Shown here: one piece after another, positions 1 to 56,405 of the stretch
Position numbering within the stretch: the first letter of the stretch is position 1
How the letters are laid out: each line of letters opens with the position of its first letter
Assembly (NCBI GenBank): GCA_937981955.1
Contig: CALJNA010000111.1
Coordinates: forward strand, 1-56,405
DNA from: an uncultured Granulosicoccaceae bacterium
Lineage (GTDB): Bacteria > Pseudomonadota > Gammaproteobacteria > Granulosicoccales > Granulosicoccaceae
Length of the DNA stretch: 56,405 nucleotides
Direction of reading: 5' to 3'
Program-made: the position numbers and the translations under genes
The notes under the pieces: model-generated
Seen by the model: the letters and a program-made list of their open reading frames with translations, nothing else
What the model was told of the DNA's origin: nothing
Database searches by the model: none

Positions 1-39
1 GTCGAAGAAATCATCGCTGTTGTATCTGTGTCTGCGTAA
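1..39 (+). CDS. Possible C-terminal tail of an upstream gene
   Basis: Frame 1 reads VEEIIAVVSVSA and then a TAA stop, so the window may open inside the last codons of an upstream gene. Twelve codons cannot identify a family, and the other two plus-strand frames also stay open for a short distance. The DNA turns strongly AT-rich immediately afterwards, which fits the end of a coding region. Confidence 0.25.
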   Translation, partial: VEEIIAVVSVSA

Positions 40-704
40 ATTAAATACGCACATATTATTAATACACCATTGCTACAGTGTTTTAACGCTGTATATAGGT
101 AAATATTGAACTTGACGCTCGAAAACTCTGACAACGAATAAGCGCCACTTCGTATAGATTGAGAAGGGTTTTATATAAATTGATATAAATAGTGTATTGA
201 TATAATTTACGTATTGATATGTATTGTGTATTGATTTTACATACGCAATTAGATATCGCGTTTTAATTAATTCTTTCTGTTATTTCTGATCATTTCAAAA
301 AATGACTAAATCAGGTGGGTTTCGTATTCCAGATATCTGGTCGGCGCAAAAATATTTTAGTGGCTATTCAAAGGAACGGCTATACCAAATGATAGTTTCA
401 ACGTTGCATCTATTCATATTGATACATGCAGTCTCGTTATGACTATAACGAGTTAGTGTTTGAACGTTTTATCGTCCGTACTTAAATCCATTGTTGAATC
501 AAAGTAACCGTTATCACCCACATCAAGTGTTAGCTAATAACTGATTCGCCACCAAACTTGCAACACCCAGTCGGTTGTTACTGGCAACTCGTCGCTTGCG
601 GCGACTCAACTGATTCGCGCTGTGCTGTATAGGTGCGCCGTCATCTGTTGCTCTTGTTCGTTGTTTCAACATGGAGCTAAACAAACTTGGTAAAGGAAGA
701 GTGG
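40..704. other. Long AT-rich non-coding region upstream of csrA
   Basis: About 665 bp without a convincing gene. The first 300 bp are very AT-rich and contain a 17-bp tandem array (177-244). The remainder is of ordinary composition and includes a small GC hairpin near 590-606 (GTCGC and GCGAC around a short loop). I see no tRNA and no clear promoter, although a promoter for csrA must lie here or further upstream. Confidence 0.5.
177..244. repeat. Four-copy 17-bp tandem repeat (iteron-like)
   Basis: Copies start at 177, 194, 211 and 228, exactly 17 bp apart. The first eight to ten bases are conserved (GTATTGATAT; the first copy begins AAATTGATAT and the last has ATTGATTT), while the rest of each unit varies. 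A fifth degenerate copy with ATTAGATAT may follow at 245. A conserved core with a free spacer at fixed period looks more like repeated protein-binding sites than simple slippage. The ligand is unknown. Confidence 0.6.
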
Positions 705-932
705 ATGTTAATTCTCACAAGAAGATCAAACGAACGAATACATATCGGTGACGACGTTGTGTTGGTTGTATTGAGCATAGAAAACAATCGTGTAAAGCTG
801 GGAATTGATGCGCCGTCCGAAGTGGCTATTCTTAGAGAAGAAATTGTTGGTGATTCACGAAGTAAAAAATCTGATAGCAAAAAAGAATCAAATGATGAGT
901 TCGTAGGAACGCTGAACGCCAAAACCGGCTAA
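705..932 (+). CDS. csrA: Carbon storage regulator CsrA (RsmA family)
   Basis: CsrA is a small homodimeric RNA-binding protein that binds GGA motifs in mRNA leaders and represses or stabilises messages. It is a global regulator of carbon flow, motility and biofilm. The 75-residue product begins MLILTRR and contains the family pattern ERIHIGDDV, IENNRVKLGIDAP and VAILREEI, which form the five-strand core, with the usual RNA-binding Arg near residue 44. The last 25 or so residues are a Ser/Lys/Asp-rich tail longer than in the enterobacterial protein (about 61 residues). I chose the ATG at 705 because the family starts MLILTR and AAGGAAGAG precedes it; an in-frame TTG at 687 would add six untypical residues. 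It lies 74 bp upstream of the surface-protein cluster on the same strand. Confidence 0.96.
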   Translation: MLILTRRSNERIHIGDDVVLVVLSIENNRVKLGIDAPSEVAILREEIVGDSRSKKSDSKKESNDEFVGTLNAKTG

Positions 933-1006
933 CGCCGTTTCAGTAACTCTGCCGGGGAAGGCTTGGATCTTGCTCAATCTGCACAGGTCGCTCGTATCTG
1001 TGTCGC

Positions 1007-4000
1007 GTGAAAGCACTCCAATTCCTAATCTGGCTGAATCTGCAGCATGTCAAATCCCTGGTGGGCAATTTTTGGCGCGCGGTATTAACGTGCATGTTCC
1101 TGATTGCAATTCCTGCAATGGGCAGTGCCGATACGGTATTCATTTATTCTTCGGTCAATAATCTGTATGGCGTCAATTTATCGACGCAACAGGAAACCTA
1201 CCTCACCACGGCCAGTCTTTCACCCGCTGTCAACGCTTTGGCATCCAATTCTACTGACGGGCTCGTTTACTACGGTGACAACTCCAGCATCTACTACTGG
1301 GACCCCGCTCTTGGTACCGGCGCAAACGCTCACGCTCTGATCAACAATTTTGAAAACGGCTTTTTCCAGGCCCCAATACACAATATAAACAGCACTGGTG
1401 GCTCTTTTCTCGATGGCAGATACTATTTGGGCTCAGAGACCGATAATGGGTTTATCGAGGACGTCTATGTGCTGGAAATGTCGGCAGATGGCCGACAAAT
1501 GGTCTCTGTACAGGCGTTGGATATACACAGCGCATGTAATTGCACAGAAGTGCAATTGGGCGGTTTTGGCGATATTGCTGTGGTCAATGAGGGCGGTGGG
1601 CCCGTAATGTATGGCTCATCGGCTGATCTAACCGGTACTGGCCAGGGCACCCACGCTGGAATCTGGCGCTTTGATCTGACATCAAACACATGGGCACTGC
1701 TGGGCAATGGCAATGGAGGCCAGGTCGCAAACTCGCTCGATGGCCGTGTTTATACCAATATTGGCAACAGCATCAGGGAGTTGAACACCAATACCGGAGC
1801 CATCTCTAGTCAAACCTTGATGACGTCAAGTCAGGCGATCTGGGATTTCACCGGCGGTTTCAGTTATGACTTTGGCGATGCTCCAGACAGCTATGGCGCT
1901 GCGACCCATCTAGTCGAAGGGGCTGTTGGATCAGTTTATCTAGGCACAACACCACCAGACAACGAGCCGTACACACTGCACGGCGGAGCCGGGGGAGGTA
2001 ATGGCAGTGGTGATGATCAAGCCGGTATTGATGATGAAGATGCACTAACAGTGTTACCTGACTTAACGGTGGGAGACAGTAGCTACGAATTAAATGTGCG
2101 TTGCTCTGGTGGGTTTGTATCAGCATGGATTGACTTAAATCTGAATGGTACGTTTGATTTCGTTGAACGAAACGGTAATTACCCGGCTATCTGTCAAGGA
2201 CAAAACGCAACACTGACTTGGAGCGGTGTCAGTGTTACCAATGCAGGCAACAGCTTTGCACGAATTCGAATTGCCAACTCGGCTGATGAAATTTATAAGC
2301 CGACCGGCTATGTTGATAACGGTGAAGTAGAGGACTACGAGTTACGCATTAACGGTTCGTCTTCGTCAGCCGGCAACTGTCCGGCTGGAAGTGTCAGCTA
2401 TGTTTTTGATTCTACTGATGTACCAACACCGTATGGCGGTAACAACTCTAACCCGGTAACGTCTACGCTTAATATTCCCGATTCGTTGGTCATTACAGAT
2501 ATCAATGTTCTTGGTGTCAATGCTTCGCATCGTTCTCAACGCCGGTTATATTTCCTGCTTCGACATCAGGGCACGCAAATTCAATTGTATGGAAACACCT
2601 GCACGGGTAACACAAGCTTCAATATGGATTTTGATGATGAAGCGGCATCCGGTGTTGCTTGTCAACCTGCAAACGGTGAGGTGTACAGACCGCAACAATC
2701 ATTGTCTGCATTCGATGGTCAGGACGCGCAAGGGCTTTGGGAAATGCGCATCAATAGTTTTCAGCGACGCAATACAGGTGTTCTGAACAGTTGGTCGCTG
2801 GAAGTTTGCGCGGTTGGTCAGCAGGAATTGGTTTCTGATATACGTGTGGGTAAGGTTGTTGATGTGATTGATCGCATAGCTACGGTTAACCTGCTCATAA
2901 AAAACGCTGGCACTGCACCATTAACCAATCTTCAACTGAACGATAATCTTGATAACGTGTTTGGTGCTGGCAACTACCAACTAAATTCAACGCCGCAAAT
3001 TATAGCCGCACCAGCTGGTTTTATCGCTAATATCGCTTATACGGGACAAGCCGGCTCAAGTCTCTTATTAGCCAGTAATAGCAGTGTTTTACAGCCAGAT
3101 GAAGAAATACAATTGGAGTTCAGTGTTGAAGTTTTTTATCCCGGCACAGGAGCGCTGGAAACATACATGAATACTGCGGATGTGAGCGCTGTCGACAACG
3201 CAGGTGATACGGTTACAGACGAATCCGGAACAGGGCTTGATTTGTCGACTGACATTGATAGTCCTACGACATTCTCAATGGAGTCGGTGTTGACTATCAG
3301 CGGTCTTGTATTTGAAGATAGTTCATTTGATTCACAAACAAACCATGATGGTGTTCAGCAGCCAGCAGAAGCCGGAATTTCAGGAAGGGCAGTAAGCATT
3401 GTTGATGTGGCTACCGGGAACCAACTTGCAACCGCTGTTACTGCAGCCGATGGAAGCTGGTCAGCAAGTATAGAACCTGTTTATGCGGGCCAGCCGGTTG
3501 AAGTGGTTATCACACCAACATCAACAACACATTTTATTAGCGAGTCACCAACGAATGTTAATGCCGATGTAATTGATGGTCGGGTTATTATTGAACCACA
3601 GTTAAACGGGCCAGCTAACAATTTCGTTCAGGTAGGTTTAGTAAAAAGATCAACGCTTGTACTTAACCAGGCGGCTAACACCGTTCCCGGGTCTACTATT
3701 GAGTATTATCACGATTACGCAGCTTTCACCAGTGGTAATGTTGAATTTAACTTAAGCACTCAAAACTCTTCTCAAAGTTCTTCATGGACAGAAACGCTTT
3801 ATCACGATCAGAATTGTAACAATGAGGTTGATGGTTCAGACTATCAAATTAACGGCAGCCTGCCAGTAAATCGAGATGAATCCGTTTGCATGATTGTTTC
3901 TATCGCGGTTCCGGCCAATAGCGTGCCGGGTGAATCGCAACAGCTTGAGCTGGCTGCAACTATGTATCTTGACGATCCAGCCACAACGGGTCATGGTCTT

Positions 4001-4375
4001 GTTTTTAATAACAGGAATGAAGATATAACAACTGTTATTGGAACAGCATCGGGCAATCTGGTGCTTGAAAAATCAGTCAGCAACATCAGTCTCGGTGGAC
4101 AGCCTGTTACCCAAAACACAGCTCTGCCGGGCCATATTCTTGAATACACCATTGCATACGCAAACACTGGCAATGGACAGATAAACGACCTGGTTATTAA
4201 CGACGAGGCACCTGCCTACACCGAAGTAGAAACCTCATCCGTACAATGTGCGCAGACACCCCCGGTTGTTGTGTGTACTCCCAATGCAGCCGGTAATCAG
4301 CTGCAATGGTTATTTCAGGGTGCGCTTCCAGCCGGGCAGGGTGGACGAGTCAGTTATCGCATTGTCGTTGAATAA
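1007..4375 (+). CDS. Exported multidomain protein: GEVED, P-domain and DUF11 modules
   Basis: A secreted protein of 1122 residues. Residues 1-41 form a signal peptide (long n-region, hydrophobic LTCMFLIAIPA, cleavage after MGSA). Residues 42-285 look like a beta-propeller-type sensor of the kind often paired with GEVED domains. Residues 287-448 are a GEVED domain (DFGDAPDSYG, WIDLNLNGTFD, DNGEVEDYEL). Residues 455-605 match a proprotein-convertase P-domain (YRPQQSLSAFDGQDAQGLW, then NSWSLEVC). DUF11-like Ig folds follow near 615-750 and 1018-1122, with an SdrD-B-like module at about 763-860. There is no protease domain. The protein ends on a beta strand (YRIVVE), like its DUF11 neighbours. 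The start is a GTG without a clear ribosome site; no other upstream start gives a signal peptide. Role in surface structure or adhesion is inferred. Confidence 0.88.
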   Translation: MKALQFLIWLNLQHVKSLVGNFWRAVLTCMFLIAIPAMGSADTVFIYSSVNNLYGVNLSTQQETYLTTASLSPAVNALASNSTDGLVYYGDNSSIYYWDPALGTGANAHALINNFENGFFQAPIHNINSTGGSFLDGRYYLGSETDNGFIEDVYVLEMSADGRQMVSVQALDIHSACNCTEVQLGGFGDIAVVNEGGGPVMYGSSADLTGTGQGTHAGIWRFDLTSNTWALLGNGNGGQVANSLDGRVYTNIGNSIRELNTNTGAISSQTLMTSSQAIWDFTGGFSYDFGDAPDSYGAATHLVEGAVGSVYLGTTPPDNEPYTLHGGAGGGNGSGDDQAGIDDEDALTVLPDLTVGDSSYELNVRCSGGFVSAWIDLNLNGTFDFVERNGNYPAICQGQNATLTWSGVSVTNAGNSFARIRIANSADEIYKPTGYVDNGEVEDYELRINGSSSSAGNCPAGSVSYVFDSTDVPTPYGGNNSNPVTSTLNIPDSLVITDINVLGVNASHRSQRRLYFLLRHQGTQIQLYGNTCTGNTSFNMDFDDEAASGVACQPANGEVYRPQQSLSAFDGQDAQGLWEMRINSFQRRNTGVLNSWSLEVCAVGQQELVSDIRVGKVVDVIDRIATVNLLIKNAGTAPLTNLQLNDNLDNVFGAGNYQLNSTPQIIAAPAGFIANIAYTGQAGSSLLLASNSSVLQPDEEIQLEFSVEVFYPGTGALETYMNTADVSAVDNAGDTVTDESGTGLDLSTDIDSPTTFSMESVLTISGLVFEDSSFDSQTNHDGVQQPAEAGISGRAVSIVDVATGNQLATAVTAADGSWSASIEPVYAGQPVEVVITPTSTTHFISESPTNVNADVIDGRVIIEPQLNGPANNFVQVGLVKRSTLVLNQAANTVPGSTIEYYHDYAAFTSGNVEFNLSTQNSSQSSSWTETLYHDQNCNNEVDGSDYQINGSLPVNRDESVCMIVSIAVPANSVPGESQQLELAATMYLDDPATTGHGLVFNNRNEDITTVIGTASGNLVLEKSVSNISLGGQPVTQNTALPGHILEYTIAYANTGNGQINDLVINDEAPAYTEVETSSVQCAQTPPVVVCTPNAAGNQLQWLFQGALPAGQGGRVSYRIVVE

Positions 4376-4459
4376 TTGCTGACACCAATATTGTGCTTTC
4401 TCTTGTTCCAACGTCAAAAATCATTTCTGCACTTAAAGCTTAAACATTCCCAAAAAAAA

Positions 4460-4488
4460 TTTGAACTACGTCACAAGACCAGTTCAAA
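4460..4488. promoter_or_regulatory. Inverted repeat between two DUF11 genes
   Basis: TTTGAACT (4460-4467) and AGTTCAAA (4481-4488) are perfect 8-bp arms around a 13-bp spacer. It lies 85 bp after one gene and 150 bp before the next. It could be a weak hairpin or an operator. TTGAAC at 4461 could also be a -35 box, with CAAAAT 18 bp downstream as a poor -10. No function can be assigned. Confidence 0.35.
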
Positions 4489-4639
4489 ATAACTCCCCAA
4501 TTCTTGAAACCGCTCACGTTTTTTCCTAACCCAAAATTGTGCGCAGGCTCACTAACTGCATTTAACCCCCCTAGTCGAATACGACTGCGCAATACGTACT
4601 GCGTTTTTCGATCTTATTAACACTATTAGGAGACGTCCC

Positions 4640-5128
4640 ATGCGAGTTACCTCGCTTACATTTGTTCTGGCTTTGGTTCTGGGAATTGCAGGCTTTGCCT
4701 ATGCGAAAGGCCCGGTTACTGGAGAGATCCAGGCATTTATCGTCACCAAGGACAGCGACGGGAAAGAAAAAATACTACCTGCCGAGGAAACCGTTCCAGG
4801 TCAGGTGATGGAATTTCGAATTGTTTTCACGAACAACGGCGATGCTGGCGTAAGCGGTATCAAGGTTGTTGATCCTATTCCCAATAACACTCGATTTATT
4901 GGCGATTCGCATTCAGCAGATGTTGATGCGATGTTTGAAGTCAGTATTGACGGTGGTGAATCCTTTGAGGCTGAGCCGGTAAAAAGAGTCGAAACGCAGG
5001 CGGATGGCAGTCAGAAGGAAGTGATCGTACCGCCAGAACAGTACACACATGTTCGTTGGGTTGCCGCTGAAGAGCTTTCTTCGAAAGGCGGAAAGCATAG
5101 TTATAGCTACCGCGTGTCAGTGGAGTAA
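4640..5128 (+). CDS. Small exported single-domain DUF11-like protein
   Basis: A 162-residue protein with a clear signal peptide (MRVTSLTFVLALVLGIAGFAYA, cleavage before KGPVTG). The rest is a single Ig-like module with DUF11 signatures: PGQVMEFRIVFTNNGD, a VVDPIPNNTRFI segment, and a final strand YSYRVSVE ending at the stop. The ATG at 4640 follows TTAGGAGACG, a good ribosome site. It stands alone, with a 264-bp gap before it and a 131-bp gap after it. In the large neighbours the same module is one of many, so this could be a repeating subunit or a chaperone-like partner. That is inference; only export and the fold type are supported. Confidence 0.85.
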   Translation: MRVTSLTFVLALVLGIAGFAYAKGPVTGEIQAFIVTKDSDGKEKILPAEETVPGQVMEFRIVFTNNGDAGVSGIKVVDPIPNNTRFIGDSHSADVDAMFEVSIDGGESFEAEPVKRVETQADGSQKEVIVPPEQYTHVRWVAAEELSSKGGKHSYSYRVSVE

Positions 5129-5259
5129 ACACGTTTGAAAATCGACCACAGCGTCGCATAGATGCTTGAAAAAGCTGTGGCAAAAAAAAATTGTAACGTG
5201 AAGAGAACCCAACCTGAATCCATGTTGGATTTGGGTATAAAAAATTTGAGGAAAGTTAG

Positions 5260-8200
5260 ATGAAGTGGATAAAATTACCACGAAAACCGCTGGTGCAAGC
5301 CATAGCGGCAGTTGTGGTAGCCGGTGGGATTGGTGCAACAGCACCTGCCGTTTTTGCTGCAACCGCAGCGGGTACACAAATCAGAAACTTGGCTACCGTA
5401 ACGTATGAAGATGCTGCGGGTAATGTTTACTCAGCGCAATCAAATGAAGCGATAGTAACTGTTGCACAGGTATATTCTGCAACGATCGGTGTTGATGTCG
5501 ATGCAACAGCTGCTCCTGGTCAAACCGTTTACCTGCCGTATGTCTTGACGAATACAGGTAACGGCACTGACACCTTTGACCTGACGGCTGTTGATGGAAT
5601 TACTGGTGGCGATAGTACTGATGCCGCAAATATCACCATTTATGAAGATATAAATGGTAATGGTGAGCCGGATGCCGGTGAGCCTGCTATAACGAGTCTG
5701 ACACTGCCTGCCAACGTGAATAACATTGCGAACCTGGTTGTTGCGGTAGAAGTTCCAGCAGGTGCGACAGACGGGCAGACCCTTGGTACCACGTTAACTG
5801 CTGTAGCCTATGAAGGTGGCACAGCAACCGTTGCTAACAGTGTTACAGATTTAAGTACAGGCTCTGGCCGAGATGGCTTGGATGGTACTAACGAATCACT
5901 GATAACAGTAACCGGTGATGCGGTTCTGGTAACAACTAAAAGCTCAGTTCATGATGTTGCTGCTAACGAAATCACTTACACCGTGACCGTTAGAAACAAT
6001 GGTAATACTGCTGCCAATGACGTCGTTATCTTTGACGGTTTGCCTGCGAATACAACGCTCGAAAGTGTGACTCAGTCAGGTATTCTTGCTAGCAATGGCG
6101 ATACAGTTGCAGCCTCAGCGGTACTTGATGAAACCAATTTATCGCTTGATTTGAACGCCGATGGCGATTTAACCGATACCGATGAAGCAACATTGGGTCT
6201 GGACCTGAACACCGATGGTGATACAGGTGATAGTGCCATTAATGGTGTCTACGCAATCGATTCAGTTCTACCTCCACAAACTACTGTGTCGGTAAGCTTC
6301 ACTGTTTCTTATGACCCGGCAGCACTTGGTGGCGGCTATGTTATCGAGAATCAGGGTTTCGCATCGGGCGATACTGATGAAGATGATAATCCGGATACGG
6401 TCACTTCATCAAATACTACTTCAGATGTTGTTAACCCCAGCTTTGGTGTTGTCATTTCTGATACGGGTATTAATCCGGGCCCAGCTACAAACGATGGTGG
6501 TGACGATGATTCCACTGTAAACGACGACCAGTTTGTCGATCAAATAGAAGCGGGCGGTATTGTTTTGTTCACCAACATTGTGACAAACAACGGCAACAGC
6601 GATGATATTTTTGAGCTGACCGTAAACCCTGGAAACTTTCCTTCAGGCACCGTGTTCACGTTCTTTGATGAATCTGGCAACGTTCAGTTGGCGGACTCAA
6701 ATGGTTCAGGCGTTGATACAGCGATTATCGCCAGTGGTGCATCTAGAACGATTATTGTGAAAGCGCAGCTGCCAGCTACAGCTTCTGGTACACCAGCAGC
6801 TCCTGCCACAGAGTATCAGGCAACAGTTCAAGCTGTGTCTGCCAATGATCCTTCTGCAACACCTGCAACTGATACCACGGCTATTAGTCTGGGTACCATT
6901 GTTGAAGCAGCGTCTGATTTACACAATGCTGCCAATGGTGTCATCGGCACTGATGAAGATCCACTGGGTGTAGCACCTTATACTGCGGCAAACGCTTATG
7001 TTAGTAATGCCGGTGGTACGGTAAACATTCCGTTATACATTGATAACGAAGGTGGTGGTCCAGATTCCTACGTACTCAGTGTGGGTTCGGTATATGACGG
7101 TACTACGTTAGGCTCTCTGCCAGCTGGCTGGTCAGTTGAGTTCTATCTGGGCGACGGTGCGGGTAATCCTGTAGGTGGTGCAATAACATCCACGCCTGTA
7201 ATACCTGGTCTGTTTGTTGACTTTGAAGTTATTGCAGTGGTTTCTATTCCAGCTGACGGTACACAAGCTGAAAATGACCATAGCTCAGACAACAATGGTG
7301 ACGGTGTTGCTGACACACTCGATGCCAACGGTGACGGTGATGGTGACTATCCTCTGTTCTTCCAGATTCTGTCTCAGAACACGGGTGCTACCGATACAGT
7401 ACTAGATGCTGTTGATGTCGATTCTGATCGTCAATTGACTTTGGTTACTCCAAGTGCCAACCAGATTGAAGCTGGCGGTACAGTGACTTATGGCCACACT
7501 CTGGGTAACAACGGTAACGTTGATGAAGTGGTTACTATTGCGGCAACCAATTCACAGCCGGGTTGGACTAACTCGCTCAGCATTGATACAGATGGTGATG
7601 GCGTTGCAGATACTCCGCTTACGGCACTTTTGCCAGGCACTATCACGGTTCAACAAACCGATGGAACAACTGTTAGTGTGACGGTAACTGATGCCGATGG
7701 TGATGGCATTGGTGAACAGTTCACTTTGGAACCTGGCGTTAGTCTGCCATTGAGTGCATCCGTATTTGCCCCTGCTAATGCGGCTGCTGGTCAAACTGAC
7801 AGTCTCACCATTACAGTAACTAATGTGGATACCGATCCTGCTGCTCCGGGTGCAAGCCTGGTTGATCTGACCACTGTAGTAACCGGTGCTGTTCGATTAA
7901 GCAAGTCAGTTGCGGCTGATCTTGATTGTAACGGTGTGGCAGATGGAGCATTCGCAGCAATTCAGGCAACTGAAATTGCTCCGGGCCAGTGTGCCATATG
8001 GCAAGTTATCGCTGAGAATCAGGGAACAACCGATGCTGACAATGTCATCATTTCGGATGCGGTTCCTGCATTCAGTGCGTATGAGCCAGGTAGCCTGAGA
8101 TATTGCGAAGGCGCTTCATGTGCACCGCAAACGGTTACTGATGCGGGCGGCCTTGATGATGAAGGTGAGATTAACGGCACCAACATTGTCTTCTATGCAG

Positions 8201-8289
8201 GCCAACCTGATCCTGATCCAGCGCACAATGGCGGAATTTTGATTCCGGGCCAGCAAGCGACGGCACAATTTAGTGTAAGGGTTCAGTAG
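5260..8289 (+). CDS. Exported DUF11 repeat protein, 1009 residues
   Basis: The signal peptide covers residues 1-33 (basic MKWIKLPRKP, Ala/Val core, cleavage after VFA). The mature protein starts ATAAGTQIRN, matching two neighbours (ATDAGTAIVN at 8403, ATPAGTVIRN at 15069). It is a chain of Ig-like beta modules with recurrent NNGN or NTGNGTDTFDLT motifs, typical of DUF11. Asp/Asn-rich loops (INGNGEPDAGEP, NADGDLTDTDE, DNNGDGVADT) look like calcium sites. The last module (VRLSKSVAADLDCNG to the end) has four Cys and ends QFSVRVQ, as does the 15069 product. No catalytic motif is seen. The start follows GAGGAAAG. A structural surface or fibre role is inferred from composition and the OmpA-rich surroundings. 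Confidence 0.88.
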   Translation: MKWIKLPRKPLVQAIAAVVVAGGIGATAPAVFAATAAGTQIRNLATVTYEDAAGNVYSAQSNEAIVTVAQVYSATIGVDVDATAAPGQTVYLPYVLTNTGNGTDTFDLTAVDGITGGDSTDAANITIYEDINGNGEPDAGEPAITSLTLPANVNNIANLVVAVEVPAGATDGQTLGTTLTAVAYEGGTATVANSVTDLSTGSGRDGLDGTNESLITVTGDAVLVTTKSSVHDVAANEITYTVTVRNNGNTAANDVVIFDGLPANTTLESVTQSGILASNGDTVAASAVLDETNLSLDLNADGDLTDTDEATLGLDLNTDGDTGDSAINGVYAIDSVLPPQTTVSVSFTVSYDPAALGGGYVIENQGFASGDTDEDDNPDTVTSSNTTSDVVNPSFGVVISDTGINPGPATNDGGDDDSTVNDDQFVDQIEAGGIVLFTNIVTNNGNSDDIFELTVNPGNFPSGTVFTFFDESGNVQLADSNGSGVDTAIIASGASRTIIVKAQLPATASGTPAAPATEYQATVQAVSANDPSATPATDTTAISLGTIVEAASDLHNAANGVIGTDEDPLGVAPYTAANAYVSNAGGTVNIPLYIDNEGGGPDSYVLSVGSVYDGTTLGSLPAGWSVEFYLGDGAGNPVGGAITSTPVIPGLFVDFEVIAVVSIPADGTQAENDHSSDNNGDGVADTLDANGDGDGDYPLFFQILSQNTGATDTVLDAVDVDSDRQLTLVTPSANQIEAGGTVTYGHTLGNNGNVDEVVTIAATNSQPGWTNSLSIDTDGDGVADTPLTALLPGTITVQQTDGTTVSVTVTDADGDGIGEQFTLEPGVSLPLSASVFAPANAAAGQTDSLTITVTNVDTDPAAPGASLVDLTTVVTGAVRLSKSVAADLDCNGVADGAFAAIQATEIAPGQCAIWQVIAENQGTTDADNVIISDAVPAFSAYEPGSLRYCEGASCAPQTVTDAGGLDDEGEINGTNIVFYAGQPDPDPAHNGGILIPGQQATAQFSVRVQ

Positions 8290-8306
8290 GTCGCGTACCA
8301 CAACGA

Positions 8307-8330
8307 CTCCGCCGACGTTTGTCGGCGGGG
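8307..8330 (+). terminator. Strong GC hairpin after the DUF11 gene
   Basis: CTCCGCCGAC (8307-8316) pairs with GTCGGCGGGG (8321-8330) over 10 bp including one G-U pair, around a GTTT loop, 18 bp after the stop at 8289. No T-run follows, so it may be a processing or stabilising hairpin, or only a weak terminator, between this gene and the 8403 gene. Confidence 0.45.
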
Positions 8331-8402
8331 TACTTATATGCACAAAAGATCTGTTTGTGCTCAATATCAAACTCACACACTTTCAGTTGCAGAACTTGAG
8401 CT

Positions 8403-11400
8403 ATGCCATTCTGGGCTAAACTGATCGTTGTTCTTAGCGTTATGTGGCTATCAGTCACAACTGCTAACGCTGCCACGGATGCAGGAACGGCTATCGTCAA
8501 TCAGGCCACGTTGACCTACACGGATACGGCAACTGGGCAGCTTGTGGAACTGAAATCCAACACGTCCACAATTCTGGTTGCCACTTTGCGCCAGTTCGAA
8601 TTACTTTCTTCTAATTCCATAATCGCTACAGCAGGCGATAGCATTACCTTGTCGCACAGCTTGCGAAATATCGGTAACGTTGATGACCGGTATGCTTTAA
8701 GTGTTGAAAATCAAATTGCTGATAGTGGTGATTTGATTAACTTGATGCTTTATGTTGATTCCAATAGTAATGGTGTTGTCGATCCGGGAGAGCCCATCGT
8801 TGATTCTGAAATTACTGTTGAAGCAGGTGAATCAATATCTCTTGTGGTCACTGGCATACTACCAACTGAATTGCTTGGTAACGATGAAGTTGAGGTTCTC
8901 CTTTTTGCCGAGGCGGTAGAAAGTGATTTACCCGTACAAACTAACACTGATCTGATCACGGTAAAACCCAGCGCAAATATTGAACTTCAATTGCTGGCGA
9001 GTCCTTCCTGTGAGGTATTTTCTAACACAAATGACATCGTTGACTTTACGCTGGTTGCAACGAATCAAACACAAACTCTGCCTGTTGACCGAACATTAAT
9101 TGTTGATGGCGCTGAGCGCGAAGGTGTTCTGCTGGAAGTTGATCTGCCAACCGGTTTGACACTTGTTCCAGGCGAGCTCCTTGATATTGTTGCCTTCCAG
9201 GCAATTCCTGTTGTTAGTGCCAGTACATCCGGGAACGAGTGGATGCGGTACGAACACTGGGATGGCACAACGCTAATAGACCGGCTTGCTCTGGTTGTTC
9301 CACAAGATAATTTCAAGGAGCAAGACAGCGTTAGCTTCTCGTTTCCCATGCGTATAAACGAATCGAGCGATAACGCCAGATATTTTATATCTGCTGGTAT
9401 TGATTACGAACTTGATGGTGTTGTTGATGATGAGGCTGAGCCGGCATGCGTCAATGTTATTTCCTTGGGCAGCGCTTTGGCGAGTGAGATTCGTTTTATA
9501 GAACCTTCGATCGAATTACAAAAAAACGCGCAAACACCGGAATTTGACCGCGATGAAGACTTCATTGACGCTCCGGTTTATCGATTGCAGCAATCGGAAT
9601 TGAATAACGGAACGAATGGAGGCGAGTATCGACTCGACCTGAACGGCGTCTATGTCGAGCTGGTGGCATCGGTTCCCAATGAGCAGCTGATTATCGACGC
9701 ATCGGGTGCGCAATACGTTGTAGTGACTGTAGCATCCGGGTTAACCGGTGACACTTTACAGTTGCTTTTACGCGAGACTGATAACAACTCCAATACTTAC
9801 CGGAGTATCAAACCGGTTTTGCTCAGCCCAACCCTCACCGGCGATGGTGTGTTTTGCCCCGGTGGCAGCAACGGTGCATTGCCAATGCCTGCCAATTACA
9901 CAGACGATAGCGACATTTGTCCGTTACGCAGTGAAATTGACGACACGCTCAGGGTGAGTTTTGTTGATATAGGTACTGGTGTTGAAGTAAGCGACACCGC
10001 CATTGTTGATCCGGTAAGTCGGGTATTTGATTCAACCAGTTTGCAAGGTGTACCGGATGTCGTTGTGAGTATTTTGATCGACGAGCAAGTACAACTGCAT
10101 CCTGTAACCAGTGAACCATTGATTTTTACGACCGATTCTGAAGGTCGGTATACCATTCCTCGGCTCCCTGGCGCATCGAATTACAGTATTCAGGTTCAAG
10201 CACCCCCGAGCTATGTGTTTCCATCCACGGTTGAGCCAGGGCAGTTTGAAAGCTTTTTTGTCATACCAGCCTCGTATGGTGCCGAAGGATACTCCCAATC
10301 GGGAGATGGTGAATTTGTTGTGGTACCTGATTCTTCTCCCCCTGTTATCGATATACCACTTGACCCTGCAAATAGAAATGCATTGTTGGTCGTGGAGAAA
10401 ACAGCTGAGTCAACAAGCGTTGATATAGGTGAAACCTTGTCGTACGCGATCAAACTAAAAAATCGCAGTGACGGGCAATTAAACAATGTTGCTGTGATCG
10501 ACTACCCAGCGTTCGGATTTCGTTACATGCCGGGTTCGGCCACGTTTAATGATGAGTCGATTGCTGACCCGCAACGCTTGTCCTTACCTGCCAGTGCCAA
10601 TGAGGGCTCTGATCAGAGTAACAACACAGTTAATGGCTTGCGTTTTCAACTATCGCAAGTTGAAGCGAACTCGGAAGGAACTCTTCGTTATCACATGCGC
10701 GCTACCGCCGGCGCTAGTGATGGAAGTGGTGTAAACAGAGCCAATGCCAATGCAGAAACTGTAAGTGGACTGCTGCTGTCAACACCAACCAGTATGGCGA
10801 AAGTGGATGTTCAGCGTAGTGGAGTGTTGTCCGATCAGGCGATTGTATTCGGTAAAGTCTATGTCGACAGTAGTTGCGACAACATACAGAACCAGGGTGA
10901 GTGGCCTATTGGTGGTGTTCGTCTTTATCTGCAGGATGGTACGTTTGTTATAACGGACGAAGACGGTCAGTACAGTCTATACGGTCTTGAACCAGGCTTG
11001 CATGTTATCAAGCTCGACACGCTGACCATGCCCGATGGCTTGATTCTTAAGCCTACCGATACCCGACAGGCGGCTGATCCTGAAAGCCGCTTTATCGATT
11101 TGTCGGCAGGGGATTTTCACCGTGCCGACTTTGCCAGTTACTGCCCACAACAAAATGTCGATGCAGTATTTGCAGAGCTCAAAGAACGCAATTTAACGCT
11201 GCGCGATACCTGGTTGCTAAATGAAGCATCCAGATTCGACCCGGATGCCAAAGCGCCCAGGCTCGATGCGCGCAAGCGGGCTGATACGGACGGAGATTTG
11301 TCACAGGGCATTCTCGGTTTTTCCAGAGATCAGCAAGATAATAGAAGCCGGTTGGATAGCACTACTCAGGAAAACCAGCAGTCAGTTGATAACAGCGGTG

Positions 11401-14400
11401 ACGAAGGCACGGTGCTCAGTGCCCGGCCGCTGGAAAAGCCACAAATGGGTGACCCCGAAGAACTGGTTAAAGAAATAACTGAAGCACAGGCCAAAGAAGG
11501 TACATGGTTGTGGCCACAGGAAGATCTTAGTTGGGACGGTCGATTCATGGCCGTAATACCCGCTGGTGTTGATCCGGTTCTTTATGTTAACGATGTGCCG
11601 GTTGCAAGAACCCAGATAGGTGAACAAATCATCAACCGGCGTGCTCGAGCGCAACTGGTTGCATGGTATGGCGTACGGTTAGTTCCGGGTTTAAACCAGG
11701 TGAGTGTCAAAGCCAAGGATGCGTTTGGAAATGAGCGTGTTCTGGCAGAAGGTGAGTTTCGACGTCCATCTGCGGGTGTGCGATTGTTGCTTCGTACCAC
11801 GCAAGACACCCTGGAAGCTGATGGTGGTGTCAGCAAGCTACCCATCGACATAGTTATAACCGATGCCCATAACAATCCAGCGCACGGTGTTTACTTCGTT
11901 ACCCTGAGCAGTAATGGTGGTGCGTTCGTCGAAGAAGATTTACAGCGCCGTGAGCCCGGTATGCAAGTCCGGGTTGAAAACGGTCGTGGTCGAGTACACC
12001 TACGCAGTACCGAACTTACTGGTAATGTGCGCGTTCAGGCACGCACCGGTGCGCTGGATGCCAGTTTGAATATTGTGCAAATTGCTGCTGCCAGACCGTT
12101 AATTGCTGCCGGTCTGATCGATATAGGCGGGCAATGGAATCGTGTCAATCAAGGCACAGACGCGCGCCCGAATCTCGAAGAAGGGTTCGACGATGATGCA
12201 CGCCTTGCGCTGTTTCTAAAAGGTCGTGTAAAAAACGATATGCAGCTGAGTTTGTCTTATGACTCACACAAAAACAAGAATACTCATGTATTGCGAGACT
12301 TGAATCCGCACAAACATTACGCAACCTACGGCGATTCTTCGTTGCGAGGTGTAGAGGCACAAAGCCGCAGTAAGCTGTACTTCAAACTGGAAAAAGACAA
12401 GAACAGCATCATGTGGGGTGACTACCTCACAGATAATAATGCCGACCACGATGATCTTGGTCGAGTCCAGCGAACTCTGACTGGTGTTAACGGTGTGCTT
12501 GATAATGGTCAAACCCGCTTTCAGGCATTCGCAGCGCAGGAAAGCGCTTCCCGAAACAGTGAAGAGATTCGTGGCAACGGAACGGCCATGCTGTATGAGA
12601 TTACTCGAGCGCCCATTGTCGTCAATAGCGAGGTGGTTGAACTGATCGTTCGCGATCGCGACAACCCGGGCCTGGTGCTTACTTCTGAGTCTCTGACCCG
12701 AAATATCGACTACTCGATCGACTTCGAATCCGGTCTGCTGCGTTTTGCCGATGCAGTGCCCACAGTCGATAGCGATTTGAATCCAGTATATATCCGCATC
12801 AGCTATGATCTTGATAACAGCTCTGACGAGTATTGGGTCTCCGGGCTTCGTCTTACACATAGGTTAAATCCGCAACTGAGTATTGCTGCAAGCCTGACCG
12901 ATGATCAGAATCCCATCTCTGGTTACACCATTGGTAGTGTCAGTGCCACGGCAAAGCTTTCGCTAAATACCAAACTGACAGCATCCTCTGCTTATCAAAC
13001 ACATCGGCAAGCGAATACCGATGCCGATGCACAGCGCATCCATGTGGAACATGCCTGGAGTGGTCGACGTGACTATCGCACAGTGATGACCTGGGCGCGC
13101 GCATCCACACGCTTTGATAACCCCGCGGCCGGTATTTCACAGGGGCGCGAAGAGTGGCGTCTGGAGCACCGACAACCACTTGGCAATACAGTAAAGGCTA
13201 CTGTGGATGCGTCACACAGTCGCTCCTTGTCTGAAGAAAACCTGAATACCTCCGTCGGTGTCAACATTGAAAAGACGTTTTCCGACTGGTCTGTATCTGC
13301 CGGGGCCAGACATGTGCGCAGCCGTGATCAGGCTGCCGATCTGACTTTTAATACCTTCTTACTCGGTGCCGAGAAACGCTTCACCCTGCGAAACGGGTTG
13401 CGTGGCAGCATTGGTGTTGACTACGAACAAGATGTAAAAACCAGTGAGCGACATCGACTTGGTCTGTCGTCGCGTTTGCAACTACATGAACATGTCAGCA
13501 TTTATGCTCGTTATGAACTGGATAGGGGTCTTTCGTTTCAGTCATATTCGATTAACGAGAATCGTAATCGGTTGTTCACCGCTGGTATTGAATCGGACAT
13601 CCTGCCTTCAACAAAGCTTTACAGCGAATATCGGTTAAGAGGCAATGTTGGCGGTAACAGTATGGAAACGGCGTCTGGTATTCGTGGACGTTATGAAATT
13701 AAACCCAAGCTCGTTGTGTCTCCTGCATTCGAAGTAATCGATGTTATGCGGGGTTCGAATGCAGATGATTCAATCGCCTTGTCGCTTGGTGTGACTGACA
13801 ATCGCAACCCGAATAGAAAAATCAGTGCCCAAGCCGAAATTAGAGAGACCAGTGCCAGTCGGTACTACGGTTTTCGCGGCACCGTTGCTCAGCGTTTGAA
13901 TGTTGACTGGACGGGTTTGCTGCGTGAGGAGTTTACTCGTCAGAGTCCGGACATCGGTGAGCTGACCTCACGACACAGAATGACTATTGGTTTTGCCAGA
14001 AGACCGAAACGCAGCAACGAACAACATGCTTTGTTTATGGCGAACTGGAAGGTTGACTATGGCCCACAAGACGGGCAAGACCGCAAAACCTGGCTGCTAT
14101 CAACACATCAGAATCGACAGATTGCCAGCAACGCAAACTTAAGCGGACGCGTTGGGTTGCGTCGAACCGATATTGAATTTGACAGCGGTGTTGTGTCAAG
14201 CCATGCCTTTATGGCAGATATCAGGGGCACATTCGACATACGACGTCGATGGGAACTGGATTTACGTGGAGGCTTTCTCGGCACTGGTGGGCCGGGTGAT
14301 GGCCGATACTCTCTCGGCTTCGGCCTGTCGTGGATTGTAGAACGTAATGTGCGATTGGGATTGCGTTACAACGCCATTGGTTTTCGCGAAGATGATTTGG

Positions 14401-14483
14401 ATGAACAGGGTTACAACGCGCAAGGTGTTCGTGTTGGCCTGCAAGTTAAGTTTGATGAGGATTGGTTTAAATGGCTGGAATAA
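8403..14483 (+). CDS. Giant DUF11/SdrD-B/Ig protein with C-terminal outer-membrane barrel
   Basis: A 2026-residue protein. The signal peptide is residues 1-23 (cleavage after TANA), and the mature N-terminus ATDAGTAIVN is shared with the 5260 and 15069 products. DUF11-like modules fill the first part. A CNA-B-like module lies near 538-610, another DUF11 near 661-800, and an SdrD-B-like module near 815-885 (VFGKVYVDSSCDN, TDEDGQYSLYGLEPG). An acidic, Gln-rich linker of low complexity follows near 920-1030. An invasin-type Ig module is near 1145-1225 (DIVITDAHNNPAHGV). From about 1268 to the end, alternating amphipathic strands (LFLKGRVKNDMQLSLSYDS, YATYGDSSLRG, GLRYNAIGF) indicate a large transmembrane barrel, ending VRVGLQVKF plus ten residues. 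The next gene overlaps it by 13 bp. It may anchor or export the DUF11 proteins; this is untested. Confidence 0.9.
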   Translation: MPFWAKLIVVLSVMWLSVTTANAATDAGTAIVNQATLTYTDTATGQLVELKSNTSTILVATLRQFELLSSNSIIATAGDSITLSHSLRNIGNVDDRYALSVENQIADSGDLINLMLYVDSNSNGVVDPGEPIVDSEITVEAGESISLVVTGILPTELLGNDEVEVLLFAEAVESDLPVQTNTDLITVKPSANIELQLLASPSCEVFSNTNDIVDFTLVATNQTQTLPVDRTLIVDGAEREGVLLEVDLPTGLTLVPGELLDIVAFQAIPVVSASTSGNEWMRYEHWDGTTLIDRLALVVPQDNFKEQDSVSFSFPMRINESSDNARYFISAGIDYELDGVVDDEAEPACVNVISLGSALASEIRFIEPSIELQKNAQTPEFDRDEDFIDAPVYRLQQSELNNGTNGGEYRLDLNGVYVELVASVPNEQLIIDASGAQYVVVTVASGLTGDTLQLLLRETDNNSNTYRSIKPVLLSPTLTGDGVFCPGGSNGALPMPANYTDDSDICPLRSEIDDTLRVSFVDIGTGVEVSDTAIVDPVSRVFDSTSLQGVPDVVVSILIDEQVQLHPVTSEPLIFTTDSEGRYTIPRLPGASNYSIQVQAPPSYVFPSTVEPGQFESFFVIPASYGAEGYSQSGDGEFVVVPDSSPPVIDIPLDPANRNALLVVEKTAESTSVDIGETLSYAIKLKNRSDGQLNNVAVIDYPAFGFRYMPGSATFNDESIADPQRLSLPASANEGSDQSNNTVNGLRFQLSQVEANSEGTLRYHMRATAGASDGSGVNRANANAETVSGLLLSTPTSMAKVDVQRSGVLSDQAIVFGKVYVDSSCDNIQNQGEWPIGGVRLYLQDGTFVITDEDGQYSLYGLEPGLHVIKLDTLTMPDGLILKPTDTRQAADPESRFIDLSAGDFHRADFASYCPQQNVDAVFAELKERNLTLRDTWLLNEASRFDPDAKAPRLDARKRADTDGDLSQGILGFSRDQQDNRSRLDSTTQENQQSVDNSGDEGTVLSARPLEKPQMGDPEELVKEITEAQAKEGTWLWPQEDLSWDGRFMAVIPAGVDPVLYVNDVPVARTQIGEQIINRRARAQLVAWYGVRLVPGLNQVSVKAKDAFGNERVLAEGEFRRPSAGVRLLLRTTQDTLEADGGVSKLPIDIVITDAHNNPAHGVYFVTLSSNGGAFVEEDLQRREPGMQVRVENGRGRVHLRSTELTGNVRVQARTGALDASLNIVQIAAARPLIAAGLIDIGGQWNRVNQGTDARPNLEEGFDDDARLALFLKGRVKNDMQLSLSYDSHKNKNTHVLRDLNPHKHYATYGDSSLRGVEAQSRSKLYFKLEKDKNSIMWGDYLTDNNADHDDLGRVQRTLTGVNGVLDNGQTRFQAFAAQESASRNSEEIRGNGTAMLYEITRAPIVVNSEVVELIVRDRDNPGLVLTSESLTRNIDYSIDFESGLLRFADAVPTVDSDLNPVYIRISYDLDNSSDEYWVSGLRLTHRLNPQLSIAASLTDDQNPISGYTIGSVSATAKLSLNTKLTASSAYQTHRQANTDADAQRIHVEHAWSGRRDYRTVMTWARASTRFDNPAAGISQGREEWRLEHRQPLGNTVKATVDASHSRSLSEENLNTSVGVNIEKTFSDWSVSAGARHVRSRDQAADLTFNTFLLGAEKRFTLRNGLRGSIGVDYEQDVKTSERHRLGLSSRLQLHEHVSIYARYELDRGLSFQSYSINENRNRLFTAGIESDILPSTKLYSEYRLRGNVGGNSMETASGIRGRYEIKPKLVVSPAFEVIDVMRGSNADDSIALSLGVTDNRNPNRKISAQAEIRETSASRYYGFRGTVAQRLNVDWTGLLREEFTRQSPDIGELTSRHRMTIGFARRPKRSNEQHALFMANWKVDYGPQDGQDRKTWLLSTHQNRQIASNANLSGRVGLRRTDIEFDSGVVSSHAFMADIRGTFDIRRRWELDLRGGFLGTGGPGDGRYSLGFGLSWIVERNVRLGLRYNAIGFREDDLDEQGYNAQGVRVGLQVKFDEDWFKWLE

Positions 14484-15040
14484 CAAAAAGCCTGAAGATG
14501 TATTTGGTTTCAGGATTGATTATGTCCGCATGTGCCTCTGGCTGTGTCAGTACCGAAGCGCTCTATGCAGAGTACGATGCGGCCGATTGCAGATTGATCG
14601 CCAGCACCGATGATGCCGGTGCTATCAACTTGCATGAGCAGATAACCGATACCCACTATCCATGGGAGCCAGCGGTGTACTTCGCCTTTGACAGTAGTGA
14701 TCTTGCAACAGAAGAAAATGCGCGTCTGGATAAATCATTACAGGTTTTGAAAAAGTTTCCTTCACTGGTGGTAGGTCTGCAAGGCTTCACCGACAGGAAG
14801 GGTAGCCTTGGCTATAACGAAGCTTTAGCCGAAGCTCGCGTGCTGGCAGTGAAGTCGTACATCGAAAGTCAGGGTATTACTAGCGAGCGGATCATACTGC
14901 AACCCATTGGCGAGGTTCTGCCCCAGATAGATTCTGAAGATGATGTGGCTCGAGCAGTGAATCGTCGCGTTGAACTTATGCTGCTGGATAAGTCGGGTCG
15001 ACCTCTGGCCATTGAATACGCCATGAATCAGCCTGAGTAG
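14471..15040 (+). CDS. OmpA-family peptidoglycan-binding lipoprotein
   Basis: A 189-residue protein with a lipoprotein-type N-terminus: a hydrophobic MYLVSGLIM segment, then Cys21 and Cys25, either of which could be the lipidated residue. An OmpA C-terminal domain runs from about 75 to 175: YFAFDSSDL, GFTDRKGS, the ALAEARVLAVKSYI helix with the diaminopimelate-binding Arg, and NRRVEL. There is no barrel, so it resembles Pal-type lipoproteins. It overlaps the giant barrel gene by 13 bp, which suggests translational coupling and a shared complex in which it ties the barrel protein to peptidoglycan. The start at 14471 has GAGGATTGG upstream; an ATG at 14498 would still leave a lipoprotein signal. 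Confidence 0.88.
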   Translation: MAGITKSLKMYLVSGLIMSACASGCVSTEALYAEYDAADCRLIASTDDAGAINLHEQITDTHYPWEPAVYFAFDSSDLATEENARLDKSLQVLKKFPSLVVGLQGFTDRKGSLGYNEALAEARVLAVKSYIESQGITSERIILQPIGEVLPQIDSEDDVARAVNRRVELMLLDKSGRPLAIEYAMNQPE

Positions 15041-15068
15041 CATTAATACCAAATCCAGTGACAGATCA

Positions 15069-17714
15069 GTGAATACCTTACGCAAACACTGCTGCAGTGC
15101 GCAAGCCGCCATATTGCTGGTGCTTATGTTGCTGCTGTGTCAGACAGTCTGGGCTGCAACACCTGCTGGTACAGTGATACGCAATCAGGCATCGGCTGTG
15201 TATAAAGACGATTCGGGTCAGGAATTCACCGTGTTGTCGAACGTGGTTGAAACGCTGATTGAACAGGTTGCAGGTATGGAGCTTGCGCAAGATCAAGAGC
15301 AACTTGCAGCACCTGGCAGCGCTGTATCCTTTTCTCATAGATTGAGTAATACCGGTAACGGGGATGATCGATTCGATTTGCAACTGCTTAACGAGTCCGG
15401 CGATAACATCGACCTTGACGATCTGGCCATCTACGCTGATCTTGATCAGAACGGTGTTGCTGATAACAACACTCCTTTAACAACAACACCTTGGGTAGCC
15501 GCCGGAACCGATTTCTATTTCGTGGTCTCTGGTGCCGTACCGGCAAACGCGACCAATGGTGATGCGGGTGTACTTAGTATTCGTGCCAGTAGTCAGTTCA
15601 CTCCCGGTGAATCCAAAAGTAATACCGATACAATCAAAGTTGATACTGGTGCCATTGTTGAATTTGTAAAGTCCATGAGTAGCAGTGCCGGTTTATCACC
15701 GGGTGGTCCATACACCGTTACGCTGCAGTACCGTAACACAGGCTCAGTGGTGGCTAATCAGATTACGCTTATTGATGCGTTGCCCGAAGGTATGGTTTAT
15801 GTGCCTGATTCGGGGCGTTGGAATTTAACATCTGAAGTATTAACTGATGCTGATCCGAGCGATGTGCAGTCTGGTGGTAATACCAATATTCGTTACTGTG
15901 CTTATGACAGCAGTTGCGTTAACTTGCCCGAAGCACAACTTGATGCAGATACCAGCTCGGTTAATCAGGTAAGCGCAATAATTGAATCACTGCAGGTCGG
16001 TGAGACCGGTACGCTCAGTTTTGACATTGAAATAGCTCCGCAGTTACCTGCGGGAATCCTGGTTAATCAAGCCGAGATGCAATTTGATTCTGGTGGTGCG
16101 ACTCTGCCAAGAACCTACGGCAATGCGGTCAGCTTTACTGTGCTACCTAACGCCGGCGTCATAGCCAACGGATCTCAGGCCACTGCCATTGATGGCATGA
16201 ATGAACCTGTGTCAGTCGGTAGCGCACCTCTTGCCGGCACGGTCAATTTCAATAATATTATTTGGAACACCGGTAATGAAGTAGACACCTTTAACATTGA
16301 GGTAGATACCGCTACCACAACCTTTCCGGCAAACACGGTTTATCGTCTATTAAAAGCTGATGCGGCTACACCATTGCTGGATACCAATCAGGATGGTGTA
16401 GTCGACACTGGCCCGGTTCAACCAGGCTCGTTTGCCATTGTCGTTATGCAATTGCAATTACCGTTCGGTGTCTCGGGTAACAACGGTGGATTCGGTTTCG
16501 ACATTCAGAAAATTGCGCGCTCAGCAAATGATGCTGGCGTGTTCAATTCGGTAACCGATCATCTCGATGAAATTGTGTCTAATCAGGTGGATTTGACTAA
16601 TCAAGCGCCCGCAGGTTCCGCCGGTGCGCTTGGTGTTGGTCCCGGTCCGGAAAACCTACCGGTTAGCACAGTAACCGTTGATCAGTCAGGTCAGGCCAGT
16701 TTTGATCTCTATGTCAGGCACCAAGGCAGTTTTGATGGTTCATACGATTTAAGTGCACATGCAACCGACAGTGGTGGTGCTTTGCCTGCAAACTGGCAAG
16801 TCGTTTTTACCGATGCCAATACCGGTGCACAGGTTGGCAGCACCGGTTTGCTTGCATCGGGAGAATCCAGGCACATCATTGCCAGATTAAGTGTGCCCAC
16901 AACGCCGACATTTGATGTCATGAGTGTGTATTTTAAAGCGAGCTCACCGTTAAATGGCGCAAGTGATATCAAGCATGATGCTGTGAAGTTCGAGGAAAAA
17001 GCGCAGCTGAAATTAACGCCTAGTTTAAGTGCACAGGTGAATCCGGGTGGTTCAGTGGTTTACGAACACGTTGTCAGTAACACCGGTAATATTCAACTAA
17101 ACGATATCGTGTTCGAGTTAGTGCAGTCAGATACGCAGTGGCAGGGTACCTTATACGCCGATACCGATATGAACGGATTTTTAAGTCCGGACGATCTTGT
17201 CATCAATTCAGCCATGAGTTTGCAGCCCGGTGAAACCGCGGATGTGTTTCTGAAAATATTCGCACCATCAGGCGCTTCACTGGGACAAAGTAACGTGAGC
17301 TCACTGAATGCCATCTCTGTAAATGGCAACACTAATGCTGGCATTACCGATGTCACAACCGTAAGCGCATCGCAGGTCAGTATAAAAAAAGAGCAAGCGG
17401 TAGATGTTGGCTGCGATGGTCAACCAGACCCCGGTAACGACTTTAGTCCGGCAGAGATTAATGTTGCTCCCGGAAATAACTGTGTTATCTATCGGCTGAC
17501 TGCAACTAATAATGGGGTCCAGCCATCTTACAACGTGGTTATACGTGACTATACTCCGCCTTACACGCTTTATTATCCGTCCGCCACGTGTTCACGAACA
17601 CCATGCTGGATTAACGAGCCGGACATTGATCAAACCGGCACAATTAATGCGGAAACAGATCAGCTTTTACCTGGCGATAATTACTTCTTACAGTTTTCGG
17701 TTCGAGTTCAGTAA
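15069..17714 (+). CDS. Exported DUF11 repeat protein, 881 residues
   Basis: The signal peptide is residues 1-29 (LLVLMLLLCQTVWA, cleavage before ATPAG). The mature start ATPAGTVIRNQA and the following NTGNGDDRFDLQ module match the 5260 and 8403 products, so the three are paralogues. Internal DUF11-like modules contain VTLQYRNTGSVVANQITL plus YEHVVSNTGNIQL repeats and Asp-rich loops (DLDQNGVADN, DTDMNGFLSPDD). The final module has paired Cys residues (VGCDGQPD, PGNNCVIY, ATCSRTPC) and ends LQFSVRVQ. The start is a GTG 28 bp after the OmpA lipoprotein, without an obvious ribosome site. The next gene starts 3 bp after the stop, so the two are co-translated. Function is inferred to be structural. 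Confidence 0.87.
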   Translation: MNTLRKHCCSAQAAILLVLMLLLCQTVWAATPAGTVIRNQASAVYKDDSGQEFTVLSNVVETLIEQVAGMELAQDQEQLAAPGSAVSFSHRLSNTGNGDDRFDLQLLNESGDNIDLDDLAIYADLDQNGVADNNTPLTTTPWVAAGTDFYFVVSGAVPANATNGDAGVLSIRASSQFTPGESKSNTDTIKVDTGAIVEFVKSMSSSAGLSPGGPYTVTLQYRNTGSVVANQITLIDALPEGMVYVPDSGRWNLTSEVLTDADPSDVQSGGNTNIRYCAYDSSCVNLPEAQLDADTSSVNQVSAIIESLQVGETGTLSFDIEIAPQLPAGILVNQAEMQFDSGGATLPRTYGNAVSFTVLPNAGVIANGSQATAIDGMNEPVSVGSAPLAGTVNFNNIIWNTGNEVDTFNIEVDTATTTFPANTVYRLLKADAATPLLDTNQDGVVDTGPVQPGSFAIVVMQLQLPFGVSGNNGGFGFDIQKIARSANDAGVFNSVTDHLDEIVSNQVDLTNQAPAGSAGALGVGPGPENLPVSTVTVDQSGQASFDLYVRHQGSFDGSYDLSAHATDSGGALPANWQVVFTDANTGAQVGSTGLLASGESRHIIARLSVPTTPTFDVMSVYFKASSPLNGASDIKHDAVKFEEKAQLKLTPSLSAQVNPGGSVVYEHVVSNTGNIQLNDIVFELVQSDTQWQGTLYADTDMNGFLSPDDLVINSAMSLQPGETADVFLKIFAPSGASLGQSNVSSLNAISVNGNTNAGITDVTTVSASQVSIKKEQAVDVGCDGQPDPGNDFSPAEINVAPGNNCVIYRLTATNNGVQPSYNVVIRDYTPPYTLYYPSATCSRTPCWINEPDIDQTGTINAETDQLLPGDNYFLQFSVRVQ

Positions 17715-17717
17715 ATC

Positions 17718-18833
17718 ATGAAAAGATTGGGAATAGCCATAATCGCCATTGTACTTGGCACACCAATATCGGGATACAGTGCAGGTTTGCCCTGGTATGC
17801 CGGTGCTGACGCCGGCGTATCTTCTTTGCGGCCGGAAACCGAAAACTCACCCTTTACTCTGGATTCTGGTGTGTCTTTTGGCGCTGGCGCTTTTGTCGGT
17901 TACGACCTGAGTAAACGATTCAGTCTTGAACTTGGTTACAACTATCTGGGTGCTGCGACTTTGTCTGGCAACGCAGGCAAAACAGATATTGGGTACTCGG
18001 CATTGTCTGCTGGTGCTTTGCTTTACCTGTATGGAAACCCCAGTGACGTTGAAGAACGTAATGGTTTTGCCGGTTATCTTCGTTTTGGTTTAAGTGTCAT
18101 GGATAACAGCGCATCGATTCCGCTAGAGCGTGAAGACAATGTGGCGTTACTCGCTGGAGTTGGTGTTGAGTGGCCGTTTTCGCGACAACTGAGCCTGCGC
18201 GCAGAATTAACCAGTTTTGACGGTGATGCTCAGAGCGCAAGAGCCGCAGTGATCTATCGACCTCGGTCGGATTATCGTGGCACAACGGTAGCTCGCGCTC
18301 CTCAAGCACCTCGCGCTCCTGAAGTACGACCACAACCCAAACCGCAACAGTCAGCACCTGAATCCACCCCGGCGATAACGACTCGACCGGCAACACCAGC
18401 ACCTCCGGCAGCGCCAACGCAAAGAGCAACTGCACCAAGCAGCTGTATTGGTCCGGTTGCAGGTGAGCCGTCTGATTCACGGGGCTGTGCTTTGTTTAGT
18501 GGCAAACTCAGAGGAGTTGAATTCAACAGTGGAACAGCCACGCTAACACCGGTTGCAATGCAAGTGCTTGATAGACTTGCTCAGAATCTGCAGCGCTATC
18601 CGTCTATCGCTATTGAGATTCAAGCACACACAGAATCGTTTGGCAGTGAAGCTCGCGCCAGAGAAATTGCCCGCCAGCGCACTCTGTCGGTGGCTCGACA
18701 CCTTGCAGGCCGTGGTGTATCGGTTCAACGGATGAAGGCGCGCGCGTTTGGTCATTCACAACCGGTTGCCGAGGACACTACCATCGCCGGGCGACGACAA
18801 AATAATCGCATAGAACTCCGGGTCATCCGCTAG
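17718..18833 (+). CDS. OmpA-family protein: small barrel, Pro-rich linker, OmpA domain
   Basis: The 371-residue product has a signal peptide (cleavage near GYSAG). Residues 25-180 form an eight-strand barrel of the OmpA type (WYAGADAGVSSLRP, SLELGYNYLG, GLSVMDNS, AVIYRP). A Pro/Ala linker follows at about 185-245. The GCALF motif precedes an OmpA C-terminal domain (FNSGTATLTPVA, HTESFGSE, RARE, RQNNRIELRVI). The usual peptidoglycan-contacting Asp after HT is Glu here, a conservative change; the following Arg is kept. It starts 3 bp after the DUF11 gene and is the simplest of four related barrel-OmpA proteins in the cluster. It probably links the outer membrane to the cell wall. Confidence 0.9.
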   Translation: MKRLGIAIIAIVLGTPISGYSAGLPWYAGADAGVSSLRPETENSPFTLDSGVSFGAGAFVGYDLSKRFSLELGYNYLGAATLSGNAGKTDIGYSALSAGALLYLYGNPSDVEERNGFAGYLRFGLSVMDNSASIPLEREDNVALLAGVGVEWPFSRQLSLRAELTSFDGDAQSARAAVIYRPRSDYRGTTVARAPQAPRAPEVRPQPKPQQSAPESTPAITTRPATPAPPAAPTQRATAPSSCIGPVAGEPSDSRGCALFSGKLRGVEFNSGTATLTPVAMQVLDRLAQNLQRYPSIAIEIQAHTESFGSEARAREIARQRTLSVARHLAGRGVSVQRMKARAFGHSQPVAEDTTIAGRRQNNRIELRVIR

Positions 18834-18893
18834 CGGCCCGGTCATGGCTGTGACGCGTTTCTCAGATACAGAAAAAGACGGTTTTTTTGGAAT

Positions 18894-18923
18894 TTGGGTA
18901 CGGCAGTTACACAAGCATAAAAT
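18894..18923 (+). promoter_or_regulatory. Candidate sigma-70 promoter
   Basis: TTGGGT (18894-18899), an 18-bp spacer and TAAAAT (18918-18923) lie 100 bp before the next gene, in an AT-rich 189-bp gap. The match is moderate. It would let the 19023 gene be transcribed separately from the DUF11 operon. Confidence 0.35.
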
Positions 18924-19022
18924 ACTTTAAAAACAGTGATATAGCGATAAATTCAGGCTAACTTCGCCCGGCTCGACGGGTGTGGAAATTGCTTTGTTCA
19001 CCGTGAATAAATTCGCTTTGCG

Positions 19023-20864
19023 ATGACACGGACTATCACCAAAATGAGCCTGAGCCTGTCTACATTATTGCCCGGTTGCTTATACCGAAAAAAATACGCT
19101 TTGCCACTTGTGGTTATAGGTGTGTTGGGAGTATCCGGATGTTCTTCAATCAAGACACCCGGTGTCCTGAAAAAGGTCTCGATGCCTGACCTGAGCATTC
19201 CTGAAAATGATCCTTCGTTTCGAAAGCGAATGTACGTCGGTGCCTCGTTCGGGCAGTCAACATTAAAACCGGATACCGCTGGCACTGTGTTCACTGTGGC
19301 AAACGATTCTTCTACATCAACGCAATTCAGAATTGGTATTGATGTTCATAACAAACTATCGTTTGAGCTGGACACCTCAGTTTTGGGTTCTGCCGAATTT
19401 GCTCAGGGTAACACCGATGTCAGTTACACCTCCGCTGCTGTCAGTGCACTGGTTTATGGGTTGACCGGTGTTAAAAACCGTTCGCGCCGTGAAGGCTGGA
19501 GTGCCTATGGGCGATTGGGCTATGGCATTGTTCAACATGGTTCTATTGTTGAGCCGTTTGATTACAGTGACAACAGTGTGATGCTTGGACTGGGTGCAGA
19601 GTATGGTTTTAAAAACGGACTGGCTTTGCGTGCTGATGTGATACAAGTTGACAGCGAAGCAACGGTTCTCGGTTTTGGTGGTATATACCGGTTCGGTATG
19701 GCTCCAAAGCAAATTGGGCAGGTATTCGTGAACGCTGCCAAACCAGCTTTAGGCGCAGCAAATTCAAACGTTGGGCCTGATGGACGTTCCATGAGCGGTA
19801 CACAGCAAAACACTCGGCAACTTTCCGGTCGACACGGCAACTCCACAGTGACACCGAATACACTCGCTGCGCGGATGTGGAAGCCCAAGGCAAGCAAGTA
19901 CGATATTGATGGCGATGGTGTGGCTAATGCAAATGATGCGTGTGCATCAACACCGGCACGTACCACTGTTAATAACAGCGGGTGCGGCATGTTTGACGCG
20001 GTGCTCAGTGATGTGACGTTCAAACCCGGTTCTTCATGGCTAACGCCAAGAGCTCGAGGTGAGCTGGATGCATTGTCAGTGACGTTGCTGGCATTTCCTG
20101 AAGCCCGTGTTCAGGTGCGAGCACACACAGACAGTGAAGGGCCGGCAGATGTGAACCTTGGTTTGTCTGCTCGTCGCGCGGAATCTGTTGTTGCCTATCT
20201 ACAGGAGAAAGGTATTGGTGAATTGCAGCTCGAAACACTGGGCCTTGGAGAATCGCAGCCAATTGACACGAACGATACAGAAGAGGGTAGAAAACGGAAT
20301 CGCCGGGTAGAATTAATGACCTTGCCCAACATTGACGAGCAAGCCCTTATTGATAACGAAGCCATTATCGCGGCAGCCATTGTTACTGCCGAGCCTGCTT
20401 CGGCTGCACCTCAACTTGGTGCGGCCAAGCCAGTCATAACACCTCCTGCAGGTCCGATCTTTCCACCAATGGCGGGCGTGAAAATTGAGCCGCTACCCAA
20501 ACCCGGTTACGCTGCCGGTTCAAGTCTGGGCGGTATCTTGTCCGATGTGAAGTTCAAGGATGGAACCGCAACATTAACACCCGATGCCAAGCTGGCGCTG
20601 AAATCGGTTAGTAATGAGCTGTCGCAATTTCCGAAAGTTCGTCTGATTGTTATGGGGCACACAGATAACAAACTGGACGAAGAGAAAAGCCTGGAGCTAT
20701 CCGCCAAACGAGCGAACAGCGTTGTTAATCACCTGATTTCGCTGGGTGTCGATGCCAAACGACTTAACGCGGAGGGCTTTGGAGCCAATCTGCCTTTGGC
20801 TCAGAACCTGACCGAAGCCGATCGACGTCGTAATGAGCGCATTGAACTCAGAGTACTCGACTGA
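19023..20864 (+). CDS. Barrel lipoprotein with two OmpA domains
   Basis: The 613-residue product has a lipoprotein signal (LPLVVIGVLGVSGCSS, lipobox V-S-G-C near residue 40). A small barrel follows at about 70-225 (RMYVGASFGQSTLKPD, RREGWSAYGRLGYG, ALRADVIQVDSE). A single calcium-type repeat (DIDGDGVANANDAC) with the GCGMF motif leads into a first OmpA domain (about 325-440; HTDSEGPADVN, RRAESV, RKRNRRVEL). After an Ala/Pro linker comes a second OmpA domain (about 505-613; GHTDNKLDEEK, KRANSV, RRRNERIEL). Both keep the Asp and Arg expected for diaminopimelate binding. Two such domains in one chain is uncommon. The ATG at 19023 has no strong ribosome site; ATG 19044 is an alternative. Confidence 0.88.
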   Translation: MTRTITKMSLSLSTLLPGCLYRKKYALPLVVIGVLGVSGCSSIKTPGVLKKVSMPDLSIPENDPSFRKRMYVGASFGQSTLKPDTAGTVFTVANDSSTSTQFRIGIDVHNKLSFELDTSVLGSAEFAQGNTDVSYTSAAVSALVYGLTGVKNRSRREGWSAYGRLGYGIVQHGSIVEPFDYSDNSVMLGLGAEYGFKNGLALRADVIQVDSEATVLGFGGIYRFGMAPKQIGQVFVNAAKPALGAANSNVGPDGRSMSGTQQNTRQLSGRHGNSTVTPNTLAARMWKPKASKYDIDGDGVANANDACASTPARTTVNNSGCGMFDAVLSDVTFKPGSSWLTPRARGELDALSVTLLAFPEARVQVRAHTDSEGPADVNLGLSARRAESVVAYLQEKGIGELQLETLGLGESQPIDTNDTEEGRKRNRRVELMTLPNIDEQALIDNEAIIAAAIVTAEPASAAPQLGAAKPVITPPAGPIFPPMAGVKIEPLPKPGYAAGSSLGGILSDVKFKDGTATLTPDAKLALKSVSNELSQFPKVRLIVMGHTDNKLDEEKSLELSAKRANSVVNHLISLGVDAKRLNAEGFGANLPLAQNLTEADRRRNERIELRVLD

Positions 20865-20873
20865 TCGCATCTG

Positions 20874-20910
20874 GTAACAACCGGGAATCGTCATTATTTC
20901 CGGTTGTTAC
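20874..20910 (+). terminator. Hairpin after the double-OmpA gene
   Basis: GTAACAACCGGGAA (20874-20887) pairs with TTTCCGGTTGTTAC (20897-20910) over 14 bp with one G-U pair, 10 bp after the stop. Only TGAAAATTT follows rather than a pure T-run. It is the best candidate for ending transcription here. Confidence 0.6.
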
Positions 20911-21285
20911 TGAAAATTTATAGTTTGTTGCACTTCCATTGTTTGCCCCAGATTTTACCTTTTACATTTGCGTTCTGCACTCGGAATCCAGCGCAAGTTG
21001 CTGTTCTGTTTAGTTGACCTACCAAACCTATCCGCCGCACGTTTTTGTGTCAAAAGATAAATTTCACATTTCGTCCCGAGCTGTTCGCAAAAAGCTCATC
21101 AACATAGTGACTTAAGTCGCGCTTCTACCCCTTCCAACCTGCTATTGTCGGTTGTGAATTTTTCTGCGCCCAGATTGTCTGCATGCGCTGGCTGTGAGTA
21201 TAAATACTGATAACCAGTTCACAAAAAGGGTGTAGAGCAACGAATTGAAGACTTAAAACCGCGTTTGACGGTGAGTGTAGAAACT
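20911..21285. other. 375-bp gap before the calcium-repeat genes
   Basis: No gene seen. It contains a perfect 10-bp palindrome GACTTAAGTC (21109-21118), which could be an operator, and a TATAAATACT stretch near 21200 that might serve as a -10 region, though I find no good -35 partner. The length and the preceding hairpin suggest that a separate transcription unit begins here. Confidence 0.4.
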
Positions 21286-24200
21286 ATGGTGATTAAAATA
21301 AAAACCCGACAAAATTCTCAACGATTTCGCCGATCAACTTTGTCAGCATTAATGCTGACAGTGTTGATGGCTCCGGCAGTTCCAGCCTTCGCGCAGGCCG
21401 GACCAGACAATGACGGTGACGGCATTGCCAATCAACAGGATCTGGATGATGACAACGACGGTATTCTCGATGTAAACGAAGGCCTCGTCGATGCAAATAA
21501 CGATGGTATTCCAGATGCCGGTTCAACCGACACAGATGGTGACGGTGTGCCTGACGTGCTTGATCTTGATAGTGATAACGACGGTGTGCTCGACAATCTG
21601 GAAACACGCGCTGATCGCAACGCGGTTAAGGCACTCGACCTGAATCCTAACGGTGCAATCGATATCAGTTTCGCCGTTGGAGCAAACGGTATTCCAGATG
21701 TCATCGAAACATCTCCTGATTCTGGCGTACTAATCTATGACGTGCTTGATTCAGACGGTGATGGTTCGCCTGATTTTCGCGACACCGACAGTGATAATGA
21801 CGGTATTTTTGATATCACTGAAGCCGGTGGTACAGATAACAATGCCGACGGTCGTATCGATTCGTTTTCAGATTCAGATGGTAAGGGTGTAGATGATGCG
21901 GTTCAGGCATCTGCATTACCTTTATTTGATACCGATGGCGACGGCTCGCTCGACTACCGCGATGCAGATTCTGATGCCGATGGTATCCCAGATGCAGTTG
22001 AATCTTTTGGATCAAGTTCTGCGAATCCAACCGATACCGACAACGACGGTGCGGCTGACTATCGCGAAAGTGACAGTGATGGTGATGGCGTAAGTGATGC
22101 TGTCGAAGCCGGACAAATTCCATCTCAACCAGCCGACACCAACGGTGATGGACGCCCCGATTTTCAGGACGCTGCTATTCAGAACACTGGTTCTGGTAAC
22201 GGTGGTGGAAACAATGGTGGAAGCAACAATGGAAGTAACGGCGGTAGCACCGGCATCAATCCTGATGGCCCTGATACCGATGGTGATGGCATCGCCAACC
22301 AGTTCGACCTTGATGATGATAACGATGGCATCCTGGACACAACCGAAGGTTTAATCGACGCGAACGGTGACGGTGTTGCTGATGGAAATTCACGCGACTC
22401 TGATGGTGACGGCGTACCTGATGGTTGGGATCTTGATTCTGACAATGATGGATTACTTGATAACCGCGAAGCACACCCTGACTTTGGTGTTGTCAGCTCG
22501 CTTGATCAAGTGGTTAACGGTGCAATTGACATAAGCTTTGCCGTTGGTTCAAACGGTATTCCTGATGCAATAGAAACATCACCCGATTCAGGTGTGCTGA
22601 ACTTCTCATTGCAAGACACCGATGGTGACGGTACTCCAGACTTCATGGACATCGACAGTGACGCTGATGGTATTACTGATCTTGTCGAAGCAGGTGGTAT
22701 TGACGCAGATAATAATGGTCGCATTGATAACTTTTTCGATGCCGATGCGAAAGGTGTGGACGATACTGTGCAAGCGAGCGCATTGCCTGTGTTCGACACT
22801 GATGGCGATGGCACAGCGGATTATCGTGACACCGATTCAGACAACGATTCACTTTCTGACAGTGCAGAGGCCGGGTCCAACCCGAACCGTCCGATCGACA
22901 CCGATGGTGATGGTGCGGCTGACTATCGCGAACTCGATAGCGATGGCGATGGTGTCAGTGATGCAGAAGAAGCTGGTGTTACAGGTGGTAACAACGGCGG
23001 CAACAACAACGGTGGAAACACTGGCGGTGGTAGCGGCATTAATCCTGATGGTCCGGACACTGATGCTGACGGTATAGCCAACCAGTTCGATCTTGATGAT
23101 GACAACGATGGTATCCCCGATACTGTTGAAGGTCTGATTGATGACAATGGTGATGGTGTTGCGGAAGATTATTCACGCGATACTGACGGTGACGGCGTTC
23201 CAGACGGTTGGGATCTCGATTCTGACAACGATGGATTGCTTGACAACCGTGAAGCACACCCAGACTTCAACTTCGTTAGCTCACTTGATCAAGTCGTGAA
23301 CGGCGCGATCGATATCGGTATTCCGGTTGGTAGTAATGGTCTGGCAAACATCATTGAAACCGGCATTGATAACGGTGAACTGAACTTTCAGATTCAGGAT
23401 ACCGATGGTGATGGTACTCCGGACTTCATGGACCTCGACAGCGACAACGACGGCATTCCTGATCTGGTTGAAGCTGGTGGTGTTGATGCTGATGGTAACG
23501 GCCGCATAGATAACTTTTTTGATGGCGATGACAAAGGCGTAGACGATACGGTTCAGTCAACTGGCTTGCCTGTGTTCGATACCGATGGTGATGGTGTTGC
23601 TGATTATCGTGATACCGATTCAGACTCCGATGCCATTCCTGACAGCGTTGAAGCAGGTTCAAACCCAAGTCAGCCGAGTGATACCGATGGTGATGGCGCT
23701 CCGGATTTTCGTGAGCAGGATTCCGATGCTGATGGTGTTCCCGATAGCCAGGAAATGGGTGCAGACCCTTCAAACCCGGTTGATACCAACGGCGACGGTA
23801 CCCCAGATTTTCAGGACAGCGGTGCGACAGACGGTCCTCCAGTCGCTGCACCGATCAGCAATGACGTTGACAGCGATGGCATACCGAACCAGATCGATCT
23901 GGATGATGACAATGACGGCCTGCTCGATTCAATTGAAGGTAAAGGCGACTCTGATAACGATTCCACTCTCGATCAGTACGACCTGGACAGCGATAACGAT
24001 GGTATTACCGATCTGGCCGAAGCGGCTGAGTTAGTTGATCTGGTGCGTTCACTCGATCTTGATAACGACGGCAGACTCGATTCTCCGGTTGGCGCGAACG
24101 GTTTTGCTGATGTTCTTGAGTCGACACCTGACTCAGGTACGTCTATCTTTACTGTAGCGGATAGTGATTGTGACGGTGTTCCTGACTTCAAGGACCTCGA

Positions 24201-26379
24201 TAGTGATAACGACAGCATCTACGATGCGTTGGAATCCGGTCGTGTCAGCACAGACTCGCGTGGTCGATTAACCAGCGCGTCCAGCAACACAGGTCTGGTC
24301 AGTGGTGCAAGTAACGCGTTATTCGACACCGATGCTGACGGCGTTGTTGATAGCCGCGATCTGGACAGCGATAACGACGGGCTTGCAGACCTTGTGGAAG
24401 CGCGTGGTATCGACAGCAATGGCGATGGTCGAATTGATCAATTTGACGATCTTAATGGCGATGGTGCCGATGATGGTCTACAAAGAACTAATGCGGTATT
24501 AATTGATACTGATGCAGACCGGACTCCTGACTTCCGTGATTTGGATAGTGACCAGGATAGCTTGTCTGATTTACTCGAGACCCAAGGCGCTGCTGCGGAT
24601 CTTGACAACAACGGTGTACTGGACAGTTTTATCGATGGTAACAATGATGGTCTCGACGACAACATGGCCTCGAACCCGGTACGTGAACGAGATACCGATC
24701 GGGATGGTATTCCTGATCAGGTAGATTTGGACAGTGATGGCGACGGGTTCAGTGATCTCGTTGAAGCTGGCGGGCTTGACATTGATAACGATGGCCGCGT
24801 CGATGTGCTCAATGACGCTGATAACGACGGCATTCCCGACATCGCGGACGCTTCAGTAACCGGCGGTGAAGACAGTGATCAAGACGGAATAGATGATATG
24901 TTCGACGCAAGTTTTCAAGGTGGTAACGATGCAGACGGTGATGGTATTGCCGATGAATTCGATCCGGATAGTGACGGTAATGGCTTTGTAGGACCATCCG
25001 CGGATGGCCAGGGTACGCCAATACAGTTACCGGATGCCAACGGCAACGGAACACCGGATATTCAGGAATCTGAAGCAATTGCAGTCGGTGTTGAAACCGG
25101 TTTGGGTGGAAGCGGGTTCGGTTGTTCGATCAGTCCAACCCCTCAAGGGCCAGCCAAGGGGCCTGACCCCATGCTGCTCTTGATGCTTTTTGCGTCATTG
25201 GCGTCGATATCCTGGCGCACTTTCAGGAGGGTCGCATCGCGACCCTCCCGAAACCCTAAAGGCCTGCGTAAAGCAGGCCTTGTTGTTGCGGCTATGTCTT
25301 CTTTGGCATTAAGTGGCTGCGGGATGCTCGGTTTTGGCGGTTCAAATAGTTCGGTTGACCATAAGGGCCGTGTTTATGTTGGCGCCGGCGCATTGGGCAG
25401 TATGCTTGAACCGAGTACAAAGAAAGACCCCAACATCAGCCGCGATGAAACGCAAAGCTTTGGCGGCACAGTGCAACTGGGCTACGACATCAGTAACCGT
25501 TTTTCTGTTGAAGGTCACGCATCCTCACTGGGTGAAGCAACGCTGAATCCTTCCGGCTCCATTGGTTATCAAGTCGGTGGAATCAGTGCACTGATGTACC
25601 TGCTTAACGATACCGAGAGTCGCGGTCGGCGTGAAGGGTTTAATGTCTACGGTCGACTTGGCGGTGGCACGATGCGTAACCAGGGTGACGGTGTTCGCTT
25701 TGAACGTGTCAATGATTATCACTTGCTGGCAGGTGCAGGCCTTGAATACGGATTTGAAAACGGATTAGGTGTTCGCGGTGAGTTTGTTGCGCACGAAACC
25801 GATGCCAAATATGCGCAATTAGGTCTTGTGTATCGCTTCGGTGATGCCGGTGGACGCCGTCCTTCGTCACGTGTAAGCGTGCCACAACCTGAAGCACCTA
25901 AAGTCTCCACAGCTCCGGTAACTCAGGAACCGGTTGTCAGCACACCGCTTGACAGTGATGCTGATGGTGTTGCTGATGCAACTGATGCCTGCCCGACAAC
26001 GGGTCCGGGTGTACCCGTCAACGCGTCTGGTTGTGCACTGTTTAACGGTGTCATCGAAGGAATCAATTTTGAGTCTGGTTCTGATCGATTGACAGCCGAA
26101 GCACAGCAGATACTGCAAGGTGTGGCTTCAACCCTGAATTCTTATCCGGAAATCAGAGTATCGGTCGAAGCACACACAGATAACCAGGGATCAGCAGAAA
26201 GCAATCTGCAGTTGTCGAAACGTCGTGCAATCGCTGTCGCACGCTACCTGGTCGAGCAAGGGGTGGATGGCCCAAGATTGCAACCACAGGCTTTCGGCGA
26301 ATCTCAACCACGTGAGACAAATGCAACGCCTGCTGGTCGCGCTCTGAATCGACGAGTTGAGTTTCAAGTTGTTCAGTAA
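21286..26379 (+). CDS. Calcium-repeat protein fused to barrel-OmpA lipoprotein
   Basis: A 1697-residue protein from ATG 21286 (TTG 21265 and GTG 21271 are alternatives; none has a strong ribosome site). The signal peptide ends near PAFAQ. Residues 40-1260 are thrombospondin-3-type DxDxDG repeats in four large units. A sorting-type segment follows: ETGLGGSGFGC (Cys1280), GPDP, the hydrophobic MLLLMLFASLASISW, and basic residues RTFRR. Then comes a lipoprotein signal (VVAAMSSLALSGC, Cys1345), an eight-strand barrel (RVYVGAGALG to LGLVYRFG), a short calcium repeat with GCALF, and an OmpA domain (HTDNQGSAES, KRRAIAV, LNRRVEF). The OmpA domain keeps its binding residues. Each half looks like a complete exported protein, so one chain may give two anchored products. 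There is no stop or frameshift at the junction. Confidence 0.88.
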   Translation: MVIKIKTRQNSQRFRRSTLSALMLTVLMAPAVPAFAQAGPDNDGDGIANQQDLDDDNDGILDVNEGLVDANNDGIPDAGSTDTDGDGVPDVLDLDSDNDGVLDNLETRADRNAVKALDLNPNGAIDISFAVGANGIPDVIETSPDSGVLIYDVLDSDGDGSPDFRDTDSDNDGIFDITEAGGTDNNADGRIDSFSDSDGKGVDDAVQASALPLFDTDGDGSLDYRDADSDADGIPDAVESFGSSSANPTDTDNDGAADYRESDSDGDGVSDAVEAGQIPSQPADTNGDGRPDFQDAAIQNTGSGNGGGNNGGSNNGSNGGSTGINPDGPDTDGDGIANQFDLDDDNDGILDTTEGLIDANGDGVADGNSRDSDGDGVPDGWDLDSDNDGLLDNREAHPDFGVVSSLDQVVNGAIDISFAVGSNGIPDAIETSPDSGVLNFSLQDTDGDGTPDFMDIDSDADGITDLVEAGGIDADNNGRIDNFFDADAKGVDDTVQASALPVFDTDGDGTADYRDTDSDNDSLSDSAEAGSNPNRPIDTDGDGAADYRELDSDGDGVSDAEEAGVTGGNNGGNNNGGNTGGGSGINPDGPDTDADGIANQFDLDDDNDGIPDTVEGLIDDNGDGVAEDYSRDTDGDGVPDGWDLDSDNDGLLDNREAHPDFNFVSSLDQVVNGAIDIGIPVGSNGLANIIETGIDNGELNFQIQDTDGDGTPDFMDLDSDNDGIPDLVEAGGVDADGNGRIDNFFDGDDKGVDDTVQSTGLPVFDTDGDGVADYRDTDSDSDAIPDSVEAGSNPSQPSDTDGDGAPDFREQDSDADGVPDSQEMGADPSNPVDTNGDGTPDFQDSGATDGPPVAAPISNDVDSDGIPNQIDLDDDNDGLLDSIEGKGDSDNDSTLDQYDLDSDNDGITDLAEAAELVDLVRSLDLDNDGRLDSPVGANGFADVLESTPDSGTSIFTVADSDCDGVPDFKDLDSDNDSIYDALESGRVSTDSRGRLTSASSNTGLVSGASNALFDTDADGVVDSRDLDSDNDGLADLVEARGIDSNGDGRIDQFDDLNGDGADDGLQRTNAVLIDTDADRTPDFRDLDSDQDSLSDLLETQGAAADLDNNGVLDSFIDGNNDGLDDNMASNPVRERDTDRDGIPDQVDLDSDGDGFSDLVEAGGLDIDNDGRVDVLNDADNDGIPDIADASVTGGEDSDQDGIDDMFDASFQGGNDADGDGIADEFDPDSDGNGFVGPSADGQGTPIQLPDANGNGTPDIQESEAIAVGVETGLGGSGFGCSISPTPQGPAKGPDPMLLLMLFASLASISWRTFRRVASRPSRNPKGLRKAGLVVAAMSSLALSGCGMLGFGGSNSSVDHKGRVYVGAGALGSMLEPSTKKDPNISRDETQSFGGTVQLGYDISNRFSVEGHASSLGEATLNPSGSIGYQVGGISALMYLLNDTESRGRREGFNVYGRLGGGTMRNQGDGVRFERVNDYHLLAGAGLEYGFENGLGVRGEFVAHETDAKYAQLGLVYRFGDAGGRRPSSRVSVPQPEAPKVSTAPVTQEPVVSTPLDSDADGVADATDACPTTGPGVPVNASGCALFNGVIEGINFESGSDRLTAEAQQILQGVASTLNSYPEIRVSVEAHTDNQGSAESNLQLSKRRAIAVARYLVEQGVDGPRLQPQAFGESQPRETNATPAGRALNRRVEFQVVQ
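21406..25060 (+). repeat. Four large tandem units of calcium repeats
   Basis: Equivalent codons (GI.NQ motif) occur at 21421, 22288, 23071 and 23878, giving periods of 867, 783 and 807 bp. Units 2 and 3 are closest to each other, and unit 4 is the most diverged. Gly/Asn-rich linkers ending INPDGPD precede units 2 and 3. Each unit carries many DxDxDG loops broken once by a conserved segment of the type NGIPDxIETxPDSGV. This looks like gene-internal duplication by recombination. Confidence 0.8.
25226..25248 (+). terminator. Perfect hairpin inside the reading frame (first of two)
   Basis: GGAGGGTCGC (25226-25235), loop ATC, GCGACCCTCC (25239-25248): a perfect 10-bp GC-rich stem in the coding sequence between the sorting signal and the lipoprotein signal. 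No T-run follows. Terminator is the nearest type; its function is unknown. Confidence 0.5.
25259..25281 (+). terminator. Perfect hairpin inside the reading frame (second of two)
   Basis: AAGGCCTGC (25259-25267), loop GTAAA, GCAGGCCTT (25273-25281), then GTTGTTG. This is the classic layout of an intrinsic terminator with an imperfect T-tract, yet it lies within the 21286 reading frame. It could attenuate expression of the OmpA half or be the remnant of a terminator once separating two genes. Confidence 0.5.
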
Positions 26380-26432
26380 AAACAGGCTGTTTTAATTCTT
26401 AACAATCGTTTAACGATACGTTAATGTGCAAA

Positions 26433-26466
26433 GGGTCTACCTAATCAATTTGGGTAGGCCCTTTTT
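26433..26466 (+). terminator. Rho-independent terminator
   Basis: GGGTCTACC (26433-26441) pairs with GGTAGGCCC (26453-26461) over nine pairs, one of them G-U, followed by TTTTT. It lies 54 bp after the 21286 gene stop and ends that transcript. It also shows that the next gene must start downstream of the in-frame ATG at 26426. Confidence 0.85.
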
Positions 26467-26578
26467 CGTTAACGCCAGCGCACTTTTCGCGCATATACAG
26501 AAAACTACCTATAGACAAGAACGATTTCTCCTTACTAGCCGTCAGATTCCTTGCCTGTTTTGTTGCATACTTCGAGGC

Positions 26579-29185
26579 ATGAGATGTGATTTCCAAGTTC
26601 GGATGAATGTAAGTCTGTTTGCTGTCTCGAGTTGGCGCTTGACGCCGTTAGCCTGCATTGCAACCGTCTGCTTACTAAGCGCCACAATGAGTTACGCGAA
26701 TGCGTCCCAGACTCCGGCGCATGCTGCGAAAACAGTTGCACTTCAGTTGCAACCGCGCGGCGGTACGGCGGGCGATTCTGATGGCGATTCCGTTCCCGAT
26801 ATAGCTGATCTTGACGATGACAACGACACCATTCCAGACGATGTGGAAGGCAATCAGGACACCGACGGCGATGGCATTATCGATTGCCTCGATCTCGATT
26901 CGGACAATGACGGACTATCTGATTTGTTTGAAGCAATAAACAACCCCGGCATACTTTCTTTAATTGATTCCAACGGCGATGGTCAAACCGACCCCACAGT
27001 TGCCGTGGGCAGCAACGGTCTTGCCGACCTTATAGAACAGGATTTCCCGGATTCAGGCGTTTCTCCTTACGGGTTATCAGATCTTGATGGCGATGGTGTA
27101 GTCGATCAGCGCGATCTTGATGTAGACAACGATGGAATTCCTGATGTAATCGAAGCCGGAAGCATCGATGATAATCGCGATGCACGCTACGATTTATTTC
27201 TCGATCTGGATGCTGATGGTTTTGCTGATCGCTTGTCCATTTCTCCGATCATTGCTCGCGATACCGACCAGGATGGCGTGGCCGATTTTCGCGATATCGA
27301 TTCAGACCAGGATGGTATAACGGACTTGCTTGAAACCACTGGAGTCGATACGGACAGCGATGGGCGAGTGGATGACTTCACCGATTTAAATGTCGATGGA
27401 TTACACGACACCTACATTAACGCTTTTGCAGGAATTCCCGATACTGATCAGGATGGTTTTCCGGATTATCGCGACACCGACAGCGATGGAGATGGTGTAA
27501 CCGATTCTGAAGAAGCTTTTAACAGCACTGTTGTACCGCAGCCGATCATTCCCAGTACGCCGTTCAACCCAAGACCTAACCAGTCTGCACAAGATGCCAA
27601 TATCACCCTGGAAACAGGCGAAAGTGGCAGTGTATTCGGCTGTGCAATATCAGATTCACGTCAACGTGGAACCGACCCAATGTTTATCCTGCTAGTTATG
27701 TTGTCATTGTTCGGGTTACTCAAACACGCTGTTGTCAAAGCGGGTGGAATAACACGTTTTTCAGTGCTTGCAATGGCGCTCTTGTTGTCTGCGTGTGTTT
27801 CACAACCGCGAAACCCGAATATTATTGCTGGTGGCGAAACACAATTCACGCCTTACGCCGGAATAGGTTTGGGTGGCAGTTTTCTTAACGCAAACACAGA
27901 CAACGTACCGTTGATACAAGACGAAAGCTTCAGTACTGCCGGGCAGATCACGCTTGGTACAACCATTAATCATCGTCTGGCGATAGAGCTCAGAGCTGCC
28001 GATCTTGGCGAAGCTACTTTTACTAATGGACGCGCCGTTGGCTATCAGGTTGCCGATGTATCCGGACTATTCAAACAACGCTTTGACAAGTTAACCGGAT
28101 TTGGCCGATTGGGCATGGGTGCGTTGTTTAACGACGGTGATATCCGTACCACGCAAAAAAATCAGATGCATCTGCTTGTTGGTCTTGGTGCCGACTATTC
28201 ACTAACACCTAGACTGGCGTTTCGTGCTGAATGGCAGGGCCACGATGCTGATGTCATGCACGCGCAATTAAGCCTGCTATACAGTTTTGGCACCCCGCCG
28301 GTCAGAAAGCCTGCCGTGTTTGCCAAGCGTGAAGGCGACACCGTTGTGGCAGAGGACCGTGAGGTAGCGGCAGCTGTCCCGGATAATACCAGCGAGCCTG
28401 AAACCAAATATATACCAATGCCTGAGTCAGCACCGCTGCCTCAAAGGCCATCGGCGACCGGCAGCATCGATAAGCCGGCCCCAGACGTCACGGTTGCTGC
28501 GGTAGAGCCTGCTGCAGTTGAGCCGCAGGAGCGTCAGTTGCCTCAGATAGCGGCCCGGCCCGACACGGAGCTGGCAATGGCTGAAACAGCTCCCAGAGCG
28601 CAGCCTTTACCCGAAATAACCTCATCTCCAAAACCATCTGAATCCCAGCGTCCTGAATCCGAGCGTCTAAGACCGCTGGTTACTGTCCCCACACCTGCGC
28701 CCGAGCCCGCTACAGAGCCCGAACCAGCGCCAGCACCCATCCAGAAAAAAAGTCCCGCCACGCCCGCTGATTCAGACGGGGACGGCATTGTTGATGCATC
28801 TGATAAGTGTCCCGGCACAGATGCCGGAACGATCGTATTGGCTGACGGATGCTCTCTGTTTGGTGAATCAGTACCCGGGTTATCGTTTGTGCCCAATACT
28901 GATGAGCTCACAGCTAGCGGCATCGAAGTGCTGGATACGGTCGCAGACGCGCTGAGCGATGAATCTGACATACGCGTAACCGTCGCAGCCCATACGGCTG
29001 CTGGCGAAGACGCAGATGCGGCCATGTTTCTCACTCGTCGACGAACAATCGCCATAATCCGCTATCTTTCTGATAAGGGAATTGATGCGACGCGGCTTCG
29101 TCCCGAAGCATTTGGCGACACACAGCCTCTGGCTGGTGCAACTGATTCAGGCGAAAACGACCGAGTCGTAATGACACTTCGCTAG
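26579..29185 (+). CDS. Calcium-repeat protein fused to barrel-OmpA lipoprotein (second copy)
   Basis: An 868-residue paralogue of the previous protein with one repeat unit instead of four. The signal peptide (LTPLACIATVCLLSATMSYA) precedes calcium repeats to about residue 320. The sorting-type segment has ETGESGSVFGC (Cys355), RGTDP, the hydrophobic MFILLVMLSLFGLL and basic residues. A lipoprotein signal follows (SVLAMALLLSACVS, Cys406), then a barrel (about 415-585), a long Pro/Glu linker, a DSDGDGIVDASDKC repeat and an OmpA-like domain. That domain is degenerate: HTD has become HTA, and the NRR segment near the end is missing, so peptidoglycan binding is doubtful. ATG 26579 is chosen because earlier in-frame ATGs lie in the terminator; ATG 26603 is also possible. 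Confidence 0.85.
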   Translation: MRCDFQVRMNVSLFAVSSWRLTPLACIATVCLLSATMSYANASQTPAHAAKTVALQLQPRGGTAGDSDGDSVPDIADLDDDNDTIPDDVEGNQDTDGDGIIDCLDLDSDNDGLSDLFEAINNPGILSLIDSNGDGQTDPTVAVGSNGLADLIEQDFPDSGVSPYGLSDLDGDGVVDQRDLDVDNDGIPDVIEAGSIDDNRDARYDLFLDLDADGFADRLSISPIIARDTDQDGVADFRDIDSDQDGITDLLETTGVDTDSDGRVDDFTDLNVDGLHDTYINAFAGIPDTDQDGFPDYRDTDSDGDGVTDSEEAFNSTVVPQPIIPSTPFNPRPNQSAQDANITLETGESGSVFGCAISDSRQRGTDPMFILLVMLSLFGLLKHAVVKAGGITRFSVLAMALLLSACVSQPRNPNIIAGGETQFTPYAGIGLGGSFLNANTDNVPLIQDESFSTAGQITLGTTINHRLAIELRAADLGEATFTNGRAVGYQVADVSGLFKQRFDKLTGFGRLGMGALFNDGDIRTTQKNQMHLLVGLGADYSLTPRLAFRAEWQGHDADVMHAQLSLLYSFGTPPVRKPAVFAKREGDTVVAEDREVAAAVPDNTSEPETKYIPMPESAPLPQRPSATGSIDKPAPDVTVAAVEPAAVEPQERQLPQIAARPDTELAMAETAPRAQPLPEITSSPKPSESQRPESERLRPLVTVPTPAPEPATEPEPAPAPIQKKSPATPADSDGDGIVDASDKCPGTDAGTIVLADGCSLFGESVPGLSFVPNTDELTASGIEVLDTVADALSDESDIRVTVAAHTAAGEDADAAMFLTRRRTIAIIRYLSDKGIDATRLRPEAFGDTQPLAGATDSGENDRVVMTLR
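27608..27796 (+). other. Internal sorting signal followed by lipoprotein signal
   Basis: In frame within the 26579 gene: ETGESGSVFGC, AISDS, RGTDP, a hydrophobic helix, Lys/His residues, then a second hydrophobic stretch ending LLSAC. It has the same order as at 25096-25320 but without hairpins in the DNA. Conservation of the arrangement in two diverged genes argues against a sequencing error or a recent chance fusion. Confidence 0.7.
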
Positions 29186-29219
29186 AAACCACTATGCTCA
29201 TTAGGGTATAGCTGGTTTT
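29186..29219 (+). terminator. Probable terminator
   Basis: AAACCACTAT (29186-29195) pairs with ATAG-TGGTTT (29208-29218, one bulged C), then TTTTC, directly after the TAG stop at 29183-29185. It is moderately stable, with a short T-run. Confidence 0.5.
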
Positions 29220-29348
29220 CGATAATGGTCCTCTTAGCCTTGCTGGCAGTTGGCGGGTCGTCGAACGCAATGCACGTTTTGCAACCAGGCAGTCCAACAA
29301 TAGATACGGTTCATGTTGCCAAGCGGGCACATGGGCGAGGATAAAGGC

Positions 29349-31226
29349 ATGTTTAAACTGAACCCCCTTGTTGCAGCCATCTCGCTAGCAATGGTCTTTC
29401 CAACGGTAGCGTTTGCAACTGATACCGGCGATGCGCTGGCAAGTTATGGCCTGGCCGAACATACCGTTGTGGCGAACGCACCTCAGATCGGTGAGATAGC
29501 ACCCGATGACAATGCACCAATTAACTCGGCCGACGCCCTGGGTGACGACAACGGCGCAACACCCGACGATGAAGACGGTGTGTTTGCATTCCCTGTGCTG
29601 GTTGAATTTGCCAAAGCCTACGACACCAACGTATTCGTTTCCAACCCGTCAGGACAAGACGCAACACTTGTTGGCTGGGTGGATTTTGATGGTAACGGCA
29701 CGTTCGAACCCGATGAAGCCGCCAGTGCGGTTGTACCAGCCGGTGCAGACAACCTGAAAATTAAACTGTTGTGGCCGAATACCGATGGGATTACTACTGG
29801 ATTCGTCGGACAAACTTACGCGCGTTTTCGTATCACCACCGACACCATTACCGCATCCGATGCGCTGGGTACTTTTTCCGATGGTGAAGTAGAAGACTAC
29901 ACGTTACCTATTTTGGCAGACAGTGATGGCGACGAAATTCCGGATTCACAAGATCTGGATAACGATAACGATGGTATTCCGGACACCGTTGAAGGCACGG
30001 GCATCGATACTGACAACGATGGCACACCAAATTATCTTGACGTCGATTCCGATGACGATTCCATTCCGGATTTTGCAGAAGCCGGTCCTGATGCAAATAA
30101 TCCGCAAGATACCGATGGCGACGGAACACCGAACTATCTTGATCTGGACTCTAACAACGATGGCACGCAAGACATTCTTGGTGACGCTGCCGATTCAGAT
30201 TCAGACGGTATTCTTGATTCAATAGAAGGTAACGCCGATTCCGATGGTGACGGCATTATCAACTCGATCGACATCGATTCGGATAACGATCTTATCCCGG
30301 ATTCTATTGAGCTTGGATTAACTGCACCAACACCGGTTGATACCGATGGCGATCTTATACCTGATTATCTTGATCTTGATAGTGATAACGATGGTATCCC
30401 TGATATGGTTGAAAGTAATTTGAATGTGGTTAACGTTCCAGAACTCGATACTGACACCAGTGGTGCTGCTGATTCAGGTTCAGTGTTTGGTGCGAATGGC
30501 TATGTTGATCTGGTAGAACGAGGCGCAGACTCTGGCGTACCGATTTTTGCCGTACCTGACAGCGACGGTGACGGTGTACGTGATTTTCGTGATCTTGACA
30601 GTGACAACGATGGTACCAACGATGTTATCGAATCAGGCGGTGTGGATGCTGACAATAACGGCCTTGTAGATGCGATAGTCGACGTTAATCAAAACGGTGT
30701 GCCTGATACCTATGACTTCACTCAAACCGGTGGCGTAGACACCGATGGTGATGGTATTGACGATACCGCAGACCTCGACTTTGTTAACGGCCCCGATGCC
30801 GACAACGATGGTCTAATCGACACCTTCGATCTTGATATCAACGGCGACGGTATTGTAGACGCTGTTGTCTCAGATCAGGCCAATGACTTGTATCGCTTGG
30901 GTGTGTTGCCCGATCTGGACGATGACAATATTGCCGATTTCGTTGATGACGATATCGTTGGTGGAGCGGTAACCAATCAGCCGCCTGCTACTACCACTGG
31001 TGGAGATACCGGTGGAAACACCGATGGAACAGGTACAGCTGGTAGTACGACAGCAGGTCAGGAACCAACAACCAATACTTCCGGTATTGTCGAGACAGGG
31101 CTTTCAGGGTCTGCGTGCTCGATCAGTGCCAGACCCGGCAACGATCCTCTGTTCCCGGGATTGTTAATGCTTGGCAGCCTGATGGTGTTGTACCGACGCA
31201 AACTTGGACGCGCCAGCAACAAGTAA
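29349..31226 (+). CDS. Exported GEVED and calcium-repeat protein with C-terminal sorting signal
   Basis: A 625-residue protein from ATG 29349, preceded by GAGGATAAAGG (in-frame ATGs at 29313 and 29331 are less well placed). The signal peptide ends near TVAFA. A GEVED domain covers about 55-180 (DDEDGVFAFP, GWVDFDGNGTFEPDE, FSDGEVEDYTLP). From about 185 to 540 there are thrombospondin-3-type repeats with the same NGYVDLVE and DSGV interruption as the two larger proteins. A Gly/Thr-rich linker leads to ETGLSGSAC (Cys590), PGNDP, a hydrophobic helix and YRRKLGR at the true C-terminus. It is therefore the stand-alone counterpart of the first halves of the 21286 and 26579 products. Probable surface anchoring via the Cys is inferred from the JDVT-/MYXO-CTERM families. 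Confidence 0.9.
   Translation: MFKLNPLVAAISLAMVFPTVAFATDTGDALASYGLAEHTVVANAPQIGEIAPDDNAPINSADALGDDNGATPDDEDGVFAFPVLVEFAKAYDTNVFVSNPSGQDATLVGWVDFDGNGTFEPDEAASAVVPAGADNLKIKLLWPNTDGITTGFVGQTYARFRITTDTITASDALGTFSDGEVEDYTLPILADSDGDEIPDSQDLDNDNDGIPDTVEGTGIDTDNDGTPNYLDVDSDDDSIPDFAEAGPDANNPQDTDGDGTPNYLDLDSNNDGTQDILGDAADSDSDGILDSIEGNADSDGDGIINSIDIDSDNDLIPDSIELGLTAPTPVDTDGDLIPDYLDLDSDNDGIPDMVESNLNVVNVPELDTDTSGAADSGSVFGANGYVDLVERGADSGVPIFAVPDSDGDGVRDFRDLDSDNDGTNDVIESGGVDADNNGLVDAIVDVNQNGVPDTYDFTQTGGVDTDGDGIDDTADLDFVNGPDADNDGLIDTFDLDINGDGIVDAVVSDQANDLYRLGVLPDLDDDNIADFVDDDIVGGAVTNQPPATTTGGDTGGNTDGTGTAGSTTAGQEPTTNTSGIVETGLSGSACSISARPGNDPLFPGLLMLGSLMVLYRRKLGRASNK
31090..31223 (+). other. C-terminal JDVT/MYXO-CTERM-like sorting signal
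   Basis: The last 45 or so residues of the 29349 product: ETGLSGSACSIS, a short polar spacer, NDP, a 15-residue hydrophobic segment and a basic tail (YRRKLGR). The order Cys, Asp-Pro, helix, Arg/Lys is the hallmark of tails cut by CPBP intramembrane proteases. No such protease is encoded in this window. Confidence 0.72.
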
Positions 31227-31234
31227 CTAAAAAA

Positions 31235-31270
31235 CGCTATCGCCTCGGAGCATGTTCCGTGGCGATAGCG
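31235..31270 (+). terminator. Hairpin terminator ending the surface cluster
   Basis: CGCTATCGCC (31235-31244) and GGCGATAGCG (31261-31270) form a perfect 10-bp stem, with inner pairing GGA and TCC in the loop. It lies 8 bp after the stop. The downstream GTCTTGGTT is only partly T-rich. Confidence 0.65.
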
Positions 31271-31645
31271 GTCTTGGTTAGTCAGCCAAATCGGAACAAA
31301 AATTCCCGTTTTTCACACCGGTATCAAAAAGAACTGAAACTACGCGAAAAAAATTTTCAGAGCGTTGAAAATTTGAATTGAGTCACGTTTTAAGCACACC
31401 ACTCTGTATCAGCCTTACGTTATCAGGTGCGGTTACTCTCACTGCCTTTTTGTCCAAGTAGCTAAACTACAATACGGCTTCAAATAGGCCTGAAAGCGTT
31501 GAATTGTGTAGAAAAATTCAAACTATTACCGTTGTATTTGCCATTCTCTCTTGTATAGTTCGCATCCTTCCAGCCGCTAACACAGTGTTAGGCGGGGGCT
31601 TGTATGTCGAAAGAGTTTGCCCGGAACAGATAAACGGAGAATGCG
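31271..31645. other. 375-bp gap before pckA
   Basis: No gene is seen. It holds the putative pckA promoter at 31532-31559. An AT-rich stretch with AAAAAAATTTTCAG and a near-repeat AAAATTTGAATTG lies at about 31347-31380. Confidence 0.4.
31532..31559 (+). promoter_or_regulatory. Candidate sigma-70 promoter of pckA
   Basis: TTGTAT (31532-31537), a 16-bp spacer and TATAGT (31554-31559) lie about 87 bp upstream of the pckA start. The -10 matches five of six consensus bases. It is the best promoter-like sequence in this gap, but there is no independent support. Confidence 0.4.
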
Positions 31646-33283
31646 ATGAATTTGCCGGCCAGAAAAATGACCAGCACACCAGATCTAATTCAAGATCTAG
31701 CTCAGTACGGAATTTCCAACGTTACTGATATTGTTCACAACCCAAGTTACGAACAATTGTTTGAAGAGGAAACTCGAGACTCTTTGAGCGGTTTGGAAAA
31801 GGGTATTGTGACTGACAGTGGAGCCGTTACTGTTGATACAGGCGCATTTACTGGCAGGTGTCCAAAAGACAAATATATCGTTGAAGACGAAACCACGAAA
31901 GATACGCTGTGGTGGGCTGCTCAGGGTGACAACGACAACAAGCCGATAAGCAAGGCAGTCTGGAAAGATCTTTTAAAGTTGTCGACCGAACAACTCACTG
32001 GCAAACGTTTGTTTGTTGTTGATGCATTCTGTGGTGCAAATGAAAATACCCGACTAAGCGTTCGCTTTGTTATGGAAGTGGCATGGCAAGCGCATTTTGT
32101 TACTAACATGTTCATCCGACCCAGTGCGGACGAGCTGGCGAACTTCGCACCTGACTTCGTTGTTATGAATGCCGCTAAAACCACTAACCCCAAGTGGCAG
32201 GAGCACGGCCTGAACTCTGAAAACTTTGTGGCCTTTAACCTGACCGAAAAAGTTCAGATTATTGGTGGTACCTGGTACGGTGGTGAGATGAAGAAGGGCA
32301 TGTTTGCCTACATGAACTACCTGTTACCTCTGCGTGGTATTGCTTCCATGCATTGTTCAGCCAATGCCGATGAAGAAGGCAACACCGCCGTATTTTTCGG
32401 TCTGTCCGGAACCGGAAAAACCACCTTGTCTACCGACCCGAAACGTCGCCTGATTGGTGATGATGAACACGGCTGGGACGATGAGGGTGTGTTCAACTTT
32501 GAAGGCGGTTGTTACGCGAAGACTATTCGTTTAAGCGCCGAAGCCGAACCAGACATCTATGGCGCTATCAAGCGTGATGCTTTGCTGGAAAACGTGGTGC
32601 TTAATGCTGATAACAGTGTCGACTACGATGATGGCAGTAAGACAGAGAATGCCCGGGTATCGTACCCGATCGATCATATTGAAAATATCGTTAAACCTGT
32701 TTCACGTGCAGGGCATGCCAGTAAGGTCATCTTTCTGTCTGCAGATGCGTTTGGTGTTCTGCCTCCGGTGTCTATTCTTACGCCTGAACAGACTCGCTAC
32801 CACTTTCTGTCTGGCTTTACAGCCAAGCTTGCCGGCACAGAGCTCGGTGTCACAGAGGCACAGCCAACATTCAGTGCGTGTTTTGGCAAGGCGTTTTTAA
32901 GCCTTCACCCAACCAAGTACGCTGAAGAATTGTCGAAGCGGATGGAAGCGGCCGGTTCACAGGCCTATCTGGTTAACACTGGCTGGAACGGCACCGGCGA
33001 TCGTATTTCGATCAAGGCAACCCGAGCTATTATTGATTCGATTCTGGACGGCTCAATTGATGATGCCAACACCCAGATAGTACCTATATTTAACCTGAGT
33101 GTACCGACTGCACTGGCGGGTGTGGATTCAAACATCCTCGACCCACGAACCACTTACGATTCTGCTGATCAATGGCAAACCGGTGCTGAAAAACTGGCTA
33201 GATTGTTTATTGATAATTTCGCCCAGTACACCGACAATGACAGCGGTAAGTCGCTGGTATCAGCTGGACCGCAGCTGAGCTAA
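31646..33283 (+). CDS. pckA: Phosphoenolpyruvate carboxykinase (ATP)
   Basis: Converts oxaloacetate and ATP to phosphoenolpyruvate, CO2 and ADP, the entry step of gluconeogenesis (EC 4.1.1.49), in the cytosol. The 545-residue product fits the family (about 530-540). Recognisable motifs are [11 protein letters not shown], the kinase-1a loop [11 protein letters not shown], the metal-binding [22 protein letters not shown], and the C-terminal [13 protein letters not shown] lies five bases before ATG 31646, which supports that start; ATG 31667 would shorten it by seven residues. It is a single-gene unit with a strong terminator downstream. Confidence 0.97.
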
Positions 33284-33392
33284 CAGGTTTGGTAGGAGGT
33301 ACACCCTTGATTAAGCGTTATTCGCAAAGCATTGCTAAACGCTACTGGCGAATCTAGTTTTTACGCTTGAGCTTTACATCGGTGGATAGTCA

Positions 33393-33440
33393 GCCGCCAC
33401 GATTGCCTTAATAATAAAACAGCAGTCGTGGCGGCTTTTT
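33393..33440 (+). terminator. Rho-independent terminator of pckA
   Basis: GCCGCCACGA (33393-33402) pairs perfectly with TCGTGGCGGC (33426-33435), followed by TTTTT. It lies between the convergent pckA and M48 protease genes, and its T-run orientation serves pckA. Confidence 0.88.
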
Positions 33441-33518
33441 CAATCGCTCTTCTTCAATTGCCATTCTTCTTAATTTCTCTTCTTCCAATTGCAATTCTTC
33501 CAGCTGCAATTAGAGCAA

Positions 33519-35132
33519 TCAATTTTCTTCTTTGTTTTCGTCAGGGTTCTGACCGGGTGGAATGCCTCGAATGGAATTCATACTCGCCTTTAATCGAAGC
33601 TCATCCTTGGATTCTGGTTCGACGTATTGCAGCGCAAGCTTAAGCTGATTCAGTGCGCGCCCCAGTTCGTTCAGTCCGGTGAAATAGCGGGCAAGAGACT
33701 CATGGCTTGCCGCGGTCTGACCGAGTCGTTCCTGCACACTGGCCAGTTGTCTCCACGCAAGCGGGTTGGGGTCGGTGTTCCGCCGCAGGTATTGTTTGGT
33801 GATTTCCATGGCTTTGGACAAGCGGCGTTTGCGCGTTTGCAAGTCAACCAGCTTTTCAACCACTGAAAAGCGTTCAGGATAATTCTCGTACAGCTTTTCC
33901 AGCAGGGCGACCGCACCGTCAAGGTCGCCTTTGTTCTCCATAACCTGTGCACGTGACAATTCAGCCAACGGGTGCGACGGCGCTAAGTCGCGTAATTGAT
34001 CAAGGTAGGATTCAGCCTTGTCGAGTCGGTTGGCTTCCAGGTGAATTAACGCAAGCCCGTAGGTTGTTTCTGCTGTTGGTTTGGCATCAAACTTTGCCTG
34101 AAACGTGCGTTGCAGTTGGCCTCTATCTTCTGTTGCCATGACGGCAAGCCGGGCTTTGAAAAGTTGAAAGTCCGTTTGCGGTGCAATGGATTGATCAGCA
34201 GAAACCCGTGCTCTGTCTTTGGCTTCTGCAATACGGTTTTCATCCAGTGGGTGCGTGCGCAAGTATTGCAGAGCACCCCTTGATGTATTCAAACTGTTTT
34301 GCCTGCGCAAAATGGCAAACGATTCAGCCATGGCGTTCGGGTTGTACTGCGCATTGGTCAAAATTTCAATGCCGATTCGATCCGCCTCGATTTCGTTGGT
34401 ACGGGTAAAATTAACAGCCGATTGCTGGTTTGCAGCCATGCCGGCGGCGAGTGCTGCCTGGCCCGCTTCGGACGAGGCCTGGCCGATGAGAATGGCGGCC
34501 AGAATGGTTGCCGCCGTTCTAATGGAGTATTGATTGCCTAGTGCAAATGCGCGCGCATGATGGCGCTGTGTGACGTGAGCGACTTCGTGCGCCACAACGC
34601 CTGCGAGTTGCTCTTCACGATTCATCGCTTCAATCAAGCCAACGTTAATGCCAACGTATCCACCGGGGATGGCAAAGGCGTTTATCTGATCATCGTTAAT
34701 GACGAAGAATGTAAAGTCGAGTTGCGATGCTTTGCCCGACGCCAGTGCCAGCCGGTTGCCGAGCGTTTGAATGTATTCGGTAGTGGGCACGTCTCGAACC
34801 AGTGGCATGGAGGCCCTGATTTGGCGCATGAATTGTGCACCGAGCTGTTTCTCTTCAATCGGTGACAAGGCATTGTCGGCAGGTTCGCCCATGCTGGGCA
34901 AATTCTGTTGTGCCAGGCTCATACCACCTGACAAACTCAACACCATGCTGAGAACACCCGTGCGCACCCAGCCACGTCGAAACAACGAAACCGATTGCGA
35001 GCAATCCGGCTTTTTCAGTGGTGACAGAGGGTTATAGTTGTGCAATGGCATTGACGATTTGACCGTATTTTCGGCTTTAGTTCGGATGTGTTGCTGCGTT
35101 GGAACCCGAGGCTTAACTCCTGCTTGGTTCAT
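33519..35132 (-). CDS. BepA-like M48 metalloprotease with TPR domain
   Basis: A periplasmic zinc metallopeptidase related to BepA/YfgC, which degrades or chaperones misassembled outer-membrane proteins. The 537-residue product has an N-terminal export signal (RRGWVRTGVLSMVLSLSGGMSLA), unusually preceded by about 50 residues if the first ATG is used. The catalytic motif HEVAHVTQRH is near residue 181, and TNEIEADRIGIEI supplies the third zinc ligand. From about 300 to the end there are TPR-like helices (TYGLALIHLEANRLDKAESY, ALNQLKLALQYV). No start has a good ribosome site; ATG 35051 is a plausible shorter start. It is a single minus-strand gene, convergent with pckA. A role in quality control of the many barrels encoded nearby is possible but not shown. 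Confidence 0.92.
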   Translation of the reverse strand: MNQAGVKPRVPTQQHIRTKAENTVKSSMPLHNYNPLSPLKKPDCSQSVSLFRRGWVRTGVLSMVLSLSGGMSLAQQNLPSMGEPADNALSPIEEKQLGAQFMRQIRASMPLVRDVPTTEYIQTLGNRLALASGKASQLDFTFFVINDDQINAFAIPGGYVGINVGLIEAMNREEQLAGVVAHEVAHVTQRHHARAFALGNQYSIRTAATILAAILIGQASSEAGQAALAAGMAANQQSAVNFTRTNEIEADRIGIEILTNAQYNPNAMAESFAILRRQNSLNTSRGALQYLRTHPLDENRIAEAKDRARVSADQSIAPQTDFQLFKARLAVMATEDRGQLQRTFQAKFDAKPTAETTYGLALIHLEANRLDKAESYLDQLRDLAPSHPLAELSRAQVMENKGDLDGAVALLEKLYENYPERFSVVEKLVDLQTRKRRLSKAMEITKQYLRRNTDPNPLAWRQLASVQERLGQTAASHESLARYFTGLNELGRALNQLKLALQYVEPESKDELRLKASMNSIRGIPPGQNPDENKEEN

Positions 35133-35606
35133 GCCAATTTAACACGCCGCGCGCCCATTTCGGGTTGCACAGCACACTTCTAAAGTCCGCACACCCCTAA
35201 GCCCTGCGATTCGTTATACTCCCAGATGTTAAGGGGCAGGACACAATCTGGCCTGTCAGCAAACCGGCGTTACGTCCTCTACACCCGACAGAGGAGCGCA
35301 TCCAGGCGGCTAACCCACCCCCGCTTCCCCAACCCGGTTGTAATGTTGACAAGCCACCTCGACGACACAAGACAGACACTCATGAGAGTTGTTCTCGGGA
35401 ACACCGATTACTGGCCTTATTATCCGGCCACCATTGCGTGCTGCTGTCTTACCATTACTACAAGATTATGCAACTATGACTTTATGCAACTATGACCAAT
35501 CGGTTTGTTGCCGCAAAATAGTCGTGCCGGGTACCGGCATTGCTTCAGGCAGCGTGCGCGATTGACTTTGCCCTTTTAGGCACTGAACAGGCGAGGAAAA
35601 AACAAG
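35133..35606. other. 474-bp region between the M48 gene and ilvI
   Basis: Divergent intergenic region that must hold promoters for both sides. TATACT at 35215-35220 may be a -10 for ilvI, but I find no good -35. A 6-bp hairpin (TCCTCT and AGAGGA, 35275-35295) and a 15-bp direct duplication (35466-35496) lie in the likely leader. A short open frame (about 35382-35495) is not rich in Ile, Val or Leu, so there is no convincing attenuator peptide. Confidence 0.4.
35466..35496. repeat. 15-bp direct repeat in the ilv leader
   Basis: TTATGCAACTATGAC occurs at 35466-35480 and again at 35482-35496, separated by one T. It is a simple tandem duplication of 16 bp, about 110 bp upstream of ilvI. Confidence 0.7.
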
Positions 35607-37325
35607 GTGGAACTATCTGGTGGCGAGCTGCTTATGGAAGCGCTCAAAGAAGAAGAAGTAGAGTTGATATTCGGGTATCCCGGCGGTGCCGTGCTGCACA
35701 TATACGATGCGCTGTATCAGCAGAATTCGGTCAAACACATTTTGGTACGACATGAACAATCGGCAACGCACGCAGCCGACGGTTACGCACGGGCCACCGG
35801 CAAGCCCGGTGTGGTGCTGGTGACATCGGGTCCCGGTGCAACCAATGCGGTTACCGGCATTGCCACGGCTTTTATGGACTCGGTGCCCATGGTGGTTATC
35901 TCCGGTCAGGTGCAAAGCCGGTTTATTGGTAGTGATGCTTTTCAGGAAGTCGATTGCGTGGGTATTACTCGCCCGTGTGTAAAGCACAACTTTCTGGTCG
36001 ACTCGTTAGAGAACATGGCCGATACAATCAAACAGGCGTTTCACGTGGCAACGACAGGACGACCCGGCCCGGTGGTCATCGATATACCGAAAGATTTCAC
36101 CACACCCGGCGTCACAGTGCCATTCAATTACCCGAAGACCGTGGAAATGCGTTCCTATAGCCCGCCAACGCAAGGCCACCCTGGGCAAATACGCAAAGCG
36201 GTTGATCTTATTCTTTCTGCCAAGCAACCCATGATCTATTCTGGTGGCGGTGTGGTTCTGGGTAATGCATCAGAACAGCTTCGTGCATTCACCCGCGAAC
36301 TCGGCTATCCGATTACCCAAACACTAATGGGTCTGGGCGCTTATCCGGCATCGGATAAACAGAACATTGGCATGCTTGGTATGCATGGTACCTATGAAGC
36401 CAACATGGGTATGCACGAGTGCGATGTATTAATCGCGATAGGCGCGCGCTTCGACGATCGTGTCACTGGCGAGGTCGCAAGCTTCTGCCCGAACGCAAAA
36501 ATTGTTCATGTAGATATTGATCCCGCATCTATCTCCAAGAACGTTACGGTCGATGTACCCATAGTTGGTGATGTGGGGCTGGTGCTCGATGCCATGCTTG
36601 AACAGATCAAGGCCACCGAAAAGCGTGCTGACCCCGCCGATATTGCTAACTGGTGGTCGAAGATTAAAGCCTGGCAAGCCAACAAATGTCTGGACTTCGA
36701 ACTCAGTGATACCTTAATCAAGCCCCAAGCTGTTGTTGAAGCCTTGTGGCGTGTAACAAAAGGCGAAGCCTACATAACATCCGATGTGGGTCAGCATCAA
36801 ATGTGGGCTGCGCAGTACTATGGTTTTGATGAACCCAACCGATGGATTAATTCCGGTGGTCTTGGCACCATGGGTTTTGGTTTGCCGGCAGCCTTGGGTG
36901 TCGCGCTGGGCAAGCCCGATGATGTCGTTGCCTGCATCACCGGTGAAGCCAGTATTCAAATGTGTATTCAGGAACTCTCTACTTGCTTGCAGTACAACAC
37001 GCCTATCAAGATCATTAACCTTAACAATCGCTACATGGGCATGGTGCGTCAATGGCAGGAATTCAGTTACGAGAAGCGCTACTCGCATTCCTATATGGAT
37101 GCGTTACCCGATTTTGTCAAACTGGCCGAAAGTTACGGACACGTCGGCATGAACATAGAAAATCCGGCTGATGTTGAAGGCGCTCTTGAAGAAGCGTTCG
37201 CGCTGAAAGACCGTTTGGTCTTTATGAACTTTGTCACTGACCAGTCAGAGAATGTTTATCCAATGATTGAAGCAGGGAAGGGGCATCATGAAATGCGCTT
37301 GAATCCTGCGAGGGAGCTTGCCTGA
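35607..37325 (+). CDS. ilvI: Acetolactate synthase large subunit
   Basis: A thiamine-diphosphate enzyme that condenses pyruvate with pyruvate or 2-oxobutyrate in the first common step of valine, leucine and isoleucine synthesis (EC 2.2.1.6). The 572-residue protein starts MELSGGELLMEAL. It has the N-terminal ThDP domain with the catalytic Glu in VRHEQSATHAADGYARATG, the GPGATNAVTGIATAFMDS segment, a central FAD-associated domain, and the C-terminal ThDP motif around ITGEASIQMCIQEL, where the usual GDG is GEA. The start is GTG 35607 with GCGAGG upstream. The stop overlaps the ilvH start by one base, so the two subunits are coupled. The symbol ilvB is equally used for this type. Confidence 0.95.
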   Translation: MELSGGELLMEALKEEEVELIFGYPGGAVLHIYDALYQQNSVKHILVRHEQSATHAADGYARATGKPGVVLVTSGPGATNAVTGIATAFMDSVPMVVISGQVQSRFIGSDAFQEVDCVGITRPCVKHNFLVDSLENMADTIKQAFHVATTGRPGPVVIDIPKDFTTPGVTVPFNYPKTVEMRSYSPPTQGHPGQIRKAVDLILSAKQPMIYSGGGVVLGNASEQLRAFTRELGYPITQTLMGLGAYPASDKQNIGMLGMHGTYEANMGMHECDVLIAIGARFDDRVTGEVASFCPNAKIVHVDIDPASISKNVTVDVPIVGDVGLVLDAMLEQIKATEKRADPADIANWWSKIKAWQANKCLDFELSDTLIKPQAVVEALWRVTKGEAYITSDVGQHQMWAAQYYGFDEPNRWINSGGLGTMGFGLPAALGVALGKPDDVVACITGEASIQMCIQELSTCLQYNTPIKIINLNNRYMGMVRQWQEFSYEKRYSHSYMDALPDFVKLAESYGHVGMNIENPADVEGALEEAFALKDRLVFMNFVTDQSENVYPMIEAGKGHHEMRLNPARELA

Positions 37326-37816
37326 TGCGGCACGTCATATCAATTTTAATGGAAAACGAATCTGGTGCCTTGTCGCGAGTTGCCGGCTTGTTCAGTGCGC
37401 GTGGCTACAACATTGAGTCGCTAACCGTGGCGCCAACTGATGACCCGACCTTGTCACGTATGACCATCGTGACAACCGGAACCGATCGGGTCGTGGAACA
37501 AATCATCAAACAGTTGAACAAACTGGTATCTGTTGCCAAGTTGACCGATTTGACTGAAGTGCCGTTTATCGAGCGCGAAATCATGTTGGTTAAAGTCAGA
37601 GCGGTTGATTCGGGGCGCGAAGAAATAAAACGCTTGTGTGATATTTTTCGCGGTAAGATTCTGGACGTGACCGACGTTAGTTATGTTGTAGAACTTACCG
37701 GTGACGACCATAAATTGCGGGCCTTTCTCGATGCCGTTGGTGTAGACAATGTTATTGAGGTGGCCAGATCGGGCGCAACCGGTATTGCGCGTGGCGATAA
37801 ATCACTGAAGGTTTAA
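37325..37816 (+). CDS. ilvH: Acetolactate synthase small (regulatory) subunit
   Basis: The 163-residue regulatory subunit binds valine through an N-terminal ACT domain (HVISILMENESGALSRVAGLFSARGYNIESL) and confers feedback inhibition on IlvI. The second half (ERELMLVKV-like EREIMLVKVRA, then ELTGDDHKLRAFLD) matches the family's C-terminal domain. TGATG overlap with ilvI gives stoichiometric translation. pssA follows four bases after the stop. In pseudomonads ilvC usually lies between ilvH and pssA; it is absent here. Confidence 0.96.
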   Translation: MRHVISILMENESGALSRVAGLFSARGYNIESLTVAPTDDPTLSRMTIVTTGTDRVVEQIIKQLNKLVSVAKLTDLTEVPFIEREIMLVKVRAVDSGREEIKRLCDIFRGKILDVTDVSYVVELTGDDHKLRAFLDAVGVDNVIEVARSGATGIARGDKSLKV

Positions 37817-37820
37817 TGGC

Positions 37821-38597
37821 ATGAATGCACAGGGACCAGCGCACCAAAGGCGAGAACCTGGTCGCGGCATCTACCTGTTACCCAATCTGTTCACCACCAG
37901 TGCATTGCTGGCGGGGTTCTATGCCATTATTGCCTCCATTAACGGGCAGTTTGAAACCGCCGCCATTGCCATACTAGTGGCAATGGTGCTTGATGGTTTC
38001 GATGGTCGTGTTGCTCGCATGACCAACACCACTACAGCCTTCGGTGCTGAGTACGACAGCATGGCCGATATGGTGTCGTTTGGCGCGGCACCGTCACTGT
38101 TAATTTACACGTGGTCCTTATCAAGCTTGCCGGTTTCCGAATACGGCCAGCTTGGCTGGGTAGTGTGCTTTGTCTATACCGGCTGTTGTGGTTTGCGCCT
38201 TGCTCGCTTTAATGTGGCTGTGGGTACCGCTGACAAACGGTTCTTCCAAGGCCTTGCCTGTCCTGCGGCTGCTGCGGTCCTGGCAAGTCTTGTGTGGGTG
38301 TGTGCTGAATTCGGTGCCAAAGGCGAAGAGCTCGTTGTTCTTGCCATATTCGCCACGCTCTCCACGGGCTTGTTAATGGTTAGCACCTTTATGTACTACA
38401 GCTTTAAAGATCTTGGTGAGAGCAAAAAGGTTCCTTTCGCCATGCTGCTTGGTCTTCTGCTGTTGTTGGTTACAACAGCGGTAGATCCGCCAAAAATGAT
38501 ACTTATTGCGTCTTCCATATATGCTGCAGCAGGTCCGTCCTATGCCTTGTTTCGATGGCTGCGAAAGCGTAACAAGCGAACTACTCCACGCGACTAG
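37821..38597 (+). CDS. pssA: CDP-diacylglycerol-serine O-phosphatidyltransferase
   Basis: An inner-membrane enzyme making phosphatidylserine from CDP-diacylglycerol and serine (EC 2.7.8.8), the precursor of phosphatidylethanolamine. The 258-residue product has the CDP-alcohol phosphotransferase signature DGFDGRVARMTNT followed by FGAEYDSMADMVSFG, with all conserved Asp residues. About six to eight hydrophobic helices follow. It is of the short type II kind rather than the long E. coli PssA. It starts four bases after ilvH, so it belongs to the ilv operon, as in pseudomonads. Confidence 0.94.
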   Translation: MNAQGPAHQRREPGRGIYLLPNLFTTSALLAGFYAIIASINGQFETAAIAILVAMVLDGFDGRVARMTNTTTAFGAEYDSMADMVSFGAAPSLLIYTWSLSSLPVSEYGQLGWVVCFVYTGCCGLRLARFNVAVGTADKRFFQGLACPAAAAVLASLVWVCAEFGAKGEELVVLAIFATLSTGLLMVSTFMYYSFKDLGESKKVPFAMLLGLLLLLVTTAVDPPKMILIASSIYAAAGPSYALFRWLRKRNKRTTPRD

Positions 38598-38610
38598 GTC
38601 ATCACCGCTT

Positions 38611-39303
38611 ATGCCGTATACCCAGCAGCAGATTCGAGCTTTATCCGCCATGGGAATTGTGCCGTGGATTGATCGAACCAAACTGCCGGCATCATCACTG
38701 GTTTCAGAACCGTCGGATAATCCGGCCTTGCAAACGGTGGTCGATACGGTGTTGCGTGAAGAACGCATGGCCAATGTTGCCGCCAGCGAGCAGCCAGCTG
38801 CACCGGTCAAAAGCCGTGTTTCCACACCTGCGGAGTTGATGCAAATTCCGTTAGTGGAAATTTCGTTTAGAGGTCAGATTTGCACGCAGCTGGGTAAAGC
38901 CAATGCGCCATTACTGATTTTGGTTGAGGCCCTTAGCAATCAGCAAAAGCAGTACCCGTTCGAAGCTACCGATGCAAAACTGTTCGACGACATGCTGCGG
39001 GCCATTAACTGGCGCCGACAAGATGTTTGTCTTGCTGTTTTACCACCCACGCATCAAGCGGATTTAGCGCCGGTTGAAAACGGACCCTGCGTTGCCGATG
39101 TGTGTAAACCGCATCGTGATGCTGTGTTGTTGTTCAGGCACTCAGTACCTTTATCGCTGAATGCAGATGAACTGCTTGTGCCAATGGAACGTGAAAGCAT
39201 GCCAGCCTGGCAACTGCCTCATCCGGCATTGTTGCGCGAATCCCCCGACAGAAAGCGTCAGGCCTGGAATGTACTCAAAGCGGCACGCGCCCGATTGCAG
39301 TAG
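38611..39303 (+). CDS. HolD-like protein (possible DNA polymerase III psi subunit)
   Basis: A 230-residue cytosolic protein of low similarity to anything obvious. Two features recall HolD-type proteins: an N-terminal QQIRALSAMGIVPWIDR, like the LGITQW region of E. coli HolD, and a C-terminal HPALLRES followed by RQAWNVLKAARARL, like the usual HPS-x-L and AWxxLK end. The middle is variable, with a DVCLAVLPP strand and Cys residues. The neighbour rimI lies 9 bp downstream, as holD and rimI are adjacent in enterobacteria. I use ATG 38611, 13 bp after pssA; a longer frame from 38506 would overlap pssA by 92 bp. The assignment is tentative. Confidence 0.75.
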   Translation: MPYTQQQIRALSAMGIVPWIDRTKLPASSLVSEPSDNPALQTVVDTVLREERMANVAASEQPAAPVKSRVSTPAELMQIPLVEISFRGQICTQLGKANAPLLILVEALSNQQKQYPFEATDAKLFDDMLRAINWRRQDVCLAVLPPTHQADLAPVENGPCVADVCKPHRDAVLLFRHSVPLSLNADELLVPMERESMPAWQLPHPALLRESPDRKRQAWNVLKAARARLQ

Positions 39304-39312
39304 AGCGTAACC

Positions 39313-39792
39313 GTGTCTGCCAATTCACAAGCAGTCGTGCACGCAAGCGTCATGCGAATAACTGATTTGCGCGACGTCATGTCTATAGAAAATCGAAATT
39401 ACGACTTTCCCTGGAGTGAAGGCATTTTCCGCGACTGCATCAAAGCGGGATACACCATGCAAGTATTGCGACTCGATCTTGTGCTGGTGGGCTATGGCGT
39501 GATGCAAGTGGCCGCCGACGAAGCGCATATTCTCAATTTGTGTATCGACAAAGATTTTAACCGTCGTGGCTACGCGCGAGCGTTGCTTGAGAAATTGCTG
39601 GGTATGGCTGAAAGAGCAGGTGCGCACATGGCTTTTCTCGAGGCACGCCCATCCACTCCTCGGGCAATAACCTTATACGAGCGAGCTGGCTTTAACGAAG
39701 TAGGTGTTCGACGCAACTACTATGAGAGCGCAGACGGGCGAGAAGATGCCATTGTCATGGCCAGAACCATCGGAGATGTGTTCACACACTAA
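39313..39792 (+). CDS. rimI: Ribosomal-protein-S18 alanine N-acetyltransferase
   Basis: A GNAT-fold enzyme that acetylates the N-terminal Ala of ribosomal protein S18 using acetyl-CoA. The 159-residue product shows the RimI pattern: NYDFPWSEGIFRDC, AHILNLCIDKDFNRRGYARALLE (acetyl-CoA loop R-R-G-Y-A), FLEARPSTPRAITLYERAGF, and VRRNYYESADGREDAIVM. The start is GTG 39313, 9 bp after the HolD-like gene. The ATG at 39352 would cut into the first strand region only slightly and remains possible. Confidence 0.92.
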   Translation: MSANSQAVVHASVMRITDLRDVMSIENRNYDFPWSEGIFRDCIKAGYTMQVLRLDLVLVGYGVMQVAADEAHILNLCIDKDFNRRGYARALLEKLLGMAERAGAHMAFLEARPSTPRAITLYERAGFNEVGVRRNYYESADGREDAIVMARTIGDVFTH

Positions 39793-39940
39793 AAGCCAAT
39801 GCCAGCCGATGTTTGCTTCAAACAATCGCGATGTTGGTCAGCTTGACGGTTTCGGACACAATTTGAGGTCTTTAGCTGCACTTGTGTAGCGCCTGCCGTT
39901 ATACTTACCCGCTGTACAACGCTACTCTTGCCATCGTCCC

Positions 39941-41527
39941 ATGACTCCCATTGAAGAAATCCGGCGCAGGCGCACGTTTGCCATCATTTCGCATCCGGAT
40001 GCCGGGAAAACCACACTGACTGAAAAGCTGTTGCTGTTCGGTGGTGCTATCCAGCTTGCCGGTACAGTAAAGGGCCGAAAGGCCGCTCGACACGCAACCT
40101 CTGACTGGATGACGATGGAGCAGGAACGTGGTATCTCGGTTACCTCGTCCGTTATGCAGTTTCCGTATAAAGATCGCATCGTTAATCTTCTCGATACGCC
40201 CGGCCATGAAGACTTCTCCGAGGATACGTATCGCACCTTAACCGCTGTTGACTCTGCGCTAATGGTTATCGATGTGGCTAAAGGCGTGGAAACCCGAACT
40301 GAAAAACTTATGGATGTCTGTCGCTTGCGCGATACCCCGGTAATGACGTTTATCAACAAACTGGATCGTGAAGGGCGCGAACCGATCGAGCTCATGGACG
40401 AAGTGGAGAAAATGCTGAACATTCAATGTGCGCCGATTACCTGGCCCATTGGTATGGGAAAACGCTTTAAAGGTGTTTACCATTTGCATCGCGATACCGT
40501 GCATTTCTACTCACCAACACACGGTGGTAAAGTACAGGAAGGCGAAGTGGTTGAAGGCTTGGACAATCCAAAGCTCGACGAAATTTTAGGCGACATGGCA
40601 GCCGAACTTCGCGATGAAATTGAACTGGTTCAAGGTGCTTGTAACGAGTTCGACAAAGACGCCTACCTTGCCGGTGCGCTAACGCCGGTATTTTTCGGTT
40701 CCGCCATTAATAATTTTGGTGTTGCTGAGTTACTCGATGATTTTGTCGAACATGCACCACCACCACAGTCCCGTCAAACCGTTACTCGCGAAGTGCTGCC
40801 TGAAGAAAAAGATTTCAGCGGGTTTGCTTTTAAAATTCAGGCGAATATGGATCCGCAACACCGTGACCGGGTTGCGTTCGTGCGCATTTGTTCTGGCAAG
40901 TATTCCAAGGGCATGAAAGCCAAACACGTGCGCCTAGGCAAAGATGTGCGCTTCGCCGATGCACTCACGTTTATGGCATCTGATCGCGGGCACGTTGAAG
41001 AAGCCTTTAGCGGTGACATTATCGGTATACACAATCATGGCACCATTCGCATAGGTGACACCTTCACGGCGTCAGAACATTTGATTTTCACCGGTATTCC
41101 GAACTTTGCACCTGAGCTGTTCCGGCGCGCAGTGTTAAAAGATCCATTGAAAATGAAAGCGCTGCAAAAAGGCCTGGGTCAGTTGTGTGAAGAGGGTGCA
41201 ACGCAGCTGTTTAAACCGCTGGTGAGCAACGATTTAATTCTTGGTGCGGTCGGTGTTTTACAGTTTGAGGTGGTTGCGCAGCGTTTGCGTGATGAGTACA
41301 AAGTTGAATGTCAGTTTGAAGCGGTGGGTGTACAGCAAACGCGCTGGGTTAAGTGCGATGATGAAAAAATGCTGGCTGACTTTCGGCGAAAACTCGATAG
41401 CAACCTGGCAATCGACCATGCAGACGAGCTAGTGTACCTTGCTCCCACGCGTGTGAACTTGCAAATGACGCAGGAACGCTGGCCTGATGTGGAATTTATG
41501 GCAACGCGTGAGCAAGTATTTAACTAA
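39941..41527 (+). CDS. prfC: Peptide chain release factor 3
   Basis: RF3 is a GTPase that removes RF1 and RF2 from the ribosome after termination. The 528-residue product matches the usual length. G-domain motifs are [13 protein letters not shown] (P-loop), RGISVTSS (switch I), [16 protein letters not shown] (switch II), and [12 protein letters not shown]. The following beta-barrel and C-terminal domains are complete ([28 protein letters not shown]). It begins [15 protein letters not shown], as in other RF3 proteins. It is probably monocistronic, with 148 bp upstream and 315 bp downstream. Confidence 0.97.
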
Positions 41528-41842
41528 ACCTTTGTACAGCTTTACTAAGCTTCACCGTTATACCTTTAGGTAGGCACGACTGATTATCACGTCTGCCTCA
41601 AATCAATCAGGCTTGTTTGTTTTGTTCTATAGACGGCAATCCAACACAGGCTGAGTTGTTTTCTGTTTTGCAATGCTGTCAATTTTCCGTGGCAGGTGGC
41701 ATTCCTTTATTGCGCCGATTTGTTGTTTTTATACCAATCCTGTGACAGACTGAGAAAGTGAGTTCCGTGTTCGATCAGCTTGTAAAGTGATGGCCCCTTC
41801 GAGTGCAACGCTGATTATTTGTTAACGAAAAAGGATATATAA
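41528..41842. other. 315-bp gap after prfC
   Basis: No gene seen. An interrupted hairpin (AGGCA-GAC and GTC-TGCCT, 41572-41598) may end prfC transcription, but it lacks a T-run. The rest is AT-rich and should contain the promoter of the following beta-barrel gene. Confidence 0.35.
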
Positions 41843-42493
41843 ATGAGAAGAGTAAGCGTGAAAAAATTAGTCGGTATCACCATCGCGCTGTTTGGAATGG
41901 CTGCACAACCTGTTATGGCCGATATTTATGGACTGGCCAACGGACGCAGCGCCAACATGGACAACATGGCAAGCATGTCGGTAGAAGGTGGAATCAATCT
42001 GGAAGGTGACATAACCACTTATGCCCTTAGATTCAATTTTAAAGCTTCTCCCGATCTAATGGTATTCGCAGATGTCGGTCAGGTGAAGTTTAGCCGGTTT
42101 AATAGTAGCGCCAGTGGCACCGGCTTTGGTGTGGGGGCATTTTATCAGTTGCGCAATGTGCAATTACTGGAGAACACCGACTTCGCTGTAAAAGGCTCTT
42201 ATCACACAGCAACTGTTAGCGAAGGCGGTTTCGATCTTGATCTCGGTGAAATTGCTATCGAGGGATTGATCAGTGGTGATCAGCTGGGAAGCACAAATTT
42301 GGGTTGGTATGGAAATCTTGGCATGCACATTTTGTCGGCAGATTTTGGTGGTTTCGGTGGTGATGACGATTCCAACGAACTGGCATTTGGCGGTGGTGTT
42401 GTTGGCTCACTGGCGTTCGGTGATTGGTATGCCGGCATTGATTTTATCGACGAAATGTTTCTGGTTGCCGGTATTCGGTACAACCTGCAATAA
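41843..42493 (+). CDS. Small exported beta-barrel protein, unknown role (copy 1)
   Basis: The 216-residue product has a signal peptide (VKKLVGITIALFGMAAQPVMA) and a mature start DIYGLANGRSANMDNM. The remainder is alternating-strand sequence with aromatic ends (LGWYGNLGMHIL, WYAGIDFIDEMFLVAGIRYNLQ) consistent with an outer-membrane barrel of eight to ten strands. It ends YNLQ, where the neighbour ends YFLQ. It is loosely similar in size and style to YfaZ-type proteins, but I cannot confirm the family. AAAAGGATATATAA precedes the ATG. Confidence 0.85.
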   Translation: MRRVSVKKLVGITIALFGMAAQPVMADIYGLANGRSANMDNMASMSVEGGINLEGDITTYALRFNFKASPDLMVFADVGQVKFSRFNSSASGTGFGVGAFYQLRNVQLLENTDFAVKGSYHTATVSEGGFDLDLGEIAIEGLISGDQLGSTNLGWYGNLGMHILSADFGGFGGDDDSNELAFGGGVVGSLAFGDWYAGIDFIDEMFLVAGIRYNLQ

Positions 42494-42510
42494 GTCGTAT
42501 CTGTTTTTCG

Positions 42511-42546
42511 CCGATGGTTGATTCAGTGCACTGGCTCAACCATCGG
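42511..42546 (+). terminator. Hairpin between the paired beta-barrel genes
   Basis: CCGATGGTTGA (42511-42521) and TCAACCATCGG (42536-42546) form a perfect 11-bp stem 17 bp after the stop of copy 1. No T-run follows. It probably stops or stabilises the first transcript. Confidence 0.55.
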
Positions 42547-42633
42547 TATGCCCCGCTTTAAATCTTCTCGTTAAGTTTTGGTTTAATGTTCGTTGTATGT
42601 AGTACAAGCACCATGACTAAGAGGTAACTAGAC

Positions 42634-43272
42634 ATGTCTATATCTACACACAAACTTCGCTTTCTTCTGAGTGGTTTTTTTACTGGCCTGACCTTACTGG
42701 CAAGCACGCAAATACACGCCGAATATTTCGGCCTTCCAAATGGACGATCAGCAGATCTGTCCAGCATGCCAGACAAATCGGTCGAAGCCGGCTTCGTCAC
42801 TGGTGATCTTGCTGACGTTTCTTACCAGGGCTTTGGCATTCGCTTTAATGCTTTGGTTTCGCCCGATTCCATGTTTTATCTCGATATCAATCAAACTGAA
42901 ATCGAGGATGCTGATGGCACCATTCTCGGTATCGGTTTTTTCTATCAGCTAGAAGGCTTGTTACAGAACACCGATACGGCAATAAAAGGTGCGTATCACA
43001 ATGGCAAAGTCAAACAAGACGGCTTTCGCGACCTGAAAGGCAATACCATCAGTGTTGAGGCTCTGTTCAGCGGAAAGAAAATGGGCGAAAGCAATCTTCG
43101 CTGGTACGGCAACGTCGGCATTCACAAGTTTGACTTTGACAACTACGACGAAACCGAGATTGGCTTTGGTGGGGGCGTTTTCATGCCGACCAGTTTCGGC
43201 GAATTCTTTGCTGGGGCCGACATGATAGATGAACTTACCTTCGGGGCCGGCGTTCGGTACTTTTTGCAGTGA
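42634..43272 (+). CDS. Small exported beta-barrel protein, unknown role (copy 2)
   Basis: A 212-residue paralogue of the preceding gene. The signal peptide ends near TQIHA, and the mature start EYFGLPNGRSADLSSM aligns with the DIYGLANGRSANMDNM of copy 1. Shared positions continue through LLQNTDTAIKGAYHNGKV, NLRWYGNVGIHKF and FAGADMIDELTFGAGVRYFLQ. AAGAGGTAACTAGAC precedes the ATG. The copies are well diverged, so the tandem duplication is old. No function can be assigned beyond a probable outer-membrane location. Confidence 0.85.
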   Translation: MSISTHKLRFLLSGFFTGLTLLASTQIHAEYFGLPNGRSADLSSMPDKSVEAGFVTGDLADVSYQGFGIRFNALVSPDSMFYLDINQTEIEDADGTILGIGFFYQLEGLLQNTDTAIKGAYHNGKVKQDGFRDLKGNTISVEALFSGKKMGESNLRWYGNVGIHKFDFDNYDETEIGFGGGVFMPTSFGEFFAGADMIDELTFGAGVRYFLQ

Positions 43273-43277
43273 TACAA

Positions 43278-43314
43278 TCAGGCTAATCGCGCCACAGCAG
43301 CAACATTAGCCTGA
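43278..43314 (+). promoter_or_regulatory. Hairpin abutting the start codon of the reductase gene
   Basis: TCAGGCTAAT (43278-43287) and ATTAGCCTGA (43305-43314) form a perfect 10-bp stem with a 17-base loop, ending two bases before ATG 43316. The ribosome-binding region of the next gene therefore lies in the 3' arm. It may act as terminator for copy 2, as translation control of the reductase-cysB pair, or both. Confidence 0.5.
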
Positions 43315-43315
43315 C

Positions 43316-44356
43316 ATGACCACACAAACAGACGTTGTAATCATCGGCGCAGGGCCCGTCGGCCTTTTTCAGGTTTTCGAGCTCGGCCTGCAAGGGCTCC
43401 AATCCATCATTATTGACGCGCTCCCCGACCCGGGCGGCCAATGTATAGAGCTCTATCCAGATAAGCCCATATACGATATTCCTGCTGTACCTGTGTGCAC
43501 CGGCCGTGAACTGATCGACAAGCTGATGGATCAGATCGCACCGTTCGAAGCGCCAATGCATCTTGATCAAACCGTGACAACGCTTACCCGAAATGCTGAT
43601 GAAACGTTTACCCTGGAAACATCCAAAGGCTTAAGTGTGCAATGTCGGGCAGTGGTAATTGCAGCTGGAGCCGGGTCGTTTACACCCGTTAAACTGCGAG
43701 TTGAAAGTATTGATAAGTTCGAAGGCGAGCAAATGTTCTACCGGGTTCGTGATCCGTCGGTGCATGCCGGTAAAAATCTCGTTATTCTTGGTGGCGGTGA
43801 TTCGGCTGTCGATTGGGCACTGGCATTGGCCGACAAAGCCGCAAGCCTTACGCTTGTTAACCGTACCGAGCGATTCAGAGCAGCCGAGGCATCAGTTGAA
43901 AAACTGATGCAAATGCAAGAAGCAGGTAAGGTTAAGGTTCTGTTTGGTGCGTGTAAAGATTTTTCTGAACAGAACGGCAAACTCAGCAGCATACGTTGCG
44001 TTATGCGGGATGAAGAAAAATCAGAAATGGAAATACCGGTTGACGATTTGCTGGTGTTCTTCGGGCTCTCTCCAAAACTTGGCCCGGTGGAAGAGTGGGG
44101 TATGGCCTTAGAGAAAAATCTGATCAGTGTCGACTATGCGAGTTTTGAAACTTCAGAACCCGGCATCTATGCTGTTGGTGATATCAATACCTACCTTGGC
44201 AAGAAGAAGCTGATACTCAGCGGCTTTCATGAAACGGCAGTGGCGGCGCATGCCATAAAGCACAAGTTCGAACCCGACAAAAAGCAATACACGCAATACA
44301 CGACCACCAGCCCGCTGTTGCAAAAACGGCTTGGTGTCGAGTCAGGTGGTGCGTGA
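43316..44356 (+). CDS. Ferredoxin-NADP reductase, thioredoxin-reductase-like
   Basis: A cytosolic FAD enzyme of 346 residues transferring electrons between NADPH and ferredoxin or flavodoxin (EC 1.18.1.2 by family). The FAD-binding GAGPVGLFQVFELGL follows an N-terminal strand, then DPGGQCIELYPDKPIYDIPA typical of this group. The NADPH fold is GGGDSAVDWALAL. The redox CxxC of true thioredoxin reductases is absent. The C-terminal GIYAVGDINTYLGKKKLILSGFHE closes the FAD site. It overlaps cysB by four bases (GTGA), implying co-translation, and could supply reductant for sulfite reduction under CysB control. That link is inferred. Confidence 0.9.
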   Translation: MTTQTDVVIIGAGPVGLFQVFELGLQGLQSIIIDALPDPGGQCIELYPDKPIYDIPAVPVCTGRELIDKLMDQIAPFEAPMHLDQTVTTLTRNADETFTLETSKGLSVQCRAVVIAAGAGSFTPVKLRVESIDKFEGEQMFYRVRDPSVHAGKNLVILGGGDSAVDWALALADKAASLTLVNRTERFRAAEASVEKLMQMQEAGKVKVLFGACKDFSEQNGKLSSIRCVMRDEEKSEMEIPVDDLLVFFGLSPKLGPVEEWGMALEKNLISVDYASFETSEPGIYAVGDINTYLGKKKLILSGFHETAVAAHAIKHKFEPDKKQYTQYTTTSPLLQKRLGVESGGA

Positions 44357-45336
44357 AACTACAGCAATTGCGCTGCATTGTTGCCATGCGCCAGAACAAC
44401 CTGAATGTATCTGAAACCGCAGCTGCACTGTTTACATCACAGCCAGGCGTTAGCAAACAAATCAGGCAGCTTGAAGATGAAGTCGGTGTTCAGTTATTTG
44501 AACGCAGCGGTAAGCAAATCGTTTCAGAAACAGCCGCCGGTACAGACATTATCAATGTTGCAGAACGCGTGCTGGCTGCAACCGATGACATTAAAAATAT
44601 AGGGCGAGAATACAACGACCCTCATTCAGGTGAGCTACGTCTGGCAACGACACATACTCAGGCGCGCTACGTATTACCCGCTGTAATCGAGACATTCGGC
44701 GAACGTTACCCAAGAGTGAATATTCAATTGCATCAGGGCACGCCGATGCAAATGGCCAGCATGATAGAAGCCGGGGAAGTTGACTTTGTCATAGCGACTG
44801 AAGGCAACCATCACTATAAAGATCTGGTCATGCTGCCTTGTTCTCGCTGGAACCGTGCTGTTGTAGTACCACCAGGCCATGCGCTGTATAAACTTAGCCA
44901 GCTCGATGGTTTAACGCTGGAAGCACTGGCTAATTTTCCCATCATCACCTACGTGTTCGGGTTCACCGGTCGCTCGCAACTGGACAAAGCGTTTCTTGCC
45001 AAACGTATTGAACCGAATGTGGTACTCACTGCAGCCGATGCTGATGTGATAAAAACCTATGTTCGTTCAGGGCTTGGTGTTGGCATAATTGCGAAAATGG
45101 CATTTGAAGCCGAGCAAGACAGCGATCTTAAAATGCTTGAAGCTGCGCATTTGTTCGATAGCAGCATGACTTATATCTGCATGCGTCGAAATCGTCAGTT
45201 ACGACCGTTCATGTATGCGTTTATTCAGCAATTCGCCGATCACTTAACGGCAGAGAAAGTCGATGCTGCGCTGGCTGCTGGCAGCGCGGCAGAAAGGGAT
45301 GCGCTGTTTGCTGATGTGGACTTGCCGGTGTTGTAA
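44353..45336 (+). CDS. cysB: CysB-type LysR transcriptional regulator
   Basis: A LysR-family activator of cysteine synthesis and sulfur assimilation that senses N-acetylserine. The 327-residue product follows E. coli CysB closely: MKLQQLRCIV, LFTSQPGVSKQIRQLEDE (helix-turn-helix), LATTHTQARYVLP, LHQGTP, VIATEGNHHYKDLVMLPC, YVFGFTGRSQLDKAF and ADADVIKTYVRSGLGVGIIA. The effector-contacting Thr residues of the TTHTQA segment are present. The start is the GTG at 44353 inside the end of the reductase gene. The end is convergent with guaD, with 35 bp between stops. Confidence 0.93.
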   Translation: MKLQQLRCIVAMRQNNLNVSETAAALFTSQPGVSKQIRQLEDEVGVQLFERSGKQIVSETAAGTDIINVAERVLAATDDIKNIGREYNDPHSGELRLATTHTQARYVLPAVIETFGERYPRVNIQLHQGTPMQMASMIEAGEVDFVIATEGNHHYKDLVMLPCSRWNRAVVVPPGHALYKLSQLDGLTLEALANFPIITYVFGFTGRSQLDKAFLAKRIEPNVVLTAADADVIKTYVRSGLGVGIIAKMAFEAEQDSDLKMLEAAHLFDSSMTYICMRRNRQLRPFMYAFIQQFADHLTAEKVDAALAAGSAAERDALFADVDLPVL

Positions 45337-45371
45337 GGGTTTGGTGTTGTAACGGTTTTGAGAAGCCTGGT

Positions 45372-46673
45372 TTATCCCAGTGAACGCTTGGCTGACTCGC
45401 CCAGAATAAATGTATCGTAAACACAGCGATCATCACCGAGCATCATCAAAGCGAACAGCATGGATTGCCAGTCTTTGGCAACGCTTGTGCGGCGTTTCAG
45501 TAGTGGTGTGCTGGCGGTGTCCAGTGCGACAAAATCTGCTTCTTTTCCCGGTGCGAAATTACCGATCCGATCATCCAGATCCAGCGCAACTGCACCACCG
45601 AGAGTTGCCATATAAAACGCATGTAATGGGTCGAGAGTGACGCCTTGCAGTTGCTGGATTTTGTACGCCTCATTAATGGTTCGCAGTAAAGAGAATGAAT
45701 CGCCACCACCGATATCGGTGCCAAGTCCGACTTTTACGCCGGCTTTACGGGCGGTTGGTAAATCAAACAATCCGCTGCCAATAAACAGGTTCGAAGTAGG
45801 GCAATGTGCAACCGATGCTTGTGCTTTGCCCAGGCGGCTCCACTCGCTGTGTGATAGATGAATGCCGTGTGCAAACACTGAGCGTTTTCTCACCAGCCCG
45901 AAATGCTCGTATACCGACAAATAGTCCTGTTGGTTTGGAAACAAGGACGCCACCCAATTGCATTCGTCAATGTTCTCACTTAAGTGGGTGTGCAAGTGAA
46001 CGTCGGGATGCTCGCTTAACAGTTTGCCGGCCATTCGCAGTTGTTCATCGCTACTGGTTGGTGCGAAGCGTGGTGTTACAGCGTAGCCGAGCCTGTCTTG
46101 GTTATGCCATTGCGCTATCAGTTCCTGACTTTCAGTGTAACTTGACTCCGGCGTATCACAAAGTGCGCTCGGGGCGTTGCGATCCATCATGACTTTGCCA
46201 CAAAGCATACGCAGATTGCGTTCTTTCGCTGCGGTGAAAAAAGCATCAACCGATTGTTTATACACAGTGGCAAACACCAATGCGGTGGTTGTGCCGTTGC
46301 GCATGAGCTCATCGAGAAAAAAATGTGCGGTGCTGCTGGCGGTGTCTTCTTGATCAAATTTTTGTTCAGTGGGAAAGGTGTAGGTTTCCAGCCAGTCGAG
46401 TAGCTGGGTGCCGTGAGATGCTATTACATCAACTTGAGGGTAGTGGATGTGGGTATCGACAAAACCTGGTACCAACAACTTGCCGGTGAAGTCCTGCACT
46501 GCGCAATCGGCAGGAATGCTGGTTTGGCCGGCCTCTTCAAGTGACACGACCAGACCGTTTTCGACGAGCAGAACGCCATCGGCAAAGTATTGCGCTGAAG
46601 CGTCCCCAGCCTCGGCAGGGTCGGCAACGCAATGCAGAAAGCTGCCTCGAAATGCTTGCAGTGGAGCTGACAT
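45372..46673 (-). CDS. guaD: Guanine deaminase
   Basis: Hydrolyses guanine to xanthine and ammonia (EC 3.5.4.3), a zinc amidohydrolase of purine salvage and catabolism. From ATG 46673 the product has 433 residues, aligning with the E. coli start (both reach RGSF after about a dozen residues). An in-frame TTG at 46709 with GGAG upstream would add 12 residues. Metal and catalytic motifs: GFVDTHIHYPQ, GTTTALVF, KVMMDRNAP, HTHLSENIDE, FAHGIHL, and VGLGTDIGGGDSF. GKEADFVALD ends the amidohydrolase domain. It is divergent from an ABC importer for purine-type compounds, so the pair probably forms an uptake and degradation unit. Confidence 0.94.
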   Translation of the reverse strand: MSAPLQAFRGSFLHCVADPAEAGDASAQYFADGVLLVENGLVVSLEEAGQTSIPADCAVQDFTGKLLVPGFVDTHIHYPQVDVIASHGTQLLDWLETYTFPTEQKFDQEDTASSTAHFFLDELMRNGTTTALVFATVYKQSVDAFFTAAKERNLRMLCGKVMMDRNAPSALCDTPESSYTESQELIAQWHNQDRLGYAVTPRFAPTSSDEQLRMAGKLLSEHPDVHLHTHLSENIDECNWVASLFPNQQDYLSVYEHFGLVRKRSVFAHGIHLSHSEWSRLGKAQASVAHCPTSNLFIGSGLFDLPTARKAGVKVGLGTDIGGGDSFSLLRTINEAYKIQQLQGVTLDPLHAFYMATLGGAVALDLDDRIGNFAPGKEADFVALDTASTPLLKRRTSVAKDWQSMLFALMMLGDDRCVYDTFILGESAKRSLG

Positions 46674-46696
46674 CGATAACTGGGACAGGTAAAACC

Positions 46697-46712
46697 CGAT
46701 TGTATCCAATCG
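46697..46712. promoter_or_regulatory. Inverted repeat in the guaD-ABC divergent promoter region
   Basis: CGATTG (46697-46702), TATC, CAATCG (46707-46712): perfect 6-bp arms in the 109-bp region between guaD (start at 46673) and the ABC ATPase gene (start at 46783). Its position suits an operator for coordinated control of both sides. No regulator gene is adjacent. Confidence 0.35.
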
Positions 46713-46782
46713 TGGACTCCATAGTCGTCGATCCGGTCGCTAAATTCGGTAAACTTGTCGCCTCAGAGGAAATCCGGACCGT

Positions 46783-48399
46783 ATGAGCATTCAACTCGAA
46801 TCAACTGCTACACCGCTGGTTGCCATGCGCGGGATCAGTAAGGCCTATCCGGGATGTCTGGCAAATGATGCTGTCGATCTGACGCTGCACGAAGGGCAAA
46901 TTCATGCTTTGCTCGGTGAAAACGGCGCTGGCAAAAGCACTTTGGTCAAAATTCTGTATGGCTTGCTGCAAGCTGATGCAGGCAGCATCGAATGGCAGGG
47001 CAAGCCGGTTCAAATTAACAGTCCTGCTCAGGCACGAAAGCTTGGCATAGCCTTGGTGTTTCAGCACTTTTCGTTATTCGATTCATTGTCGGTCCTGGAA
47101 AACATCGCGCTTGGCATGGCGGTGCCAGCCAATCGGAAACTGGAAAGCAAAATTATTGAAGTCTCCACGCGATACGGATTACCGCTCGACCCGGACAGGC
47201 AGGTGTACACATTATCTGTCGGTGAACGGCAACGCATAGAAATTGTGCGCTGCCTTTTGCAGTCGCCAAAGCTTCTGATTATGGATGAGCCAACATCGGT
47301 TCTTACGCCGCAGGAAGTAGATGACTTATTCGTGACCTTACGGCGACTACGCGATGAAGGCGTTGCAATTTTATACATCAGTCACAAGCTCAACGAGATT
47401 AAGTCACTGTGCAGTGAAGCAACCATATTGCGTGGCGGACAACGCGTAGCGACAGCAGTGCCCGATGAAGAAAGCACGCAAAGTCTGGCAGCGCTAATGA
47501 TGGGTGATGAAATCGTGGTACCAACGCGCGAAGCCCGTCAGCCAGGCGATACCGTGATGCTGCAGTTGAAAGCGGTGTCGTATGCTACAAGCGAACAACA
47601 TGGCGTTCCGCTAAACGATATCAATCTGAGTTTACGAGCTGGTGAAATCGTTGGCATAGCCGGTGTTGCGGGTAACGGTCAGGATGAATTCATGCAGGTC
47701 ATCTCTGGCGAAGTACGCTTATCAGATGGCAACGGCTTAAGGCTCCATGGGGTGCCTGCCGGCACCATTTCACCAAGTGAGCGTCGAAAGCTGGGGCTTT
47801 GTTGTGTTCCTGAAGAGCGTTTGGGGCATGCTGCGGTGCCTGGTATGTCGCTAGCTGACAATGCGTTTTTAACCGCGCATCACCGATCGGGTTTGATCTC
47901 TGGTGGCATGCTTAGTACAGGTAAAACTCGCCGCTTTACCGAACAAGTGATTAACCAATTCAATGTGCAGTGTAACGGGACCGCATCACTTGCTGCCAGT
48001 TTGTCCGGTGGCAATCTGCAAAAATTTATTGTTGGCAGGGAAATCGAACAACAGCCATCTGTATTTGTTGTCTCTCAACCAACCTGGGGCGTTGATGCAG
48101 GTGCGGCTGCGGCAATACATAAGTCTTTGCAAGCCATGGCAAATGCCGGTACTGCCGTGTTGGTGGTATCGCAAGACCTTGACGAGCTTATGCTAATCAG
48201 CGATCGCATTGCTGCGTTATGTGCCGGGCGATTATCCGACGTTTACGCCACGCACAGTGTCAGCATTCAAGATCTTGGTTTGTTAATGGGTGGGGCAGTT
48301 ATCGACTCTTCAAATGCGGGCGTTAGTGACCTTGCTGGTGGGCTGGATTCAGGTACATCAACCAGCGATTCAGCTGGCGCCGGAGATGCATCAGCATGA
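46783..48399 (+). CDS. BMP-type nucleoside/purine ABC importer, ATP-binding protein
   Basis: A 538-residue ATPase with two nucleotide-binding domains, as in sugar and nucleoside importers of this class. The first domain is canonical: GENGAGKST (Walker A), LSVGERQRIEIV (signature), LLIMDEPTSVL (Walker B). The second is degenerate, as usual for the group: GVAGNGQDEF in place of Walker A, LSGGNLQKFIVGREI as signature, and VFVVSQPTWGVD where the Walker B Glu would be. A Ser/Gly-rich tail of about 30 residues ends the protein. It overlaps the first permease gene by four bases (ATGA). Adjacent guaD suggests a purine base or nucleoside substrate. Confidence 0.92.
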   Translation: MSIQLESTATPLVAMRGISKAYPGCLANDAVDLTLHEGQIHALLGENGAGKSTLVKILYGLLQADAGSIEWQGKPVQINSPAQARKLGIALVFQHFSLFDSLSVLENIALGMAVPANRKLESKIIEVSTRYGLPLDPDRQVYTLSVGERQRIEIVRCLLQSPKLLIMDEPTSVLTPQEVDDLFVTLRRLRDEGVAILYISHKLNEIKSLCSEATILRGGQRVATAVPDEESTQSLAALMMGDEIVVPTREARQPGDTVMLQLKAVSYATSEQHGVPLNDINLSLRAGEIVGIAGVAGNGQDEFMQVISGEVRLSDGNGLRLHGVPAGTISPSERRKLGLCCVPEERLGHAAVPGMSLADNAFLTAHHRSGLISGGMLSTGKTRRFTEQVINQFNVQCNGTASLAASLSGGNLQKFIVGREIEQQPSVFVVSQPTWGVDAGAAAAIHKSLQAMANAGTAVLVVSQDLDELMLISDRIAALCAGRLSDVYATHSVSIQDLGLLMGGAVIDSSNAGVSDLAGGLDSGTSTSDSAGAGDASA

Positions 48400-49466
48400 T
48401 CAGTTTAGAACCTCGCGCCGAACCATCGAAGCTTATGGGCTATGCGGCACCGGTTATAGCGTTGGTGGTGACCTTGTTGGCTGGGCTAGTTTTGTTTGCA
48501 CTACTCAAAGTGCCGGTTGGAGAGGCGTTCTATGCGTTTTTTATCGATCCAATCAGCAGTGTTTACGGCTTGTCAGAACTGGGTGTCAAAGCGGCGCCGT
48601 TAATCATGATTGCAGTGGCCTTATCCATTGGCTACCGCGCCAACGTATGGAACATTGGTGCTGAAGGTCAGTTAATTCTGGGTGGTATCTGTGGCGGCGC
48701 TGTTGCCTTGTACTTCTATGAAGTAGAAGGCTGGTTTGTACTTCCACTGATGATATTCGCCGGTATTCTTGGAGGCATGTTGTGGGCTGCAATACCTGCA
48801 TTGTTGAAAACCCGGTTTAACGCCAACGAGATATTAACCAGCTTAATGCTGACCTATATTGCGGCCCTGTTGCTTAGCATGCTGGTGCACGGTCCGCTTC
48901 GTGACCCGGATGGTTTTAATTTTCCGGAATCGCGTTTGTTTCATGCTGCTGCAACCCTGCCGATTATTCTGGAAGGTACGCGATTGCATATTGGTGCACT
49001 GGTTGCGCTGTTGCTGGTCGTTGTTGGCTGGGTGCTTTTATCTCGCACCCTGCTAGGGTTCGCATTAAAGGTTAACGGGCAAGCACCGCGAGCAGGTTTA
49101 TACGCAGGCTTTACGCAAAACCGATTAATCTGGTTTTCCTTATTGTTTTGTGGTGCTGCCGCTGGCTGCGCCGGTTTGTTTGAAGTGGCAGGTCCTATTG
49201 GTCAGTTGTTGCCGACCATTTCACCGGGCTATGGGTTCACGGCCATCATCGTTGCGTTTCTTGGTCGCTTGCATCCGGTGGGTATTGTGTTTGCCGGACT
49301 GGTCATGGCCTTGTCTTATCTTGGTGGTGAGTCTGCACAGATCAGTTTGAATTTGCCCGTCGCCGTTACCGGTGTGTTTCAGGGAATGCTGTTGTTCTTT
49401 CTACTGGCCGCAGATGTATTAATTAATTACCGCGTGGTGTGGCGTAGCAAGGCGGTGAAAGCATGA
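48396..49466 (+). CDS. BMP-type ABC importer, permease 1
   Basis: A 356-residue inner-membrane permease of the branched-chain/ribose-like superfamily. It has eight or more hydrophobic helices, with the cytoplasmic coupling motif region NVWNIGAEGQLILGGICGG and NANEILTSLMLTYIAALL, both typical of this nucleoside-importer subfamily. GISPGYGFTAIIVAFLGRLHP-like sequence (ISPGYGFTAIIVAFLG) lies near the end. It overlaps its neighbours by four bases on each side, so ATPase and permeases are translated as a unit. Confidence 0.93.
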   Translation: MISLEPRAEPSKLMGYAAPVIALVVTLLAGLVLFALLKVPVGEAFYAFFIDPISSVYGLSELGVKAAPLIMIAVALSIGYRANVWNIGAEGQLILGGICGGAVALYFYEVEGWFVLPLMIFAGILGGMLWAAIPALLKTRFNANEILTSLMLTYIAALLLSMLVHGPLRDPDGFNFPESRLFHAAATLPIILEGTRLHIGALVALLLVVVGWVLLSRTLLGFALKVNGQAPRAGLYAGFTQNRLIWFSLLFCGAAAGCAGLFEVAGPIGQLLPTISPGYGFTAIIVAFLGRLHPVGIVFAGLVMALSYLGGESAQISLNLPVAVTGVFQGMLLFFLLAADVLINYRVVWRSKAVKA

Positions 49467-50395
49467 GCATTGACAGCAACATGCTGGTGATGATCGGGCT
49501 CACCGTCATCTCAGCCGCAACCCCGCTGGTGTTTGCTGCCATAGGTGAATTGGTAACCGAAAAATCAGGCGTGCTGAACCTTGGGGTTGAAGGCATGATG
49601 CTCGCCGGTGCGGTTAGCGGATTTGCTGTGGCGCATGTGTCAGGCAGTGCGCTTCTCGGCGTGCTGGCAGGTATTTTCGCCGGGATGCTGCTTGCGCTGA
49701 TTTTCGCGTTTTTAACCTTGAACCTGCGATCATCTCAGGTGGCAACCGGCCTTGCGCTAACGATTTTCGGTGTTGGCCTGAGTGCGCTAATGGGCCAGCC
49801 GCTGATTGGCATTGCCTACGAGGGTTTACCCGATTATCACATCCCGGTACTGGCAGATTTGCCAGTCATTGGACCACTTTTGTTCCAGCATAACTTGCTG
49901 GTTTACGGGTCCATCGCACTGGTGCTGGCCGTTTCACTGTTTCTGAAATACACGCGGCCGGGACTCATATTGCGCGCGGTTGGCGATTCACCGGGTTCTG
50001 CTCATGCGCTCGGATACCCGGTCATTCGGGTCCGGTATCTGGCAACGTTGTTTGGTGGCGCGTGTGCCGGACTGGCGGGTTGTTATCTATCAATGGCTTA
50101 TGCGCCGATGTGGGTAGAAAACATGAGCGCCGGCAGAGGCTGGATTGCCTTGGCATTGGTGGTTTTCGCCACCTGGCAGCCCGGGCGGCTACTTTTTGGT
50201 GCGTATTTATTTGGCGGAATTACGATTCTTCAATTGCATGCGCAAGCAATCGGGATTAATGTTCCATCACAGCTTATGTCAATGCTACCCTACATCGCGA
50301 CGATCGTTGTGCTGGTGATTATTTCGCGTGATCGCGGCCGGATACGCAAGAACGCGCCCGCCAGCATTGGACAAGCGTTTCACCCTACGAAATAG
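49463..50395 (+). CDS. BMP-type ABC importer, permease 2
   Basis: The 310-residue partner permease. Family marks are TPLVFAAIGELVTEKSGVLN, NLGVEGMMLAGAVSGF, NLRSSQVATGLALTIFGVGL, and RAVGDSPGSAHALGY followed by VRYLATLFGGACAGLAG. About nine hydrophobic helices are visible. The substrate-binding protein gene starts 38 bp downstream with its own ribosome site. Confidence 0.93.
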   Translation: MSIDSNMLVMIGLTVISAATPLVFAAIGELVTEKSGVLNLGVEGMMLAGAVSGFAVAHVSGSALLGVLAGIFAGMLLALIFAFLTLNLRSSQVATGLALTIFGVGLSALMGQPLIGIAYEGLPDYHIPVLADLPVIGPLLFQHNLLVYGSIALVLAVSLFLKYTRPGLILRAVGDSPGSAHALGYPVIRVRYLATLFGGACAGLAGCYLSMAYAPMWVENMSAGRGWIALALVVFATWQPGRLLFGAYLFGGITILQLHAQAIGINVPSQLMSMLPYIATIVVLVIISRDRGRIRKNAPASIGQAFHPTK

Positions 50396-50433
50396 CGGGT
50401 TGAGAAACCCGCCAACACACATCGGAGATTTTG

Positions 50434-51552
50434 ATGTTTGCATTACCAAAAGACAGTTCGAAAAAAGTTGTTTTCACAAAGCTTCGAAAGCTTTCAGCTG
50501 TAGTTGCAGCAGCAGTATTCACTATTGGCTCCATGTCCGTGCAAGCCGATGACCCGGTTAAAGTGGGTTTTGTTTACGTCGGGCCTGTTGGTGATCACGG
50601 ATGGACGTACCGACATGATCTTGGCCGTCAGGCAATCGAAGCTGAATTTGGCGACAAGGTAGAAACCACCTTTGTCGAAAGTGTGCCTGAAGGTGCTGAT
50701 GCCGAGCGTGTTATTCGCAAGCTTGCCAGTGACGGTCACGATCTTATCTTCACCACTTCGTTCGGATACATGAACCCAACCAACAAAGTCGCGAAAGCCT
50801 TTCCGGATGTGAAGTTTGAACACGCTACCGGTTACAAGCGTGCAGATAACGTGTCTACTTACTCTGCGCGTTTTTATGAAGGCCGAGCGGTACTGGGCAC
50901 CATGGCCGGCATGATGACAAAGTCAAACATCATAGGCTATATCGGTTCATTCCCGATTCCTGAAGTGGTACGTGGTATCAACGCGTTCACTATTGCCATG
51001 CGTAAAGTCAACCCTGATGCTGAAGTGCGTGTTGTCTGGGTAAACACCTGGTACGACCCAGGTAAAGAAAGTGATGCGGCCAAAACACTGATCGATCAGG
51101 GCGCCGACATTATTACCCAACACACCGATTCGCCAGCGCCGTTGCAAGCTGCGCAGGAACGTGGCGTTATCGGTTTTGGTCAGGCCTCAGACATGAGCGC
51201 GTTTGCACCTGAAGCGCAACTCACTTCAATCATAGATGACTGGGATCAGTACTATATCGATCGCACCAAAGCGGTTATGGACGGCACGTGGGAATCACAA
51301 GATGTTTGGGATGGTATCGATACTGGCATGGTGGCATTCTCAGACTATGGTCCAGCGGTACCCGATGATGTGAAAGCTGCGGCGGATGTTATTAAAGAAG
51401 GTATTGTCGATGGTTCCATTCACGCTTTCCAGGGCCCGATTAAAAATCAGGCAGGTGAAGAAGTGGTAGCCGAAGGCGAAGTATTAAGCGATGAAGTGTT
51501 GCTTGGCATGGACTACTACGTCGAGGGTGTACAAGGTTCATTGCCGAAGTAG
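50434..51552 (+). CDS. BMP-family substrate-binding protein of the ABC importer
   Basis: The periplasmic binding component, 372 residues from ATG 50434 (GGAGA six bases upstream; an in-frame TTG directly precedes it). The signal peptide ends near SVQA. The PnrA/Med-type fold starts VKVGFVYVGPVGDHGWTYRHDLGR, with Phe/Trp/Asp residues expected to hold a purine ring. FTTSFGYMNPTNKVAKAFPD, IGSFPIPEVVRGINAF and NTWYDPGKE also match the family. It has no lipobox, so it is a soluble periplasmic protein. Its placement with guaD suggests guanine, adenine or their nucleosides as ligand; the exact substrate is not readable from sequence. Confidence 0.92.
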   Translation: MFALPKDSSKKVVFTKLRKLSAVVAAAVFTIGSMSVQADDPVKVGFVYVGPVGDHGWTYRHDLGRQAIEAEFGDKVETTFVESVPEGADAERVIRKLASDGHDLIFTTSFGYMNPTNKVAKAFPDVKFEHATGYKRADNVSTYSARFYEGRAVLGTMAGMMTKSNIIGYIGSFPIPEVVRGINAFTIAMRKVNPDAEVRVVWVNTWYDPGKESDAAKTLIDQGADIITQHTDSPAPLQAAQERGVIGFGQASDMSAFAPEAQLTSIIDDWDQYYIDRTKAVMDGTWESQDVWDGIDTGMVAFSDYGPAVPDDVKAAADVIKEGIVDGSIHAFQGPIKNQAGEEVVAEGEVLSDEVLLGMDYYVEGVQGSLPK

Positions 51553-51595
51553 GTTTTTGTCTGAAACTTAAGGCAATTGTTTTGTTTGATCAGTC

Positions 51596-51633
51596 AGGCG
51601 GTGTGTTTTTAGCACGCCGCCTGCATCCTTTCT
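51596..51633 (+). terminator. Terminator of the ABC importer operon
   Basis: AGGCGGTGTG (51596-51605) pairs with CACGCCGCCT (51613-51622), extended by C51595-G51623, giving 11 pairs with one G-U. A T-rich stretch GCATCCTTTCT follows. It lies 43 bp after the binding-protein stop. Confidence 0.65.
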
Positions 51634-51660
51634 ATAGCTACTAAACTGTCTGTCTCCTCC

Positions 51661-52101
51661 GTGACTGTCTGGCGTCCCTCTCAAACAATTCTGGTCAAAG
51701 TCATTGGTGTGGTTATGCACAAAGGGCGTTTGTTGGCGGCTGAAGTGTATAACGATGAGGGCGAAGTTAAAGGCGTTCGTCCACTGGGTGGGCACGTTGA
51801 ATTTGGTGAAACACGTGAAACGGCTTTACGCCGAGAATTCATGGAAGAGCTAGGCGTCGAGATTGATATCACCAGTGCATGGCGCATGTATGAAAACCTG
51901 TATGAACACGAAGGTCTGGTTGGCCATGAAATTATTCTGGCGGCAAGTGTGGGCCTGCGCGATAGCTCCTTATACACACAGGAGAGGGTGGTGTTCTCAG
52001 AAGACAGTGGCGCTGAATCAGTTGCGCGCTGGTTCTCGGTAAAAGAGTGCAAACGCGGCGAGATTGCATTGTTTCCAGATGGATTAGTTGATACTTTGTA
52101 A
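51661..52101 (+). CDS. Nudix hydrolase
   Basis: A 146-residue protein with a Nudix box GGHVEFGETRETALRREFMEELGVEI, matching G-x5-E-x7-R-E-x2-E-E-x-G, so it binds Mg and hydrolyses a nucleoside diphosphate linked to some moiety. The substrate cannot be deduced. The C-terminal half has the usual EIILAASVGL and EDSGAESVARWFSVKE segments. The start is GTG 51661, without a clear ribosome site. A weak hairpin (AAGCCT and AGGCTT, 52100-52132, then TT) may terminate it. Confidence 0.88.
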   Translation: MTVWRPSQTILVKVIGVVMHKGRLLAAEVYNDEGEVKGVRPLGGHVEFGETRETALRREFMEELGVEIDITSAWRMYENLYEHEGLVGHEIILAASVGLRDSSLYTQERVVFSEDSGAESVARWFSVKECKRGEIALFPDGLVDTL

Positions 52102-52161
52102 GCCTGTCCGAAAGCCGGGGTTTGTTAGGCTTTTCGTGTTTCGACCGGAAGGAACTCCACA

Positions 52162-52656
52162 ATGAAACCCACCTGTGCAACTAACATTGAAACGAGCGTA
52201 AACAAGCCACCTAAAAAAAGTTGTATCGCCAGACCAAGCAATGCAAAACTAACACTCTACAAAAGTATTGCACTAGCAGGTGTTTGCGCGGTTGCACTCA
52301 GTGCTTGTGCCAGCATACCTGTTATCTCCAAAGACAGAACGTTGCCTAAAAATTCCGAAACGGTTATAGGTGAATTTGGCTATTGGCGACGTGACTGTTC
52401 CTCGCGGCATTTTGAAATTTTTATTGAACAATACCCGCAAGGCGGTGATTTACGCTTTGAAGTCGGTAGCCTGGAAATTCCCGAAGACGCGGAAGTTGGG
52501 TCGTCTGGCAACTGCGCTGGTCAGCAAGTGCAATCAAAAAGGCTGGTGTACGTTGCCCGCCCCGATTTTGTTGGCGAGGATATGGTGAGCTACACGGTCA
52601 AATCGTCATTCCTGCTAGGCAGTAAAATTTACGCGATAAACATAAACGTTCGCTAG
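52162..52656 (+). CDS. Putative lipoprotein of unknown function
   Basis: A 164-residue protein with an unusually long n-region (about 30 polar, Lys-rich residues), then a hydrophobic SIALAGVCAVALSAC lipobox (L-S-A-C near residue 49). The mature part of about 115 residues has beta-strand character: GEFGYWRRDCSSRHFEIFIEQ, an acidic LEIPEDAEVG loop, and VARPDFVGEDMVSYTV, reminiscent of cadherin/Ig-like strand pairs. Two Cys residues could form a disulfide. GGAAGGAACTCCACA precedes the ATG. No family recognised. Confidence 0.78.
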   Translation: MKPTCATNIETSVNKPPKKSCIARPSNAKLTLYKSIALAGVCAVALSACASIPVISKDRTLPKNSETVIGEFGYWRRDCSSRHFEIFIEQYPQGGDLRFEVGSLEIPEDAEVGSSGNCAGQQVQSKRLVYVARPDFVGEDMVSYTVKSSFLLGSKIYAININVR

Positions 52657-52719
52657 AGCCCGATTTTTCGCGTAAAGTCTGGTTCGATATATCGCGTTTG
52701 ACTCAAGAGTGATAATCGA

Positions 52720-53364
52720 ATGATTGACTTCTACTTCGATCCCATCAGCCCGTACGCCTGGCTTGCCGGCACGCAGCTCAACCGGGTAGCTAAAGAAACC
52801 GGGCTGCCCATCATTGCCAAACCCATATTGTTTGCCGGTTTGTTGAAAGCGCACGGCCACATGGGCCCAGCCGAGATTCCAGCCAAGCGGGTATATACCT
52901 TTACCGACGTATTGCGCCGCGCAGCCAGCTACGGCTTAAATGTGGAAGGGCCGCCTGCACATCCGTTCAACCCCTTGTTGGCCTTACGCACCGCAACAGC
53001 AATAAAAGACAACGAGCAACGCCTGCAATTTGCCAAGGCGATAATGCATGCGGCATGGAGCGAAGGCAAAGACATTACTGTCGATGCGACTGTGCAGCAA
53101 GTGCTCGAAGCGTGTGATCTGGACCCGGTAGCGTTGCTTGCAGCTGCCACCAGTGCCGAGGTTAAACAATCACTGATCGATGCAACCGAGCAGGCGATAG
53201 CGCTTGGTATTTTTGGTGTGCCAAGTTTTTGTTATCAAGACCAGTTGTTCTGGGGTGATGACCGTATCGATGAGTTGTTGCACTGCGTAAAGGGGCGGGC
53301 AATTGATCAAGAGCAACTGTCCTTAATACTGTCACGTAAAGCGGCGGTTAAAAGAAAGTCTTAA
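52720..53364 (+). CDS. 2-hydroxychromene-2-carboxylate isomerase family (DsbA fold)
   Basis: A 214-residue glutathione-dependent isomerase-like protein of the kappa-GST/NahD group. The N-terminal FYFDPISPYAWLAG carries the Ser that replaces the Cys of DsbA, and the cis-Pro motif GIFGVPSFCYQDQLFWGDDR is near residue 165. The helical insert (FAKAIMHAAWSEGKDI) is typical. In naphthalene degraders the enzyme isomerises hydroxychromene carboxylate; no such pathway is seen here, so the real substrate may differ. Confidence 0.9.
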   Translation: MIDFYFDPISPYAWLAGTQLNRVAKETGLPIIAKPILFAGLLKAHGHMGPAEIPAKRVYTFTDVLRRAASYGLNVEGPPAHPFNPLLALRTATAIKDNEQRLQFAKAIMHAAWSEGKDITVDATVQQVLEACDLDPVALLAAATSAEVKQSLIDATEQAIALGIFGVPSFCYQDQLFWGDDRIDELLHCVKGRAIDQEQLSLILSRKAAVKRKS

Positions 53365-53376
53365 GGTGGTAAACAT

Positions 53377-53895
53377 ATGAAAACAGCATTCAAATTACTG
53401 GGTGCGTTGTTAATAATTGGTATTATCTATTTGGCCATTGACGGGAAAGACATGCAGACCATTACAACTGAAATTGAAATAGCGGCACCAATTGAAACAG
53501 TGTGGGACATCGTAACCGATGTGGATAAATGGCACGAATGGAGCCCGACGATCAATGCATCATCTGGTGAGGTAGCTGAGGGTTCTACTGTCAGCATTAC
53601 CATGATGAGTAAGGAGGCTGGCAAGGATGGCCCGAAATATCAGCCGAAAATAATCAAACTCGATAAGCCAAAGCTTTTGCACTGGCGTGCCCACATGATG
53701 GCTGGGTTCATATTTACCAACGACAAAATTATCGAACTGGAACAAACCGCGTCCGGAACCAAGCTCATACACAAAGAAACGTTTAAAGGCTTAATGGCGT
53801 CAATGATGCGAGGGCAAATGGATAAAGGCGTACCTCCCATGCTGAACATGATGAACGAAGCTTTGAAAGAGAAAGCAGAACAAGGGAGTAGTTAA
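53377..53895 (+). CDS. SRPBCC-family protein with N-terminal membrane segment
   Basis: A 172-residue protein. Residues 4-23 are hydrophobic (FKLLGALLIIGIIYLAI) and probably anchor it in the membrane or act as a signal. The rest is a START/Bet v1-like fold of the polyketide-cyclase type: TEIEIAAPIETVWDIVTDVDKWHEWSP at the start, and TKLIHKETFKGLMASMM leading into the long C-terminal helix. It binds a hydrophobic ligand by family; no ligand is deducible. It lies 12 bp after the isomerase gene, so the two are probably co-transcribed. Confidence 0.85.
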   Translation: MKTAFKLLGALLIIGIIYLAIDGKDMQTITTEIEIAAPIETVWDIVTDVDKWHEWSPTINASSGEVAEGSTVSITMMSKEAGKDGPKYQPKIIKLDKPKLLHWRAHMMAGFIFTNDKIIELEQTASGTKLIHKETFKGLMASMMRGQMDKGVPPMLNMMNEALKEKAEQGSS

Positions 53896-53903
53896 GCTAA
53901 CCG

Positions 53904-53932
53904 TACAGCGTCCCCTTCATTCAAACGCTGTA
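53904..53932 (+). terminator. Hairpin after the SRPBCC gene
   Basis: TACAGCGT (53904-53911) and ACGCTGTA (53925-53932) form a perfect 8-bp stem with a 13-base loop, 8 bp after the stop. No T-run follows, and the next start is 23 bp downstream. Confidence 0.4.
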
Positions 53933-53954
53933 AGTTCAAAAAACTGGACATGGT

Positions 53955-54719
53955 GTGATATCTGAACAGTTCCTGATAGATATAAAACTCAAACGCGACA
54001 AGGTAGAGGATTTTTCAAAATATCCGTTCTGCCTTAACGCGATTAAATCACTCGATAAGTTGCGACTGCACCCCAGCGTGACCTATTTTGTAGGTGAAAA
54101 CGGCTCAGGAAAATCAACGCTACTCGAAGCTGTGGCCGTTGCTGCAGGTTTTAACCCCGAAGGCGGTTCAAAAAATTTCGGTTTTAGTACCCGAAACTCC
54201 CACTCCAACTTAAGTGACTACATCCGTTTATCGCGTGGAATAAAAAAACCAAAAGACGGATTTTTCCTTCGGGCTGAGAGCTTTTTCAATGTGGCAACAG
54301 AGATTGAGGCGCTCGACGAGGATGATAATCCGGTTGCCGGTCCACCCATTATTACCTACTACGGTGGGCAATCACTGCACGAACAATCGCACGGCGAATC
54401 CTTTATGAGCCTGTTATTGAAACGGTTCTCGGGAAAGTCGCTATACATTCTGGATGAACCCGAAGCTGCACTTTCACCGTCGCGTCAAATGACCATGTTA
54501 GCCAGGATGCATCAGCTGGTAGCGGAAGGGTGCCAGTTTATTATCGCAACCCACTCACCCATTGTTATGGCGTACCCGGATGCGCAGATATTCGTATTGG
54601 GAGAACAGGGCATAATCGAAACCAGCTATGAAGACACCGAGCACTACAAGATAACGCGACAGTTTTTAAATAATCATACTGGTATGCTGGCCACTTTACT
54701 TGATCAGGAGCCCGAGTAA
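53955..54719 (+). CDS. AAA/ABC-type ATPase of the predicted-ATPase (RecF-like) kind
   Basis: A 254-residue soluble ATPase. Walker A is GENGSGKSTLLEA near residue 47, Walker B is SLYILDEPEAAL near 172 with the catalytic Glu, and the switch His is in FIIATHSPIVM. Between them is a Q-loop-like region, and YYGGQSLHEQSHGESFMSLL serves as the signature segment. There is no transmembrane domain and no coiled coil, so it is not a transporter or full SMC protein. The start is GTG 53955. It overlaps the next gene by one base. Similar stand-alone ATPases are common and uncharacterised; some sit in defence modules. Confidence 0.85.
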   Translation: MISEQFLIDIKLKRDKVEDFSKYPFCLNAIKSLDKLRLHPSVTYFVGENGSGKSTLLEAVAVAAGFNPEGGSKNFGFSTRNSHSNLSDYIRLSRGIKKPKDGFFLRAESFFNVATEIEALDEDDNPVAGPPIITYYGGQSLHEQSHGESFMSLLLKRFSGKSLYILDEPEAALSPSRQMTMLARMHQLVAEGCQFIIATHSPIVMAYPDAQIFVLGEQGIIETSYEDTEHYKITRQFLNNHTGMLATLLDQEPE

Positions 54720-56047
54720 TGACACCACTGGAATCTGCACTGAGTGCGTGGATAGCTTTTCATGGAGAGCTTGGCGTTGATATGCAAGCTTACTTGCTGC
54801 CACCGGCTACCGAGAAACAGGTTGTGGCCGTAGAGGAAAAAATTGGATACCGCCTGCCTGAAGATTTACGCGAGTTATACAAAATTGCCAACGGACAGTG
54901 GGTCATGTATGACGACGATGAATCATTAATAACAGTGGATGGTGAAGCGCGTTGGGCTCCGCTATTTGGGAACTATGAATTTCTAACGCTGGATAGAGCA
55001 CTTGAGCGATATGAATTTTATTTGGACATGTACACATCCGAAGCAGAGTTTAATACCAAATATTATGCGGCTAACCCCGATCAGCACTACGAACCAACGG
55101 TGTGGGAAGTCAGAGAAGGTGATGCCGTTGATGAGGCCGGTTGGAATCCGCAATGGTTTACGTTCGCAGGCTCTGGCGCGAATGGTTATTCGGTAGATAT
55201 GGCTCCGCCACGTGGAGGAGCGCCCGGCCAGGTGGTTTTGCATGGCGCAGATGAGTGGGTGTTACAAGTCGTCGGACATTCGGTTACCGATATGATGGAG
55301 CAAGCGGTAACACACTTAAGTCCGGATGAGGAACATCGTTACGATTATAACGAACGCGATGGTGGGTATATGGCCAGCGTGTTTTTCAATATGGATTGGC
55401 GAGCAGAACTGTATATTCCAGAAGAGCAACGGGAAACACCGGCTGCGTATGTTGAATGGATGAACGAGCAATCCCTGGCAGATGAAGAGCAACGAGAAAA
55501 ACTCGATCTGTGGTTGCAAGGGCGGAACTTGTCTGAGGAGCAGCGTAACTCGTATATGGAGTGGCTGAGCTATATGTCAATTCGAAATACCCCAAAGATG
55601 CCACCCATGAGCGTGATCATGGAAATGCAAATGCAGCGCCTGGCCCAGGGCGAATTACCAGATTTCTCTGAAGTGATAGATGGCATCGGGGCTGGCATGC
55701 AACCCGATGAGAAAACCATGGATTTACGTGAGCACGCGATGAGCCTTGCCACTCTGCATTTAAGGTCAGATGCCATGTTTTCACCGTTTGACATTTCAAT
55801 GACCGTAGACGAGGCAGTGGCTCTTTATCATGACTACAAGTTTGAAACTGGTGAATGGACGCAGGATGAAGTCAACCGCATTAAGAAGTTTGAAGTGGAT
55901 GTGAAGAATTTGCCGGTTAATATTGAAGATGGATTTAGCATGATGAGTTCCACTGATTCGACTTTAACGGTGTGTACGAGTAGCTTTGATGAGGAAACTT
56001 ATAAGAGCACAGAGACTTGCTTCGATGTAGATTTGACCGGCCTTTGA
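54719..56047 (+). CDS. SMI1/KNR4-domain protein with helical C-terminal region
   Basis: A 442-residue protein. Residues 15-180 are an SMI1/KNR4 (SUKH-type) domain: LLPPATEKQVVAVEEKIGYR, LPEDLRELYKIANGQ, and ARWAPLFGNYEFLTLDRAL. In many bacteria such domains are immunity proteins against polymorphic toxins. The remaining 260 residues are Glu- and Met-rich and mostly helical (ETPAAYVEWMNEQSLADEEQ, IMEMQMQRLAQG), not recognised. The ATG overlaps the ATPase stop (TAATG), so the pair is co-translated. No toxin gene is visible. Confidence 0.82.
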   Translation: MTPLESALSAWIAFHGELGVDMQAYLLPPATEKQVVAVEEKIGYRLPEDLRELYKIANGQWVMYDDDESLITVDGEARWAPLFGNYEFLTLDRALERYEFYLDMYTSEAEFNTKYYAANPDQHYEPTVWEVREGDAVDEAGWNPQWFTFAGSGANGYSVDMAPPRGGAPGQVVLHGADEWVLQVVGHSVTDMMEQAVTHLSPDEEHRYDYNERDGGYMASVFFNMDWRAELYIPEEQRETPAAYVEWMNEQSLADEEQREKLDLWLQGRNLSEEQRNSYMEWLSYMSIRNTPKMPPMSVIMEMQMQRLAQGELPDFSEVIDGIGAGMQPDEKTMDLREHAMSLATLHLRSDAMFSPFDISMTVDEAVALYHDYKFETGEWTQDEVNRIKKFEVDVKNLPVNIEDGFSMMSSTDSTLTVCTSSFDEETYKSTETCFDVDLTGL

Positions 56048-56361
56048 AATAAACGGTTGTGTTGATAGGTGGCTGATTGCGGTGTTTCATGCTTTGGGGA
56101 TAGGTGGCAAAGTGCTGTCTATCAGCCAGCAGGGGTATTTGGTTGGGGATGGGGTAAGGTGTTGAGTAGTGGGGAGTTTATTTTTGGCGTTGGGGTGGTA
56201 TTAGCATGCTCTGGAGATATATATGTAGAGTGATGTGTTTTAACACGTCACTCTGCTGTCTACTTGTTGTTGAACATACCCGCTAGCGCGGGAAGGGTGT
56301 AAGCTTACGCCACACCAGCTTCAATGCAGAAGCAGATTTTACTCCAAGGAAGGAGATGACT
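56048..56361. other. 314-bp non-coding region with several inverted repeats
   Basis: A G/T-rich stretch on the plus strand (56060-56200) is followed by three inverted repeats within 90 bp. These are the 11-bp hairpin at 56227-56254, CCCGC-TAGC-GCGGG (56279-56292, with 5-bp arms) and the near-palindrome GGTGTAAGCTTACGCC (56296-56311). The last two could be operators for the gene starting at 56362 or the edge of an inserted element. Confidence 0.4.
56227..56254 (+). terminator. Hairpin terminator after the SMI1/KNR4 gene
   Basis: AGAGTGATGTG (56227-56237), loop TTTTAA, CACGTCACTCT (56244-56254): 11 pairs with one G-U. GCTGTCTACTTGTTGTTG follows, weakly T-rich. It is 180 bp after the stop. Confidence 0.55.
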
Positions 56362-56405
56362 ATGGACACGAAGTCCAACCGCGTACTGCAGAATATCTTT
56401 CGTTG
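56362..56405 (+). CDS. Start of an unidentified gene cut by the window edge
   Basis: AAGGAAGGAG ends seven bases before ATG 56362, a very good ribosome site. The 14 visible codons read MDTKSNRVLQNIFR. ATGs at 56356 and 56362 share the frame; 56362 has the better spacing. Too short to identify. Confidence 0.5.
   Translation, partial: MDTKSNRVLQNIFR

Follow-up and report, generated by a model that had tools for sequence, protein, structure and literature searches.

Internal sorting tags and signal peptides appear back to back in predicted envelope polyproteins of marine bacteria

INTRODUCTION

Sorting tags are known as the ends of proteins. The closest known system to the genes described here is that of TraA, TraB, and MrtX in Myxococcus xanthus. 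According to the published account of the sorting enzyme, MrtX cuts the MYXO-CTERM tag of TraA in cells, for which the Cys of the tag is needed, and the cut is proposed to lie on the distal side of the lipidated Cys and to be followed by export through the type II secretion system (T2SS); MrtX was also assayed in E. coli (PMC11980579). TraB is described as a barrel joined to an OmpA domain by a TSP3 linker and as being 1:1 with TraA (PMC12045341). Another protease, MrtJ, is described as a single gene beside one JDVT-CTERM gene (PMC11980579).

Here, we analyzed a 56,405-nucleotide stretch of DNA (the window; contig CALJNA010000111.1) from an uncultured Granulosicoccaceae bacterium. In the named genome collection, the relatives of its genome (25 loci) are likewise Granulosicoccaceae. 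Two of its genes each join a calcium-repeat protein and a barrel-OmpA protein in one frame. From the translated sequences and those of their relatives, we consider it probable that each fused gene encodes an exported polyprotein that is cut into two products.

RESULTS

Two genes of the window each encode two probably exported halves in one frame

In each of the fused genes 1 and 2 (Table 1), a single frame begins with a signal peptide and aspartate-rich calcium repeats (TSP3-like in gene 1). These are followed by a JDVT-CTERM-type signal, a short basic loop, and a lipoprotein signal, and lastly by a barrel and then an OmpA domain; in gene 1, a DSDADGVADATD stretch separates the last two. Translation bore out to the residue the two signals of the original prediction, with the Cys of the first signal and that of the lipobox at positions 1280 and 1345 in gene 1 (65 residues apart) and at 355 and 406 in gene 2 (51 residues apart). 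The barrel and OmpA domain expected behind the second signal were likewise found by Pfam, the barrel of gene 1 just below the cut-off.

The first signal had been read as a JDVT-type sorting tail, and the NCBIfam JDVT-CTERM model (NF033191, cut-off of 27 bits) agrees with this reading. In a whole-genome search, the model matched gene 1, gene 2, and the gene at 29349, all above the cut-off (Table 1). In whole-protein scans, gene 2 and the 29349 gene scored below it (24.1 bits for the latter), and for gene 1 JDVT-CTERM was not among the matches listed (25 of 42 families). Genes 1 and 2 both show the JDVT layout, i.e., a signature with an invariant Cys, a helix, and basic residues, and their matches are not C-terminal but lie 423 and 519 residues, respectively, before the stop. 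The 29349 gene has the same first signal as its true C terminus, as was also predicted; its translation runs through ETGLSGSACSI..DPLFPGLLMLGSLMVLYRRKLGRASNK to the stop codon.

The order of barrel-OmpA gene, double-OmpA lipoprotein gene, and the place of gene 1 is kept in most of the fetched loci. Farther upstream in the window, positions 8403 to 14483 encode a protein of 2026 aa that has SdrD_B/DUF11-type repeats and, at its C-terminal end, a weak barrel match, and this gene overlaps an OmpA-domain gene at 14471 to 15040.

A strong intrinsic terminator occupies the interval between genes 1 and 2, although it was absent from the consensus-scan list. Because it adjoins the listed GTG start of gene 2 at 26426, that start is unlikely, and the ATG at 26579 or the one at 26603 is the likelier choice. 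With the terminator between them, the two genes are probably separate transcription units. A promoter scan of the region gave fewer matches than shuffled sequence did.

Table 1. Features of the fused genes and their neighbors in the window
Feature	Position	Strand	Evidence or remark
Stand-alone barrel-OmpA protein, same barrel family (conserved neighbor)	17718..18833	+	
Stand-alone lipoprotein, same barrel family, two OmpA domains (conserved neighbor)	19023..20864	+	
Fused gene 1	21286..26379	+	ATG 21286, 1697 aa; ORF translation, NCBIfam and Pfam scans
Gene 1 JDVT-type signature ETGLGGSGFGC, last residue Cys1280	25093..25125	+	JDVT-CTERM model, 32.7 bits in whole-genome search, 33.8 bits in junction-segment search
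Gene 1 helix 1 (hydrophobic), after Asp-Pro, presumed stop-transfer	25162..25215	+	Junction reading
Gene 1 basic loop, 18 residues, presumed cytosolic	25216..25269	+	No in-frame ATG, GTG, or TTG
Gene 1 hydrophobic stretch 2, ending in lipobox LSGC (Cys1345)	25270..25320	+	Translation, junction alignment
Gene 1 OmpA-type barrel	25369..25842	+	PF01389, 19.1 bits, just below cut-off of 21; aligns with gene 2 barrel
Gene 1 OmpA peptidoglycan-binding domain	26068..26352	+	PF00691, 83.7 bits (gathering cut-off 27.2)
Intrinsic terminator, gene 1/gene 2 interval	26430..26464	+	-23 kcal/mol, z -6.3, followed by T run
Fused gene 2	26579..29185	+	868 aa from ATG 26579; ATG 26603 also possible
Gene 2 JDVT-type signature ETGESGSVFGC, last residue Cys355	27611..27643	+	JDVT-CTERM model, 29.2 bits genome-wide, 22.9 bits whole-protein
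Gene 2 helix 1 (hydrophobic)	27668..27736	+	Junction reading
Gene 2 hydrophobic stretch 2, ending in lipobox LSAC (Cys406)	27746..27796	+	Translation, junction alignment
Gene 2 outer-membrane barrel	27776..28288	+	PF13505, 39.6 bits; PF01389, 24.6 bits
Gene 2 OmpA domain	28886..29158	+	PF00691, 50.2 bits (gathering cut-off 27.2)
GEVED domain, calcium repeats, true C-terminal JDVT-CTERM	29349..31226	+	Translation, Pfam, JDVT-CTERM model 28.2 bits

The junction is conserved in other fused frames

Thirty fused frames were collected from the fetched loci by the position of the barrel and not by the hairpin, and the junction pattern in them is not due to chance. First, the internal hydrophobic pair, whose conservation in homologues bears on the original prediction, was present in all 30 fused frames, compared to 23 of the 246 remaining frames with a length of 300 aa or more in these loci. 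When the pair had also to end in a lipobox, the numbers were 23 of 30 and 1 of 246, respectively. Second, the JDVT motif was found in 27 of the 30 frames, and each of these 27 segments matched the JDVT-CTERM model at an E value of ≤1; of the three frames lacking the regex motif, inspection by eye showed a divergent Cys motif in two and none in the third, which is from another family (L098). Third, an alignment of 19 junctions showed invariant T8, G9, G12, C17, D31, P32, and lipobox C82, with a linker or loop that varies in both sequence and length. The spacing from Cys to Cys was 50 to 73 residues in the 22 fused frames measured. Finally, in a search of five genomes with the JDVT model (E ≤0.01), 19 of the 28 matches were terminal and nine were internal, with three to nine matches per genome, and all nine internal matches run in frame into a signal and a barrel or OmpA region. 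A relative with a single-contig genome of 7.78 Mb (G023) has three such fused frames of 3569, 5309, and 5496 aa.

The one other frame with a hydrophobic pair ending in a lipobox-like Cys is in the window itself, at 49448 to 50392 (+).

The second signal is less uniform. In the seven fused frames without a lipobox, an AxA-like, signal-peptidase-I-like site closes helix 2 by eye. Thus, the expectation that the second Cys is cut by LspA fits both genes of the window, which have a lipobox, but is not general. A minor possibility is that only this second signal is processed, so that LspA or signal peptidase I frees the barrel part while the uncut helix pair retains the repeat part in the inner membrane or something else cuts it. 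Signal peptidases are general, so no dedicated enzyme would be needed, and either a lipobox (23 of 30, by rule) or an AxA-like end (7 of 30, by eye) is at hand in every frame. What argues against this is that neither the JDVT signature nor its Cys varies among the 19 aligned junctions and that, across families, the type of the first signal tracks MrtJ (see below), which is unexpected for an unused tag.

Since the assembly of the window is a draft of 177 contigs, estimated to be 76.7% complete, two genes might also have been joined by an assembly or sequencing error. This is refuted in practice, as the same join occurs in other genomes at 65 to 73% identity (junction-barrel alignment), in the single-contig 7.78-Mb genome, and in ten other families.

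The two halves occur as fused or as separate genes

Scoring the homologues as fused or split, as had been proposed, showed that both states occur and that the signals are kept in both. In eight relatives (L074, L080, L082, L083, and L087 to L090), the place of gene 1 is taken by two adjacent genes, one for each half and each with its own signal; the lipoprotein signal, internal in the fused genes, is N-terminal in the separate orthologues. All eight pairs overlap, five of them as ATGA, and the partners are in different frames, so a small indel would be enough to convert one state into the other. One more separate pair, located elsewhere (L091), has a gap of ∼20 bases. In four further genomes (G002, G021, G003, and G018), the double-OmpA gene is directly followed by the second half, and no gene with a tag lies upstream; in G003, a tagged gene lies downstream.

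The distribution of the two states in trees points to repeated changes. A quick tree, made without bootstrap from 94 rows of barrel-OmpA sequences (30 fused, 44 single, and 20 double), requires 11 changes of the fused label, at least six by its starred branches. Within the gene 1 clade (15 fused and 15 separate), five changes are required, and a single fused clade was rejected (p 0.034), the fused group for the test on the 34-row tree having been named after the first tree was seen. In that 34-row tree, the starred branches alone force one change, and the bootstrap trees need three to five.

Two other observations concern the separate pairs. In L087, L088, and L089, the downstream lipoprotein would have ∼40 residues ahead of its lipobox helix with a start at the ATGA overlap, an unusually long stretch that looks as if a former fusion had later been split. 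In the genome of the window, on contig C20 (L217:2665-6023), a gene with a Cys-less, GlyGly-like tail overlaps a barrel-OmpA gene, i.e., a separate pair with the other type of tail.

These data also bear on how the halves might be made and whether they are cut. It is very unlikely that they are produced separately, also or mainly, from internal starts in the junction. Two overlapping genes are indeed used at this place in the eight relatives, and ATG, GTG, or TTG codons occur in many junctions. However, a scan of the 30 fused frames between the end of helix 1 and the beginning of helix 2 found a Shine-Dalgarno-like site at just two start-like codons, one in L066 (TTG, site AGGA) and one in L067 (ATG within helix 1, site AGGAG). 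In gene 1 of the window, helix 1 contains a TTG and helix 2 an ATG; these are the only start-like codons there, and neither has such a site. Gene 2 has a GTG in helix 2.

It also seems improbable that the chain stays uncut as a large multidomain envelope protein, with the hairpin as an anchor, the repeats in the periplasm, and the OmpA domain reaching the cell wall. Very long fused frames, up to 5496 aa, do exist. However, the lipobox is kept in the fused genes as in the separate ones (in the gene 1 clade, all 15 fused rows and 14 of the 15 separate rows have it), and so is the hairpin. Moreover, an outer-membrane barrel could hardly leave an inner-membrane hairpin uncut.

MrtJ is common in the family and linked to a barrel-OmpA gene

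The original prediction called for a CPBP protease in the genome. Profile searches found neither MrtJ (NF033192) nor any PF02517 protein in the 76.7%-complete assembly of the window, which at face value is the refuting result named in that prediction. In the family at large, however, the expectation holds: of 35 other Granulosicoccaceae genomes, 32 have MrtJ over the cut-off, the three without it being 74 to 88% complete. The neighborhood of MrtJ was read at 30 loci, 28 of them in the family (this set leaves out G027, G028, G030, G034, and the extra matches of G014, G024, and G026), and all 30 MrtJ proteins have the EExxxR and HxxxN motifs. At 25 of the 28 family loci, a stand-alone barrel-OmpA gene of the same family ends less than 300 bases upstream on the same strand. 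Of the other three, one has a partial match farther off, one lies near a contig edge, and one has none. The two loci from outside the family (L031 and L035) have no barrel-OmpA gene upstream.

At all seven loci that were read whole (L211 to L215, L220, and L221), the order is hemB (porphobilinogen synthase), barrel-OmpA gene, and mrtJ; hemB was identified by its model in L211 and by likeness in the other six. In these seven loci, mrtJ is not beside a JDVT-CTERM gene, unlike in the published two-gene neighborhood. A search of the window's assembly with the protein of the relative G015, a porphobilinogen synthase over the model cut-off, found no hemB, in a search without a positive control of its own. 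Because hemB, the neighbor of mrtJ in relatives, is missing too, a gap in the assembly is the simpler reading of the absence of MrtJ, though this is not proof. A barrel gene at the edge of contig C64 was considered as the MrtJ-linked one and rejected, as it has 23 to 34% BLAST identity to those genes compared to 49% to another gene of its own genome.

Lgt and LspA are present in the genome of the window. No T2SS secretin scored over the cut-off in the window's assembly, which has weaker relatives only, and one was present in the other five of the six genomes searched.

Two types of junction occur beyond the family

A junction-barrel profile had matches in 32 of 274 gammaproteobacterial genomes, of which three are in the family. 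Outside the family, there were 22 frames longer than 700 aa, from 14 genomes of 10 families. By eye, 21 of them (all except L196) show the same arrangement, namely, a surface-type region and a tag-like helix with its basic residues, followed by another hydrophobic stretch and a barrel. The surface-type region has TSP3-like repeats in most, though not in G086 or G095, for example.

The first signal is of two types. A Cys-type signal was found in G110, G246, and G213, where it is fused, and in G136 and G215, where the parts are neighboring genes; all five genomes have MrtJ over the cut-off. With a Cys-less signal (14 genomes), MrtJ was over the cut-off in only one genome (G087) and below it in G116 and G166. 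This association between Cys and MrtJ (5 of 5 versus 1 of 14; Fisher p 0.0005) covers the fetched junctions only and related genomes, with no correction for kinship. Within one genus, the fused homologues of G110 and G237 align through the junction; G110 has both the Cys and MrtJ, and G237 (97% complete) has neither.

Rhombosortase was over the cut-off in 21 of 22 genomes and, being nearly universal, does not discriminate between the junction types. It may serve the Cys-less tags. However, of the seven Cys-less tails scanned, one (L167, a separate pair) passes the GlyGly-CTERM cut-off and two (L180 and L098) pass that of the MYXO-CTERM model TIGR03382, so the assignment of an enzyme to these tags is unsure.

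DISCUSSION

By analogy with the known systems, the following sequence of events is proposed. The N-terminal signal peptide would export the calcium-repeat part until the JDVT-type helix stops transfer, leaving a short basic loop in the cytosol. The second hydrophobic stretch would then act as an internal lipoprotein signal and restart export, this time of the barrel-OmpA part. At the first signal, MrtJ, modeled on MrtX, would cut just behind the JDVT Cys and leave the repeat protein lipid-anchored for subsequent transport to the surface. At the second, Lgt would modify the lipobox Cys, and a cut by LspA just ahead of this residue would then free the barrel-OmpA part as a TraB-like lipoprotein. 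The by-product would be a helix-loop-helix of ∼50 to 65 residues, and the two products, a cell-surface protein and a peptidoglycan-anchored outer-membrane partner, would arise 1:1. The sequences show the frame, the domains, the signals and their conservation, the alternation of fused and separate genes, and the gene linkage, whereas the topology, both cuts, lipidation, location, and partnership of the products are inferred from them. Cutting at an internal tag, unlike cutting at a terminal one, is a prediction here, and a point against it is that a helix held in a hairpin may be excluded from the protease.

More broadly, we lean somewhat toward the view that these genes represent a class of envelope polyproteins widespread in the Gammaproteobacteria, whose double cleavage cassette consists of a C-terminal sorting tag and a signal peptide set tail to head. 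Such a class would include at least two enzyme types (MrtJ for the Cys type and perhaps rhombosortase for the Cys-less type), two types of second signal (lipoprotein and signal peptidase I), swaps with overlapping gene pairs, 1:1 TraA-like and TraB-like partners, and frames of up to 5496 aa.

If tags also act internally, many large OmpA-domain proteins would really be two proteins, and searches restricted to C-terminal tags would overlook a third of those found here (9 of 28). The fused and separate states of one locus within a single family, together with a tag type that tracks the protease, make both MrtJ-type function and the partnership of tagged surface proteins with OmpA barrels directly testable, on the reasoning that gene fusion points to interaction. 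A complete genome has been published for an isolate of the genus Granulosicoccus, G. antarcticus IMCC3135 (PMC9238374). If the mechanism is true, it would supply a 1:1 surface complex from a single chain and be a little-known way to obtain two sorted proteins in equal amounts.

The original prediction knew of no described polyprotein of this type, and nothing relevant on bacterial polyproteins with internal or lipoprotein signals was found in the literature searched, on which the novelty rests; the arrangement itself, however, is widespread in genomes.

Four known systems can be compared. First, the reported features of TraA/TraB that are shared here are a Cys-tagged surface protein, an outer-membrane barrel protein whose OmpA domain follows a TSP3 linker, and a sorting enzyme of the CPBP family (PMC11980579, PMC12045341). 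TraA and TraB are also described as 1:1 and as encoded in one operon, which resembles the joint expression and 1:1 ratio predicted here. By analogy, each fused gene can be read as a single chain that unites a TraA-like with a TraB-like protein. TraA and TraB differ in being separate genes and in being served by MrtX, whereas here there are one frame and MrtJ. The comparison with TraA covers its tag, as distinct from its variable domain and Cys-rich stalk, and the NCBIfam TraB model gave 97.8 and 51.7 bits, mostly from the OmpA end, compared to a cut-off of 700. Second, the two-gene MrtJ/JDVT-CTERM system shares the same protease model and the same signal model, both over the cut-off; unlike the pair as described, there are several tags per genome here, 9 of 28 of them internal. 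Third, GlyGly-CTERM with rhombosortase is a possible counterpart of the Cys-less junctions, although its known tags are terminal. Finally, the cytochrome b/c1 precursor FbcH of Bradyrhizobium, which is reportedly split at an internal signal peptide, offers a likeness as a bacterial precursor divided in this manner; it differs in having no sorting tag at the junction and in that its products belong to the inner membrane.
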